DNA of 64,000 nt from Terebella lapidaria (taxonomy: Eukaryota > Annelida > Polychaeta > Terebellida > Terebellidae), in contig OX424559.1 in the NCBI GenBank assembly GCA_949152475.1, forward strand, positions 38,175,119 to 38,239,118, given 5' to 3'. Within the stretch, counting starts at the first letter, position 1; every line of letters starts with the position of its first letter. The translations under genes were made by a program, and so were the position numbers. Positions 1 to 64,000 of the stretch are shown here, one piece after another. The notes under the pieces are model-generated. The model saw only the letters and a program-made list of their open reading frames with translations, searched no databases and was not told where the DNA came from.

Positions 1-1215
1 ATACCAAATTTACTCGCCCTTGGTCTCCATCACTCTCTGGTATTGAATGTTTACTAATGCATGCCAGCTGTCTAGCACCATAACTGATAAAACATGGGCG
101 TAACACAATCAAAATGTTCCAGAGTGAGGGATGAAGTTCTTATTATATTGTAACAGTACTGCAAGCATTCATGCCTGTCAGAAGCAAGTGGCTGTAAATT
201 GGATAAGTTTGTGGTGTTGACATTTGGGAGTGTACTTCAATGCTTTGGAGAACAATTCATCACTATTTATTTGTCAGCCACACATCAGCATTCCCAAACC
301 ACAAGAGAACCGATTTTGCGCAATATTCCTTTCTAGGATTTTCGTTTGCAGCACATTGAGGAGGACACTAATCGTTTGCTGGTTAATTGAATTGCTTCGG
401 ATTTAATTTGAACGAACGGCAATGAAACCTCACTAAAAATAGTTGTACATGTATCCGAATGTCCATTTATATTAAACAAGATTTTCATAATCACAGATGG
501 GCATTCGGCTTAGCAAGTGGTTTTCCAACTGTACCCAAGACTAAATTTAACAGCGCTAAACTCGGCGAACCGTCCAAACACTGATTCGAATACCAATGTC
601 GGCACGCCACCGTCATCGATCACCGTCAATAGTCTAAGGAAGTGAAACATCGGCACCGAGGAGACAATTTTAAGCATGTTTATCTCCATGATTGTGCCGT
701 TCTTGTTGGTTTTTGTGTATACTGATATGTTACAACGTCGTTGTAATCTATATTGGCGAGGAATACGATTGACGGAACTACCTTATATTAAAAAGTGTCA
801 ACTATTCTCCGTCTGCCGGTGTGTAATATTATACAAATATTGGATGATGTGGTGTCTAATACAGATTTTACGGGATTCAAAAAAATATGTATTAAGCCAA
901 TACGGCTTTTCCGAATCGCGCAAACTGTGTTTTGAACGTGCAACATCCAATCTTTGCTATATTATCAACACCAATATACATGTACGCAGTCTCATATACA
1001 TAACTCTCTTTTGTAGGAACAGATAAGTTGATTGGTTGAAGCTACCGCATTGTGCAATACACGCATGCAGTATTCCATTTCAGGATCCAACATACATTAT
1101 GTTGGATTGACACGTGGTACAAATAAACCAATCAGAGTAGACGATCAGTGCTAAGTTAATAAAATTACAGAATAAAACTTCATATATCAAGGTCTGCACA
1201 CAAAAATTTACTTGG
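1..1215. other. AT-rich DNA, no gene seen
   Basis: No recognisable protein, RNA gene or element. The longest open stretch (676-1026, +) is rich in Tyr, Cys, Ile and Leu and resembles no family I know; it looks like chance in AT-rich sequence. Confidence 0.5.
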
Positions 1216-1281
1216 TTTGGGCGGATTAGTATTTCGCCCAAACAAAACTTTATTTTGTTCGGGCGAATTAGTATTCCGCCC
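1216..1281. repeat. Two near-palindromic repeat units
   Basis: Two units follow each other: GGGCGGATTAGTATTTCGCCC and, after AAACAAAACTTTATTTTGTTC, GGGCGAATTAGTATTCCGCCC. Each begins GGGCG and ends CGCCC, and the spacer is itself partly palindromic (AACAAAA/TTTTGTT). It may be the core of a small fold-back element. No flanking duplication was found. Confidence 0.45.
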
Positions 1282-1774
1282 GGGTGGATTAATATTTTTT
1301 TCTTCCATGTCCTAAATGCGCTTCCGTATACCATTGTACCCGTACTATCAGTATTATTGGTCGCCGCATCAGCGGCCTATATCAAATACAAAGTTACTTT
1401 AATTTCCGGTGCCGCTTAGCACAGTGCACCTTCTTCCACCTGCCGCTCAGCGCACGAACTGATATTCTAGCACAAACATCATTCAATTTTATCAGTTTTT
1501 TTCACTGACGATCCCACAGCAAGAATTTTGGCCAACGCATTTGTTTCATGCGGCGACCACTTTTGCTACTCTGGATCCCTGACGTTTACTTGTATCTATG
1601 TCAACAACACCCTCTACTCATCGTTGTAACTAATGTGTTGTTTTGGTTTTAAGTTGCTCTACGCAGAATTGGTTGGGATAGGAACGTAAATCTTGATGAA
1701 TGCCAACCAGACAGCCAGAGATTGCAAACCCTAGCCCTTTAGATTGAGCCACTATAGTTTTCCCCACTTTTTTA

Positions 1775-2390
1775 CCTATACTCTAATTTTTCTAACTCGT
1801 TTACTCTGTTTTTTTTGCCGATATTTTTGCGATGTTTAATGGTATCGTATTGTAACTTGGCACACTTCACCTGGAGATCAAACGGCATTTTTCTGCAAAC
1901 TTTCAGACTTCTGCTCATAGACCTGTGAGAGCTAGCAATCTACTGCAATGATAAATTTTCCCTGAAATCCTGTCCTCTGGCACGTGATGGGCGCTTCTGT
2001 TCCGAAAATTTGCATAGGGGCGAGGGTTAGGATTCGGGACCGCCCACGCAGGTAAACTGATTCGAAATGACTCGCACGTGCGGGCATCTTGACGACAACT
2101 GAGAACCCGATCCCCTATTATGCTTAATATAACTTGTCCATTTGGATTCCGTCATCAGTTGTCGAGAATCAAGCAATATGTCGGCGCCCATGGTTCAAGC
2201 AAATCCTCGCTTAAATAAAACTTCTGTGTTTTGAAAGAAACAGAGAGCGTTTCCGGAAGGCAGGTTTGTGTGAAATAATTGCCGTTTGTAACACAGATAT
2301 GCAATATTCAGTTGAATAGTTCGCTCCAAGTAACTTGACTGAACTGAAGGCAAAAAACGGTGTAAACAAGCTAAAAAAAATGAGTATAGG
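1775..2390. mobile_element. Long-TIR MITE, copy 1
   Basis: The ends are inverted copies: CCTATACTC at 1775 against GAGTATAGG ending at 2390. The similarity runs inward on the left through 'ctaactcgttta' and on the right through 'gtgtaaacaagctaa'. The left arm matches, at moderate divergence, the arm of the element at 24603-25176, including a shared block near 'acttggcacacttcacctgg'. There is no coding capacity, so this is a non-autonomous DNA transposon of about 616 bp. The superfamily is unknown. The DNA just left of it (about 1720-1770) resembles the repeat at 27290, so it probably inserted into a copy of that repeat. Confidence 0.6.
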
Positions 2391-2399
2391 GTGATTAAT

Positions 2400-2607
2400 A
2401 AGCGTAGAATCAATACCCAGTATTGAGTATTCCGAGCGAACAAAACATGGTCCGTTATCCAATCTCATAGTCCGGGGACAGAAAGTCATATCAGGCATAC
2501 GAAGTGAAAGAAAACAAAAATGACAGGGAAACTCATGAACCCCCCAAAATGGCCATTAGGAGGTGAAATCAGGTGTTCCGGAAAGAGTGAGAATTTCCTG
2601 CTCCACT
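2400..2607 (-). repeat. Dispersed repeat shared with 12325-12537
   Basis: About 205 bp, over 90% identical by eye to 12325-12537, ending in 'tcctgctccactagtgg'. In the second copy the repeat lies directly downstream (minus strand) of a Penelope-like reverse transcriptase fragment. I therefore read both as the 3' tail of that retroelement. This copy lacks any coding part. Confidence 0.55.
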
Positions 2608-5600
2608 AGTGGTGATAATATAGGGCATCACAATGTCCAATAAACACAACACATGACGGAATCCACAACTGAAATTTCGACGCTGACGTCCCTAACTTCA
2701 CAAGCTTCCTTAGAACTATGCTGCATATGACATTTTCATTATCGTTTTTAATATCGTAGGTCGTTTCGGAATTATAACAATTTCTTAACCAGAGGTCACA
2801 TTTCGAATAATGAGGAAATGGCCGTAGAAAAATTGGGGAAAAATAGCAGTAAAAAAACTGGGCATCTGTGGAGTAAATGCAATGTTTCGATTTTTACCCT
2901 CCCCGAAACTTTGACCTTGTTAGTCTTTAACTCTAAATTTCCACTCTATGCTGATCGACTGAATGTGAGAATGGAGGACCCGGACCTACCGGATATACAG
3001 AGTCATATTATATTAAACTTTGTGCGCCCATTGAGAAAATACTGACCCATTACTTGCGTTATAGGGAAGCATAAAATATGATTTAAAACTTCGAATTCAC
3101 TACTCGTGATGCAAAAACAGAATTACGAATGAAAACCTAAATAAATGAGATAGTGACATACTAGTACACATGAACGTCAAAAACGTAACAACCTATTAAA
3201 ATATGCAAGTGCCTTGAGTAAATATTCAATCATGATATTTTACCACCACATCTACGATGAACAATTAAATTTCTCAGTTGTGAATAAAGTATACCTAAAT
3301 TTACGAATCGATGTCTTGAAACAATCACATATTTCGAAACAAATCACAAGAGTCTTAATAAAAATCCACCTATCTATCGATCGCAGCCCCTAATAAACAC
3401 ACAGCCGTGCAGTGTGCTTGTTGACATTTCAATTCTGGTGAATAACGGACACGTCTTACCAAGAGACTTGACTGAAGTTGTATTTCGTCCAGTAACAAAC
3501 ATACAGACATACCCAAAACACGAGAGGGAACGCGGGTTGCTAGCCCCGTGGCAACCGCCTCATTTACACTCAACAGCTGACAAGGACACATCGTTATCTG
3601 ATACTAAGATGACCGCCAGCAATGAATACATTTCTGAGGTGCATTACGGACGGCAGACACACAGACAAAATACTTGCCGTCCAATGTGATGTACCCTACT
3701 GAAAATATACACTCTACTTTGTCTGTTATTATATTTTTGATATATTATACAAAGCACAATTCGCAAAGTGAAGCAAATCATTCATTTCGATGTTAACAAA
3801 AGCGACAACCGAGGAGCATGCGAGTTAGAACATGGTGGTCCAATTTTCAAAATAGCCTGATCGAATTTTTAATCTTACAGAAAGACTATCGCTATAATTT
3901 TCACTGTTGTATCTCATAGATACATCACGAACTTAGTGTTGTCTCTTGACTTCTGCATACTCTATGGAGGCAGTGTTGACTTTAGAATAGCGTTGACGTA
4001 TTTCAATCCCTCGCTATATAAAAAGAGCAGAATGTTAAAGTTCAACTAAAGTCAGGATAGTTATTTTTACATGATATAATGAATCTTATGGATTACTATA
4101 CATTTTACAGCTTGTCAATATATCGATTATTCATGAAGATATGACAGTTTTAGTAGCCATTTTGGGTACTATTATAATGAGTTGTCACGACGTCACAAGG
4201 GTAAAACAAATTAACTAAGGTAATGAAACGTATATTATATATTTAACATGTACGATGATATGTATGCTTTATTTGACACACACGTTGTTGCCATGAGATA
4301 TAACCAATGTTCAATTACCAGAATTAGATGTCAAGGTAACTATTCTCGAGATATGTCCCATAGCAACCGTGGTTGCTAGTCCCAACGCCATGGATATTGA
4401 AGTATGTACCCCAAAACTGGTGAAAATGTGGACAAGAGCCTTTTCTGATATCCATTGAATACTCTTAAACCACATTTTTCACACCAATCCCGAGTTAAAC
4501 CCCCTAGCAACCACGTTGGTGTGAGCCGTATGCTGAGTATGGTCGGCATGGTGATCAGACACATCTTATGGGTGTGGAATATTCTCTACATTATTTATCA
4601 TGTTTATGTTCGTATTATTCAGCGATATTATGCTCGGATCAATCAGAAAAAGGGGCTCTAAATGTAGCTAATTAAAACAACTTACTAGTGTGGCGTCATG
4701 AATACTCATTATAATTGCTAATGAGCCTCATAATTGGTAATATTGAAAACGGTTAAAGATATTAAGGCTCTGTTGAAGCCAACACATTACCCTTGGCATT
4801 TCTATTGCTCCAAACATGATACCTGAGATTCATTCTGACTTGAGTTAGACTTTAACGTTTCCATTGCTACAATGGACGTAATTTCACTGAAACTTTAAAA
4901 TGCCTGACTGTCCCTCAGATGTCAAAGGTCAAGGTAAACAGCTGTAAAATGTATCAAAACATGACTGGCACCAAGTACATCTGATGTTTTGTGGCTTGAT
5001 ACAGAGATCAGGGGATTATGCTACATACCGCACTTGTTCATATCGGAATATTTCTATGCATACTAAGCAGCAAGTCGATATTTACATAATGGCGTGTCAG
5101 TATGCCAAACGATGTAATTATTTTTAAAATAAAAACAAAAATTAAAAAATAACAGAAATAATCTATTGAAATAAATTGACAAAGGTGAATTGTTACTGGT
5201 TTGTCGACCATTTATTGGACTGTTTCAAATTAAATTGCGGGAATATATAGAAACATATGGAAACAACCTAGTGTATCTATATCACAAATTTACCCAATCG
5301 GTTCTCTACATTCGCCCTTTCCCTTTTTCATTTGGTTGCATGCTAGGATGTTCCTACCTTTGTAAATAAGAAAGATGTACATTTTGTGCGCACTGACCAC
5401 GAGGTTTTGTGTGAAGTAAATTAAATGTCTATCTTGATCATATTTCCATGAACACCTCATCAACAGAACACCACGCGGTATCTGTTATGAAGACGGACAT
5501 TTCGCCGTTTGATCGACACCTCAATACCATGTGTTAATGAAGCGACCTTGATACTTAATTGATATATTATTTAGTCCTCTTGTAAGTCGTCAGAGAGACT

Positions 5601-6800
5601 AATTGTTCCATTTCTCATGACCTTTTCTGCAGAGAAAACTCGATTGGTTGTAGGCGAAAAAATAATGACTCTCTCAATGAAATGTATATTAGAGAAAGTA
5701 CATTATTGTCAGTCGCACATCGTTCGCGTAATAAAATATGATGTTTACTATATTCTACCATCACTTCTCTAAAACAATATATTTAACTTACCATTCAACA
5801 TGTTCACGGATTTTGTATCTCTCGTACAGGTATCTTACCTGTTGTATGTAAATGCGTAGGCGGTTCCAAATTTACAACTGGCTCTCCATATGGAATTCAA
5901 CCGGACCGACTTTTCCGTCACATCGGAGAATGATCTGAAGTTGTCACGAAACAAGCATATGAATAAATATTCGGACACCAAAAAAAAACCTTATCTGGAC
6001 AGTCGGGTACACTAAGCAGAATCACGAGTTACCCAACTCACCAAGTGATTTATTGTATTCATACATTGATCTTCTCACTTTCACAGCCAGGCTTCAAGTC
6101 AATTGTGGGAGTGCAAACAATTACCTCGCTTTATCTTGACATCCACGTGGACCAATACTTAGAATAATTGCCTTCACGTTCCGGTGGTCTTCCATTTGTG
6201 AGAAATATAGAATCTACGCCTGGGATCCAATGGTGAGGGAGAGCGTGAGGGGATTACAAAGATGCGGCTCTATTTATTGAATGATTCTGCTTGAGGAGAC
6301 AATGAAGGGACTGCGCAAATTGTTTTGTAGCTGATTGATCAAAAGGTATCACTTGATTCACCTCACAAAAACGATATATATTTTTATGTCAGTCAATAGT
6401 TTATTGTTACATTGACACATATACATGTATTCATCTTTATATACATATATATTGCAGTTTTGTGAAAATGTTCTTAAACTTGGTTGCTCGACCAAGCAAT
6501 GAACTTGGTTGTGTTGATTACTTTGTATCCGCTAACAATTGTCAATTTACTGGATTGCAGATTACATGCATAGTGTTTGCCAACAAGTCCACCGTCTGGC
6601 TGTGTCACAGACATTAACTTTCAGCCGCTAGGGGGACGGAGTTTTCGTGCACCAGGGGTTAAGCTCCTTACACGAGTGCTGTTTTTGAAGGCGGTCGTCG
6701 CTGTAGCCAGAGTCCATGGGGATTAAAGAAATTGCGAAGCCGTACGGCGGACGCGAGTAACTTCCCACTGGGACGAGAACACCTAAAACAGGACACAAAT
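2608..6800. other. Non-coding DNA, little seen
   Basis: No gene recognised. About 2690-2960 shows weak similarity to the diverged repeat at 27290-28189, sharing 'ccctaacttc.caagct' and then 'atggccgtagaaaaatt'. About 4380-4560 has a long antisense/sense ORF pair without a recognisable product. The rest is AT-rich and featureless to me. Confidence 0.45.
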
Positions 6801-7465
6801 CTGTATTGTATTGTAGTTATTTATTCAAGTCTCACCCGGTGATACATGTACATCATATGAAATTGACAAAAAAATAAGTAAAACCCACCGGCCACTCAAT
6901 ACGAGTTACGAGAGACTGACATAATACACAAATTAGACTAGCCAAGAGGCTAGCTACAAGGTAAGATGATAAATAATGTAAAATACCAAGAGTATGAAAG
7001 CTGTTTCCGTCTTTCCAAACTTACAAATAGTATTCTGGTAGCAGTTTCAGCGATTTCGGCATTGCTCAATATAAAACACATTTTTCTAGTTGGACAGTAC
7101 AAATTAAAACCCACGCACATAGCACCACATTTTTCATACAGTTCATGTCGGAGATCTGCATCCACAGGGCATATGTTTATCACCTGGTTTTCGTCCTCGA
7201 CAGTGTTAGGGCAATTGTAGCAAGTGCGTTCGTTCACACACAGGCGTTCATATCGGCCAATCTCTATTCGTAGGGGGGGGGGGGGGGGGCAGTACGTACC
7301 GCAGCGAATCTGGCTTAGTACTCGCCTGTGTCTCCATGGAATCCTCTGCCTGAGGTAGCCCTCACAGCACTGCCTGGTCCACGCACTGCTGGTTCCTGAT
7401 GAAGTGGGTTCTCCCAATCTCTGCGAACATTTTCCTGCACTTTTTCCCGCACCAACGACAGGCCT
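6801..7465 (-). pseudogene. Old LINE ORF2, C-terminal part (3' piece)
   Basis: The minus-strand frame encodes the C-terminal end of a non-LTR reverse transcriptase protein, with LRIEIGRYERLCVNERTC, then CPNTVEDENQV..ICPVDADLRHELYEK, the Cys/His-rich tail of this LINE type. The frame ends at 6950. The tail finishes near 6801 with AATAAATAA and a short CAATA repeat (read on the minus strand), a typical LINE 3' end. Its upstream continuation lies at 16669-17345. The two pieces meet in a consistent reading frame when the 9.2-kb insertion between them is ignored (..TLDVQ|IGLSLVREKV..). The copy is diverged, 5'-truncated and carries a C17 run where Pro codons are read. Confidence 0.8.
7273..7289. 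repeat. G17 homopolymer
   Basis: Seventeen consecutive G on the plus strand (C on the coding strand) inside the old LINE reading frame, read as a Pro run before LRIEIGRYE. Related LINE proteins have no such run here, so this is a later homopolymer expansion or an assembly artefact. Confidence 0.8.
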
Positions 7466-7471
7466 ATTTGC
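7466..7471. repeat. 6-bp target duplication (left), ATTTGC
   Basis: ATTTGC lies directly before the TACGGAAGCG terminus and recurs at 16663-16668 directly after the inverted terminus. Removing the insertion plus one copy restores a continuous LINE reading frame. Confidence 0.85.
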
Positions 7472-7516
7472 TACGGAAGCGTAGAAGGGCCACCCAGGAA
7501 AATTATTTTTTTTAAA

Positions 7517-7615
7517 TTCCCGAGTTAGTAACTCGATAATATCGACTTAGTATCTCGATAATATCGACTTATAACTCGATATTATCGAGTTAGTATCTCG
7601 ATAATATCGACTTAA
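7517..7615. repeat. 22-bp palindromic array, left arm block 1
   Basis: About four units of the type ACTCGATAATATCGACTTAGT. Each unit holds the perfect odd palindrome CGATA-A/T-TATCG, and some hold CGAGTTA-C-TAACTCG. Part of the left TIR arm. Confidence 0.8.
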
Positions 7616-7651
7616 ACGTGGAACAGGCACAGAGAGAGATTTATTTTTTTT

Positions 7652-7751
7652 AAATGTTGATTTTATATACATGTATGATCAGTGTTTAGTGGAAATTGAT
7701 TGACGTGGGTTTGGGAAAATTCTTTATTTTTTACCAAGGTAAAAATCTCCA
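7652..7751 (-). repeat. Split direct repeat B2
   Basis: 100 bp, identical by eye to B1 at 8016-8115 (both run aaatgttgattt ... aaaaatctcca). It forms the 3' end of the Ngaro-like element. The 83 bp between B2 and A2 (7752-7834) hold a short cata/gggt-rich stretch. Confidence 0.85.
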
Positions 7752-7834
7752 CACGTACATACATACATACATTCAATACATACAACCAATAAAATACACG
7801 TAAATCTACCCAAATTTGAGGGTGGGTGGGTGGG

Positions 7835-8014
7835 TAAAAAGCGTTTGAATAAAGCGGGTACATGTACAACACTGAAATTGAGACGACAGACAGGTGCATG
7901 CAATATATACTGGTATTGAGTAATATGAGAGTACAAGCTTAAACCTCGGCAGGTCTGCATGAGTGAAAACGACGAAAACCCATTTAAACCATATTAAACA
8001 TTTTAATATACACT
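7835..8014 (-). repeat. Split direct repeat A2
   Basis: 180 bp, identical by eye to A1 at 11417-11596. It lies between B1 and B2, as in Ngaro-type elements. Confidence 0.85.
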
Positions 8015-8115
8015 TAAATGTTGATTTTATATACATGTATGATCAGTGTTTAGTGGAAATTGATTGACGTGGGTTTGGGAAAATTCTTTATTTTTTACCA
8101 AGGTAAAAATCTCCA
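8015..8115 (-). repeat. Split direct repeat B1
   Basis: Copy of B2 placed directly after the recombinase frame and abutting A2 with no gap. Confidence 0.85.
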
Positions 8116-8147
8116 AACCAAACCCCTGTGTGAGTGTGTGTTGTGAT

Positions 8148-9167
8148 CTATGTGGTGGGCAACAATTTTAGTGCCATTACTCGAGTTAGCTTTTTCTGTG
8201 TGTCCATTGAAGGCGTGAGATACCTCTCGTAGGCAGCGGATCTCCAATCCCCTTGACGTTTTATTAGGGTCGCCGGGACGCCGCATGCGAAGGCAAACGT
8301 TGCCCCACCCCTCCGAAACGAATGTCCAGAGTACTCGGAGGCAGGCATACCACAGGCAACAATAACCAGGCGCAAAGTGTTGACGAAGGACGAGTGGGTT
8401 ATGCAGGCATAGCCTCCACTGGCACGTGGGTAAGAGAATAGAGGTGCTGTATCTGGAATGGTGGATCCGATGAGAAACAGTTCTTTGAGGGCTGACACTG
8501 GGCACAAAACAGAGCCTGGGATGGCAGGGATTGGTGTCGTCAGACACCTCTCTCCATATTGTATAGTCTTTGTTCGCCTAGTGCTCAGAATAGCGCAGTC
8601 GTCTAGGAGCCGACAATCTCGTTTTCGGAGGCCTCCGTCTGTGGTGTTGTCATGGTTTGTCTTGGGCAGTAATGTGGCCTTGCGGTAGAAGCTGAAGAAT
8701 GCACAAAGACAGGCTGCCCAGAACGCCATGTCTCTTGGACACTGCCGGTCTAACCTGGACTGGATGGAACGGAGAATTTCGGGCGTTATTGGGAGTTTTT
8801 GTCTCTGGGCTCTACCGAGATTGCGCTTGATGCCTTTTAGCACTGTTGTGAGAAACCAGTTATCGACCAGAGGGTTCTTACTGCCGCTTTCAAGGTGGAC
8901 TATCCTCACGACGTTCAGGTAATTGTCGATACTTTGAGGTCGCAGGCTTCGTGCCAGGAAGGCAGCATATCGGCATAGTGTCATCTCGGATGCTGGGACA
9001 ATACGATAATTGAAATAAATGCAGAAACGCAGATATGTGTCTCTCTGGGACATGTAGGCGACTTTTGTATTGGCAGCGTAGGTGGCGTGCCGATACCGGA
9101 CGATATCTCGGTCTAGGAGTCGCTCCTGCTCTTGTACATCTGCAGAAAAAGTTGAAACCAAATGCAA
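8148..9167 (-). CDS. Tyrosine recombinase of the Ngaro-like element
   Basis: A 339-residue frame. The N-terminal half looks like a SAM-like DNA-binding region (LRFCIYFNYRIVPASEMTLC..AAFLARSLRPQSIDNYL). The C-terminal half has the catalytic signature of the family: GHSFRRGGATFAFACG (H-x2-R), GDW, and YERYL with the nucleophilic Tyr. In this order the recombinase replaces the DDE integrase and joins a circular DNA intermediate to the target without a duplication. It follows the RT/RNase H frame with a short overlap, as usual for the family. Part of a fossil-type element; the frame itself is long and open. Confidence 0.85.
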   Translation of the reverse strand: MHLVSTFSADVQEQERLLDRDIVRYRHATYAANTKVAYMSQRDTYLRFCIYFNYRIVPASEMTLCRYAAFLARSLRPQSIDNYLNVVRIVHLESGSKNPLVDNWFLTTVLKGIKRNLGRAQRQKLPITPEILRSIQSRLDRQCPRDMAFWAACLCAFFSFYRKATLLPKTNHDNTTDGGLRKRDCRLLDDCAILSTRRTKTIQYGERCLTTPIPAIPGSVLCPVSALKELFLIGSTIPDTAPLFSYPRASGGYACITHSSFVNTLRLVIVACGMPASEYSGHSFRRGGATFAFACGVPATLIKRQGDWRSAAYERYLTPSMDTQKKLTRVMALKLLPTT

Positions 9168-10402
9168 CCATACACATAAATGTAACTGCCCAATGACATG
9201 TGGTGTAGCATACTAAACACAGGAAGACATACATCGACAACATACTGACATATATATCTGAGGGCGAATGGTAAAAACTTGATATCATGAAGTCTTGACA
9301 AGGCATTTGCAACATAGTTACATTTAGTATTGATATAGACAGGGTTGAGAGTGATATCATGAGTAGCACATAACCAGAGTATTGCACGCAAAATATCGTT
9401 GGCGACTACATTGGTAGTTAGTCCCTTACGGACGGCCCACTCAGAGCCTTTGTTGTCCGTGTACACATAAATACATTTATTTGTCCATTTGTGCCTCCAG
9501 CGTTTAACGGCCAGATATATGGCGCAAAGTTCTTTGACATATATGCTTTCTTGTTGCAATTCTGGGAAGTCGACAGCCCATGCGGAGAAGGCGAAATCCC
9601 CATCATGGTAGGCTGCACCTGCTTCAAGCGATGCGTCAGTATGGACTGTGGTTTCGGGCAGAGGTCTTTCCCGCGACGGGATGCAGACGACACCATTGAA
9701 GGACTCACACCATTGACAGAAGTATTGCATGTCGCGTTTGACCTCAGCTGGGATGCGGACGCGGTGTGATGGCTTGTGTAACTTGGCTTGCAGGTTAATG
9801 AGGCGACGTAGCGTTGGACGCGTGGCTTTGATACACTTACTGGCCCAGGAGACTTTCCCAATCAGCGACTGGAGTTCGCGTTTGCTGGCTCTTGTTTTGG
9901 ACTGCCAGTGCGATACCGTGCTCTTGATTTCTTGTAGCTTGCTGTGAGGTATGGAGAGCCTTCCACTCACTGTGTCAATATCTATACCGAGGAAGGGGAG
10001 TTTTTGTGCTGGCTCGATAACTTTTGACCAGTTTATTGTAAATCCAAGCCTAGTCAGTAGTTCAATGAGTGTATCCATGGCCTCCCGACATTTCTCTCTA
10101 GTTTCTTCGACTATCAAAAAGTCATCTATATAGCACAGCACTGATTTGAAACCCTTGTTATTCATCATTCTGACGATGCTTTGTGTAATGCGATGGAATA
10201 TACCGACCGAGCGGGATGCCCCAAAACAAAATCTAGTGTCGTACATGTATGAGGCGGACTTGGATCCTGGAAATGTAAATTTTAGCCCCATGTACTGATA
10301 GCGAAGCGTAGACCATCGAGGATGAATTGTCTGTCGATATCGTCGCGGGCGAGCTCTACATCCCAGACTCGGCAACGGTCGCTCAGAGGATTGGAGATGC
10401 AC
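9113..10402 (-). CDS. Reverse transcriptase/RNase H of the Ngaro-like element
   Basis: A 429-residue frame. The RT palm motif CYIDDFLIVEE is visible near residue 100, followed by thumb-type sequence (LPFLGIDIDTVSGRLSIP). RNase H follows with its acidic residues in HTDASLEAGAAYH, KELCAIYLAV and YVYTDNKGSEW, then a C-terminal LSRLHDI. This resembles the RT-RNase H module of DIRS/Ngaro elements, which is distantly related to that of LTR elements. It lies between the gag-like and recombinase frames. Part of a broken element; compared with relatives the module is not complete. Confidence 0.8.
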   Translation of the reverse strand: MHLQSSERPLPSLGCRARPRRYRQTIHPRWSTLRYQYMGLKFTFPGSKSASYMYDTRFCFGASRSVGIFHRITQSIVRMMNNKGFKSVLCYIDDFLIVEETREKCREAMDTLIELLTRLGFTINWSKVIEPAQKLPFLGIDIDTVSGRLSIPHSKLQEIKSTVSHWQSKTRASKRELQSLIGKVSWASKCIKATRPTLRRLINLQAKLHKPSHRVRIPAEVKRDMQYFCQWCESFNGVVCIPSRERPLPETTVHTDASLEAGAAYHDGDFAFSAWAVDFPELQQESIYVKELCAIYLAVKRWRHKWTNKCIYVYTDNKGSEWAVRKGLTTNVVANDILRAILWLCATHDITLNPVYINTKCNYVANALSRLHDIKFLPFALRYICQYVVDVCLPVFSMLHHMSLGSYIYVYGCIWFQLFLQMYKSRSDS

Positions 10403-10459
10403 ATGTCCTATTTATGATTGAATCGCGAGTGGCTTGCCTCCTTGCATATGGCGCAGACG

Positions 10460-11389
10460 TCAGTTTTCTCTGACGCAGTTGTTGCTGTTGAAGTTGCGGC
10501 ATATTTCTACCCCCTTGTTATCGGTTAATCTGGGTGGTCTGTCTGGCCTACGCGGTCGTTGGGGCTGGTGTTGCGTATTCCGTGGCCGTCGGCTCAGGTA
10601 GAAGGTAGCCAGGTGTACATCATTGCACCCCCAGCGTGTACCTTTGGCCGCCTGTTTCTTCCGAAACTCCTGGTCGTACACCATGAGGGAACTGTGTTCA
10701 CACACCTGGGCGTAGTCACCAAAGTCCTGAGTGTACTGCAGGTAATCCAGTAGCGCTTCACGTGTGTTGAATTTATCGTCTGTGATCATCTGTGTCATAA
10801 TTCTGGCATTTGCACTTGTCCACTGTGCAAGTGTAACAGTCTCAGGCGGAGGTTTTTGTCTCGCTGAACGAATGAAGAGTCTGGTGCCTCCCTGTTCACA
10901 CAGTTCTGTATCATCGCCATCGAGACCCCCCTGGTTGGGTCTGGTAACAAAGTCGGGAATAAGCAGCAATTTACCTGGCGTGCGTTTGTCTTGCGTATCC
11001 TGTGGCCCTGTTGTATCCCCGGCGAACAAGCTATCTCCTGGGAAGCCGTTGTCGTTGAGCTGTGCTAGCAGGCGTTGAACTTCAGGATTCTGAGCGATGT
11101 CTGTGTTGTTGAGTGCTGTTGGATGGGGACCATTGGTTACCAGGCCCCCGGATGCCGTCGGTGGCGTGTCTTGTGTTTCTGCAGGAGCTGTGTTGTTCAA
11201 GGAGCTGATCCATTTCTCCAGTAGTCTGGTCTGTCCCCGGGTCAAACCTACGGCTCGGACGTCATCATCGGTCATCGCTTTGACAGCCGCCGAACTGTCA
11301 AAATCTTCTTCTGCCAATTTTGTCACAGCGCTATCCTTCAGCCCCGCTGCCTTGGTAGCTTCTTTAAAGCGCTTTTTATCTTCTGACAT
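10460..11389 (-). CDS. Gag-like protein of the Ngaro-like element
   Basis: The frame has Met in MSEDKKRFKEATKAAG at 11389. The upstream open part falls in terminal repeat A1, so I place the start here. The N-terminal ~70 residues are charged and helical (AGLKDSAVTKLAEEDFDS, then DDDVRAVGLTRGQTRLLEKW) and resemble a SAM-like domain. A Pro/Thr/Gly-rich linker follows, then a region with QWTSANARIMTQMI and a basic C-terminus with a Cys-containing segment (EICRNFNSNNC) that suggests a zinc finger. The role is probably nucleoprotein formation. Identification rests on position ahead of RT and on general character, not on sequence recognition. Confidence 0.6.
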   Translation of the reverse strand: MSEDKKRFKEATKAAGLKDSAVTKLAEEDFDSSAAVKAMTDDDVRAVGLTRGQTRLLEKWISSLNNTAPAETQDTPPTASGGLVTNGPHPTALNNTDIAQNPEVQRLLAQLNDNGFPGDSLFAGDTTGPQDTQDKRTPGKLLLIPDFVTRPNQGGLDGDDTELCEQGGTRLFIRSARQKPPPETVTLAQWTSANARIMTQMITDDKFNTREALLDYLQYTQDFGDYAQVCEHSSLMVYDQEFRKKQAAKGTRWGCNDVHLATFYLSRRPRNTQHQPQRPRRPDRPPRLTDNKGVEICRNFNSNNCVREN

Positions 11390-11416
11390 TGTTGTATTTG
11401 CGTTTTTCGTAATTGC

Positions 11417-11596
11417 TAAAAAGCGTTTGAATAAAGCGGGTACATGTACAACACTGAAATTGAGACGACAGACAGGTGCATGCAATATATACTGGTATTG
11501 AGTAATATGAGAGTACAAGCTTAAACCTCGGCAGGTCTGCATGAGTGAAAACGACGAAAACCCATTTAAACCATATTAAACATTTTAATATACACT
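11417..11596 (-). repeat. Split direct repeat A1
   Basis: The 5' end of the Ngaro-like element on the minus strand, a 180-bp match to A2. The gag-like frame begins just inside it. Confidence 0.85.
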
Positions 11597-11597
11597 G

Positions 11598-11722
11598 AAT
11601 TCCCGAGTTAGTAACTCGATAATATCGACTTAGTATCTAGATAATATCGAGTTAGTATCTCGATAATATCGAGTTAGTAACTCGATAATATCGACTTAGT
11701 AACTCGATAATATCGACTTAAT
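11598..11722. repeat. 22-bp palindromic array, left arm block 2
   Basis: Five to six units, beginning with AATTCCCGAGTTAGTAACTC exactly where the inserted Ngaro-like element ends. Continuation of the left arm; its counterpart is 16212-16526. Confidence 0.8.
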
Positions 11723-12324
11723 ATATCAGGGTTGTCCGGCCCATGTGTACGTGTATGTAAAATGTACGTGGGTAACCAATAACGACTGTGTCAAACGTCC
11801 CCGTGTGAACATTGAAATAAATGATATCTAAAATGAAAACTTCCCCCTCTGATGTAAATATCAATTACATTAATTACATATTAGAGTTATAACGGTATTT
11901 GTTTAGTTTAAACGTATTTATTTAAATTGGATTGCCCAATAGCTTAGCTAATCGAGGGGCTCTCCACAAACATATATATACAAGAACCAAAATGAATAAC
12001 AAAAGTGGTAGACAAGGAAAACCTTTTCAGGAAAATAAATTAACCACAACCTCGAATAATTACTATAATGAACATATAATACAACCTTTAGAATGAATGA
12101 ATGAATGAATGAATGGGTGTATGAATGAATAAATGAATGAATGAATGAATGAATGAATGAATAAACAAGGAAAACATTTTTGGGAAAATAAATTAACCAC
12201 ATCCTCAACAACCTTTTGTATGAATGAATGAATGAATGAATGAATGAATGAATGAATGAATGAATGAATGAATGAATGAAATGTACCAAAATGTACCGAA
12301 CTCCCCACACTGATACGGATCAAT
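11723..12324. repeat. Interior of the TIR element with (GAAT)n microsatellites
   Basis: Three GAAT/AATA runs at about 12091-12116, 12121-12168 and 12220-12281 are separated by two diverged copies of a ~100-bp segment ('gacaaggaaaaccttttcaggaaaataaattaaccac' type). Frames read here as HSFIHSFIH repeats are microsatellite artefacts. The left 350 bp hold nothing recognisable. Confidence 0.6.
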
Positions 12325-12537
12325 AGACGTGGAATCAATACCCAGTATCAAGTATTCCGAGCAAACAAAACAGGGTCCGTTATCCAATCTCATAGTCCGG
12401 GGACAGAAAGTCATATCAGGCATACGAAGTGAGAGAAAACAAAAATGACAGGGAAACTCATGAACCCCCGTAAATGGCCATCAGGAGGTGAAATCAGGTG
12501 TTCCGGAAAGAGTGAGCATTTCCTGCCCCACTAGTGG
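12325..12537 (-). repeat. Putative 3' tail of the Penelope-like relic
   Basis: A second copy of the repeat at 2400-2607. It lies directly 3' (minus strand) of the reverse-transcriptase fragment that ends at 12561, which is the reason for reading it as that element's tail. Confidence 0.5.
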
Positions 12538-12560
12538 CACCCGTCATGAATTCCCCAAAA

Positions 12561-13180
12561 TTAACATGAAAATAGATCTAGTTGCATGGCAGACATGGAT
12601 TTGCTGTATTTATCAACCAGATCATGATGACGTCCATAGAATTTCTTAAACGCAGCGATAAGTCTTGGTAAAACATATCCTTGTCGTAGCAGTTTAGAGA
12701 CTAGCTGGGCACTTCGATAGACTAAGTCCTCATATTTGCAACTAGCTCTGGAATAGCGTATAAGTTGAGAAACAAACACACCATATGCCGGTGACATAGG
12801 AATGTTGCTGCTTAGAAAAGGGAAATTGACTATGGAAAAATTGAAATCATCACGTTTGTCATATAATCTAGTTGACAGGTTAGAATCATTATCAATCTCC
12901 AACCTCAGGTCTAGATAGTTGGAAAAATTAGCGGATTCTGTAGTATCCTTAATTTCAAGTTCCTTAGGATATATGATATCCAAATAATCACCAAACTTGG
13001 GATTATTTAGCGACAATACATCATCTATGTATCGGAAAGTGAAATTAAAATTACATGTTAGTTTCTTAGAACCTCCTCTTTGTAAATGTTGGATAAAATC
13101 TGATTCATATGAGTATAAAAACAGGTCTGCCAATAATGGTGAATTTTTGGCAGACCGGATGAATTTACTAATATTGTTGA
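12561..13180 (-). pseudogene. Penelope-like ('YIDDVLS') reverse transcriptase, C-terminal half
   Basis: The frame starts abruptly at PLLADLFLYSYESDFIQHL and runs through FRYIDDVLSLNNPKFGDYLD, a YLDLRLEID block, LYDKRDDFNFSI, PMSPAYGVFVSQLIRYSRA and KKFYGRHHDLVDKYSKS to a stop. This is a widespread animal retroelement RT with a YIDD catalytic box. I assign it to Penelope-like elements with only moderate certainty. It is 5'-truncated: the N-terminal half present in the copy at 17500-19100 is absent. The open frame continues upstream of 13180 only because it reads through neighbouring LINE sequence. A short inverted repeat (GGTCTGCC..GGCAGACC) marks the junction. Confidence 0.7.
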
Positions 13181-16138
13181 CATGAACGTGGACACTGGAT
13201 CTCAGTTTAGTCGTTTGGTCGTCTAGTTGGAATATCATACAGCGTTGTATTCACCTAGAAAAACGTCCACTGGAAACAATAAAACCTTGCACGGCGTGCA
13301 TGATACTGGTATTGTCTGCAGTAGATAGATCGTTGGAGCCACGGAGCAGGATATCAAGGTAAGTGGCATCGTCCGTTCCCGGATAGCCAGGAGGACCCAC
13401 AATCTCATTTACATGAAGCAGCATGAGGCGTCTCGTATCAGCAAATTGAGGGTACATTAGCAAAAAATGCTCAATACTTTCATTCGGGTGACCACATGCG
13501 CACTTGGGATCGTCAATTTGATTGTTTCGAAACAAGTCACCATTGAGTCTACTGCTGCGTAGTCGCAGCCTTGTGTGCAGTCTGTTCGCAAGTGGTTTCC
13601 CTACCTGGAACCAGACAGGAGCCTTTGGTGCGACCCGAGATTGAGCGATTGAGCCTCTGAAACTAGCCAATGAGACTGACTCTTTTAGATGAGTGTCGAG
13701 TGAGTTCCACAGACGAATAGAGCTAGGGACAAAGGAACGTTTGAACCGTTCGGTCCTTAACCGAGGCATCAATAGAGCAGAAGAGTTCCTGAGGTTGTAG
13801 GGCTGCTCTTGTGGTGGGATTAGTTCCCGATATATGTTTTGTATATAGGATGGATACAGACCATGCATTATTTTATACATGGTAGTACATTTAGACAAGT
13901 CCCGCCTATGTTGGAGCGTATCCCACCCTAAGTCAGCAAGCAGCCGTGCTCGGCTAGTATTGAACAGGCCGCCAGTACATATGAGTGCAGCATGGGTCTG
14001 TATTCGCTCAAGCTTTTTGTCGTTTGAAGAGGACTGCCCATCATATAAAATGGATGCATATTCAAGAATGGGACGTATATATGATAAGAAAAGCACTTCT
14101 AGCATATTCCGACTTATTTTATATGACATTTTGCGCAGTATATGGATCCTTTGACCTGCAGATTTACAGACAAGATCAATATGGGCATTCCACGACATAT
14201 CTGAGGATAGAGTAAGGCCAAGCACAGGCGGTCAGGTGTGTGCTTTTTGGCTGAAATGTTAAGAACCTCGGTTTTCTCAGGATTCAGAGTCATATGCCAT
14301 GTTTTGGCCCAATCAGATATGTTGGATAAATCAGCATTTAGCTGAGCTGACGTTGCACGTGGATCGTTTATTAGTCCCAGAGAACAGTATCATCAGCAAA
14401 TAGGTTAATATTGCAGGTTACACAGTCGGATAAGTCATTTATGTACACTAGGAACAACAAAGGTCCAAGTATTGATCCCTGAGGTACACCAGCCATCACA
14501 GGTCGCGTTCCTGATGTCGCTCCATTAATGACTACCCGTTGAGTGCGATCCGAAAGGTAACTCTGAATGAGGTTGAGCAATGCACCACACACACCCAGCC
14601 TGGCAAGCTTACATATTAAGCCAGCATGCCATACACGGTCGAATGCTTTGGTGAAGTCTAAGAAGACAAGGCTCACATCTAATCCCTTCTCCAGAGCCTC
14701 GTAAATATTGTGGGTGATGTAAATCAGTTGGCAGATTGTCCCATCTCCCTTTTTGAAACCGGCATTTTTTCCGGTTAACAATTTATTGTCGACCAGATAG
14801 GCATACAACGAAGTATAGATCAGTCTTTCAAATATTTTGCTAGAGTTGCTCAGGAGAGAGATAGGTCTATAATTACGCACGTCCTGTCTACTGTTCTTTT
14901 TGTAAACAGGAACGACGTTACTTGTTTTCCAACAAGAAGGGAATATTCCACTCTCAAGGGACGATTGGAATATAATATGTAGCGGCAGTGCAAGTGGCAC
15001 CGCACACTCTCGAAGGAGCCGGTTACCAATCATGTCAGGTCCAGTTGCTTTGTTGACTTTTAGGGACAACAGTGTTTTGTATACATCGACCACGTCGAAC
15101 TGAATTAAGCTCAGACGGTGTTCGGTCTTTGGATCACAACTAGGAAGAATATCTTCCTCGACATTTTGTGGAAGTCTGCATTGGGAAGCAAAATATTCGT
15201 TGAAGATATCGGCTTTCTCGGCATCATCACCCACCGGAATATTTGATCCAGTCAGGATTGTAGGCAGCTCAGATAAAGATTTGCTGCCCATTATGCATTT
15301 CGCTATATGCCAGAAGTTTTTATCACCTGACACACCGTGTGAAACAGAGTCTAGTAATCTGTCGTCAAACCTAATCTTTAGGCGACGATTTTCGGCTAGA
15401 GCCGTGTCCCTATCACGGCGGTATATATCTAGATGAGCTGGTCTTTTAGTACGCATATAGCGTTTGAATGACCTGTTACTTTTCCGAATTAGTTTTTTCA
15501 GTCGACTAGACATCCAAGGCTTATCTTTGGCTTGGATAGTCACAGTGCGATATGGAATATACCTTTTAGCCGTTTCCATAACAATATGGCAATAAGCGTT
15601 TGTCATATCGTCTGTAGTGTTATGACTCAATAACATGTCTTCCCACGGCATGTTGGCAAGTGCAGTGTTGAGCCCTTCAAAGTCCCCCTTGTTGAAATCC
15701 CACACATCCCTTGAGTAGGTTTTACGATTATTGGACGGAAGGCGCAAGGTGCTGCTCACTGGACAGTGGTCACAATTGAGCAGAGGAGATAAAGTATTCA
15801 CAGACTGAATGAGGTCAGGAGAGTCCGTAAACACCAAATCAAGTATATTGACCGGTCGACCCTGGCTGTTTACATGGGTTGGGTCACTCACTATTTGGGT
15901 TAATCCCAGCGAGGTGGAGAGGTCGCGCAGGCGATTACGAAGCGGACTGGCAGAGTGGTCTTGGTGCCAGTCTTGACAAGGGTCGGTAAAGTCTCCAGTT
16001 ATGACCACTGCATCTGTGCCTGCTGATTGGGCGTCGATGACACATGACTCAAAGTCAGTGAGAGATATGTCACGTTCTTCAGATGACTGGTTTGGAGGCC
16101 TATAGAAGACGCCAAATAATAAAGACCTATTTGACTCT
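13181..16138 (-). pseudogene. LINE (jockey/CR1-like) ORF2, 5'-truncated, two frameshifts
   Basis: Minus-strand ORF2. It starts inside the APE endonuclease (SLLFGVFYRPPN at about 16130, then VVITGDF). RT follows with NKATGPDMIGNRLL, DFTKAFDRVWH, GVPQGSILGPLLF and LFADDTVL (about 14400). The C-terminal region contains CACGHPNESIEHFLL, and the frame stops at 13251. One frameshift lies just after FADDTVLWD (about 14370) and another near 14225; otherwise the frame is open. The last Cys of the C-terminal knuckle is replaced (LLMYPQF, where relatives have LLEC). It is the same clade as the two intact LINEs in this window, whose C-termini align with it (the ..ISDNI..AVQ.. block). It lies inside the TIR element. 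Confidence 0.85.
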
Positions 16139-16211
16139 CATATAAAATCAATAATGTTTATGTTTTCTCATTATGTATATGCACAGGCAGACTATACATC
16201 ATGTGCTGTGA

Positions 16212-16526
16212 TTTAAGTCGACATACTAAGTCGATATTATCGAGATACTAAGTCGATATTATCGAGTTACTAAGTCGATATTATCGAGATACTAGGTCGA
16301 TATTATCGAGATACTAAGTCGATATTATCGAGTTACTAAGTCGATATTATCGAGATACTAAGTCGATATTATCGGGTTACTAAGTCGATATTATCGAGAT
16401 ATTAACTCGATATTATCGAGATACTAAGTCGATATTATCGAGTTACTAACTCGATATTATCGAGATACTAACTCGACATTATCGAGTTACTAACTCGATA
16501 TTATCGAGTTACTAACTCGGGAATTT
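16212..16526. repeat. 22-bp palindromic array, right arm inner block
   Basis: About 13-14 units of CTAAGTCGATATTATCGAGA with variants (AAGTCG/AACTCG, GAGATA/GAGTTA), ending in AACTCGGGAATTT. It has more units than the left arm, so array length has changed independently in the two arms. Confidence 0.85.
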
Positions 16527-16560
16527 GAGAAAAATAAATCTTCCTGGGCCTGGTCCACTC

Positions 16561-16619
16561 TTAAGTCGATATTATCGAGATACTAAGTCGATATTATCGA
16601 GATACTAAGTCGGGAATTT
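16561..16619. repeat. 22-bp palindromic array, right arm outer block
   Basis: Two to three units of the same repeat between the GGCCCAGG spacer and the right terminus, ending AGTCGGGAATTT. Mirror of 7517-7615. Confidence 0.8.
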
Positions 16620-16662
16620 AAAAAAAAATAATTTTCCTGGGTGGCCCTTCTACGCTTCCGTA

Positions 16663-16668
16663 ATTTGC
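16663..16668. repeat. 6-bp target duplication (right), ATTTGC
   Basis: Right copy of the ATTTGC duplication flanking the 9.2-kb TIR element; see the left copy at 7466. Confidence 0.85.
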
Positions 16669-17345
16669 ACATCCAAGGTCTCTGTATTTGTTAAGTAGTC
16701 AATCTGAAGGTTGCGAAATTGACGTTTAGCGAAATTTTTGCAGTTCACATTCACCACCCACTGGAAGATTTTCGAGTAAAGCCTGTTCTTGTCCATATTC
16801 AGGAGACGACACCACTGTCGCGTCACTGCCACCCACTGTTCTTCAGTTGGCGTTGTCCAAGCAAGCTCTCCCTGGTCTGCGGCGTTCGGAGTACTTTTGT
16901 TGACCCCCAGAAAGAACCGGGAAGCTCGGTTCTGTACTGCGCAGATGGTCGACATCTGTTGGTATCCCCACACTGCAGCGCCATAGTCAATGATTGGACT
17001 ACCAGGGCGTCATACAACTTGGTGAAAACTGCAAGGGAAATCCACCAGCCGACTTAACTTTCGCGATTAGAAAACCCAGGGCGTGGTGAGCTGATTCCGC
17101 TACCTCGCAAGCCATAACGCTCATGTCCATGTGTTCTGTAAACCACAGACCAATATATTTGTATTATCATTGCATTTGATTTCAGCGTCCAGGCAGTTGA
17201 ATTTGTAGGAAGCTCTTGGTACCGGTGTACTACGTTGCTTTTTGCAGGGTTCACAAGTAGAACCCATTTACAACACCAGTCACTGAGAGCGCATAGCATG
17301 TCTTGTAGATCTTGTATTCACCGACGAATAAACTGCGAACCCAAG
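16669..17345 (-). pseudogene. Old LINE ORF2, RT thumb region (5' piece)
   Basis: Upstream continuation of the piece at 6801-7465. Minus-strand frames read DLQDMLCALSDWCCKW..VNPAKSNVVH and then VWGYQQMSTICAVQNRASRF, FLGVNKSTPNAADQGELAW and RQWCRLLNMDKNRLYSKIF, the post-catalytic part of a common animal LINE RT. Several frame breaks separate these blocks. Similarity ends at about 17345, near a degraded FADD box, so the element was 5'-truncated or is eroded there. Confidence 0.75.
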
Positions 17346-17439
17346 CCACAATCATCCATAATTTACAAGGCTTATAAATTATATACCCGGGGAAGTCGGT
17401 GTTATTGGTTTGTTATTTATTTTCACTTTTAACTGAGCA

Positions 17440-19200
17440 GTAAATATGGCATCTTTGGATGTGAATACATTTGTTGTGTTAGACTGATTACATGCTTCAT
17501 AGACTAGTTGCATGGCAGTCATGGATTTGGTGTAGTTATCAACCAGATCATGATGACGTCCATAGAATTTCTTAAAGGCCGCTATAAGAACGGGAATAGC
17601 CTATAAGTTGAGAAACAAATACACCATATGCTGGTGAAACAGGAATGTTGCTGCTTAGAAAAGGGTAATTGACTATGGAAAAATTGAAATCATTACGTTT
17701 ATCATAAAATCTGGTTGACAGGTTAGAATCATTATCAATCTTCAACCTCAGGTCTAGATAGTTCGAAAAATTAGCGGAGTTTGTAGTATATTTAATTTCA
17801 AATTCATTTGGATATCGATATATGACATCCAAATAATCACCAAACTTGGGATTATTTAGCGACAATACATCGTCTATGTATCGGAAAGTGAAATTAAAAT
17901 TACATGTTAGTTTCTTAGAACCTACTCGTTGTAAATGTTGGATGAAATCTGATTCATATGAGTATAAAAACTGGTCTGCCAATAATGGTGCACAGTTTGT
18001 ACCCATGGGAATACCAATAGTTCGTTGAAATATTCGACCACCAAATTCCACGAAAATATTACTAATTAACCACATTTACCACATCTATTTCAGTATATTT
18101 GTAAGGGGCAGCAGAGTCGCATTTAACAAAATAAGCGGTATTATATTTAACTACAATATAGTGGTACCGACGCTTCCCCTTTTTGGAGAAAAAAAAAGTT
18201 TTTTAAGCTGAGACTTCAGTTCAGAATGAGGTATTGTTGTGTACAAAGTGGAAAAATCAAATGTTTTGATAGACGTTACTTTTGAGAGTGTGTGGGCATC
18301 TAGATATTCCAATACCTACCTCTAGAATAGATGGTTGCACAGTACTTTTGGAGACCCCGTTCAATTTCAGACAATATAACAGTTAATACTTTAGAAAAGG
18401 GCTTTGGTAAAACATGATGCTGAACCTGAAATATATCTTTGTTTGTGTGGATTTCTGTGTATATTTGGGATCCAATATAAGTTTGGTAGATTAGAATCTT
18501 TACATGAGGTAGCAATACCAAACGAATGCAATACAGACACATGACTTGATAAGATATCCTGTTTGGGTACGGTAATGGCTTGGTATCTACTATTGAAATT
18601 AGTATTGTTACCCAGTTCGTCAAACAGGCACTGAATATAGTATGGTTTACAAACAAAAACAATATTATTAGAAGCTTTATCAGCAGGGACAATGACAAAC
18701 ATTTCTTGAAATTTCAACAAATTAATAGCAGCCATTTATTTAGTACTAACTGACTTTAACAAAACATTAATGCGTTCATTTACCAATAACCTAATCTGTC
18801 TGATCCATTCTGACAGAGAATCAGTTTCTGCCTTCTCTCGCTTTGTCCATTTTCTGGCATGTTCCTCAACTGCTTCCCTGTTTAACTTAAAATTGTATCT
18901 GAAAACGACGTGGGCTCACTATATTTGAAATCTTTGGACAAAATGTCCTTCAATGATTCATTCTCCACTATATTGAGGTCACCTGCAATAACACACCCAA
19001 CTGGATTGTGTATGGACGGAGAATTAATGCAAGTGCAGGAGGGTGGGTTTTGTAACAGATCATCAGTATCTAAATCTTTCAATGTTTGTTTGTAGTTGAA
19101 TATCTTGGAAGCAACGGATTTGGTATATGAGTATGATGTAGATGGAGCGCCAGTGTCAGTGAAGTATGATGGTACCTGTGACTGAACAGACTTATGATGT
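17440..19200 (-). pseudogene. Penelope-like ('YIDDVLS') reverse transcriptase relic, longer copy
   Basis: Blocks in minus-strand order: GCVIAGDLNIVENESLKDIL (about 19010), MFVIVPADKASNNIVFVCK and LPNLYWIPNIHRNPHKQR (18390-18735), KTFDFSTLYTTIPHSELKS (about 18250), then GIPMGTNCAPLLADQFLYSY and FRYIDDVLSLNNPKFGDYLD down to about 17510. This is the domain order of the intact family, so most of the protein is represented, but spread over several frames. The C-terminal half is about 90% similar to 12561-13180. The catalytic YIDD is still readable. Old and inactive. Confidence 0.75.
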
Positions 19201-19230
19201 AATATATTACTGATGTTAATTGCATGAATA

Positions 19231-20685
19231 CTTCAGAATAAATCACCAGAAGGTCATCGATCAGTTTCAGAATATCTCACCAGATGCTCATGCATGATTT
19301 TCAGACTATATCACCAGACTGCTATCGTAACATACATAATATATCAGATGGCAAGAATATATCACCAGATGGCCAGCAATGAGTTTCAGAATATCTCACG
19401 AGATGGCCATCAATGACTTCAGAATGAATCACCAGAAAATCGTCGTTGAGTTTCAGAATATCTCATTAGATACTCGTGCGTGATTCAGAATATAACACCA
19501 GATCGCCATCGTAGAATACAGAATATATCAATAGATGGCCATGCATGACTTTCAGAATATATCACCATGCTATTGGGGAGTTTTGGAATATCTCACCATA
19601 TGACTATGTATGCCTTTCAGGATATATCACCAGATGGACATCGATAAGTTTCAGAATATCTCACCAGGTGGCCATGCATGACTTTCAGATTATACCACCG
19701 GATGTCCATCGAAGTCTTCGTAATATATCACCAGATGGCCATCTATGAGTCTCAGAATATCACACCAAGTATTCACGCACGATTTACAGAGAATATCATC
19801 AGGTGTCCATCAGTGACTTCAGAATATATCACCAGATGACCATCGATGAGTTTCGAAACTTCTCACTAGATGGACATGCATGACTTTCAGAATATATCAC
19901 CAGATTTCTATCGTAGAGTAGAATATATCACCAGATGGCCCTTGGTGACTTCGAAATATCACACCAAACGACCATGCATGACTTTCAGGATATATCACCA
20001 GATGACCATTGATGAGTTTCAGAATATCTCACCAGATGCCCATTGGGGACTTCAGACTATATCCGTAGATGACCAGCAAGGAGTTTCGGAATATCACACC
20101 AGATGACCATGCATGGTTTTCAGAATATATCGCCATCGTTGAGTTCAGAATAATTCATCAGATAGCCATTGATGAGTTTTGGAATATCACACTAGATGGC
20201 TATGCATGGCTTCCAGAATATAACATCGCTTGACCATCGGTGATTTTGGAATAAATCAGCAGACGGCCGTCGATGACTTTTGGAATATTTCCTCACATGG
20301 CCATGCATGACTCTCAGAATATATCGCCAGATCTCTATCGTATAGTTCAGAATATAACACCAGATGGCCATGCATGACTTCCAGAATATATCACCAGATG
20401 GAAATCGATGACTTCGGAATATATCACTAGATGGCCATCGATGAATTTTGGAATATCTCACCCGAAGGCCATCAGCGACTTCACAATATATCAATAGATG
20501 GCCAGCGATGAGTTTCGGAATATCTCACCAGATGGTCATGCTGAAGTTTCAGGATATATCACCAGATGGCCATTGTTGAGTTTAAGAATATCTCACCAGA
20601 TGGTCATGCATGATTTTCAAAATATATCAGCAGATCGCAATTGACGAGTTTCGGAATATCTCAGATGACCATTGATGAGTTACTG
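19231..20685. repeat. Diverged satellite, ~39-bp unit in a ~78-bp higher-order pattern
   Basis: About 37 units with the core 'gaatatatcaccagatggccat'. Two unit types alternate: one reads CATGCATGACTTTCAG, the other CATCGATGAGTTTCGG, giving a ~78-bp higher-order repeat. Units differ by about 10-25%, so the array is old. Small frames within it are repeat artefacts. It lies between the Penelope-like and Pif1-helicase relics. Confidence 0.85.
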
Positions 20686-21042
20686 ATGTACTCGTCTTTA
20701 GTGGTGATTGCCATGGTTTTCCTCATGAACTGTGCAGTGTGTTGGTTTTTTATAGTTCCAATCAACAAACGGTCTGTTATGCACTTAGTTTTGTAAAATA
20801 TTGTATCAACAAATGAGAAAAGGGCTGCTGGTGATCCAATAACTTGTTGTATTGCCTGATTTAGTTTTATCTGCTGTGGAGTAGTCGGATAGTCTTACTT
20901 ATATGAGAAAGGAAATTCTTCAATATGTGATGTGCGGTGATGTGTGGAATCAATATCTGCTTGGTTTTCATGCTGCTGAGAGGAAACATCTGCGTCAACC
21001 AAGACATCAGACTGGTTAAAGCTTCTATCACTTCTTCGTTGT

Positions 21043-21480
21043 CTACATCCTAGAACAACTAGACACACTGGCTTGGAGGTTGACATGTTGTGATGTCTCA
21101 AGCTGTTTTACTGACTTTGGGTGCAATGTTAGAAGTGTTTCACTGAAGTTCAGAACCCGCAACCCATTTTTTTGTTTTACTCGACTAAAGGCGACACCGA
21201 TCTGTCCAGGGGTGCTCATATGTTTACAGTCTACTTCCACACGCTCCACTGTCAGTCCCTGAGCACGATGTACGGTCAAAGCAAATGCTAATATTAGAGG
21301 CAGTTGATGTCGAACAGCAATATCCCTCTGAGTAACTGGGCAATAAATTGGGAATCAGTGACGGGTCAATCCAACCATGTCTTTTATGGAGGGGAAGTTG
21401 ACTGTGACTGTATCATTCGTCATTGTACTGACATATCCAAGCAAACCATTAACAAGATATGAAGACAATTTGGCAATTAA
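21043..21480 (-). pseudogene. Pif1-family helicase C-terminus relic
   Basis: The minus strand reads LIAKLSSYLVNGLLGYVS, then VTVNFPSIKDM, IYCPVTQRDIAVRHQL, LAFALTVHRAQGLTVERVEV, a GQIGVAFSRV box and a GLRVLNF end. These are helicase motifs V/VI and the preceding OB-like segment of Pif1 helicases, as also carried by Helitron Rep-Hel proteins. At least one in-frame stop lies near the IYCP segment. The N-terminal motifs (Walker A/B) are absent: similarity stops at about 21480 against unrelated DNA. No Helitron terminus was identified, so a Helitron origin is plausible but not shown. Confidence 0.7.
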
Positions 21481-21489
21481 TATTGTTGT

Positions 21490-22290
21490 AAATACTGGGT
21501 GTAATGATAAGCAACAGGGTATTATTGCTATAAACTTTATTATTGGTAATTATACAAGTATTTTATATGTTGGTCCCGTGGATCAGCTCCCTGTTGCTGA
21601 TGGCGTGGAGATCCTAGAAACGATCCTCCTATGTCAGAAGTCAGTGAACAAAGAGAACGAAGCACAGCTCGTATCTCGCCCGTTGACCCAGGGGTTACTG
21701 GACACAGTTGCTGCTGGCCAATGGCGATCTCTGGACGATTCCATGATCCTGAAGGCATGGGGGTGGCTCGGCAGTGGACTGTCTAAACAGGGATGCAAGG
21801 GAGAATGGCGTGGGGCGAGTCCATGAGCTAGGGCGGTATTGCGCTATTTGCTGAAGTGTAGCCACTTACAACGATATTATTGGGGCATCTCTTTTTAAAT
21901 GTATTGTTTTCAGTGCACTACATTGTGACAGCAGGTTTACTTTTCCTTCAACCTTTGATGAGAAAGCATGCATATCACCTGCAACGAAGGAAATGATGCA
22001 ATAACTGATGTGAATATTTATAAATGTATGTCTGTACATACATAAAAGTGGATCCTTTCTGCACTACATACATTCACATTATCACGTCATATTTTGCTGT
22101 TGTCTTCACTGGTGATGCTGTGAAATAGTAAACAAATAAACATGTAGTAAATTCGGTACCAAATTTATTTCAAAATTATATTGTATCTTCAGGCTAATGG
22201 AGCATTTAGAACCTGATCACTACACATCATTCCCAGATTCATGCCACTCGTGTCAATGACATTCCATCAATCGAACAAGGTCAGCGCCAG
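21490..22290. other. No gene recognised
   Basis: About 21575-21830 is more GC-rich than its surroundings and open on the plus strand, but matches no family I recognise. The remainder is AT-rich. Confidence 0.4.
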
Positions 22291-22331
22291 GAAACACTGA
22301 AAGCAGCGACAATTCCCAAGACGACAAACAG

Positions 22332-22870
22332 ATGAAAGAAACACAGTATGGTACATCGTGCCAGTGTTGTGACATCACTGAACCTTGTGAGGGAAGAAGT
22401 GCTGAGCGTTCCTCGCAAACAGACAGCGCTAACCTTGGTATGGATGGCCATGAAGACCTGGCAGCGATCTTGGTCAGGGTGTTTCCAGGAGCATCTGATG
22501 AAGTGAGTGTGCTGCTGAGAAGTCAGCATGATGCTCTTGTTGGCAAATCCCTCACATCACGAAGATGGGATACCCAGGTGATCAGTACATCTCTCTGTCT
22601 TTGGATTGGAAATCCAGCATCATATCAGGTCCTGGAAGGTTTTGCCGTCCAGGAGACAGGTGCTACAAGAAGTATGTGACACAAGAATCAGGTATCAAGA
22701 AGAAAGTGTGGGAGTGGATGTAACGTACAGCTGAGGAATTTTGCGTTCCCAAGCAAGGCATATGTGGTGGTCTCGTGCATGATGAGGCCGTAGTGGAGCA
22801 GGACCTAATGCTAGCCTACCACAATGGGGAACCACGAATGACTGGCTAGGTTGAGGCAGGTCAGTATGAC
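22332..22870 (+). pseudogene. P/THAP-like transposase relic
   Basis: Plus-strand blocks: LRSQHDALVGKSLTSRRWDT, VISTSLCLWIGNPASYQVLE, then (other frame) YVTQESGIKKKVWEWM, a stop, RTAEEFCVPKQGICGGLVHD, EAVVEQDLMLAYHNGEP. This resembles the P-element/THAP9-type transposases that are abundant in marine invertebrates, where the GGL..DE segment carries a catalytic acid. At least two stops and one frame change are present. The assignment rests on remembered family patterns, so it is moderate. Confidence 0.45.
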
Positions 22871-22879
22871 AAACATGCA

Positions 22880-24600
22880 TAGATAATTGTGTGTGGCTCA
22901 CTTTAACAATATTGCATAATGGCACAGTAGGTTTCTACTTGCTACTTAACTCGGTATACACGTGGCGGTCATATTAAGTTCGAATGAACATGTTTTGTAG
23001 TAGTGGATAACATACCTGTGTATAGTGATGCCACCAGGCCAATGAGCAGTAGCGGCAGCAGCCGCAGTGAAGGACAGGGCCCATAAGCTGAGCCTGTGAT
23101 GACATATGTGTTGCAGTAAATATTTTGAAAATTGGTGGACCCAAAAACACTATCAAATGGGTACTCGCTTGTTACAAGTGACATATCGAATGAATCTATG
23201 GATACTAAGGGACAAAACACCATAAAGAGTGGACATTTCAACCGATTATTTTATTTCCATATTAAATTTTACCCCAAACATACAGGGTTAGGGATTCCCA
23301 AAATGTCTATGGTACAGCCAGTGAAGGCTGGATTAAAAATGTAATCAATCATTACTGGGGTTATGGCTACAATGTACGATTGTTGCTTTATGGTAACAGT
23401 TCAATTTGATATTTATACACAATTTTTCAAATACCAACCCCATCATGGCTGAAACCAAAATATACAAAAATGGCGCCGACTGACCTGTTGTAGCCCAGTT
23501 GCTTGGAGCGTTAATGCCCAAAAGTTACCGAACGATTCCAGTAGAAAAAGCGGTGATAGAGTCTTCATCGAATCAGCCATTGAATGGTATGTTATTTCAG
23601 TGTATCCACGTTCTTGCATATCATATTTCAGGGACTGAAAATCTTGTTTATAAAGCTACGCATGATTGGTTTCTCCAATGTATAGGATTACGCATGACAG
23701 CAATCCAGTTGTTCCACGTGTAGCAAGATGTTGCACTGATTCATTTGCATGAACACATAATAAGCCATGTTCAGATATAATTAAACAAAAATATGACTTA
23801 TTTTGACTCATGTACATCTGTGTACAGTAAAACACAGATAACTAGGCCATATTTCAAATAAACACGATATAATGTGAGGTTTGTGGGACTAATTGTTTGG
23901 GAAGATAATACACATGTAATATATGTATGGACCTAGGTCGACTGAGTCAAGTGAGAGAACTAATACTCAATTGTATGTCTTGTCAACAAAATTCACAATG
24001 TCTCACGCACGTGCAAACGGTCAGGTGATTGAAACGGCTGGCTAAGCTTACCACGAGTTGAGTATTATTATACAGAGTGGTCACACTTCAAGCTGTAAAT
24101 AGGCTATAAAATGGTATAAATGAACAAAACACAGTGGAAGAGATCCACTCTGCTGCCATATCTTCAACTTCGATAATATTCATGCATTGTTTTGTGTACT
24201 GCCCACGAAATGATGAGTGGGCGGAATTTCTTCAAGTTCATTAGTTCTGGATGTAACATGCTCGTGGAAGAGACAGAGAGAGGGAAAATTTCAAGCATAC
24301 CGCTATGCATTTCAGCATGTCACATGGATTCAATGGTAATGCAGTATAAATTCCTGATATTTCACGTGTCAATCTCATGCTCAGTCAGTTTCACCACTTT
24401 CGTCTGTGTGTATAATGAACTAATTCTTTAAACATGCGTTCATCTGCAGTGCTTCCATGTAAATATAGACCTCAAAATTTATAGCTTAAAGAGTTTTCAT
24501 AATTAAAAGACTCCAACGTTCGCTGTATTATCTCCAGTTGTATGCATTTTAAATTTACAAGACCAAAAGCAGAGTGAAAACAAGCCACTGACCAAATAGG
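22880..24600. other. No gene recognised
   Basis: AT-rich sequence with only short frames. No element ends or repeats were recognised. Confidence 0.4.
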
Positions 24601-24602
24601 AT

Positions 24603-25176
24603 TTATACTCGGATTTTTCTAACTCGTTTACACTGTTTTTCGCTAATATTTTTGTGATGCTAAACGCTTTAGTTCTATAACTTGGCATACTTCACCTGGG
24701 AGTCAAACGGCAATTTTCTACAAAAGTTAACACAGCTTTCACGGAAATTGAAAAAGTTGGCAATCTACCCCACTGTTAAATTTAGCCCAATTATTTAATT
24801 TCTGGGCCCGCGCACAATTTCGTGCATTTGCTCAGTTTTGTAGCGGAGCAATGTTTCAAAATTAACATGTTTGTGTCGAATACACCCCAGTGTATCTCCT
24901 GGTTCAAAGTTACAAGAATATTTCGAATCCTGATGAATGTAAACAGGACCAATTCCTCGAATATGCTCAGATTCTCGAGATCCCGTTTTGGGCTGAAATT
25001 TAACATAGAGGTAGGTCGCCAACTCTTTCAATTTTCACGATAGCTGTCTGAAATTTGGTAGAAAATTGCCGTTTGCCTCCCAGGTGAAGTATGCCAAGTT
25101 GTGGAGCGATAGCCTTTAGCATCACAAAAATATTAGCGAAAAACAGTGTAAACGAGTTAGAAAAATCCGAGTATAA
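24603..25176. mobile_element. Long-TIR MITE, copy 2
   Basis: Terminal inverted repeats of roughly 130 bp. The left arm starts TTATACTCGGATTTTTCTAA and continues through ACACTGTTTTTCGCTAATAT and 'acttggcatacttcacctgg'; the right arm is its reverse complement, ending at 25176. The internal ~300 bp have no coding capacity. Same family as 1775-2390 but better preserved. The two arms could form a long hairpin. Confidence 0.8.
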
Positions 25177-25179
25177 TGA

Positions 25180-27289
25180 TTTTTCACTGATGAAGAGTAA
25201 TGGGTCATTGTAATATAAAAACATCATGCATACAACCGCTGTCCTTTCTATTGCCTGCTTTCCCGCCTTCGTCTTACCATTATAAAATCCCATTTAAATT
25301 GTTAAAGTTAATCATTTAACTGTCATGTCATGGAAAGCGATATCGATATACGACTGATTGTGTTTGGTCAATGCTTCGTTCTCACTTTGCTTCAAGTCTG
25401 GAAAATGTAAAGTACATGGAACTGGAGTTATTACATCAAACGTTTGCGTCATTTAATTATGAAAGGAATTTAGTGCAGTTTACACAGTACAACCAGTATC
25501 GCAATGAAGCTCAAATTGCGAGAAATTTGCGCAGTGGCAACAAATGTTTAATTGATTTGAACGCAAACTGAACTGGACTTGCGACAAACAAGGACTTGCG
25601 ATTGGACATGCGAACGCTAATCGTGAGGGAGTCTCTCAAACGATTGAAACGTACGTGAGGGCCCTCAATTTCCTCGCCAGTGTCGCCAAGTCCTTAATAC
25701 TAATCTGCGAAGAATTTGAACACTTTAAAGAAAATACTGGAACAATTTTCTCTATAACAGCATGTGAGTAATCGCCTGTGTATCGACATTGAACTAGGGC
25801 TCCGCGAATGGAAAGGAAGATTCCCTGGTCCATGGACTAAGAAAAGAACCCGCATAGATATAGACGCACTCAAAGCAATAACCAGACATGGTGTTATGCA
25901 GTTTATTTCAAAATATTATTCACCAAAAGTAATGCAATATTATCTTTATAACATGAGCCCTGTTCGTTTGGGCTATTGGATATTCTGAATATTACATTCT
26001 GGAATGGATAGGCATGCGCATTTCAACCAGAATCGTCTACCAATCGAACATGACCGCGAATTCGAAAACTGTTTTACAAATTCTAGAATTACGATTCTGC
26101 TCATCCCGCTTGAAAGATCGAGTATCACAATACTACTCTGTCAATTCCGGAATGATATTCAGACGCCAATCGAACAAGGAAATGCAATTCTTGAGTCAAC
26201 AGATTGGAAAGAATGGCCCAAACGAAGAGGCCTATGGTGTAATCAGAACAAACATTGCAATAGATTATTCACAAGGACCACAACCCGCACACACGTTGGA
26301 ACTCTGTGCTAAATGACTATTGTCTCATCTGGCCCAGTAATCCCAGGGCGTGCTAAATGGCTCCTCCTGCATCGCACACAACTACAGTACACGTGTTTTC
26401 GTAGCCTGTTTACAGCTTTAAATTGAGCTAATAAAAGTAGTTTCACTTGATTCGCAACGGGCCATATTGATTTTTGGGTTTGCGTAGACTGAAACAATGA
26501 CACTTTTGGAAGGATATACAGTGATTTTGTTAAGGTATAACAACAAGATACTGGTCGGATGTTGTAGTACATCTTCTATAGATCATTGTGGATATATTTT
26601 TGAGTGCCCATCGAGGAAATGCTGTCCACAATTGTGGAATCCCCAGGTCACTTATCGGAGACAATCATTCTCACATTTTGTGTGCGCATTTTAAAAACTC
26701 ACTGTGTTGATCATTTGCAAAGAATACAAAAGATTTCATCAATTATATCTTTATATAGGTATGTTTGTTGGATGAGTAGGGAAAAACATTTTTAGTCATT
26801 GGAATATATTTTTGATACACAACATATTCAAAGTGGGGCCTTATCTGAAAGCAACGTTTTTACCTGGAAGGAAGGTCTTGAGCAATGTCATTAGATGTGT
26901 CTTCCTACTACCTGCTTATCCTTTAACCAAAACATTGTGAGTTCCAAATACCAAACGCCAAAAGGTTTGTATTGGATCCATTTTGACCTCTTTCAAATTA
27001 CAGGTATGTGAAGTGACCACAATAGTGCCATTCGGTAGATGACCCCCTTCATGATACAATTGTAATAAGTACATAATGATAGCGTATATCCTACCGCTAC
27101 TTGAAGCTTCTTTAGTGATGCAAGATGTTTTTCGCCAAATATTTGTATTTCCATGCCAGCGTTTGGAATGAATATTCATGGGTTTTTTTCCCCTAACATA
27201 TTGTATCATTGTCAATGTACCGTATATGTCAGGAATACCTATACGTGTTTACCATATATGAAATGTGCATCTTAAATGGAACGAGACAA
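25180..27289. other. No gene recognised
   Basis: AT-rich with scattered short frames, including two overlapping plus-strand frames at 26004-26316 of unknown nature. Nothing I can assign. Confidence 0.4.
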
Positions 27290-28189
27290 TCAGAGATTGC
27301 AGACCCTCGTCCCTACAGATTTAGGTACTAAAATCAAAGCTGATGAGCCTTACACTTTCGACTTTTGTGATAATCGGGGACTTTTGTCGTACGACCATAG
27401 TCATATATCAAATGGTTGTTAATTAACCATGGAAAAGTACATAAATCACGGGAGAAATAATCACTGATGAAATTAATGATTCTTGCGATTTTTCTATTTC
27501 ACGTTATTCTGGACCACTATCTCAATTCTTGATACTGACCTCCCTAACTTCGCAAGCTTTTGCCGTCAGCTTTTTTAAATATGATGAATATAACGAAATT
27601 ATTGAATCGGTCATTTCAGCTGATAACCCTTAGGGCATTGTCGACCTTGGGCGATAATAGGGAATTTGGTCGTACGACCATCGATCATCTGGCAAATGAT
27701 GGGGAATTGGCTATAGAAAAATACAATATTAATAAGGGAAATTAGTAATAAAATATGAGCAGAATTATTGCGACTTTTCGAATTTGATCATATCTGTGAC
27801 CTTGACTTCGTTATTTAGTATTGAGCTGTGAAATTTCGCAATGTTTCAATTATCAAGGCACGTCTCCTGAACGAAAATGGTTTGAAAAAAATTGAAACTG
27901 TCTTCACAACATGGTAATGAATCTCAGAGCAACCAAAGTCATAAAATCGTGACCCCCAATTTTTCGACATCAGGCGAGAGTAAAGAGTTTTCGTCGTGCG
28001 ACCATCGGCCATACACCCTGCGATTGAAATTGGCTAAATAAAAATACAAAAATAGTTGGAAAAATTAATAATATTAGGTAGAACTGGAGTTATATACAAT
28101 TATGTGATTTTCAGTTTTTCCGTTGCCATGGCAACCGGTTCTATCCAATCGTGACAATTTTTTAATGGAACCGAGCCAGTCCTACAATT
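27290..28189. repeat. Diverged ~330-bp repeat, left of LINE 1
   Basis: Three diverged copies start at about 27300, 27640 and 27960, and a fourth lies right of the LINE (about 34020). Each contains a variant of GGGCGATAATAGGGA, then GTCGTACGACCAT (GTCGTACGAC is a perfect palindrome), a 'ggaattggc.a.agaaaaatac' box and, in later copies, 'tgccatggcaacc'. This was the target region of the LINE insertion. Confidence 0.65.
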
Positions 28190-28201
28190 CAGTCCTATAA
28201 A
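28190..28201. repeat. LINE 1 target-site duplication (left)
   Basis: CAGTCCTATAAA, repeated exactly at 33938-33949. It gives the element borders to the base. Confidence 0.9.
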
Positions 28202-28449
28202 AGACTGTGGCATGGCGGCGACCTAGAAATGTAAACAACAATTTGTGCTCAATGAAAGTCGCTTTTACCATTGACTATTAGATGAATTAGGTCGTAATAT
28301 GTGGTTCTGTTGTGTATGAACGATCATACCACAGGTAAAAGATACTAGATACTGACATTGTGTACTTCAGTTCGAGAACTTTGCCATTTTTTGGGTTGTG
28401 ATGAGCGATATTCGACATTACTGAAGGTTTCATTCACAAATTTTCACGC

Positions 28450-29808
28450 ATGAGTGATTTCGGCCTTCGATCGCTCGAAGAGTACATAGACTCTGCGTAC
28501 AGCAACGTTATTAACACACCGGCCAGTACAATGTCAGATTTACACCGCGTGGGAACTGGCACAAAATCATCCAGTATTTTAAGTTATCTCCAAAGCACCC
28601 CTAATACTGATGTCAACAAGAAAAGAAAACCCAACTCCCCCATAACAGCCACAGACATTTCTGAGATGTTGCATGGCACGGATGTCAGTGGGTTAAGTGA
28701 CAACAGTGTTGACATGGTCAAAAACTCAGTTTCTTCTCAAATGGACAGTTTATCTGGTTCCATATCAAAACTCATACAGCAAGCGAAGGATGACATGCTA
28801 GACAAGTTGGAGGAAGTCAGCAATAAACTTGATGGGATTGTGAAGACGGTGGAATCACACGAGGTCAAAATTAAAGAGTTGTCCCAAGAAAATGCCGAAT
28901 TGAGGGCCAGATCTGAGGTGCTTGAGGGGCGTTTGACGCGAGCAGAGAAGTTGATAGACGATCTGAGGGAGGATGCATTAGAGGCACAGTCGCGTAGTAT
29001 GAGAGACAATATCGTATTCCATCAAATCGCAGAAAAAAGTGAGGAAGATCTGGTTCCTGTCCTCTGGAAATTCATGTCTGAAGTAATGGAAATCCCTGAT
29101 GCTGACATGCAAAATATCAAACTGTTGAGGGCTCATAGGATGGGGAAGCCGGGTAACTACATACGGTCGATTGTAGCACGCTTTGAGAGGCAGAGTGTTC
29201 ATTTGGTGATGAAACACGCGGGAAACCTGAAACACAAGAAACCCTTCGGTGTCAATGTACAGTTGCCCCGTGAGCTGGAAGAAAGACGCAAAAAACTGAT
29301 TCCACTCAGCAAAATCGCCAAAGCAGACAAAAAGAAGGTGACATGGAAGAATGACAGACTGTTCATTGACCATCAGGAACACCGGGTACACAACGACCGA
29401 GCACTAGGTGTTAGGCATACTGGTGTTACAGAGAGGACAGAGGCGGTGAAGGTGTCTCGTTCCCCACCAAAAACATACGGCGGCAGTGTGTTCCAAGGCT
29501 CGGTGACCACAGTCAAATCCCAAGATGACATACTACCTGCTATCCATGCGATCTACCGGGACACTCGATCAGCTGCGGCGACTCACAACATATATGCTTA
29601 CCGGTATGAAACACCCCAGGGCGTCTTTGAACACCATGAGGATGACGGAGAACATGGAGCCGGAGCTCGGGTGCTGGGTCGACTTCGGGACCTCGATGTC
29701 AAGAATGTACTTGTGTGTGTTAGTCGCTGGTACGGGGGACAGGAGCTGGGACGTGCTCGTTTCGATCATGTGGAGGAAGCGGCCGAGGATGTTTTGTCAT
29801 TGAACTGA
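28450..29808 (+). CDS. LINE 1 ORF1: coiled coil-RRM-CTD protein fused to an IMPACT domain
   Basis: 452 residues, starting at an ATG 248 nt into the element. Residues ~95-185 form a long coiled coil (SSQMDSLSGSISKLIQQAKD through VLEGRLTRAEKLIDDLRE). Residues ~186-265 look like the RRM of L1-type ORF1p (RDNIVFHQI, then LRAHRMGK, SIVARFERQ). Residues ~266-310 fit the C-terminal domain (LEERRKKLIPLSKIAKADKK, LFIDHQEHR). These parts are expected to trimerise and bind the element RNA. Residues 344-452 are a UPF0029/IMPACT domain: FQGSVTTVKS, ATHNIYAYRYE, EDDGEHGAGARVLGRL, and VSRWYGGQELGRARFDHV. These segments match animal IMPACT closely and YigZ more distantly. The RWD domain that host IMPACT uses for GCN1 binding is absent. 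The fusion is in frame, with no stop or intron-like break. Confidence 0.9.
   Translation: MSDFGLRSLEEYIDSAYSNVINTPASTMSDLHRVGTGTKSSSILSYLQSTPNTDVNKKRKPNSPITATDISEMLHGTDVSGLSDNSVDMVKNSVSSQMDSLSGSISKLIQQAKDDMLDKLEEVSNKLDGIVKTVESHEVKIKELSQENAELRARSEVLEGRLTRAEKLIDDLREDALEAQSRSMRDNIVFHQIAEKSEEDLVPVLWKFMSEVMEIPDADMQNIKLLRAHRMGKPGNYIRSIVARFERQSVHLVMKHAGNLKHKKPFGVNVQLPRELEERRKKLIPLSKIAKADKKKVTWKNDRLFIDHQEHRVHNDRALGVRHTGVTERTEAVKVSRSPPKTYGGSVFQGSVTTVKSQDDILPAIHAIYRDTRSAAATHNIYAYRYETPQGVFEHHEDDGEHGAGARVLGRLRDLDVKNVLVCVSRWYGGQELGRARFDHVEEAAEDVLSLN
29479..29805 (+). other. IMPACT (UPF0029/YigZ) domain within LINE 1 ORF1
   Basis: Codons 344-452. It keeps the family landmarks ATHN.YAYR, the acidic DDGE box, the AG.R.L helix and the VSRWYGG.ELG..RF loop. 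In host proteins the domain belongs to IMPACT, an inhibitor of GCN2 activation, and to bacterial YigZ. It extends to three residues from the ORF1 stop (..EDVLSLN). Confidence 0.88.
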
Positions 29809-30086
29809 AGTAGTCCATAGATCATACACATGCCACTCGTATATCTTTATGTAGATATGTGTACTTCGTGAGTCTGGATGAATTTAATGTTACCTTGCTT
29901 CTTGAAAATATGAATATGACGTATTGTATGTATTGAATGTTTAAAATTGATCATTCTGTCACTGAACTGATATAGTAAGCCATATTAGGTTCATATTTTG
30001 TCAGTTGATTATTTTTTGTAGTTTGTTACTTAAGATGCCCTGAGTCTGTTTCTTTATTGAACCATAATATTTCACGACCGTATTAG

Positions 30087-33000
30087 GTGAAATTGTATGA
30101 TATCAATGGAATATCTTTAGCTGATCTATATGAGCCCAAGTTGTTTCATCACATTGTGTCGCGCCTGAACTGCAGTCTGTCCTTTTTGTCTAGCTTTGTT
30201 ATGTACTGTCCTCGTGTTTTTGTTGTACATACATTTTTGTATATATTTTTGTCATACACTTTCCTGTGGGTTTATTATCATAACATGCTAAACTACTTGT
30301 CCTACATATACCATAATCATAATAAAATACTCATAACTACATCAGAGGGAACTCTTATTTTTCTCCTATGGAATGCGAGGTTGTGTCTATTACAGTCAGG
30401 TGACATCCATCCGAATCCGGGTCCAGCATCTATGACCATGTGTCATTCTAATATACGGGGTCTCGTCATCAAATCAGCAGATGACCCAATGTATAAGGCG
30501 GAAGAAATTAATGGTGATTTGTGCATCACGCAGAGTTATGATTTCATATGTCTAAGTGAAACTCATTTAGACGCTGGCGTTGATTCCACTGATTTACCGT
30601 TTTCTTCAGATGACTATACGGTGTATAGACGTGATCGAACTGGGAGGGGAGGGGGAGTCGCGATTATCGCGACCACCAAGATATTTCATAATGTAGCTGA
30701 TGATTTATCACATCCTAATTTAGAGAATATGTGGATCGAGGTGAATATTCAAAATAAATTGATATTACTCGGAGTTTTATATAGAGCACCTAATTCAACT
30801 ATAGAAGAAGTTGATGCATTTATTGAAAATCTTAGCCATAATTTAGACAAAGCCCGAGCTCGGAATCCTGAAAGTATTTTTTTACTGGGGGACTTTAATG
30901 ATCGCTGCTGTAGTTGGGACACTGAACACGAAACCAGTGAATTGAAGAATAAATTAGTGGATTTGCTATCGTCACATGGGCTCAGTCAGTTAATTGATGA
31001 GCCCACGCGTATAACCAGTCGGACATCGTCGATCCTAGATCTAGTAATTACGGACTCACCGGGATATGTATTCGATTCCGGAGTCTGTGCTCCTATAGCA
31101 GACACTGACCATTGCACTGTGTACTGTCACACAAAAATGTCGTATACGACGGACAAACCGTTTAAGCGAAAAATTTATCATTATAATGATTCTAATTTCA
31201 ATGAACTTAATGAAGATATTATATACTCGCCGATGAGCACCTTGATTAATGCTGTAGATGATATAGATGACTCTGTGCAATTATTTTATCAGGTTCTTGA
31301 AGAAAATATAGCGAAACATGTACCATCACACGTGGTGATGATCCGACCGAAAGACAAGCCGTGGTTCACCACTAATGTGAAAAAATTATTGCGTGTTCGT
31401 AACAGATTGCATAAAAAGTTCAAACGTACGAAATCTTTAAATGATGAAAATCAATGGAAGAATAGTAGACGCAAAGCAAAAGAAGCATTGAATGATGCTA
31501 AACGTAGATATTATGAACATTTATATGAAAAATTAGAGAATCCGAATGTAGCCCCAAAAGAATATTGGAAAATAGCTAAATCGTTGTATGGAGTGAAACA
31601 AAATAAATCTATTTCTGTCATACGCGACAATGACATTTCGTATGCGACTGCTAAAGGGAAATGTGACGTTTTGAATCGTTATTTTGTTGATCAATCAAAT
31701 CTGGAAATTCCATGTGATCATAATTTGCCAGACCTTGTATATGAAACAGATGCAAGACTTGAAAATGTTTTTACAACGGAAGGCGAAGTACTGGGAGTCT
31801 TGTCGAGATTGAACACCAGTAAAGCTTCAGGTCCGGACAATATCGGCAATATGATTTTGAAAAACTGTGCACTGTCTCTTGCAGCTCCTTTAACTTCTAT
31901 CTTCAATAAATCATTCGAACAAGGCAAGGTTCCATCATCATGGAAAATAGCTAATGTAACGCCTGTTTTTAAAAAAGGCGACAAAAGTTTGAAATCGAAC
32001 TATAGACCAGTTTCGTTGCTACCGTGTGTGGCAAAAGTACAAGAAAAAGTTGTCTTTAAGGTATTGTACGAATATTGCATTACGAATAATCTACTGACTT
32101 GGAGGAACTCGGGTTTTAAAAAAATGGATTCCGTTATGAATCAATTGGTGCGTATTACACATAATTTAAATAAAAACATGGACGAGGGCCGCGACGCTTG
32201 TCTCGTTTTTTTGGACATAAGTAAAGCGTTTGATAGGGTGTGGCATTCGGGACTCATTTATAAATTACAATGCAAAGGAATATGCGGTAAATTGCTCACA
32301 TGGTTTCGTTCTTACCTTCATAGTCGAAAGCAGCGGGTGGTGATAAATGGTCAGGAGTCCGATTTAATGAACATAGAATCTGGCGTGCCACAAGGTTCAA
32401 TTCTTGGACCGCTTTTGTTTCTGATATTTATTAATGATATTGTCGTAAATATGAAAAGTGAAATATACTTGTTCGCAGACGATACTTTTCTCTATAAAGA
32501 TATTGTTGATCCAACAGTTAGCATTAGTGATTTGAATGATGATCTAGAAACACTCTCTATCTGGTCGAAGCAGTGGCTGGTTACATTTAATGCCACAAAA
32601 ACTGAATACGTAATTATCTCCAGAAAAATTAAAGCCGCCGATTATTCGCCATTAGAATTAGATGGTATTGAGATCAAATGTGTTTTGACGCACAAACATC
32701 TCGGAATGGTTTTTAATAGTAAAGGGAACTGGTCGGACCACATCATGAATCTTCGGTCCAAAGCGTCACGTTCTGTTGGATTACTCCGACGTATTCAGTT
32801 CATGGTTCCTCGTTCTTGTATGGAAACTTTATACAAATCTTTCATTCGCCCCATTTTGGAATATGGTGATATCTTGTTTGACTCATCTCCACAAATATAT
32901 TTAATGGAACTAGATAAAATTCAGAGAGAATGTGCACTGATATGTACTGGAGCATATAAACATACACCCACAGATAGATTATTAAACGAATTGGGCTGGG

Positions 33001-33683
33001 AACCGCTATCATTACGTCGCCGTAATCACAGACTTGTCATGATGTTCAAAATTCAGAATAGGCTGGCCCCGGATTACTTGACGGATTTATGTCCACTGAC
33101 TACGCAGGAATTAGTTCCTTATAATTTAAGAAATAGATGCAATTTAAGGGGATTCACTGGCAGAACCACATCGTTCATGAATTCATTTTTCCCTAAGACA
33201 GTTTCTGAGTGGAATAATTTAAGTAATAATTTAAAGAGTATTGAGTGTCTAGCTACATTCAAGTTGAAATTAAAAAGTCAGTCTGGTTATAAGGTAAATA
33301 AGTTATATTCACATGGAAGGGGTAAAGGGAAAATTAATCAAACACGTCTCAGGTTGGGGCTAAGTGCATTGAATCACCATCGGTTTCTGTTCAATTTCAT
33401 AGAAGAATCAAATTGTTTGAATTGTACGTCACTTTGTGAGGATATATTACATTATTTTTTTGATTGCCCGAAATACGCAACAGAACGATCAAAAATGTTC
33501 ACAAAAATAAGCAATTTGTTGGCCCCTAATGTTCATCATAGCCTTGTCATTCCCTCGTCTCTAATTGAAAAAACAGAATTGTGCAGTATATTATTACATG
33601 GTAGTCCTGATTTAACAATTGCTCACAATATAACTCTGTTTGGATATGTTCAGGAGTATATATGTTTTACATGTCGCTTTTGA
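30087..33683 (+). CDS. LINE 1 ORF2: 2A leader, APE endonuclease, reverse transcriptase
   Basis: The frame opens after a TAG at 30084. The first in-frame ATG is at 30201 (codon 39); 30087 itself is GTG, so initiation probably uses 30201 unless translation reinitiates. A hydrophobic leader precedes a 2A-type motif, GDIHPNPGP (codons 105-113). The APE endonuclease follows at ~116-340: MCHSNIRGL, LSETHLD, YRRDRTGRGGGVAI, LLGDFND, and DTDHC in place of the usual SDH. RT is at ~570-870: SKASGPDNIG, DISKAFDRVWH, SGVPQGSILGPLLF and LFADDTFLY (codon ~796). The C-terminus carries CLNCTSLCEDILHYFFDC, a Cys/His knuckle typical of the clade. The protein nicks target DNA and copies the RNA there. All catalytic boxes are intact. 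Confidence 0.92.
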   Translation: MKLYDINGISLADLYEPKLFHHIVSRLNCSLSFLSSFVMYCPRVFVVHTFLYIFLSYTFLWVYYHNMLNYLSYIYHNHNKILITTSEGTLIFLLWNARLCLLQSGDIHPNPGPASMTMCHSNIRGLVIKSADDPMYKAEEINGDLCITQSYDFICLSETHLDAGVDSTDLPFSSDDYTVYRRDRTGRGGGVAIIATTKIFHNVADDLSHPNLENMWIEVNIQNKLILLGVLYRAPNSTIEEVDAFIENLSHNLDKARARNPESIFLLGDFNDRCCSWDTEHETSELKNKLVDLLSSHGLSQLIDEPTRITSRTSSILDLVITDSPGYVFDSGVCAPIADTDHCTVYCHTKMSYTTDKPFKRKIYHYNDSNFNELNEDIIYSPMSTLINAVDDIDDSVQLFYQVLEENIAKHVPSHVVMIRPKDKPWFTTNVKKLLRVRNRLHKKFKRTKSLNDENQWKNSRRKAKEALNDAKRRYYEHLYEKLENPNVAPKEYWKIAKSLYGVKQNKSISVIRDNDISYATAKGKCDVLNRYFVDQSNLEIPCDHNLPDLVYETDARLENVFTTEGEVLGVLSRLNTSKASGPDNIGNMILKNCALSLAAPLTSIFNKSFEQGKVPSSWKIANVTPVFKKGDKSLKSNYRPVSLLPCVAKVQEKVVFKVLYEYCITNNLLTWRNSGFKKMDSVMNQLVRITHNLNKNMDEGRDACLVFLDISKAFDRVWHSGLIYKLQCKGICGKLLTWFRSYLHSRKQRVVINGQESDLMNIESGVPQGSILGPLLFLIFINDIVVNMKSEIYLFADDTFLYKDIVDPTVSISDLNDDLETLSIWSKQWLVTFNATKTEYVIISRKIKAADYSPLELDGIEIKCVLTHKHLGMVFNSKGNWSDHIMNLRSKASRSVGLLRRIQFMVPRSCMETLYKSFIRPILEYGDILFDSSPQIYLMELDKIQRECALICTGAYKHTPTDRLLNELGWEPLSLRRRNHRLVMMFKIQNRLAPDYLTDLCPLTTQELVPYNLRNRCNLRGFTGRTTSFMNSFFPKTVSEWNNLSNNLKSIECLATFKLKLKSQSGYKVNKLYSHGRGKGKINQTRLRLGLSALNHHRFLFNFIEESNCLNCTSLCEDILHYFFDCPKYATERSKMFTKISNLLAPNVHHSLVIPSSLIEKTELCSILLHGSPDLTIAHNITLFGYVQEYICFTCRF
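30369..30425 (+). other. 2A-type peptide in LINE 1 ORF2
   Basis: Encodes ..LCLLQSGDIHPNPGP; the final Pro codon is 30423-30425. The core NPGP and the preceding D-I fit the 2A ribosome-skipping consensus D(V/I)ExNPGP, except that E is H here. Known LINE 2A motifs sit at this position, ahead of the endonuclease. Activity is probable but not certain with the H substitution. Confidence 0.75.
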
Positions 33684-33904
33684 ATTACATTGAGTTCATT
33701 ATATTATTACCTAAAACATGTTTTGTATCATGTCTGAAATGCATTTTGTTCTTAATTTTGTACAGTCTATTTGATTGAAACTAAATGAAAGAATAATACC
33801 CACATGTGTTGTAATATATTGTAAATAACTGTAAAATATGTTTCTGCACTCGTTCATGTATTGCACAGAGGAGACCCCCTCGTGGCTTCGGCTGTGGGGA
33901 ATCC

Positions 33905-33937
33905 TCTTTAAATAAATAAAGTTTACATTTACATTTA
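33905..33937 (+). terminator. LINE 1 3' end: poly(A) signal and short tail repeats
   Basis: AATAAATAAA at 33911-33920, followed by GTTTACATTTACATTTA up to the target duplication. The ACATTT repeats are the likely priming tail. Confidence 0.7.
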
Positions 33938-33949
33938 CAGTCCTATAAA
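33938..33949. repeat. LINE 1 target-site duplication (right)
   Basis: CAGTCCTATAAA directly after the ACATTT-rich 3' tail; a perfect match to 28190-28201. Confidence 0.9.
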
Positions 33950-34240
33950 TTTCAGATTGATTGAATCATTTGTCATTGAGTTATGAGCACAGACATTGCA
34001 TTGAAAAGTTGCGGGCGAAAAATAACCAAAATCGTAACCCCCAATTTTTGGACATTGGGCGATAATAGAGAGTTTTCATCGCACGACCATTGGCCATACA
34101 CCTTATGTTTGGGAATTGGCCAAAGAAAAATACAAACATAATCGGAGAAATTAATATCAAGTGGAACCGGAGTTAGAGTGAATTATGTGATTTCCACTTT
34201 TTCCATTGCCATGGCAACCGTTTTTTTTCGATTTTTACAT
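33950..34240. repeat. Diverged ~330-bp repeat, right of LINE 1
   Basis: Continues the family at 27290-28189 ('cccccaatttttggacattgggcgataatagagag', 'cgaccattggccatacacc', 'ttgccatggcaacc'). It shows that the LINE inserted within this repeat tract. Confidence 0.65.
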
Positions 34241-34249
34241 TCCAACGCA

Positions 34250-34970
34250 GTGTCCTCACTCGTATATATATTATTACTGTATTATATTACACATAATATG
34301 TTACGGGCCATTGTGAATATAGCCTACACTTTAAATATAACATTTAAAGGTGAGCATTCATGTTTGTATATGTTCCATTTATATTTACTGAGAAATTATA
34401 ATATGGACCTACGTGCATATGATCTCTGGAGGCTTCCCTTTTATTTTACAGATGTGGACCGATACATATGTGTGGCATATCGTAGGATTGATATCAAAAC
34501 TACCATATTCCCAGATTAATGTGGATACCGTTCTCACTAGATTTGACAGGGGGCTTTGCACAGGATTTACACAAAAAAAGGGTGATTTCATGAACCAATT
34601 GTAAAATATTCATCACAAAACGAAGCCCACGGACAAGCCTGTTACAAATGAATTGATGTCAAATGTAATATATTAATATGTATGGTTGAAATATGCAAAA
34701 AAAAATTGGGCAGTTGTGCACTAATTCCATCTTGTGTACAGTAGAAACAACTATAAATACACACTGTCTGCCCCTGATGACGCCAGTGTGGCTTCAGATA
34801 CAAATGTTTGGTCGGGCTTTGTTTCTATTCTGAAAGTTTTTGATGTTAGGTTTTTTATTGGCATCATCAAAATTTGGTCATCAGCGGTAGTAGGTTGATA
34901 CATACATTTCAATTATGTATTTAATAATACTCAATCTGCTTCAGTGACTGATTGACTTGTCTGCTGCAAT
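34250..34970. other. No gene recognised
   Basis: AT-rich DNA with short frames only. The overlapping frames at 34178-34604 have no recognisable content. Confidence 0.4.
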
Positions 34971-35249
34971 TTAAACAATAAGCTTATGTCGTCAAGATAT
35001 TAATTACAGCTGCTTGTGTATTAGAGATAATCACATATTTCCCTCATGTCAGAAGGAGAAGAGGCTTATGCGTAATATACATCGAGGGATGCTTCATACA
35101 TTGGAGGTTCCCTTTGAAGTGTCGGTAAATGACATGGGTAGTCTTCAGCATGTCTTCAGGATGTTTTGTACTTATATTCTCACCATGTCGACATGCACTG
35201 GGTTTATAGTGAATGCCCTGCGTTAATAGAGGTATAAAATGTAATAAAA

Positions 35250-36320
35250 TGTTACATTGTTGTTGTATTCATGATCCCGGTGATTTCATGATCATTATAA
35301 AGATATGGTAAAGATGCCTAAAAAGGGTCACCGGCGGCCGGAACATCACTGAAAACCACTGATGATGGTACCCGGGGCAAATATGACTCAGTTATGAAGG
35401 TACTCGACTGTTGTTTCTATCAAGCTCGCATTTGACACAACAAGATGACGACTGGCGATTCAGTTGGTTAAGCCATGATCTTTTTGCTGAAATACACGGT
35501 TAACTTCGAAATGTATGCTTTCTATTACTTTTATTATTGAATGAGCAAAAATGATACCAATCTTACATGGGAATATCAGTATACAAAGGAACTCGGAATG
35601 ATCGTCTAAGCAGGACTCGTCTATTTCGGATTGTCTATTCAGAATTCATCTATCTCGGATTACAACAGTTGGGCTGTAAACAAAAGATCGTGGTTTCCTG
35701 GAGTTCAGAGACGCGGCGACAGCAAAAGTATTTCACTAGGGAAGTCATAGAACGGTAATGAGTCATTGTCAAAACTAAGTTTTTTCTTTGGGCATATTAG
35801 TGTACATCAGTATACAGGGAATTATGTTCAGTGGTATTGACAGAACGTTTGCACCAGTGAAAAGCGTCGATCACTTACGACGAAACTTCTGTATTGCTGA
35901 GCGACCACGCCCAGGCTTTTTGCAGATTGGTGTCAATAAATGCATGCCTTTTAGGACCACCCCTTCAGACCATTTACGAAAGAAAATGAAAAATCTGTTG
36001 CTACGTAAATATCCTTGATATTCTGTGGTCGTTATCATATTCCAACTTAAGGTGATGTTTCAGGGTGTAGTTTACCAAATATTTGGTGTCTCTATCCCAT
36101 GAATAAGCCGTATGTCACAAAATCTTCACAGTTAAAATCGGACCTGATGCATTTTTGGAAGCTGCGAAAATTGCTGTTTACGACTTTTACATGCCACCCT
36201 GTCGACTTTTACAAGCCTTCCAGACCATTTACGACCCCCTATATTACACCCCGTGAAGTACTGGGTCAGGCAAGCACTAGGGCAAAAGACTTACTGTCTT
36301 AGCAATGTGCAGTAGTTGCA
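35250..36320. other. Unrelated DNA interrupting the array
   Basis: No gene or terminal repeat recognised. It separates two partial copies of the 1.3-kb unit, so it is an insertion or the residue of one. Confidence 0.4.
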
Positions 36321-36493
36321 TCCAGACAACTTCACAATAATAATGGTGTCAGTCATCGTGGAATACATGAATAGTATCACACACACATATACCTGGAAGA
36401 TTGATGCCACCTGTAGGAATTGACACAAAACAGCCATAGTAGTCATGATAATTCATAATGGTTACATGCAGAACACATGGAGTTGGGCATACC

Positions 36494-36618
36494 GACCCAA
36501 GTATCATACACTGCGCCTCATTCTATATTCAATAAGGATTAAAAAGGTGACAGACGGATTAAATGGCATTCATTTAGTGGACGAGTAGTATTAAGGCGCA
36601 GTGTATGATACTTGGGCC
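36494..36618. mobile_element. hAT-like MITE, copy 1
   Basis: 125 bp with ~23-bp inverted ends: CCCAAGTATCATACACTGCG on the left and its reverse complement on the right. It is flanked by the 8-bp duplication GGCATACC (36486-36493 and 36619-36626). Other 1.3-kb units show the unoccupied site ('gacatacattatacac'). The 8-bp duplication is typical of hAT elements. Confidence 0.8.
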
Positions 36619-36899
36619 GGCATACCTTATACACATATAAGCAAAACACAAAATATATACAGACATGAAGTGTCAAAACATTACAATGGCATATCAAGTT
36701 ATTAAGATCAACCATATAAGTAACAGCGTAGAATATATTATCGTGTATATTTGCGGGGAGCTGATGTGAAGGTAATAACAGCACAAGAACTGAATGATTA
36801 ATATGGCATGTATACTTTATGTCAGTGAGTTTTAGTGGGCAAAGAAGGGGTGGTGGATGGTATATTGCGCGAGGAGTTATGTAATTTGTAGCAAAACTT

Positions 36900-37015
36900 G
36901 GCCCAAGTACCGTACACTGCTCCTTAATACTACTCGTCCACTGAAAACATACCATTTAATCCGTCTCGCACCTTTTTAATCCTTATTGAAAGGCGCAGGA
37001 TATGATACTTGGGCC
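36900..37015. mobile_element. hAT-like MITE, copy 2 (opposite orientation)
   Basis: 116 bp, GGCCCAAGTACCGTACACTG to GATACTTGGGCC, flanked by the 8-bp duplication CAAAACTT (36892-36899 and 37016-37023). Internally it is the reverse complement of copy 1 ('ccatttaatccgtctcgcacc'). Confidence 0.8.
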
Positions 37016-37126
37016 CAAAACTTTTTGACCTCAACACACTGATATTGGGTTTGAAGTGTTGTTGATATGAAGAATTTAAGCCTTCTGACGTATTGCGTCA
37101 TTCGAGACTTTGAGTGTGATTTGGGG

Positions 37127-37247
37127 AGTAAGGTGCGGTATTCGACTTTCACCATGGTGATCTAACCCCCCTCATTGGCTAGATAGGCCCCTAGCACCAA
37201 CTCAAAAATACCATAGCTCACTAATGTGCTTATACCGCACCTTAAAC
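37127..37247. mobile_element. Mutator-like MITE with 9-bp duplication
   Basis: 121 bp with inverted ends TAAGGTGCGGTAT and ATACCGCACCTTA, flanked by a perfect GATTTGGGG at 37118-37126 and 37248-37256. A 9-bp duplication is typical of Mutator-like elements. A related unoccupied sequence is visible at about 58009 ('gtgatttggggtaaaaag'), before 'cagacactttgg'-type sequence shared by both places. Confidence 0.75.
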
Positions 37248-38522
37248 GATTTGGGGAACCTATTTTGTATTGGTTTGGCAGACACTTTGGGACACCTATT
37301 TATGATGGGCGTTCAACATTGGTCAACAATATGAGTGAATTGTTGTTGTCATTTTGGGTGAATGTTTTGTGCTAATGCACACTTTGGATCACTTATTTGT
37401 AATCTTGAGTGGACACTTTCAGTCAGTTGTTTGTGTACACAAATACAGTGACACCATTACTATGGTGGGGATGGCTACTACAACTTCTTCTAAGTGAACA
37501 TATTGCTCAGAGAACAAGCCTCTGGGACGCTAGTGACTGACTCAGTGCTTGCTACTGATCAAAATCAAGCCCCAACCCGGCAAATTTGTTGGCGAATGCC
37601 AATCATTGTGTATTTTCTCGTTCCAGCCATGCTTTGCATATTAGTCATTAACAGGTGAGCGTCCTGTGGATAAATTAGGGATCATGTACCAGCACCATTC
37701 ACATGCTTTTCATCTTGCCTATGAACGAGATACTTCGTTTGCATATGCCACCCTTTTCTGCTCTAATTTAAACAAAACCTAAGCCGATGAACTGCCGTCA
37801 ATGTATTATTTACAGCTGCTTGTGTACTAGAGAAAATTATATATTTCCCTCACGTCAAAAGGGGAAGGATTTGACTTAACGTTGAACATTGATTGAGGGA
37901 TGCCTCACACATTGGATAATCCCTTTGTGGAGTGGTGGCACATGACATGAGTAATTCCCAGGACACCCACACGTGTATGTTTTAGAGTTATTTCTTCACC
38001 ATGTCAACTTGCACTGGATTAATAATGACTAATAAGCTCTGGATTGATAGAGGTAGCAAACGTATTGAAAACCTTGTTATTCTATTCGTATGCGTACTTG
38101 AATCACTCTAATTAATGTTTAAAAATAAATTCAAAGTTAGAGTAACTGTCATGGGGTGTGTATACATTAGCCCAAAGCCTAACTATCAATTATGTTGTCA
38201 TTAGAGCCAGATTGAATCACACCACTACCCGGTACTCCCCAACAACGTTGCTAGGCTGCGGCTTGATGCATATCAATGGCAAGCACTGAGGCAGGCAAGC
38301 GCTCAGACGTGGTAGTGCATACCATCATCATGATGATGGTGTCACTGATGGATCACTCATCATGCAAAACATGAATGGTGGCGCCACTTACAACACATCA
38401 CACACACATATATACCTGGTAGAGTGCTGCCGCCTGTAGTAATTGACACAAAACAATAATAGTAATGATAATTCATAATATACACATGCAGAACACATGG
38501 AGATTGACATACATTATACACA

Positions 38523-39225
38523 CTTAGTTCACGGTTCTATTGTTCTGTGCAGTAGATTATTTTTCAGAATCTACTGGAAGACTGTTCCCAGTAGATTATT
38601 GCAGTAGGTTATTGTATCCAATAATCTACTGCAATATAATATACTGCATGTAAAAACAACAACTGCCAGTGTACAAACTGCACCTGCTCAAAGAAGACGC
38701 GCTGGTTTGCATACTAACGAGTCGTTTTCATCATTGCCAAAACCTAATTCGTTTGATACCACAGAACCCTGGTCGAGGCCAATACAATGTAGATGAGAAG
38801 GAGAACAATAGTTGTGGTGTTACTGTTGAGTCCCAATTCTAAGTTCACAAAGACAAGGAAAGGTGGCAGCATAAACAATGATCGTGAATGTAAAACCCTA
38901 TTCGTGTTCAAAATTCATTCATGATCTGGGATGGATATAATCATTATCATGCAAATTGTTTACTAGATGTAGACATCTATTAGCAAAATTTGGTAAATAA
39001 CGTGTTGTTGTATATCGTTGAAACTGACGAGAACGGCAAGCGAATATGTAATTGTATTCTTACGATATAATAATGCTGACAAAGTTGGGCATCACAAATT
39101 CAGACAGTGTCGCCCTCTGCTTCTAAACACTGTTCAAGTGTGAGAGTGTAGTTGTACACGCAGATTACTACTCGCAGGTGCATATACCAGCGGAGCTTAA
39201 TTGAGTTAAGGAACCGAGAACTAAG
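38523..39225. mobile_element. 703-bp TIR element in the array
   Basis: The ends CTTAGTTCACGGTTC (left) and GAACCGAGAACTAAG (right) are inverted with one mismatch. It splits a 1.3-kb unit inside 'cattatacacatataaac', with 'tatacaca' on the left and 'tatacata' at 39326 beyond an adjacent hairpin. It contains 'cagtagattatt' repeats near the left end (38550-38640). No coding capacity. Confidence 0.55.
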
Positions 39226-39227
39226 CC

Positions 39228-39325
39228 GGATAAGCGCTTCGGTGTCGCGCCTCTGGTAAATAATCGACTCCGCCTGCGGCGTCCTCGATTATTTTCCAGA
39301 CGCGCTCCACCTCAGGGGCTTATCC
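39228..39325. repeat. 98-bp fold-back hairpin
   Basis: GGATAAGC at the left pairs with GCTTATCC at the right. Further in, GCGCCTCTGGTAAATAATCG pairs with CGATTATTTTCCAGACGCGC with a few mismatches, and CTCCGCCTGCGGCGTCC is the loop. It abuts the TIR element at 38523-39225 and may be a separate fold-back MITE. Confidence 0.65.
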
Positions 39326-39375
39326 TATACATAAACAAAACAGCGTCAAAACATTACAATGGCATATCAAGTTAT

Positions 39376-39500
39376 GGCCCAAGTACCGTACACTGCTCCT
39401 TAATACTACTCGTTCACTGAAAACATACCATTTAATCCGTCTCGCACCTTTTTAATCCTTATTGAATATAGAGGACGGCGCAGGATATGATACTTCGGCC
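39376..39500. mobile_element. hAT-like MITE, copy 3
   Basis: 125 bp, same orientation and sequence as copy 2. The flanking 8-mers CAAGTTAT (39368-39375) and CAAGTGAT (39501-39508) match at 7 of 8. Confidence 0.7.
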
Positions 39501-39680
39501 CAAGTGATTAAAGCTGTAAGTATGCTATATAAAGAGATACTGTACAATCCCTTCGATCTTTTGAGACATCCCCTGACCCTTTCGTACTGACTGGTGACGT
39601 AAGTAGGTGCCTTTGGCCTAGGCCGACCAGGGGGATTTTCGGCCGTATAAAAGGAGGGGGCGACTGGCCTACAATGTGGC

Positions 39681-39969
39681 GGGGGGCGGGATGGTGCAGT
39701 GGCAGAGCGCTCGGCCCATGATCTAAAGGTCGTGGGTTCGAGTCCGCTCAGCGCCACTTGTGCCTGAAAACCTCCCACGCCAGTGCAGCCCGACTGGCGG
39801 TAAAAACAAAGGCCGGGTGGTGTCAGAGACTGTCTATGGTGTCTGGCACCTAAAAGATCCCTTGGGATTTATCGTAAAGAGTAGGGGATTTCCCCGATCA
39901 CGGGTTTCTGTCTAGGGGGCATATCATCGAGTTATGGCGCCCCCTTACCCCAAGTACAAGTACCAAGTA
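39681..39969 (+). mobile_element. tRNA-derived SINE
   Basis: 289 bp with a tRNA-like head: A-box region GGATGGTGCAGTGGCAGAGC and B box GGGTTCGAGTCC, an internal RNA polymerase III promoter. A conserved-looking body follows ('cctaaaagatcccttggg', 'gagtaggggatttccccg'), then an AAGTACAAGTACCAAGTA tail. It is flanked by a perfect 13-bp duplication, CCTACAATGTGGC (39668-39680 and 39970-39982). It depends on a partner LINE; none of the LINEs here has an obviously matching tail. Confidence 0.88.
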
Positions 39970-39982
39970 CCTACAATGTGGC

Positions 39983-40789
39983 ATACTCAATAGACCAAGG
40001 AGGCATACACATCGTCCTCAATGTCCGTATGTAATGCATTTCATTGTGTATATCTATATTTCAGTGTTTATAGCATATTGGTTGAATGTAGGGTGTGACA
40101 ATATGGGTGACATCTCTGACGGAATATTTTGTAATCATATAACATTGATAGCGTCACCCTTGATAGTCTGTCCAATTGTACATGTACATGCTATGTTACA
40201 GGTATGCACCTATTGGCATGTACTCTAGGTTAGTAATATAGCATACAATGACTGAGCACTGCTCAACAACATATGAGTACAAAATTTACCAGGTCACAAA
40301 GCCTGTTTGTATGTTGTGTACAAATATGTATGATAACTTTACTGTTGATGTGGCTACATTACGGGGATATATCTATGCACGTGAATTACTGGGAACCATA
40401 CAAATTCGTCACACCAATGGATAATACGTTCATTACGGCTAGGAGGGAAATATGTAGCCCTAATTATATGAGTAATTGTGTGCACGTATGGATATTATGC
40501 AATTATACTTTGCAGTTTGTGTGTTCTCTGACATCTGTGCTGTGGGGAACATGTCAAATGATCATCGACACACACTGCAAGAATGGCTTTATACCACTTC
40601 GCCGTTACTGCCGACTGCCTCTGGCCTCTGTCGTGGGCGGCCTGACTCGCGCCAGTGCATAGACCCGCCCACATTCGAAGCAAAACAAACAACGCGTGGT
40701 TCTGTGGTTTTACGTTCGGTTTATCCGTCGGGGAAGATCGTGGTCGTTATCATAATATTTTTTTTACATGGTCGTTTATCTATTTATAA
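39983..40789. other. Unrelated DNA within the array
   Basis: No recognised gene. Two overlapping frames at 40273-40820 have no family features. Together with 39500-39680 this is the insertion into which the SINE landed. Confidence 0.4.
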
Positions 40790-41029
40790 CATACTTACAG
40801 CTTTAACATCCAAAATATAAGTAACAGTTTAGAATATATTATCGTGTATATTGTGTGGGGAGTTTATGTGGTGTGAAGGTAATAACACCACAATAACTGA
40901 ATGGAGTGTGTGGGATGTAGACTTCATGTCAGTGAATTTGAGTGGGGAAAGGAGAAGTTTTGTGATTTTGTAGTAAACATTTTTGTACTTGGTTTTGAAA
41001 TGTAGTTTTAGAAATAACTTGTTTGACTA

Positions 41030-42296
41030 ATAGTTGTATCAATCAAGGTTTTTGTTCACAATATCCCAAAGTGTGAATCGTGACTTTTATGATACATCCA
41101 TGCTAAAATGTCATCAGGTCATCAGGTCATTCCATCAGCACAATTGAGGCGTGTGAGCATCCTGTGGATTTATTGGAGATCATGTACTGGCACCACATCA
41201 TTTGCATATGCCACCATTTTTCTGCTCTAATTTAAACAAAATATAAGGTGATGAAATGCCGTCAGGGTATTATTTACAGCTGCTTGTGAACTAGAGAAAA
41301 TTTACCCCAGGTCAAAAGGAGAAGGATTTGAAAAGGCTAACCTGTAATATAGATTGAATGATGTCTCACACATTCAGTAATCCCTTTGGAATTTTGTTAC
41401 ATCACATAGGTAATCCCCAGGACGCCCGTACTTGTATGTTTTAGAGTTATTTTTTCACCATGTCAACATGCACTGGATTGATAGTGACTAATAAGCTCTG
41501 GATGGATGGAGGTATCAAACGTATTGAAAACCTTGTTATTCTATTCGTATGCATACTTGAATCACTCTAATTAATGTTTAAAAATAAATTCAAATTTAGA
41601 GTAGATGTCATGGGGTGTGTGTACATTAGCCCAATGCCTAACTATCAATTATGTTGCCTTTAGAGCCAGATTGAACCACTCCATTATCCAGTACTCCCCA
41701 ACAACATTGCTAGGCTGTGGCTTGATACATATCATTGGCAAGCACTGAGTCAGGCAAGCGCAGTCACACAAGGATTGCTGACTGAACAATGTGTTCGCTC
41801 AGAAGTGGTAGTGCATACCATCATCATCATAATGGTGTCACTGGATGGATCACTCATCATGTAAGATATGAATGGTGGCGCCACTTACAACACATCACAC
41901 ACACATATATACCTGATAGAGTGCTGCCGCCTGTAGGAATTGACACAAAACAATAAAAGTAATGATAATTCATAATGTACACATGCAGAACATATGGAGA
42001 TGAACATACATTATACACATATAAACAAAACAGCGTCAAAACATTACAATGGCATATCAACTTATTAACATCCACAATATAAGTTACAGTGTAGAATATA
42101 TTATCGTGTATATTGTGTGGGGAGTTTATGTGGTGTGAAGGTAATAACACCACAATAACTGAATGGACTGTGTGGGATGTAGACTTCATGTCAGTGAATT
42201 TGAGTGGAGAAAGGAGACGTGATGGATGATAATTGCACGAGGAGTTTTGTGATTTTATAATAAACATTTTTTACTGGGTTTTGAAGTGTAGTTTTA
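41030..42296. repeat. 1.3-kb unit copy, nearly complete
   Basis: Starts at 'ctaatagttgtatcaatcaagg' and carries all landmarks through 'ttgtgattttataataaac'. Its right end is fused to the middle of the next copy, which lacks its first ~280 bp. Confidence 0.7.
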
Positions 42297-43349
42297 GGGT
42301 ATTATTAGCAGCTGCTTGTGAACTAGAGAATATATATTTTCCCCCAGGTCAAAACGAGAAGGATTTGAAAAGGCTAACCTGTAATATAGATTGAATGATG
42401 TCTCACACATTGAATAATCCGTTTGGATTTGTGGTACATCACATAGGTAATCCCCAGGACGCCCGTACTTGTATGTTTCAGAGTTAGTTTTTCACCATGT
42501 CAACATGCACTGGATTGATAGTGACTAATAAGCTCTGGATGGATGGAGGTATCAAACGTATTGAAAACCTTGTTATTCTAATCGTATGCGTACTTGAATC
42601 ACTCTAATTAATGTTTAAAAATAAATTCAAATTTAGAGTAGATGTCATGGGGTGTGTGTACATTAGCCCAATGCCTAACTATCAATTATGTTGCTTTTAG
42701 AGCCAGATTGAATCACTCCATTACCCGGTACTCCCCAACAACATTGCTAGGCTGCGCCTTGATGCATATCAATGGCAAGCAATGAGTCAGGCAAGCGCCG
42801 TCACACAAGGCTTGATGTCTGAACAATGTGTTCACTCAGAGGTGGTAGTGCATACCATCATCATCATAATGGTGTCACTGGATGGATCACTCATCATGCA
42901 ATACATAAATAGGGGCGCCATTTACAACACATCACACACATATATACCTGGCAGAGTGCTGCCGCCTGTAGGAATTGACACAAAACAATAATAATCAATG
43001 CAGAACACATAGAGATGGACATATGTTATACACATATAAACAAAACAGCGTCAAAACATCACAATGGCATATCAAGTTATTAACATCCACAATATAAGTA
43101 ACAGTGTAGTATATATTATCGTGTATATTGAGTGGGGAGTTTATGTGGTGTGAAGGTAATAACACCACAATAACTGAATGGAGTGTGTGGGATGTAGACT
43201 TCATGTCAGTGAATTTGAGTGGGGAAAGGAGAAGTGATGGATGATAATCGCGCGAGGAGTTTTGTGATTTTGTAGTAAACATATTTTTACTGGGTTTTGA
43301 AGTGTAGTTTTAGAAAAATAGTACACATAGTCTTAGAAATAACTAGAAC
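42297..43349. repeat. 1.3-kb unit copy, left end missing
   Basis: Joins directly at 'ggtattattagcagctgcttg', so the first ~280 bp were lost at the junction. The rest is over 90% like the copy before it by eye. Confidence 0.7.
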
Positions 43350-44690
43350 TAATAGTTGTACCAATCAAGGTTTTTGTTCACAATATCACAGAGTGCGAAT
43401 CATGATTTTTTTAATAGTGCAATGCTAAAATGTCACTGCGGGTCACCAGGTCATTCCATCAGCACAATTGAGGCGTGTGAGCATCCTGTGGATTTATTGG
43501 AGATCATGTATCAGCACCACATCATTTGCATATGCCACCATGTTTCTGCTCTAATTTGAACAAAATATGTTGTGATGAAATGCCGTTAGGGTATTATTTA
43601 CAGCTGCTTGTGAACTAAAGAATATTATCTATTTCCCCCAGGTCAAAACGAGAAGGATTTGAAAAGGCTAACCTGTAATATAGATTGAATGATGTCTCAC
43701 ACATTGAATAATCCCTTTGAATTGTGGTACATGACATAGGTAACATCCCCAGGACGCCCGTACGTGTATGTATTAGAGTTATTTTTTCACCATGTCAACA
43801 TGCACTGGATTAATAGTGACAAATAAGCTCTGGATGGATGGAGGTATCAAACGTATTAAAAACAATGGTATTCTATTCGTATGTGTACTTTGGTTACTCT
43901 AATAAATGTTTCGAAATCAATTCAAAGTTAGAGTAGCTGTCATGGGTATGTATAAATTAGCCCAAGGCCTAACCAGCGAATATGTTCCCATCGGGGCCAG
44001 ATTGAATAACACCAATACCTGGTACTCTCAAATAACATTGCTAGGCTGCGGCTTGATGCATATCAATGGCAAGCACTGAGTCAGGCAAGCGCCGTCACAC
44101 AAGGATTGCTGTCTGAACAATGTGTTCGCTCAGAAGTGGTAGTGCATACCATCATCATAATAATGGTGTCAAGGTAATATATACCTGGCAGAGTGCTGCG
44201 CCCGTGGGAATTGACACAAAACAATAATAGTAATGATCATTCATAATGTACACATGCAGAACACATGGAGATGGACATACATTATACACATAAAAACAAA
44301 ACACAAAATATATACAAACTAGAAGCGTCAAAACATTACAATGGCATATAAGTTATTAACATCAACCATATTAGTAACAGTGTAGAATATATTATCGTGT
44401 ATATTGTGTGGGGAGTTTATGTGGTGTGAAGGTAATAACACCACATTAACTGATTGATGAGTGTGGCATGAAGACTTTATGTTAGTGAGTTTGAGTGGGG
44501 GAAATAAAGGATAATGGATGATATATCGCGCGAGGAGTTTTGTGATTTTGTATTAAACAATTTTGACTTCAACATAAGTTGATTGTCAATTTCAGAAACC
44601 TATTTGATGTTCGTGAAGATCTGAAACAGCCAGTCATATTTATTTTATACAAAGTTAAATAATACAAGTAGCTTCAGAAACAAATAAAAC
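43350..44690. repeat. 1.3-kb unit copy, complete period
   Basis: The one copy bounded on both sides by the same landmark ('caatcaaggtttttgttcacaatatc' type), giving a period of about 1340 bp. It has a small deletion near 44176, where the 'acaacacatcacacacac' segment is missing. Confidence 0.7.
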
Positions 44691-45179
44691 TGATGGTTGT
44701 ACCGATTAAGATTTTTGTTCACATCATCAGAAAGTGTGAATCGTGATTTTCATAATAGGTCTATGCTTAAATGTCACTGCAGGTTATCAATGCATTCCGT
44801 CAATACAGCTACAAGTATGTGGGCGTTTGGGTTGGGGGAGGCGTTCAACCCTCTATATGCCTATGTATGGGCTTTTAAAGGAGGTTTCGTGCCAAGCTAT
44901 CCATGCATAGTGTGATATCAAAATTGTATTACTATCATCATTATTGGCATGTTTAGAGATAAACGTTTGTTATATGGGAGATAAAACACGTATACCTCTT
45001 TTGACGCAGTCTTAAAATAGCCTGTAGTTTGTTCTAAGCTCGGTGGTATTACATCTATTTTAAAGTCATTTGTGAGATTTCACCACTCGGCTAGGAAACA
45101 CTGATCATATGTGAGGATCAGAATTAACATTGTTTTAGCATGAAGCATGTCGGATTTCAACTTCAACCTTATAAATTTA

Positions 45180-45198
45180 AAAAAAAAAAAAAAAAAAA
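45180..45198. repeat. A18 tract
   Basis: A homopolymer directly before a fragment of the 1.3-kb unit ('actgactcagtgcttgctgctg'). It may mark the tail of a decayed retro-insertion occupying about 44830-45180, but no matching duplication was found. Confidence 0.4.
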
Positions 45199-45291
45199 CT
45201 GACTCAGTGCTTGCTGCTGATCAGAATCAAGATCCAACCTGGCAAATTTGTTGGAGAATGCCAATCATTGTGTAATGTCTCTAGCTCGAGC

Positions 45292-46125
45292 GGCCCAAGA
45301 ATCACACACTGCGCCTTCCTATATTTTCAATAAGGATTAAAAAGGCGACAGACGGATTAACCTTTTCACTACTCATGGTTACGCTGCGTAACCATACCAC
45401 ACCCCTCCTGCTGTAATGATGGTTACGCTGCGTAACCATAACTTTGGCAACCAACAGATGTATAGGTAACTGACCACTGATTGTATTTAATGTTATATAT
45501 ACCCGAGAATGTACCTACACGCTAAACTAGCACATACATATTGCCACCGATTGAAATTTAGAAGCTGAACTGACTGTTTAGTTAATTGAATTATGAACCT
45601 GTCATTAACCTTGTGACGTCACAAGTACTGAATACAATGGGACGGACTCCAGACAATTTTCACTAAAACTTTAATATCTCCATAACTGATCAAGATATTG
45701 ACATGCTGTAAACGCTATCAAAACCCACGATATTCACTTCATCACACATATAGAAGACTACAAGTACTCAAGTAAAACGTATTGGATTATATTTCATTAC
45801 AAATTCTAATATGGCTGTATGATAAAGAAAATGGAAATAACCATCTGTTTGGTCCCGATATTTTTTTCTTGTCTCCACAGTAACCGATGAAACTGGGTTG
45901 AAAAGTATACTGATTAGAAAGAGCACACTATAATATGACTTTATTTTGACACATAATTATTATAAAACATCTTAATAAAAAAATAATCAAACATATAGAA
46001 ATCCTATCAATTCATACATGAATCGGCTCAGTATGGAGGTTGAGGGGTGGTCAGTAGCGAAAAGGTTAAATGGCATTCATTCAGTGGACGAGCAGGATTA
46101 AGGCGCAGTGTATGATACTTGGGCC
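45292..46125. mobile_element. hAT-like MITE, copy 4, split by a TTAA element
   Basis: Outer ends GGCCCAAG and CTTGGGCC, with flanking 8-mers GCTCGAGC and GCTCCAGC (7 of 8). The orientation is that of copy 1. At its internal 'gacggattaaatggcattcat' it is interrupted by the 705-bp element at 45361-46065; copy 1 shows the uninterrupted site. Confidence 0.8.
45361..46065. mobile_element. piggyBac-like non-autonomous element (TTAA target)
   Basis: 705 bp with inverted ends CCTTTTCACTACT and AGTAGCGAAAAGG, bordered by TTAA at 45357-45360 and 46066-46069. TTAA duplication with CC-starting ends fits piggyBac; Kolobok also uses TTAA. Two near-palindromic copies of ATGGTTACGCTGCGTAACCA lie near the left end (45376 and 45418). 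There is no transposase frame. The empty site is visible in MITE copy 1 at about 36557. Confidence 0.85.
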
Positions 46126-47040
46126 GCTCCAGCCATGCCTTGCTTATTAATTATTAATAGGTGAGCGTCCTGTGGATTTAATTGGGGATCATGTACCGGC
46201 ACCACTCACATGCTGTTCATCTTGGTTATGAACGAGAGACTTGTTTGCATATGCCACCATTTTCTGGACTAATTTAAACAAAAGATAAGATGATGAAATG
46301 CTGTCAAGGTATTAATTACAGCTGCTTCTGTACTAGAAAAAAATATATATTTCCCTCACGTCGAAGAGTCCAATGTGTAATAATTGATTGAGTGATGCCT
46401 CGTACATTGGATAATCCTTTTGGAGTGCAGGTACATGACATAGGTAATCCTCAGGACGCTCATGTGTTTTTTACTTATGTTTTCACCATGTCAACAGGCA
46501 CTGGAATAATAAGCTCTGGAAAGATGGAGGTATTGAAAACATTGTTATTCTATCCGTAAGCGTACTTTGGTCACTCTGATAAATAATTCAAAATCAGTTC
46601 ATAGTTAGAGTAGCTGTCATGGGTGTGTGTAGAGAAGCCCAAGGCCTAACTATCAATTATGTTGCCATTTGAGTCATTTTGAATTATACCAATACCTGGT
46701 ACTCTCCAACAATATTACTAGGCTGCGGCTTGATGCATATCATTGGCAAGCACACAAGGCTTGCTCTGTGAGCAATGTGTTCACTCAGAAGCGTCATTCA
46801 GACTTCCTCACTATAAAAATGGTGTCATTGGCTGGATCAATCATCATGCAATACAAGAGTAGTGGCGCCACTTACACAATATGCCACACATATATGCCTG
46901 GCAGAGTGGTACCACCTGTATGAATTGACACAAAACAATTTTTAGTAATGATAATTCATAATGTCCACAGGCAATACACACTGAGATGGATATATAACAT
47001 ACACACATATACAGATGCAAAGTGTCACATCATTACAATG

Positions 47041-47700
47041 ATCAAGTTATTAACATTGATAGTTCTTCTGCCCACAAGCAATTTTTTAGGTTTGAGTACC
47101 AAAAAAGTGGGCAAGTTCCAACTATGTTTTTTCTATCAGTCCAATATATTGCCAATTTGATAAAAAAAATGATGGACGTCTGTTTTGCCCAGCTAAACCC
47201 GTGTGGTGGCCATTTTCCAAGATCGCCGCCATCAAATTTGTGATCGCTTGAAAAAACAAAAATACTCGTATTTTTCCTCCTAATTATGATATGGTTGTGA
47301 TCTTGGCGTCTAAATGTATGTTTGAGAAGTCAAGGGAGTCCATAAAAATACTTTTAACGCTATAAACTCATTTAATAACAATGAAATCCAAGATGGCGAC
47401 CATCAAAATCACAAATTTCTCGGCGTATTCGGAAAATACTTAATATTTCTGTTCGTAATTAGTCATGCTACTATCTTCAAGTATTATATATATTGTCTTG
47501 AGTTTATTTAGAATAATAAACATTTGCATCAACACGATGTATGGCGCTCCATACTTGTGAGAGGGACAAACTTTTTGAATTAAAGTTGTCTAAGGAAATC
47601 TTGTTTTCTAAAGTGAGTGACTTCAATGCTATTGAACTTTATGTGACAACAGTAAGTGTGTGACAAGTCAAAACCCCTAAACACACTATTTATATGGTGC
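47041..47700. other. Non-coding DNA before LINE 2
   Basis: Contains 'ccaagatggcgacc'/'aagatcgccgccat'-type sequence in both orientations (47205-47240 and 47385-47410), suggesting a dispersed repeat. No gene recognised. Confidence 0.4.
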
Positions 47701-47913
47701 AAACGTAGCAAAAACTGATCAAACTAACTATGTGCCCCATTTATCGCTCACCATCACCAAGGTAAACAAATCGTTTCCCTGGTCATAACGTTGGTTCTGA
47801 CATCGTTTAGGACCAAGGAGCTACGCTCGGTGGACTCAAAATCATAACGTCACCGTGTATGTATTCATTTCCATTCAGCATAACGCTCTCACATCATCCT
47901 CATAACGTTCAGT

Positions 47914-49425
47914 ATGGACAAGCAATTGGAGAATACTGCCTTGTGGGTGTGCATTAAAGCCCAAGGCATGCCTTTCCTGCTAGAAATTGAAATGGCCTCT
48001 AAAATTGTCAACCGAGTCAACGCCGGTGATTCCCAGATTGAACTGTCCGATATTCTCTCAGCACAGAAACTGACAACCCACATTCCAATATGGATTATTT
48101 ACTGTGGCTCCGACAGCGTCAAGCAGAAAATCTTGGCCATCCGATACCTAACGGTTGAGGGCAGACGTTTCTATCTCAACGACTTCCTGAAAGAAAAAGT
48201 CCGTGGAGTGGCTTCAGAAAAAGTGCGTAGGGTCTCGATTCACGGATTCCCCTTCAGTGTTTCTGACACGGAAATCGAGCAGTGGGTGAACACCTGGGCA
48301 GTGAGGTCAAGTAATGTAATGAAGGCCAAGGCGAAAGCTTCTGCTTCTCCAGGTTGCAAGCATGACTCTTTGCTGAACGGCAACAGGTTTTGCTATGTTT
48401 GTGATGTAAATGACCCTGTGCCCCGCTACAGCAGCTACTCTATTCCGTCTCCAAATGATAGCTCCATCATTCTAGACATCCAGATCACAGTCTATTACGA
48501 GGGTCAATTGGTGAACTGTAAGAGGTGTCTGGCAACTGATCATGAGATCAGTGACTGCAACAGGCGAGGAGTTCGCAATGACAACCTTGTGGTTTTCCGT
48601 GGGCATCAGAATCCTCTATCCAACTTTTACCCCTGCGCTCTCACGGCGGACGCTATCACATATCCGTCGGCGGAACATATGTATCAACATCGCAAGGCTC
48701 TACACTGTGTCGACTCAGGAGTTGCCCAACAGATACTGGACACGGAATCAGCGCTGGACGCCATGAGACTTGGTAAGTCTGTCTCATCAGATGACTGGTC
48801 CGACGTCCGTCTCTCGGTGATGACGGAAGTGCTGAACTTCAAGTACCTCCAGTGTGCAGCTTTCCGGGATGCGTTGTCCAGCAGCGGAGATAAGGAGCTC
48901 GTAGAGGCAACTTCTCACCCTTTCTGGGCGTCAGGACTCCCCCCGGGGGCTACAGTGGCGCGTCGTTCTGAGGACTGGCCCGGTGAGAACCAGCTAGGCC
49001 GCTTGCTTATGAACATCCGTACCGACAAATCAGCCAGCGGGCCTGCCGACCAGGCTTCTGCTCCCCTAGCATCCCAGGCGCAGATCCTCCCTAGCAACCA
49101 CGAATGTGGCGCCCGCTTGGCTGACGCGTTGATATCCAAGGTCCTGGCCGAGGATCCACAGTCCTGCACGTCCCCTGAGCTGCTTCACAAGGCTGATGCA
49201 TTCATCGAGGGTGCTAAGGAGGATAAGCGACGGGAAAACGTGAACAAGTCGTGCAAACCAACGGCTTCAAAATCTTCGTCAGCTAAAGCAGGCAAGCGCA
49301 AACCGTCCAGTCCGGTGAATGTGGATGAGACTCCCGAGAGTAGGAAGCCGGAAAAAACCCTCAGATCTTTCTTCCATCTGAAGGAGCGTTTCTCTGGCCG
49401 TGCACCCTCCGAGTCTCCCACATGA
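47914..49425 (+). CDS. LINE 2 ORF1: RRM-like and zinc-knuckle protein fused to a NADAR domain
   Basis: 503 residues from an ATG. Residues ~105-195 are RRM-like (VRRVSIHGFPFSVSDTEIEQ, SSIILDIQITVYYEG). Residues 202-215 are a C-x2-C-x4-H-x4-C knuckle (CKRCLATDHEISDC). Together these are a normal LINE ORF1 nucleic-acid-binding set. Residues ~227-370 are a NADAR (YbiA/DUF1768) domain: VFRGHQNPLSNFYPC, YPSAEHMYQHRKAL, DDWSDVRLSVMTEVLNFKY, SSSGDKELVEATSHPFW, and WPGENQLGRLLMNIR. Known NADAR enzymes cleave N-glycosidic bonds, including ADP-ribosyl-guanine in DNA and riboflavin intermediates. The C-terminal ~130 residues are Ala/Ser/Lys-rich and basic, ending in a KTLRSFFHLKERF segment. The frame is uninterrupted. 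ORF2 follows in the same frame after a single TGA. Confidence 0.9.
   Translation: MDKQLENTALWVCIKAQGMPFLLEIEMASKIVNRVNAGDSQIELSDILSAQKLTTHIPIWIIYCGSDSVKQKILAIRYLTVEGRRFYLNDFLKEKVRGVASEKVRRVSIHGFPFSVSDTEIEQWVNTWAVRSSNVMKAKAKASASPGCKHDSLLNGNRFCYVCDVNDPVPRYSSYSIPSPNDSSIILDIQITVYYEGQLVNCKRCLATDHEISDCNRRGVRNDNLVVFRGHQNPLSNFYPCALTADAITYPSAEHMYQHRKALHCVDSGVAQQILDTESALDAMRLGKSVSSDDWSDVRLSVMTEVLNFKYLQCAAFRDALSSSGDKELVEATSHPFWASGLPPGATVARRSEDWPGENQLGRLLMNIRTDKSASGPADQASAPLASQAQILPSNHECGARLADALISKVLAEDPQSCTSPELLHKADAFIEGAKEDKRRENVNKSCKPTASKSSSAKAGKRKPSSPVNVDETPESRKPEKTLRSFFHLKERFSGRAPSESPT
48583..49023 (+). other. NADAR domain within LINE 2 ORF1
   Basis: Codons 224-370. It retains the LSNFYP box, the Glu of the AEHMYQ..KA helix, the W..R...M helix, the LVE segment, an FW..GL turn and the G.NQLGRLLM.IR end that define the family. 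Sequence conservation is high enough to expect a folded domain and possibly an active one. Confidence 0.88.
49423..49425 (+). promoter_or_regulatory. In-frame UGA joining ORF1 and ORF2 (candidate read-through)
   Basis: The ORF1 TGA is followed in the same frame by 33 open codons (49426-49524) to the first ORF2 ATG at 49525, with no other stop. Read-through would make an ORF1-ORF2 polyprotein that the 2A motif could separate. The context TGA-TTA is not the strong TGA-CTA type. A 12-codon out-of-frame ORF (ATG 49472, stop 49505-49507) ends 17 nt before ATG 49525, which would also allow reinitiation. Confidence 0.5.
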
Positions 49426-49524
49426 TTAGGACCCACTCCTAGTGCATTACTCCTGACGAACCGGTCTGTCCATGGATATTTCTTTTGTTTTACGCTATTT
49501 GTATTGACGTCTGGTTATGGTTGG

Positions 49525-52500
49525 ATGATTCCGCCAAGTTTTATGTTGTATGAAGTAAGCAGTAATCTAATTCCTGAAAATACGCATCACTTATTATGTA
49601 TTGAAATCCTCGTTGATATTATTTGTATGAGACACTTATTGTTTTGCTCAAGTGCTGTTACAGGTTTTGAGTTTTGGTACATAATTTTATTGCGTGCTGG
49701 GGACATAGAGTCTAACCCTGGCCCTATTGGTGGTAGTGTCGGTTATAGTGATATTTCTATGTGTCACATCAATGTTCAGAGTTTACGCAATAACAAAGAA
49801 AAATTTGAGCATGTAAAGCTGCAACTGAGCGGTAATTTCGAAATAATCACTGTCTCTGAAACCTGGCTCGACTCTACATTTCCGAGCCATGATTTCGATT
49901 TGCCGAACTATTATCCAATATTTCGTCGTGATCGAAATTGCAATTCGATCGGTGGCGGGGTTGCGGCCTGGGTTTCATCCCGCCTCGCTGTAAAGCGGCG
50001 GCGTGACCTGGAGTTTGATAGTATCGAAGCTATGTGGCTGGAGGTACGGTGTCATAATAATAAATTTTTAGTATGCACCGTCTATAGGCCACCGAGCGGA
50101 ACCGTCGATTTTTGGGATAAAATCCAATCCTCGATGGATACTGCTCGCGAAATGGGCAACATAAATATCGTGATACTTGGTGATTTCAATGCCGATGACA
50201 ACACCAATCACGGCAGACACTTCAATTTCTTCGTGGAGGTCAATAATCTTACGTCACATATAAATGAGCCCACACGTATAACAGCATCGTCTCAAACAAA
50301 GTTAGATAGGATAGTTACCAACTGTCCCCACTTTGTTAAAAACAGTGGAGTTCTGGACCCGCTTCTCTTCAATGATCATTGCACGGTATCGATATCGTTG
50401 TTGTTTAGATACAGAAGTGCTCGTCCTTATAAACGGACAATGTGGTACTATGACAAGGCTGATATTAATGGCTTGAAAGAATATTTGCAACGAATCGATT
50501 GGGATTCGGAGTGTAATAACTTTGTTGATGTTGACATTGCCACTGATAAATGGACATCTATTATTCTCACCGCTGCCAAGCAATTCATTCCTAATAAACA
50601 TGTAACTGTTCGTCCGAATGATAAGCCTTGGTATAGAGGTGAACATAGGCGCCTGAAACGTGAACGCGAACAAGCGCATCGGGCTGCAAAAAAGGGCAAT
50701 ACCCCGGAAAAGTGGGCTGCTTTTCGGCAAGCCAGAAATATATATATCCAGGCATGCAGAAATGCAAAACAGATCTTTGATAATGATCGACTGCTTGATA
50801 TTTCTACTTGTTCTTTCCAGCGTAAGGAATGCTGGAATATATACAAATCTTTCTTTAAAATGAACCAACACTCATCGCAAATCCCAACATTAGTCATTGG
50901 TGACAACATATTGGTAAATGAGGTTGAAAAATGCAACTACTTCAACGATTTGTTCCTAGCGAATTCCAAGCTAGATGATACTGGAGCCACGCTCCCAATT
51001 TTGCCAGCAAATGACGCATTTTGTGACATACATCTAAGCGCACAAGATGTCTCAGATCAGCTGGGTAATCTAAATCCATCAAAGGCTTACGGTCCGGATG
51101 GGGTCGGTCCACGTTTACTAAAAATAATGAAAACCGTCATAACGGACCCACTGCTTAAACTATTTACTGCTAGTCTCCAGCAGGGCGGGTTTCCCAAGTC
51201 TTGGAAAAGAGCTAATGTAATCCCCATATACAAGAAAGGGGACGCCAGTAACCCCACCAATTATCGGCCCGTCTCCCTTTTAAACACGTCCAGTAAAATT
51301 TTTGAGAAGATAATTTTCAAATATCTCTTCAACTACTTCCGAGATAACTTCATATTGACTGTCTGGCAGTCGGGTTTTTTACCGGGCTGTTCTACAACTA
51401 GCCAGTTAATTGAACTTTATCATAAGTTCTGTTCGGCTGTTGATGACGGCAAAGAAGTACGGGTTGTTTTCTTGGACATAAGTAAAGCTTTTGAGCGGGT
51501 CTGGCACGCTGGGCTTCTGTTCAAGCTTCATAAAACAGGCATAGGTGGCAACCTATTGAAATGGTTGGCTAGCTACCTGAATGAAAGAAGTCAACGCGTC
51601 TGTATACATGGCCAGTTCTCGGAATGGGGTAATATTCAGTCGGGAGTTCCTCAGGGATCTGTTCTAGGACCTCTGTTATTTTTAATCTTCATTAATGACA
51701 TTATCGAAGTGGTCAAATTCACCAGTATTCGTCTTTATGCAGACGACACATGCTTGTTTTTGACAGTTGACAACCGACAGATCGCAGCTGATTGCATCAA
51801 TCAAGATCTGCATGCGATTCAAAGTTGGGCTGATCAATGGCTTGTAACATTCAGTCCGAGCAAAACAGAAGCAATGACTATTTCCAACAAACGTGATCTG
51901 CATTTGCAGCCTCCATTGCTGATCGGTAATGTTACAGTGAACGAGGTTGCCACCCATAAACATCTGGGTTTAATCTTCAGTTCTAATCTGTGGTGGCTCC
52001 CGCACATCGACAGTATCTATACAAAAGCCATGAAACGCCTTGACATAATTAATGCTTTCAAGTTCAAACTTGACAGATCAGCACTTGAAAGATTTTATTT
52101 ATCTTTTGTCAGACCTATCTTGGAATATGCTGATGTGGTCTGGGCCGGAGCTCACGATTGCGACCTACTGAAACTAGATAAGGTGCAAACTCGTGCATTA
52201 AGAATAGTCACGGGGGCTACCGAGCGATCCAATGTAAATAATCTTTACTTGGATACCGGGTGGGCTACACTGGCTGACAGAAGAGAGATGCATAAACTTT
52301 GTCACTTATACCAAATAGAAAATTATATGGCGCCTTCGTATCTAATTGATATCATGCCGCCCTCGGTTGAGGAACGCACGAATTATCAACTAAGAACGCG
52401 TCATAATGTATCTCAGTTCCTAACTCGAGTGGAATCGCTAAGAAGGTCCTTCTTTCCTTCCACTACTGTGGCATGGAACTCACTGCCCATTGAAGTCAGG

Positions 52501-52917
52501 AGCTTACCGACTTTGGGAACATTCAAGAATTGTTTAAAGGCTAGAATTTGTAAAACCAAAAGACCATGGTTTATGATTGGCGACCGATTCGCGAATATTC
52601 ATCATGCTAAAATGCGCATCGGTTGCAGCTTTTTGAATGCTCATTTGTGTCACAATCTGCATGTCATTGAAAAGCCAAATTGTAATTGTGGGTGGCCTTA
52701 TGAGAATCCTAAACATTATCTGTTAGAGTGTGCCCAATACCGAGTCATTAGATCTAGTTTGTTCCATAAGTTAAATGATTTCATTCCGTTAAATGTTGAA
52801 TTATTACTCTTCGGAGATGAAAATTTATCAATATCTGATAATATTATAATATCACTAGCAGTACAGGATTACATCAAAGATTCCCGTCGCTTTGTTCACT
52901 CAGACGAGAAATGGTAA
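49525..52917 (+). CDS. LINE 2 ORF2: 2A leader, APE endonuclease, reverse transcriptase
   Basis: Start placed at the first in-frame ATG (49525), though the frame is open back to the ORF1 stop. A hydrophobic leader ends in the canonical 2A motif LLRAGDIESNPGP. The APE endonuclease follows: SMCHINVQSLRNN, VSETWLDS, FRRDRNCNSIGGGVA, ILGDFNADD, and NDHCTV in place of SDH. RT boxes are SKAYGPDGVGPRLL, DISKAFERVWHAG, SGVPQGSVLGPLLFL and LYADDTCLF (about 51736). The C-terminal knuckle is CNCGWPYENPKHYLLEC, with an LSISDNIIISLAVQDY end that aligns with the LINE at 13251-16138. About 1130 residues, all boxes intact. It nicks DNA and primes cDNA synthesis at the target. Confidence 0.92.
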   Translation: MIPPSFMLYEVSSNLIPENTHHLLCIEILVDIICMRHLLFCSSAVTGFEFWYIILLRAGDIESNPGPIGGSVGYSDISMCHINVQSLRNNKEKFEHVKLQLSGNFEIITVSETWLDSTFPSHDFDLPNYYPIFRRDRNCNSIGGGVAAWVSSRLAVKRRRDLEFDSIEAMWLEVRCHNNKFLVCTVYRPPSGTVDFWDKIQSSMDTAREMGNINIVILGDFNADDNTNHGRHFNFFVEVNNLTSHINEPTRITASSQTKLDRIVTNCPHFVKNSGVLDPLLFNDHCTVSISLLFRYRSARPYKRTMWYYDKADINGLKEYLQRIDWDSECNNFVDVDIATDKWTSIILTAAKQFIPNKHVTVRPNDKPWYRGEHRRLKREREQAHRAAKKGNTPEKWAAFRQARNIYIQACRNAKQIFDNDRLLDISTCSFQRKECWNIYKSFFKMNQHSSQIPTLVIGDNILVNEVEKCNYFNDLFLANSKLDDTGATLPILPANDAFCDIHLSAQDVSDQLGNLNPSKAYGPDGVGPRLLKIMKTVITDPLLKLFTASLQQGGFPKSWKRANVIPIYKKGDASNPTNYRPVSLLNTSSKIFEKIIFKYLFNYFRDNFILTVWQSGFLPGCSTTSQLIELYHKFCSAVDDGKEVRVVFLDISKAFERVWHAGLLFKLHKTGIGGNLLKWLASYLNERSQRVCIHGQFSEWGNIQSGVPQGSVLGPLLFLIFINDIIEVVKFTSIRLYADDTCLFLTVDNRQIAADCINQDLHAIQSWADQWLVTFSPSKTEAMTISNKRDLHLQPPLLIGNVTVNEVATHKHLGLIFSSNLWWLPHIDSIYTKAMKRLDIINAFKFKLDRSALERFYLSFVRPILEYADVVWAGAHDCDLLKLDKVQTRALRIVTGATERSNVNNLYLDTGWATLADRREMHKLCHLYQIENYMAPSYLIDIMPPSVEERTNYQLRTRHNVSQFLTRVESLRRSFFPSTTVAWNSLPIEVRSLPTLGTFKNCLKARICKTKRPWFMIGDRFANIHHAKMRIGCSFLNAHLCHNLHVIEKPNCNCGWPYENPKHYLLECAQYRVIRSSLFHKLNDFIPLNVELLLFGDENLSISDNIIISLAVQDYIKDSRRFVHSDEKW
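49690..49725 (+). other. 2A peptide in LINE 2 ORF2
   Basis: Encodes LLRAGDIESNPGP, a full match to D(V/I)ExNPGP; the final Pro codon is 49723-49725. It separates a ~65-residue leader from the endonuclease-RT protein. Such motifs are documented in CR1-like LINEs of several marine invertebrates. Confidence 0.88.
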
Positions 52918-53272
52918 CACTAACTTACTAGATGTGTATCAATGATTGTCCTTCTTTTTGTCCTGTGTATCTTGCGTATGGTCTATCTATTTCCGTGTAT
53001 ATATCCGTGGTGTAAATACAGAACATGGTTCTGGAATCTTATCGGTTGCCATTTGCTATTTGTGTGTAAATACGTTGTTTTGTTACTTTTGTTTCGGTGG
53101 CCGTCGGTGGAGGGCTGTATCAGCAGTGTTTTTTTGTTGTTGTTCATTTGTATATAATAGTTTGTTTATTTTACATATACTTTGCACACTTTTGTCCCTC
53201 TCACTGGAAAGACCTTTGTATAGGCATGTCCTGTTGGTTAATCCTAATAAATATCGTTTATAAAAAAATAAA

Positions 53273-53980
53273 AAAAAATCACTATCACATGAAACACTTT
53301 TGTCCGGCTGAAGGTCGACTTCTTCATCAATCATATTTTAGCATGTCAGTAACTTGCAGGTTTCTGTGCATTTGAGCCCATTCACAATACAGTACAAAGT
53401 ACATTCCGTTGGCCGGCAAGTACACCTCGTTGGCCAGCAAGATGGAGCGCCGTGCGTTGCGTCAGCGCATCACGCCAACTTTCAAATTTTACGTACAAGT
53501 CTAGCACATGACAGACATATTAGTTTGGCTAGATTCCATGCATGGAGTTTATATTACCAGTAAAACGGCTGTCTGCACCAGCAAAGACGCACGTTACTTC
53601 GTCTTTGCCCAGTGCACAAGAGTGCACCGAGAACTTTGACAACATCATTCGATTAACAGGGTGGAGAGATTCTCCATGTGACCAGATCTAAAAAAACCTT
53701 TTGCCATATTGTTTTTTCTTCGGAAAGTTTTTTTCGGAAAGAACCAGCCAGCCAGGAGAAAAAAATCAAACACAGAAAAAAACACAGACGTTTATTATCA
53801 CGATATTATATTAATCCACAAAGTAAGGTAAAGTTCGACGACCGCGTGATAAAGAGGTATACCCCATTACTGGAGTGTTAACGAATTGTCTCATTAACCT
53901 GCCTGTACGTTCATATTGCAACTGTGGTGTCACTGCTTGTTGTGTTTTGGTTCATAAAGCAATCGGTATTCTCTAAATGA
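53273..53980. other. No gene recognised
   Basis: Some GC-richer sequence near 53400-53470 with 'gttggccggcaag' and 'gttggccagcaag' in tandem; otherwise nothing assignable. Confidence 0.4.
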
Positions 53981-55530
53981 CATGTTATTGTCAACAACGA
54001 CACTTTGCGAACGTCCATTTATTTACATATGTTGGGAGCGCCCCGTTATTTCTTGCCAACAACATACTGTGGGGTCGTACATTTTCACATATCATTACAT
54101 TTCTCCTTGTTCAAACATAAAGTGTAATATTACATACATAAGAATCTTGAATTTTCGATACTAGACATGTTCACATAGATTCAATGAGTCTGTCAGGTTT
54201 TGAGAGCTGGTGTCTCGGTCGACCAGTCACCGTGGCTGTTTGTGCAACCGGCTGTGCAAGTTGCTGGGCAGCTCTTTATGCCCCTGGTACAATGCGGTCA
54301 TTGTTCTTTGGGGTGACATTAGGGAATGTGTCACCATAATCACGAGAGTCATGTGCTGCATCTGGTGTGTGTAGCAAGTCTCGTCTGTTTCGCCGAAGTT
54401 CACCACCACGATCGGTTCTCGCGATATACGATCGTGGTGCTTCGTCTCTGTGTGATACTGTTCCTTTCATACTCCAGGTTCCCTGTCGATTGTTCCTAAT
54501 TCGGACACTATCACCCATGTTCAACGGTACCAACGACCTTGCTTGCTTGTCATGATAAAATTGCTGCTGTTGTTGAGCAACTTGTTTACGTTCCAGGACA
54601 TATTCTGAGTTTAGAACTTCCAACAGTTCGTCACACATTGGTAGGTTAGACTTGATGTGCCGACCCATCAGTAACTCGGCTGTCGACTTCCCAAGTTCAA
54701 GAGGCGTGCTTCTGTTTTCAAGGAGTCCAACCAGGTACTCTTCACGACTGACCTCAGCTTTTTGGATGATCTCCACAGTTTGGACTGTTTTTTCGGCGAG
54801 ACCATTTGACTTGGGGTATAGTGGACTTGAGGTGATATGACGGAATGCCCAATTTTGGTCTCTTGAGAAGTTCTTGAATTCTTCACTGCTATAGCATGAC
54901 CCATTGTCACTCATGATTTCTCCTGGAATCCCATGTACGGCAAAAACGGCTTTCATGGCTTGAATCACAGCCAAACTACTCATGGATGTTAGCATACGGA
55001 CCTCCGGAAAACATGAGTATGAGTCCACAATCACGATGTATGTTTTTTTTGTTCAGCTCAAACAGGTCTGTTGCCACCCGTTGCCAGGGTCGTTTCGAGA
55101 GTGGGTGACTCAGCAGTGGCTCCTTTTGCTGTATATCCTGGTGAATCTGACATGTGTTGCATTTTTTTTACAAGTGCATCGATGTGCTGATTCATTTGTG
55201 GCCAGAATAACACTTCCCGGGCTCGCTTCTTGCATTTATTTATTCCCAAGTGACCTTGATGAATCTTTGAAAGCATGACATTTCTCATTGCAGGTGGGAC
55301 GACAATTTTCAGTCCTTTGGAAATTACACCATTCGATACCTACAGTTCATCACGATACTTCCAGTAAGCCTGCACATGTGGATGGCACTGATATCTTTCT
55401 GATTTACAGCCATCCAGAACGGTCTGCACAAGAATACACATGCCCTCGTCGGAACTTGTTTCTCTCCGGAAGTCTTCCCATTTCCTTGCACAAACGAAGT
55501 TACATAGACCTTCTCCAGAAAGTATAAACA
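53980..55530 (-). mobile_element. Gypsy-like LTR-retrotransposon fossil (integrase end and candidate LTR)
   Basis: On the minus strand: an H2C2-type zinc-binding region (about 55050-55290), then a DDE integrase core with VDSYSCFPEV, SDNGSCYSSEEF and SNGLAEKTVQTVE, followed by a C-terminal chromatin/DNA-binding part (54276-55034). A short purine-rich stretch at about 54104 precedes a TGTAATGATATG start that could be a ~120-bp LTR ending near 53983 (TG..CA). RT and gag parts are absent from the window. It is broken, with several breaks, and old. The second LTR was not found. Confidence 0.7.
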
Positions 55531-56511
55531 GCTAGTGAGAATGTCTTGTGGTTGTTTTGATGAACAAGTAACCATTTTATGAAGCTTTTCATGCGAAAAT
55601 TCAATGAAACACTTTAGATATTTCACACGAAGACTACTCAATACTGCAAGCAAATCCAGACTGTTATCTTTGACCAGGCAACTTTGGAGCGTACACCATG
55701 TCGTCAGAGCGTTGACACGCCACAAACGATCAAATAATAAATTATTAGAGCCCTATTCATATGACGTTGGACCTTTATATTGCTCACAATTGAGTTCTGA
55801 GGTATTTGAAACCTCCAGTTCATACAATGTTGTTGTACATGGGCCATGAGTTTTGAAAACATTGTGGTCAATGATTGAACACTACATATTTGTGGACAAC
55901 ATCTGTGGGCGATGGCCTTTTTCTGAACAAATTAGTCTCCTATGGATAATTGAATAGTACAGACTTATCCATTGGTATCTCAAACACAGCATCGAATCCC
56001 CGATCTAAGATAATATGGTCAGTATTTACAGAAAAACAATATTTTACTCCCCATGTGTCAGCATCAATTACCAAAAAGTTAGCACTACAGCGTTGACATG
56101 ACCTGAACCCTAAACAAAAGAACGAGGCCGGACAACGCTCTATGCCATTTGGCAGGGTGGGGAGGTCGTTACTGGAGGCAGTACCCTCAGTCTACATTCG
56201 TTCCGGTCCGGTGGCGCTAGCTCCGCCGCGGCTGCCAAAGTCAACGACAGGTGCTGGAAACGCCACGGTCGGTGGAGGTCCGACAGTTCAAAAGACTCGT
56301 ACGTCCACGAAACATTAGAAAACCGCTCATCAGTAACCAAAGCACTCGGCCTTTAAGCTTTCACTATCCACGTCTAGTACTGTGTCCATGTTTCTGATGC
56401 ATTATAGGTAATCACATGCTTTTCACACATTGGGCGGTAACAGCATTACTTGCAATACACTTCCAGTATATCGTATGGAATTTTTTATCACCACACCTTA
56501 ATTTTATATTT
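55531..56511. other. No gene recognised; one GC-rich patch
   Basis: 56120-56340 is clearly more GC-rich than its surroundings and open on the minus strand for 66 codons, without recognisable features. The rest is AT-rich. It could be the leader or the eroded body of another element. Confidence 0.35.
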
Positions 56512-56512
56512 C

Positions 56513-57148
56513 TAAGCAGTGTTGTTCTTTACTGTTTTATGGTGAAGATAAACTGATCGTTTTCGAACGGTTCAGGGAAAAGATAGAAAACTTTGTCTAG
56601 ATGCAGTCAACGCATGTACCGCTGTGGGCGGGGCCAGAGTGGGCCGATAGAGAGGCAGTATGTGAGGGATGGTGTCCATATACACGGGGGGCTATCGATC
56701 CAGAAGCGTACATTATGTTAGGAAAGGGATAGTTTGTTCATTTAGGCCTGTGCGCTTCATGCTACCGTCTTCGGTTTTTTTTCCTTACGCATCCTAAGAT
56801 ATCCTGGATTATAGATAATCCTCCTCTAATTCCAAATTATTGGAATGTGGCCCAGCATCCCGGCGTGTGCAACACCAGCCAACCGGGCACAGGGTTCCAG
56901 CAAGACTGGTTTTACCTGGGTGGCTCTCACGCATTTTCATATTTTTTTCAATCCGGACATCGTCACCTCTTTTCAGGTCAGTTCTTTGATACAACAGATT
57001 GTACGTCTTGCTGACCGATACCGGTACTGTATTGCTCCATATCACACAATACTCTGTTATTCCACGTCAGCAGTCGCAATAAACGTGCCGCACGGCCACA
57101 ACTCTCTCTAAGCAGTGTTGTTCTTTATTGTGTTATGGTGAAGATAGA
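56513..57148. repeat. ~40-bp direct repeat pair around a 560-bp segment
   Basis: 'taagcagtgttgttctttactg..ttatggtgaagata' occurs at 56513-56550 and again at 57110-57148 with about two differences. The segment between ends with an AATAAA-containing stretch (about 57072). It could be a recombined repeat element or a solo terminal repeat; I cannot decide. Confidence 0.4.
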
Positions 57149-57164
57149 CATTAAATTTAACGCC

Positions 57165-57660
57165 ACCCACAACATGGAACCAAGAATTCTGCACGTTTAG
57201 CACATGAAATAGGCAAGTTATCTAGAAAACACCAAGAAACATCAAAATGCAACAATCTCCAGAATGCTTTCCAGGTGCTCTCAGAAAACATTAATATACC
57301 AAAAATATCGAAATGCAACCATCTCCAGAATGCATCCCAAAAACTCTCAGAAAACACCCAAATACCAACCAAAAATACCAAAATGCAACATCTCCAGAAT
57401 GCTTTCCAGGTGCTCTCAGAAAACATTAATATACCAAAAATATCGAAATGCAACCATCTCCAGAATGCATCCCAAAAGCTCTCAGAAAACACCAAAATGC
57501 TAAATTTTCTCTGAGGCGTCATAAGCCACCCACACCATGGAACCAGATATATTTGCTCCTGTTCAGCACATGGAATAGGCATCCAATCTTCCCAAAAAAT
57601 TCTCCAGAAAGCACCCCAAGTGCTTTCAGAAAACATCAAAATGCAAAATTTTCAGCAGAC
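57165..57660. repeat. Tandem repeat, ~67-bp units in a 135-bp higher-order pattern
   Basis: The core 'caaccatctccagaatgc.t.cca...ctctcagaaaacacc' repeats about seven times. Two unit types alternate ('ctttccaggtg' and 'catcccaaaag'); the 135-bp pair recurs at 57259 and 57394. The flanks at 57165-57240 and 57525-57600 are themselves copies ('ccaccca.a.catggaacca', 'agcacatg.aataggca'), so the whole block is a duplication. Frames in it are artefacts. Confidence 0.8.
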
Positions 57661-57849
57661 CGTCTTTAGTGTCTTTGCGCTCCCCCTAATCATTTTTCCT
57701 GGATCAGCCCCTGAAAATGATGTCGGAGTGAAAAATCTCTAGTATATTCTATCTTTTTCAATCCGCTCATATAGTCTGCTAAATACATAAAGCAAGAGGT
57801 GCCGTAGTGTTCTCATATATGCTTGTGTGATATGTGTTCTAATGGTTTT

Positions 57850-57993
57850 CGGAACGTTTTAAGTCTGCAGACGTATTGCGTGATTCGGAACGTTTTAAGT
57901 CTGCAGACGTATTGCATGATTCGGGGCATTTCAAGTCTGCAGACGTATTGCGTGAATCGGAACGTTTCAAGTCTGCAGACGTATTGCTTGATC
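57850..57993. repeat. 36-bp tandem repeat, four copies
   Basis: CGGAACGTTTTAAGTCTGCA + GACGTATTGCGTGATT, at 57850, 57886, 57922 and 57958, with 1-4 differences. A single diverged unit ('ttctgacgtattgcgtcattcg') is at about 37083, next to the same downstream sequence. Confidence 0.85.
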
Positions 57994-58059
57994 TGAGATT
58001 CTAAGTGTGATTTGGGGTAAAAAGCTTTGTATCGGGTCGGCGGACACTTTGGATCGCCT

Positions 58060-60290
58060 CTTCAATTATTATATTGCATGAATCAAATATGAGAGGAACC
58101 TGGAGTGTTTTAAACGAGGTAATGGGTAAGCGAAATAAAAAAGACCCTTTCCCTCAATCGCTCTTACTAAATAACATTGAGGAAACTAGCAAAACAAATA
58201 TTGCATATGCTTTCAACAGTTATTTTTCTCAAATCGGAGTACATGTACTTACTGGTCACAATGTACCGAACGCGCATCATCACTTCAAAGATTATTTGCA
58301 GAATAATATCTCTCAAAGTATATTCCTAACACTCGTAACAGATCATGACATTATGAGTTTTGCTATGTCTCTTAAAAGTAAATCCAGCTGTGGACACGAT
58401 AACATATCCACTAAATTGCTTAAAGATACTATAGAACAAATCATTGTCCCTGTCACTCATATAATAAATATTTCTTCGAAAAATGGTATTGTACCGAAAG
58501 AACTAAAGATAGCCAAAGTAATTCCAATCTACAAGTCCTCAAATAACCAACTACTAAAAAATTACCGACCGATAAGCCTGTTACCTGCATTCTCAAAACT
58601 TTTAGAAAAAGTAATGTTAAAAAAGTAACGGATTACTTAATATCACAAAACATTTTATTCAAGCATCAATATGGCTTCAGGCCACATCACTCTACCATTC
58701 AACCGATAATTCATTTTCTTAAACACTGCGCGGATGTAAATAATAAAGCAATACCTGAATACACTTTAGCAATTTTTTGTGATCTGTCAAAAGCTTTTGA
58801 CGTCATAAATCATGATATCCTTCTATACAAACTGAATTCCATGAGAGTGCGTGGAATAGTAAACAAATGGTTTCAGGATTATTTAACGGACCGCAAGCAA
58901 TATGTAGAATTCGAAAATTATAAATCTCCATTAGTTGATATCACATGCGGCGTACCGCAGGGCTCGATACTCGGGCCCTTACTATATTTACTTTATGTAA
59001 ATGATATTGCGAACTCTTGTCCCAGTGATATACTTTCCTTTGCGGACGACACCACCTTGTATCTCTCTCATTCTGATTCGGTAAGTCTATTTACACAATC
59101 AAATATTGAAATTAATAAATTATATGAATGGTTCTGTTCTAATAAATTGGCAGTAAATCCTTCCAAAACGAAGTACATGGTTATCAAGCCCTCTCATAAA
59201 GCTTTGTGTTTAGATAATTTATCGATTTGTATAGCGGGAACCAAACTCACACGCATAGGAAATGATTGTGCTGAGAAATATACAAAGTTTTTGGGTATAA
59301 ATATTGACGAATCTCTGTCCTGGAAATTTCATATACAACATGTAATTTCTAAAATAACGAAGACTCTATTCGCAATCAAACAGGTAAAGAAAATACTGCC
59401 AAGGCAATCATTAGTGAGTCTTTATAATATTCTGATTCATCCTCATATTAATTATGGTATCATCGCCTGGGGCGCTGCAAATTCTTCTTTATTAAAGAAA
59501 TTGGTCACTACTCAAAAACGAGCTATTCGCATAATCCATAATGTTCCATTCAAAGAGCACACGAACCCTCTTTTTAAAGAGTCCAAAATATTAGAACTAG
59601 CTGACCTTTATGAATATAATGTATTGCTTTTCATGCATGGTTTTCGTTATAACAAACTCCCCTGGTCCTTTATTTCTATGTTCAAATATAACCATGATAT
59701 TCATGCAAATCGGATAACGAGACAATCTAATTTGATTTACATCCCACGATGTGACTCTAGGTTTGTCAGAAATATCCCTATCTTTAAATTTCCCATCATT
59801 TGGAATTGGTGGATTAACGATGTACGAGACACACCATCCAAATCTCAATTTAAAAAATATTGAAAGAAAAATTCATTTCAACATATGAGCCCACCCTGGT
59901 CTGATAGTGAATAATGAATTTGAAACTCAAGTAATGTATGAATATATGTGGCGCATGGAGCCCTCCTGTATTTGTATTTGTTTAACTTGTATTGCTTATA
60001 TTATTGCTCATGCAAGGTAACATCTATTTTGATGCACAAATATGTACGATTGTAAATGTAAACATATTTTATTTATTATTTTTTTTTTTTTTCTCAATTT
60101 TTCAACGTTACACGACCTGGTCGCAGTCCATAACCATTTACCATGTTTGACTTATGTGATTTGGGCCAAGCTGGAAGACAGCACACGCTAAGCTTGGGCC
60201 CCATTTTCCCCATGCTTATATCTGTAAATTATATACATGATCTAATTTGCTTCTTGGGAAATTGAAATAAACTATCTATCTATCTACCTA
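58060..60290 (+). pseudogene. LINE 5: 5'-truncated LINE with one frameshift
   Basis: Begins within the pre-RT region (SNMRGTWSVLNEVMGKRNKK) and contains RT boxes SKSSCGHDNISTKLL, YRPISLLPAFSKLLEK, FCDLSKAFDVINHDIL, CGVPQGSILGPLLYLLY and SFADDTTLYLS, then thumb sequence to a stop at 59863. The frame breaks once, in an A-run near 58622 (..VMLKK|VTDYLISQN..); otherwise it is open. The 3' end has AATAAA at 60266 and a CTAT microsatellite tail (60271-60290). Its RT differs from LINE 1 and LINE 2 (INHDIL instead of RVWH), so it belongs to another lineage of the jockey superfamily. It inserted beside the 36-bp repeats. Confidence 0.85.
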
Positions 60291-61085
60291 TTTTTGATTT
60301 TCTGCGATCGGTTAACCTTGGCGGTTAACATGCTCAGGAGATGTTCATATCACAGGACAGTGAAGACTAATGTGTAAAGTAACTGGTGATCCTAATACGT
60401 GAACATGATGCAGTATGGACAAATCTCCCAGAAGAAAATGAGGGTATCATGCAAGAAGTATACCGATCACCATACCATCACCACCACTGTTTGCTAAAAC
60501 CTGAATAACTAAAAGCTAAAATTTACAGATACAACTTCACAGTATGACTAGATAATATAGTAGTTACTATGACGTTACCGGAATGCCACAATACTACTGA
60601 AATTGTCCAACAAAATGTTATCCCATGTGTGCACGCCCTGTCGTGTCGCGATGCTGCCTCGGTGCTGTCCAGCTAAGCCTCTATCATTTGATCGCATCCC
60701 CCAGAGTCTCGACATTCGGGCTCCGTTTTGGAAGGATTCTCGATGCAATGCAACTCGAAAATACATATCGTCAGGCGAAGTAAAAAATGACCTACACGCA
60801 AGACATTTTTTTTTCACAAAATGAGAGTCTGTTCCATAGTGTTCATTTTGACAATTTATAACAATTTTGATGAAATGTGCCGGGATGACTTATGCAAATT
60901 TCGGCCAATTTCCCACATTTGACTTGGGCCACTTACTTACAACTGCAGTCTGTGGGTAGAATATTTCAGTGTATGAATAAATAATACACACCTAATATAC
61001 TTTCGGGAAAACATGTGTCAATTTCGTCTGGTCATTTCCTAGCGGCGTCGTATTGGTCAGCAACATCATGCATATTGCCGTTGTC
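60291..61085. other. No gene recognised
   Basis: AT-rich DNA with short frames on both strands at 60575-60824 lacking family features. Confidence 0.4.
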
Positions 61086-61089
61086 TTTC

Positions 61090-63640
61090 TATTATTGCCT
61101 GCTGTAAAGTAGAACCTAACCTTGTTCTGTGTGTCGAGTGGAGGTTCGTTAGGCCGAGGTGCTGTCTGTTCAGTGTCTGGGTTCCGTCTGACGTTCAAGG
61201 CTCCAAGCGCTGGTCACTTGCTAATTGGGCTGCTCGTCAGGTGGTAGCATCGTCTTTATTGCAGATTGTACTAGCAATCGCCAGGGGGCAGTACTGAGTA
61301 ATTAAGCTATTTTCGCCTTTCTACAACACTCTCCCCCGTTTTGATAGAGCCAAGCTTAATTCTATTTTAATGAATCTTGACTTCACAAAGAAAATGAATG
61401 GAAGACACTGTCAGATAGACTATGCCACCCTAGAGTGTCCCTACCAAGTTATCGGTTGACTTATTTAAGAACTACCATGGAATGACAGGAACTGAAGGAT
61501 AAAACCTACTTGTTGATTCCAACAAGCACACACTCAAATTAAAATCACATAAAACCAGTTGTACAGGCACTTGCTTTCTGTCACATCGGTCTTTCACACG
61601 AAAATACCCATACATACAAATTTCCCCATTCCCCATATTCTCCAAGAGACTTGAACACTGAATCCATCGGCACGTCTTCGGGGATGTCGCTGGACAGATC
61701 AATAGACTTCGCCACTTCCTTGTCCACAACAACCCTCTGTAGTGCAGGTGGGCTGTTCTCCTTCCCGTTGTTCTGGATGAGGCCAATACTTTGGACATGA
61801 GCTGAACGGTGGCCTCTCACTTCAGCTCTGTCGAGTTTAAATCTCCTGAGGTAGACTCGGCTGTTGATGATCTACTAGATGAAGATGATAGATGCTGTAC
61901 ATTCTTAATATGTATGGAACTCTTTGTTTCTTCCATGGCCTGTTGCAGTGTGTCTGCTTCCTCATCTCTAGGATTGTGACGTTTTGGTACTAGATCCCGA
62001 TCCTCCTCGTCCTGATCAGAATCATGTTGCTCCCTCCGTTGACTAACTCGAGCTCGTCCTTGTTCACTGCCTCGGCCAGTAAAGACTCCATAGGCTCTGC
62101 CACGGAGGTCCTCACTGCCGCGGTCCTTGTTTTGGTTGCGGACATTGCTGCATTCTCTACAATCCAGTTGTCGAGCTGCCGTGGCATTTCTCCGATCCGT
62201 TTGTAGGGTAGATGTGGGGTCCATCTGTTCTCTATGGCTTGGTTCTCGTTCAAGCGTGGGATCCAAGTGATCTACCCGTTTTGTTTGTCGTTCTCCCTCA
62301 TGGGTTCGATGGGTGGGAGTCCTATGTCCTCGGTTCATTCCAAGGCGAGCTCCGCTGGAACCATGATGTCTACCCTGACGTGAGGAAGCACCATAGACTG
62401 AGCCACAGCGATTTTCCTCAGAATCAAGATATTCATCATGGCTTGCTGCCTGGTTATTTGCAGAGTCGTAGACGTCAGAACGTCGAGGTATCATCCCTGA
62501 AGTGTTGTCTGGTCCTGACAAAGTGTACGACCTAAGCGGCTGATCCTCCGGTCCCAGTCGGTCATTAACATCAGGCAGCGGGGGCTCTCGGGTCCTATGG
62601 GAAGAGTCCACAGATTCCCTCATATACGCTGTCTCACGAGATCTGATGTCTCTGGCTCGACTGTTTGACGGATCACTTGGTTTTTCTGACGTGTTGTATG
62701 CTGGCATATGCTGCTCCTCCGAATCTTTTTTGGCCGCTTTTGATGTCAGGTGCTCTACCTTGTAGGTCACTGCAGATCCTGAATCCGGGAAGATGCATGT
62801 CCAGGCCTTGACATTTTCTATGCTCTTCCTTCGCTCCAACTTAGCATAGTCAGCTGAGCGGCGTAAGATCGACAGCCGTTTCCGGAACTCTAACTCCTCT
62901 GTGAAGATTTCTGCTTGACGTCGTCTTAAGCGCTCCTGCTTCTCCTTCTCTGCCAGCAACGTTTCCTTTTCCAAGTCTTTTTGTATTAGCAGTCTTTCCT
63001 TCTCTGCCAAACGTCTTTCTTGCTCGATTTGAGTCTGAAATTTCTCTCGCTCCAAATGGGCCACTTGCTGCCGTAAACGGTTCATCTCGTCAGACTCCTG
63101 TAGGCGACTGAGATGTCGATCAATGTCGTCTTCGGCTGAGAGAATCGCCGCAGTCCTAGATCGTGAGGACTGATCCGGAACACTAGCTGGGACATCACTG
63201 TTGAAAACTGTCGAGGGCTCCTGGGTCTCATCCTCTTTTTCCTCTTCTTTATCCTCTTTCCCCTCTTCTTCAAGTGGAAGTGGCTGTACGATCTCCTCTT
63301 GAATCAACCTTGTGAAGAAACGTGCTGTCAAGCTGGTCGCAGCAACTAGATTCTGTATTGTCAGACTAGTGTCTTTTCGTAGCCTAACTATGGCGGCGGC
63401 TCGGGAATCTCCAATCTCCTTGATCGATTTCAGTTCAGGAACTGTGGCTGTTTGCAGGTTTATCGGAGCCATGTTTGAAGTTCCCTGATGTTTCCTTTCC
63501 TTTCTTGTTGAATTTGTTTGCTGTTTCTTCGTTTTGTTCTTGATTTTATTGAACTTGCTCGATGTTCCTTTGCTTGTTTCTCAATTCTGTCGAATCTCCG
63601 TGATGTTTTGTTGATTCGGTCTTGATCAGGTTTTTTTTTT
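61090..63640 (-). mobile_element. Gag-only LTR-retrotransposon fossil (candidate)
   Basis: On the minus strand: a leader (63473-63640), a long gag-like frame (61817-63472), ~470 bp without clear coding, then a purine tract ACGGGGGAGAG directly followed by TGTTGTAGAAAGG at about 61335, the usual look of a polypurine tract and LTR start. The candidate LTR extends to about 61090 and includes an AATAAAGACG signal. No RT or integrase is present, so it would be a non-autonomous element or remnant. No second LTR is recognisable at 63640-64000. It is incomplete; the frame itself is open. Confidence 0.5.
61817..63472 (-). CDS. Gag-like protein with helix-hairpin-helix start and coiled coil
   Basis: 551 residues from an ATG. 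Residues ~4-35 read INLQTATVPELKSIKEIGDS-RAAAIVRLRK, a helix-hairpin-helix of the ComEA type. An acidic stretch (EEEGKEDKEEEKED) follows. Residues ~115-215 form a highly charged coiled coil (LEREKFQTQIEQERRLAEKE, LRRRQAEIFTEELEFRKRL). The rest is a low-complexity Arg/Ser/Asp/His-rich tail with many RxxD/RG elements. I recall HhH starts in gag proteins of invertebrate Gypsy-like elements, and the purine tract plus LTR-like sequence downstream agree. No capsid motif or zinc knuckle is evident, so a host protein cannot be excluded. No neighbouring pol. Confidence 0.5.
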   Translation of the reverse strand: MAPINLQTATVPELKSIKEIGDSRAAAIVRLRKDTSLTIQNLVAATSLTARFFTRLIQEEIVQPLPLEEEGKEDKEEEKEDETQEPSTVFNSDVPASVPDQSSRSRTAAILSAEDDIDRHLSRLQESDEMNRLRQQVAHLEREKFQTQIEQERRLAEKERLLIQKDLEKETLLAEKEKQERLRRRQAEIFTEELEFRKRLSILRRSADYAKLERRKSIENVKAWTCIFPDSGSAVTYKVEHLTSKAAKKDSEEQHMPAYNTSEKPSDPSNSRARDIRSRETAYMRESVDSSHRTREPPLPDVNDRLGPEDQPLRSYTLSGPDNTSGMIPRRSDVYDSANNQAASHDEYLDSEENRCGSVYGASSRQGRHHGSSGARLGMNRGHRTPTHRTHEGERQTKRVDHLDPTLEREPSHREQMDPTSTLQTDRRNATAARQLDCRECSNVRNQNKDRGSEDLRGRAYGVFTGRGSEQGRARVSQRREQHDSDQDEEDRDLVPKRHNPRDEEADTLQQAMEETKSSIHIKNVQHLSSSSSRSSTAESTSGDLNSTELK

Positions 63641-64000
63641 TTTTTTTTATGTATATAAACCTAACCAGATGATTTTAAATGAAGTTTTAATTTCGGGTTA
63701 GTAAAAGATAGACAAGACTATTCTAGAACCAACTAACGAAATAGACAATGAATAGAAAATGAGATGATTTCCAACTGATAAGTCAAATTGAAATATCAAT
63801 CAATCAATGAATTGCCACTATGAGTAACAAAAGCAATGTTTACTGATGAAAGCGCAATATGCCTAGAAGCAGATATCACAGAAATTAATTAATTTTCTGT
63901 GTGGAATTCACAAAAAATAATAATAATAATAAATTTTCACAGAAACCAACAACTTCCTGTGACAGAGAAGCTCACAGAAAATATTGACTTCCTATACTGG
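63641..64000. other. No gene; T-tract, ATA microsatellite and a 25-bp palindrome
   Basis: A T-run at about 63631-63648, an AAT microsatellite at about 63918-63932, and a palindrome CACAGAAA-TTAATTAAT-TTTCTGTG at 63877-63901, with related CACAGAAA words nearby (about 63939 and 63972). Confidence 0.6.

Follow-up and report, generated by a model that had tools for sequence, protein, structure and literature searches.

NADAR domains have been described in the ORF1 of oyster (Crassostrea gigas) Tx1 LINEs and in the Gypsy Pol of Ectocarpus (PMC12477816, 2025), so the NADAR-LINE ORF1 fusion is already known in outline. In the excerpts of PMC12477816 consulted, the oyster LINEs take up one sentence and a line of general discussion. 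Among the open-access papers surveyed, this was the sole one found to join NADAR and a LINE ORF1, and no report of the spread, of a second backbone or of the exchange of such an ORF1 was found. The DarT1-NADAR antitoxin and the YbiA hydrolases (PMC11543638, PMC11125620) share with the NADAR described here the catalytic Glu, the Lys and the YbiA-type Glu, whereas here no toxin partner is seen and the domain is fused to a retrotransposon ORF1. The physiological role of animal NADARs has been described as unclear (PMC11125620). Passage of whole ORF1s between LINE lineages likewise has a parallel: Metcalfe and Casane (2014, PMC4120745) describe the shuffling of ORF1 between L2 and CR1 elements, and they proposed a 5'-truncation route for the exchange in LINEs other than the present ones. 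As excerpted, their cases lie within the Jockey superfamily and concern PHD or esterase ORF1s, whereas here a NADAR ORF1 stands before both L1-group and non-L1 ORF2s.

The locus analyzed here lies in a stretch of 64,000 nucleotides of the Terebella lapidaria genome, referred to as the window. It resembles the oyster LINEs in having a YbiA-type NADAR in a LINE ORF1, and it extends what the excerpts of PMC12477816 report to 2A-bearing non-L1 LINEs and to a second backbone, with evidence on the active site, constraint and copy number.

The NADAR element and its ORF1

The whole LINE (∼5.7 kb) occupies positions 47543..53278 of the plus strand, as delimited by comparing the shared 5' start with the differing flanks of its copies. 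Its 5' end is GGCGCTCCATACTTG or a few bases off, and its 3' end is an A-rich tail (53262..53278), read from the sequence and compared with L040 and L041. In the genome searched (761.6 Mb, 438 contigs), three further full-length ORF1 copies are L010, L011 and L012, which show 99.2% nucleotide identity to the window copy across the ∼3.4 kb compared, on either side of the middle of ORF2. The 5' starts of all four copies agree to a few bases and their flanks are unrelated. On the 3' side, the match runs to the A-tail in L011 and L012 and departs earlier in L010 (L039); the ORF1 of L012 has one stop codon. An exact-match search of the flanks for target-site duplications returned A-rich runs and one unlinked 9-mer only, and inspection of three copies by eye gave none that was convincing. 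With an endonuclease and a reverse transcriptase in ORF2, an A-rich 3' end and dispersed copies with sharp 5' ends, the NADAR element of the window is a recently mobile LINE. A diverged repeat array (34987-47057), with a unit spacing of ∼1 to 1.3 kb as well as longer, stops shortly before the element; an empty site was looked for within this array and none was found.

ORF1 (47914..49425, plus strand) translates free of stops into 503 residues, as the initial annotation had read it, and full-length copies exist elsewhere in the genome. Its N-terminal region (residues 1-200, 47914..48513) appears by eye, from the alignment, to hold two RRM-like folds. The RRM-like part of the initial annotation thus stands as a visual reading and gained no profile match: no RRM profile was listed at E ≤ 1 in 10 family members, under HMMER filters that drop most matches above 0.1, and a search of residues 1-223 against solved chains at E ≤ 1 returned one unrelated chain only (E = 0.74). 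The CCHC zinc knuckle, also predicted earlier, can be read directly in the sequence at 48517..48558 (C202-x2-C205-x4-H210-x4-C215). Its four residues C202, C205, H210 and C215 are kept in 28, 28, 27 and 28 of 28 rows. With the threshold at E ≤ 1, the Pfam zf-CCHC profile matches three of the 10 family members, the window ORF1 not among them. Of the two features of a type I ORF1, an RRM upstream and a CCHC knuckle, it is the knuckle pattern that the sequence displays.

The NADAR domain (residues 232-370, 48607..49023), with the putative catalytic residues E254, K261 and E331, is the sole Pfam family found in ORF1. PF08719 aligns over positions 10-160 of its 163 (E = 3.4e-28; 99.4 bits, the curated cut-off being 35.1), which bears out the near-complete domain that had been annotated, and the solved NADARs 8bau (1.2e-8) and 2b3w (4e-8) match by sequence. 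The remainder of ORF1 is a variable C-terminal tail (residues 372-503, 49027..49422). Downstream, the ORF2 frame (49426..52917, plus strand, 1163 aa) contains an apurinic-type endonuclease domain (49771..50367, PF03372, E = 8e-7) and a reverse transcriptase domain (51232..51891, PF00078, E = 1.9e-31). The earlier identification of a LINE ORF1 fused to a NADAR domain is thereby upheld.

Two further LINEs are present in the window. In a second intact LINE (ORF1 28450-29808, ORF2 30087-33683), ORF1 has a coiled-coil look and a UPF0029/IMPACT domain (29482-29796, E = 8.1e-25), and ORF2 is 34% identical to that of the NADAR element over 1129 aa. UPF0029 has at least 150 matches in the genome, with 150 of 381 candidates scored, and no paper treating it together with a retrotransposon was found in the open-access literature. 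The third LINE is broken (13251-16137, minus strand) and retains an ORF2 piece 49% identical to that of the locus L030.

Active site, constraint and abundance of the NADAR domain

In the E. coli C7 enzyme, E88, K95 and D171 are important, and their counterparts in the P. nicotianae enzyme are E43, K50 and E125 (Schuller et al., PMC11543638). By means of that paper and the alignment with 8bau, the latter three were mapped to E254, K261 and E331 of ORF1, residues whose equivalents matter for the hydrolysis of ADP-ribosyl-guanine (PMC11543638). Conservation was counted in 50 own-genome loci (the window's included) together with the relatives P0002-P0010 found in other sequence sets; some rows are broken or partial, those that do not cover a position were omitted for it, and many are close copies and hence not independent. 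On this basis, ORF1s of the RRM-CCHC type have E254 in 58/58 rows, K261 in 57/58 and E331 in 54/54, the sole exception at K261 being L027 with Asn. In a second, coil-type ORF1 described below, three of the 11 rows (L081, L082 and L083) have another residue in place of K261, so some elements may not hydrolyze; E254 and E331 are present in all covering rows of both types. The Asp that precedes the active-site Trp in 8bau is Pro in the window's NADAR, and the sequence there is one residue shorter.

Selection was examined in pairs of copies. Nine cross-lineage pairs showed saturated synonymous change in both the RNA-binding part and NADAR (pS 0.73-0.93), whereas the pN of NADAR was 0.20-0.38, similar to that of the RNA-binding part, and rose to 0.30-0.56 in the tail. 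Ten within-lineage pairs had too few changes, with dN/dS near or above 1 in some, and constraint is consequently argued across lineages only. The mean pairwise identity among 19 rows was 0.56 for RRMb, 0.49 for NADAR, 0.39 for RRMa and 0.29 for the tail. These values support a NADAR domain that is, judged from substitution patterns, kept under constraint across lineages; the dN/dS comparison called for by the initial annotation was thus informative between lineages and uninformative within them.

The search of the genome with ORF1, in which 85 of 954 candidates were scored, gave at least 93 matching stretches, some copies being counted as two pieces; since so few of the candidates were scored, the family is larger than these 93 stretches. 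For PF08719, at least 150 matches were obtained (150 of 973 candidates scored), and many of those listed have identical scores across several chromosomes, within frames of 400-500 aa. The Macro domain, used as a yardstick, had 71 candidates, every one of which was scored, and 47 matches; by our count, 38 of these matches are near another Macro match. Judged against Macro, the amplification of NADAR in this genome is particular. The fusion is therefore not confined to one copy: further own-genome ORF1s carry the domain, as do 10 of 10 aligned family members. A profile match, recurrence in the family and retained active-site residues were the points on which the initial annotation had staked its claim, and all three were found. 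Viral contigs compared with the family alignment gave 26 pattern matches and 0 relatives, and a protein query with the NADAR domain by itself gave 31 candidates and 5 matches, too few for placing a donor.

ORF2 groups, the 2A motif and a second ORF1 backbone

ORF2s behind RRM-CCHC-NADAR ORF1s were typed by the best downstream match at 50 loci (L009-L038 and L045-L064, the latter hand-picked, mostly as fuller ones, from the remaining ORF1 matches). Type A was assigned to 26 loci, A2 to one (L030), type B to 20 and none to three. A type B ORF2 aligned with human L1 ORF2p at 226.6 bits over 612 residues (3-614 of a 950-residue piece), whereas the window's type A ORF2 and that of L030 matched it in the RT core only (80 and 52 bits). 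By sequence, type B is assigned to the L1 group. We take it to be Tx1-like, and this would be a further likeness to the oyster LINEs. Types A and B share ∼24% identity over 373 residues; the B-type ORF1s are 35-49% identical to the window ORF1.

An unrooted ORF1 tree, built from 19 own loci and seven other proteins (26 rows, the partial P0004 and P0007 being dropped), placed type A on one side of a branch supported at 97/96 and type B at 87/93. P0002, P0003, P0005, P0006, P0008 and P0009 fell on the B side, and P0010 and L030 formed long branches; L023, L026 and L032 had at that point been assigned to B on the basis of kinship, an assignment that downstream typing later confirmed. In the ORF2 tree (11 rows, one of them a very long branch), a single clade of elements with RRM-CCHC-NADAR ORF1 was rejected (p-AU 1.65e-4), as was a single clade of such ORF2s within the 2A group (p-AU 8.5e-5). 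The window's third LINE paired with L030 (99/100), and the UPF0029-bearing LINE joined this pair (90/84).

Since the same ORF1 stands ahead of very different ORF2s, whole ORF1s have probably moved between LINE groups, and exchange is the simplest reading of this pairing. Common ancestry followed by independent loss elsewhere would account for the split between A and B in the unrooted tree, a pattern also expected from ancient vertical descent, but we regard it as highly doubtful: the ORF2s are as unlike as L1-group and non-L1 elements, yet their ORF1s retain the identity given above; the 2A-type ORF2s found behind this ORF1 do not form a single clade; and one of these ORF2s falls together with the UPF0029-bearing LINE.

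A 2A (StopGo)-like motif, LRAGDIESNPGP, which includes GDIESNPGP, was found by motif search near the start of ORF2 (49690..49725, plus strand). Such a motif is present at 24 of 27 A/A2 loci and at 0 of 20 type B loci, in which ORF2 lies in another frame where inspected. From the ORF1 stop (UGA) to NPGP (49426..49713, plus strand), 96 codons are open in the ORF1 frame, whereas none of 300 dinucleotide shuffles of this stretch was open. Framing was compared at loci taken by choice as about one per lineage; L053 among them has no motif, and with L061 added separately the comparison covers 14 loci that have both an intact ORF1 and the motif. At 12 of these 14, no stop interrupts the ORF2 frame between the end of ORF1 and the motif: directly past UGA in the same frame in L009, L014, L015, L017 and L057, and in the +1 frame, overlapping the ORF1 end, in L047, L049, L050, L052, L054, L056 and L030, where the ORF1 stop is UGA, UAG or UAA. 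In L058 and L061 (the latter with ORF1 intact), the frame was not continuous from the ORF1 stop to the motif. Shuffled versions of these stretches were open in at most 4 of 300 per locus. ORF2 of 2A-type elements may be translated by read-on from ORF1, past UGA or via a +1 shift, and the 2A motif would then release the ORF2 protein from the read-on product. In-frame ATGs precede the motif in 13/13 loci, so reinitiation is also possible. Odon et al. reportedly found, in 2013, 2A in ORF2 of APE-type LINEs, which would be a likeness to the present 2A-type elements; in the latter, most of the lineages examined have an ORF2 frame that starts right at the stop of ORF1.

A second build of NADAR ORF1, recognized by eye at the eight loci read, consists of a coiled coil and an L1-ORF1-like region followed by NADAR. 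It was first met upstream of 2A-type ORF2s, where, among eight upstream stretches, L068, L070 and L071 hold a whole or partial NADAR, L067 the end of a NADAR of the RRM-CCHC type, L065 and L066 the ORF1 tail only, and L069 and L072 nothing recognized; for L069, a NADAR match lies 2.9 kb upstream, outside the stretch fetched. The ORF1s are 415 aa long in L071 and L073 and 422 aa in L068 and L075, and ∼1.8-2.1 kb separate NADAR from the endonuclease in L068 and L071. Among the 28 ORF2 matches listed at ≤45% identity, at least 12 have a same-strand NADAR match no more than 4 kb upstream (tables joined by eye). Six loci picked from the listed NADAR matches by their differing frame length (L080-L085; NADAR E 1.8e-49 to 5.6e-34) also show the coil-type ORF1 by eye; of the parts of a type II (L1-type) ORF1, namely coiled coil, RRM and C-terminal domain, Transposase_22 was matched in one of the six when scanned (L084, E = 7e-4, 20.3 bits, below the cut-off of 22.4), and the rest were judged by eye. 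Behind this ORF1 lies a 2A-type ORF2 in L080 and L085, and no ORF2 was seen within the stretch fetched for L082 and L084. In L081 and L083, it is followed by a separate GDSL-like ORF and then the start of an L1/Tx1-like endonuclease, from which these two are read as a three-ORF LINE. The GDSL-like esterase ORF spans 1763-2419 in L081 (PF13472, E = 1.1e-13) and 1786-2460 in L083 (2.1e-15). NADAR and a GDSL esterase occur in a single chain in P0011 and P0020, the former also with a CCHC knuckle, and both may likewise be ORF1s of LINEs.

In a tree of NADAR domains, the coil-type ones from this genome grouped with that of an Enterococcus phage (100/97). Four groupings, chosen after the first tree had been viewed, were tested. 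Two narrower ones were rejected (p-AU 0.0096 and 0.0134), the latter being a clade of the own-genome coil and RRM-CCHC-type NADARs; a clade of all LINE NADARs including P0011 and P0012 was not rejected (p-AU 0.097), and a grouping of the own-genome coil NADARs with P0014 and the phage sequence L008 was compatible (p-AU 0.594). The alignment is short and the branches long (P0020 was omitted for this reason), too short for counting captures. The coil-type NADAR apparently comes from another NADAR lineage than that of the RRM-CCHC type.

Proposed role of the NADAR domain and further fusions

We put at roughly 50% the reading in which a recently active LINE encodes here an ORF1 protein with a probably catalytic NADAR at its C-terminal side, and this NADAR clears ADP-ribose from the element's nucleic acid; the domain may thereby serve, as the initial annotation had proposed, as a counter-defense against host ADP-ribosylation of nucleic acids. 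The ORF1 protein would coat the element RNA and so bring NADAR to it; host ADP-ribosyltransferases would modify the RNA of the element, its cDNA or the nicked target with ADP-ribose or an N-glycosidic adduct like it; and NADAR would strip the adduct, so that reverse transcription could proceed. The conserved catalytic residues together with the zinc knuckle argue for an enzyme acting on the element's nucleic acid, and NADAR ORF1s in related LINEs of the same genome suggest recurrent resistance to a host defense, the activity itself being presumed. The CARP-1 protein of shellfish ADP-ribosylates guanine and has been proposed to act in innate immunity and/or NAD regulation (PMC8053099), and the same logic of an enzyme acting on nucleic acid has been proposed for the NADARs of RNA viruses (PMC9503650). 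A genome search for the Scabin-like guanine ADP-ribosyltransferase family gave no match, and the control was likewise silent, so absence is not established.

NADAR could instead act on RNA ends or on small molecules derived from ADP-ribose or NAD (NAD or ADP-ribose caps, repair intermediates, signaling products), aiding RNA processing or blunting a signal. Low-molecular-weight ADP-ribose derivatives and RNA repair have been proposed for NADAR (PMC9503650), and the authors of the Ectocarpus study suggest RNA processing (PMC12477816), but the zinc knuckle, from which nucleic-acid binding is expected, points to a nucleic-acid substrate, and we consider this somewhat unlikely. That the domain has become a binding or assembly module for which catalysis is irrelevant would suit the coil-type rows without the catalytic Lys (3/11); it is rather improbable given that E254 and E331 persist in both types and K261 in 57 of 58 RRM-CCHC-type rows. 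Hardly credible is a passenger domain, part of a gene that a few copies picked up accidentally: the mention of the fusion in one paper only, PMC12477816, would fit it, but many diverged copies carry NADAR, constraint is evident in the nine cross-lineage pairs, and other sequence sets contain relatives (P0002-P0010).

If NADAR is active in the RNP of the element, LINEs would join the phages and RNA viruses that carry enzymes undoing ADP-ribosylation, one would expect modification of retrotransposon nucleic acids to be a means of restriction in animal cells, and animal NADARs would gain a concrete, testable biology. More tentatively, and at somewhat less than even odds, we envisage an arms race over nucleic-acid ADP-ribosylation in which ORF1 is a modular carrier of counter-defense: NADAR would have joined unrelated backbones at least twice, the finished ORF1 would have passed between L1-group and 2A-type LINEs, and UPF0029/IMPACT would fill the same slot in sister elements, perhaps blunting the stress response. 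ORF1 would then be an effector module exchanged across LINE groups, and the host is predicted to have an enzyme, yet to be discovered, for the ADP-ribosylation of LINE RNA or cDNA.

Other fusions and elements were also observed. P0015 (829 aa) joins a PD-(D/E)XK nuclease to NADAR. On the minus strand of the window, 8148-11542 holds consecutive frames with an RT match, a weak RNase H match below the cut-off and, by eye, a recombinase-like frame; this element resembles the DIRS type. At L035 (457-2856), the ORF1-NADAR frame continues from an upstream open frame for a total of 800 aa and appears, by eye, to be an in-frame insertion into a gag-like gene of another element.
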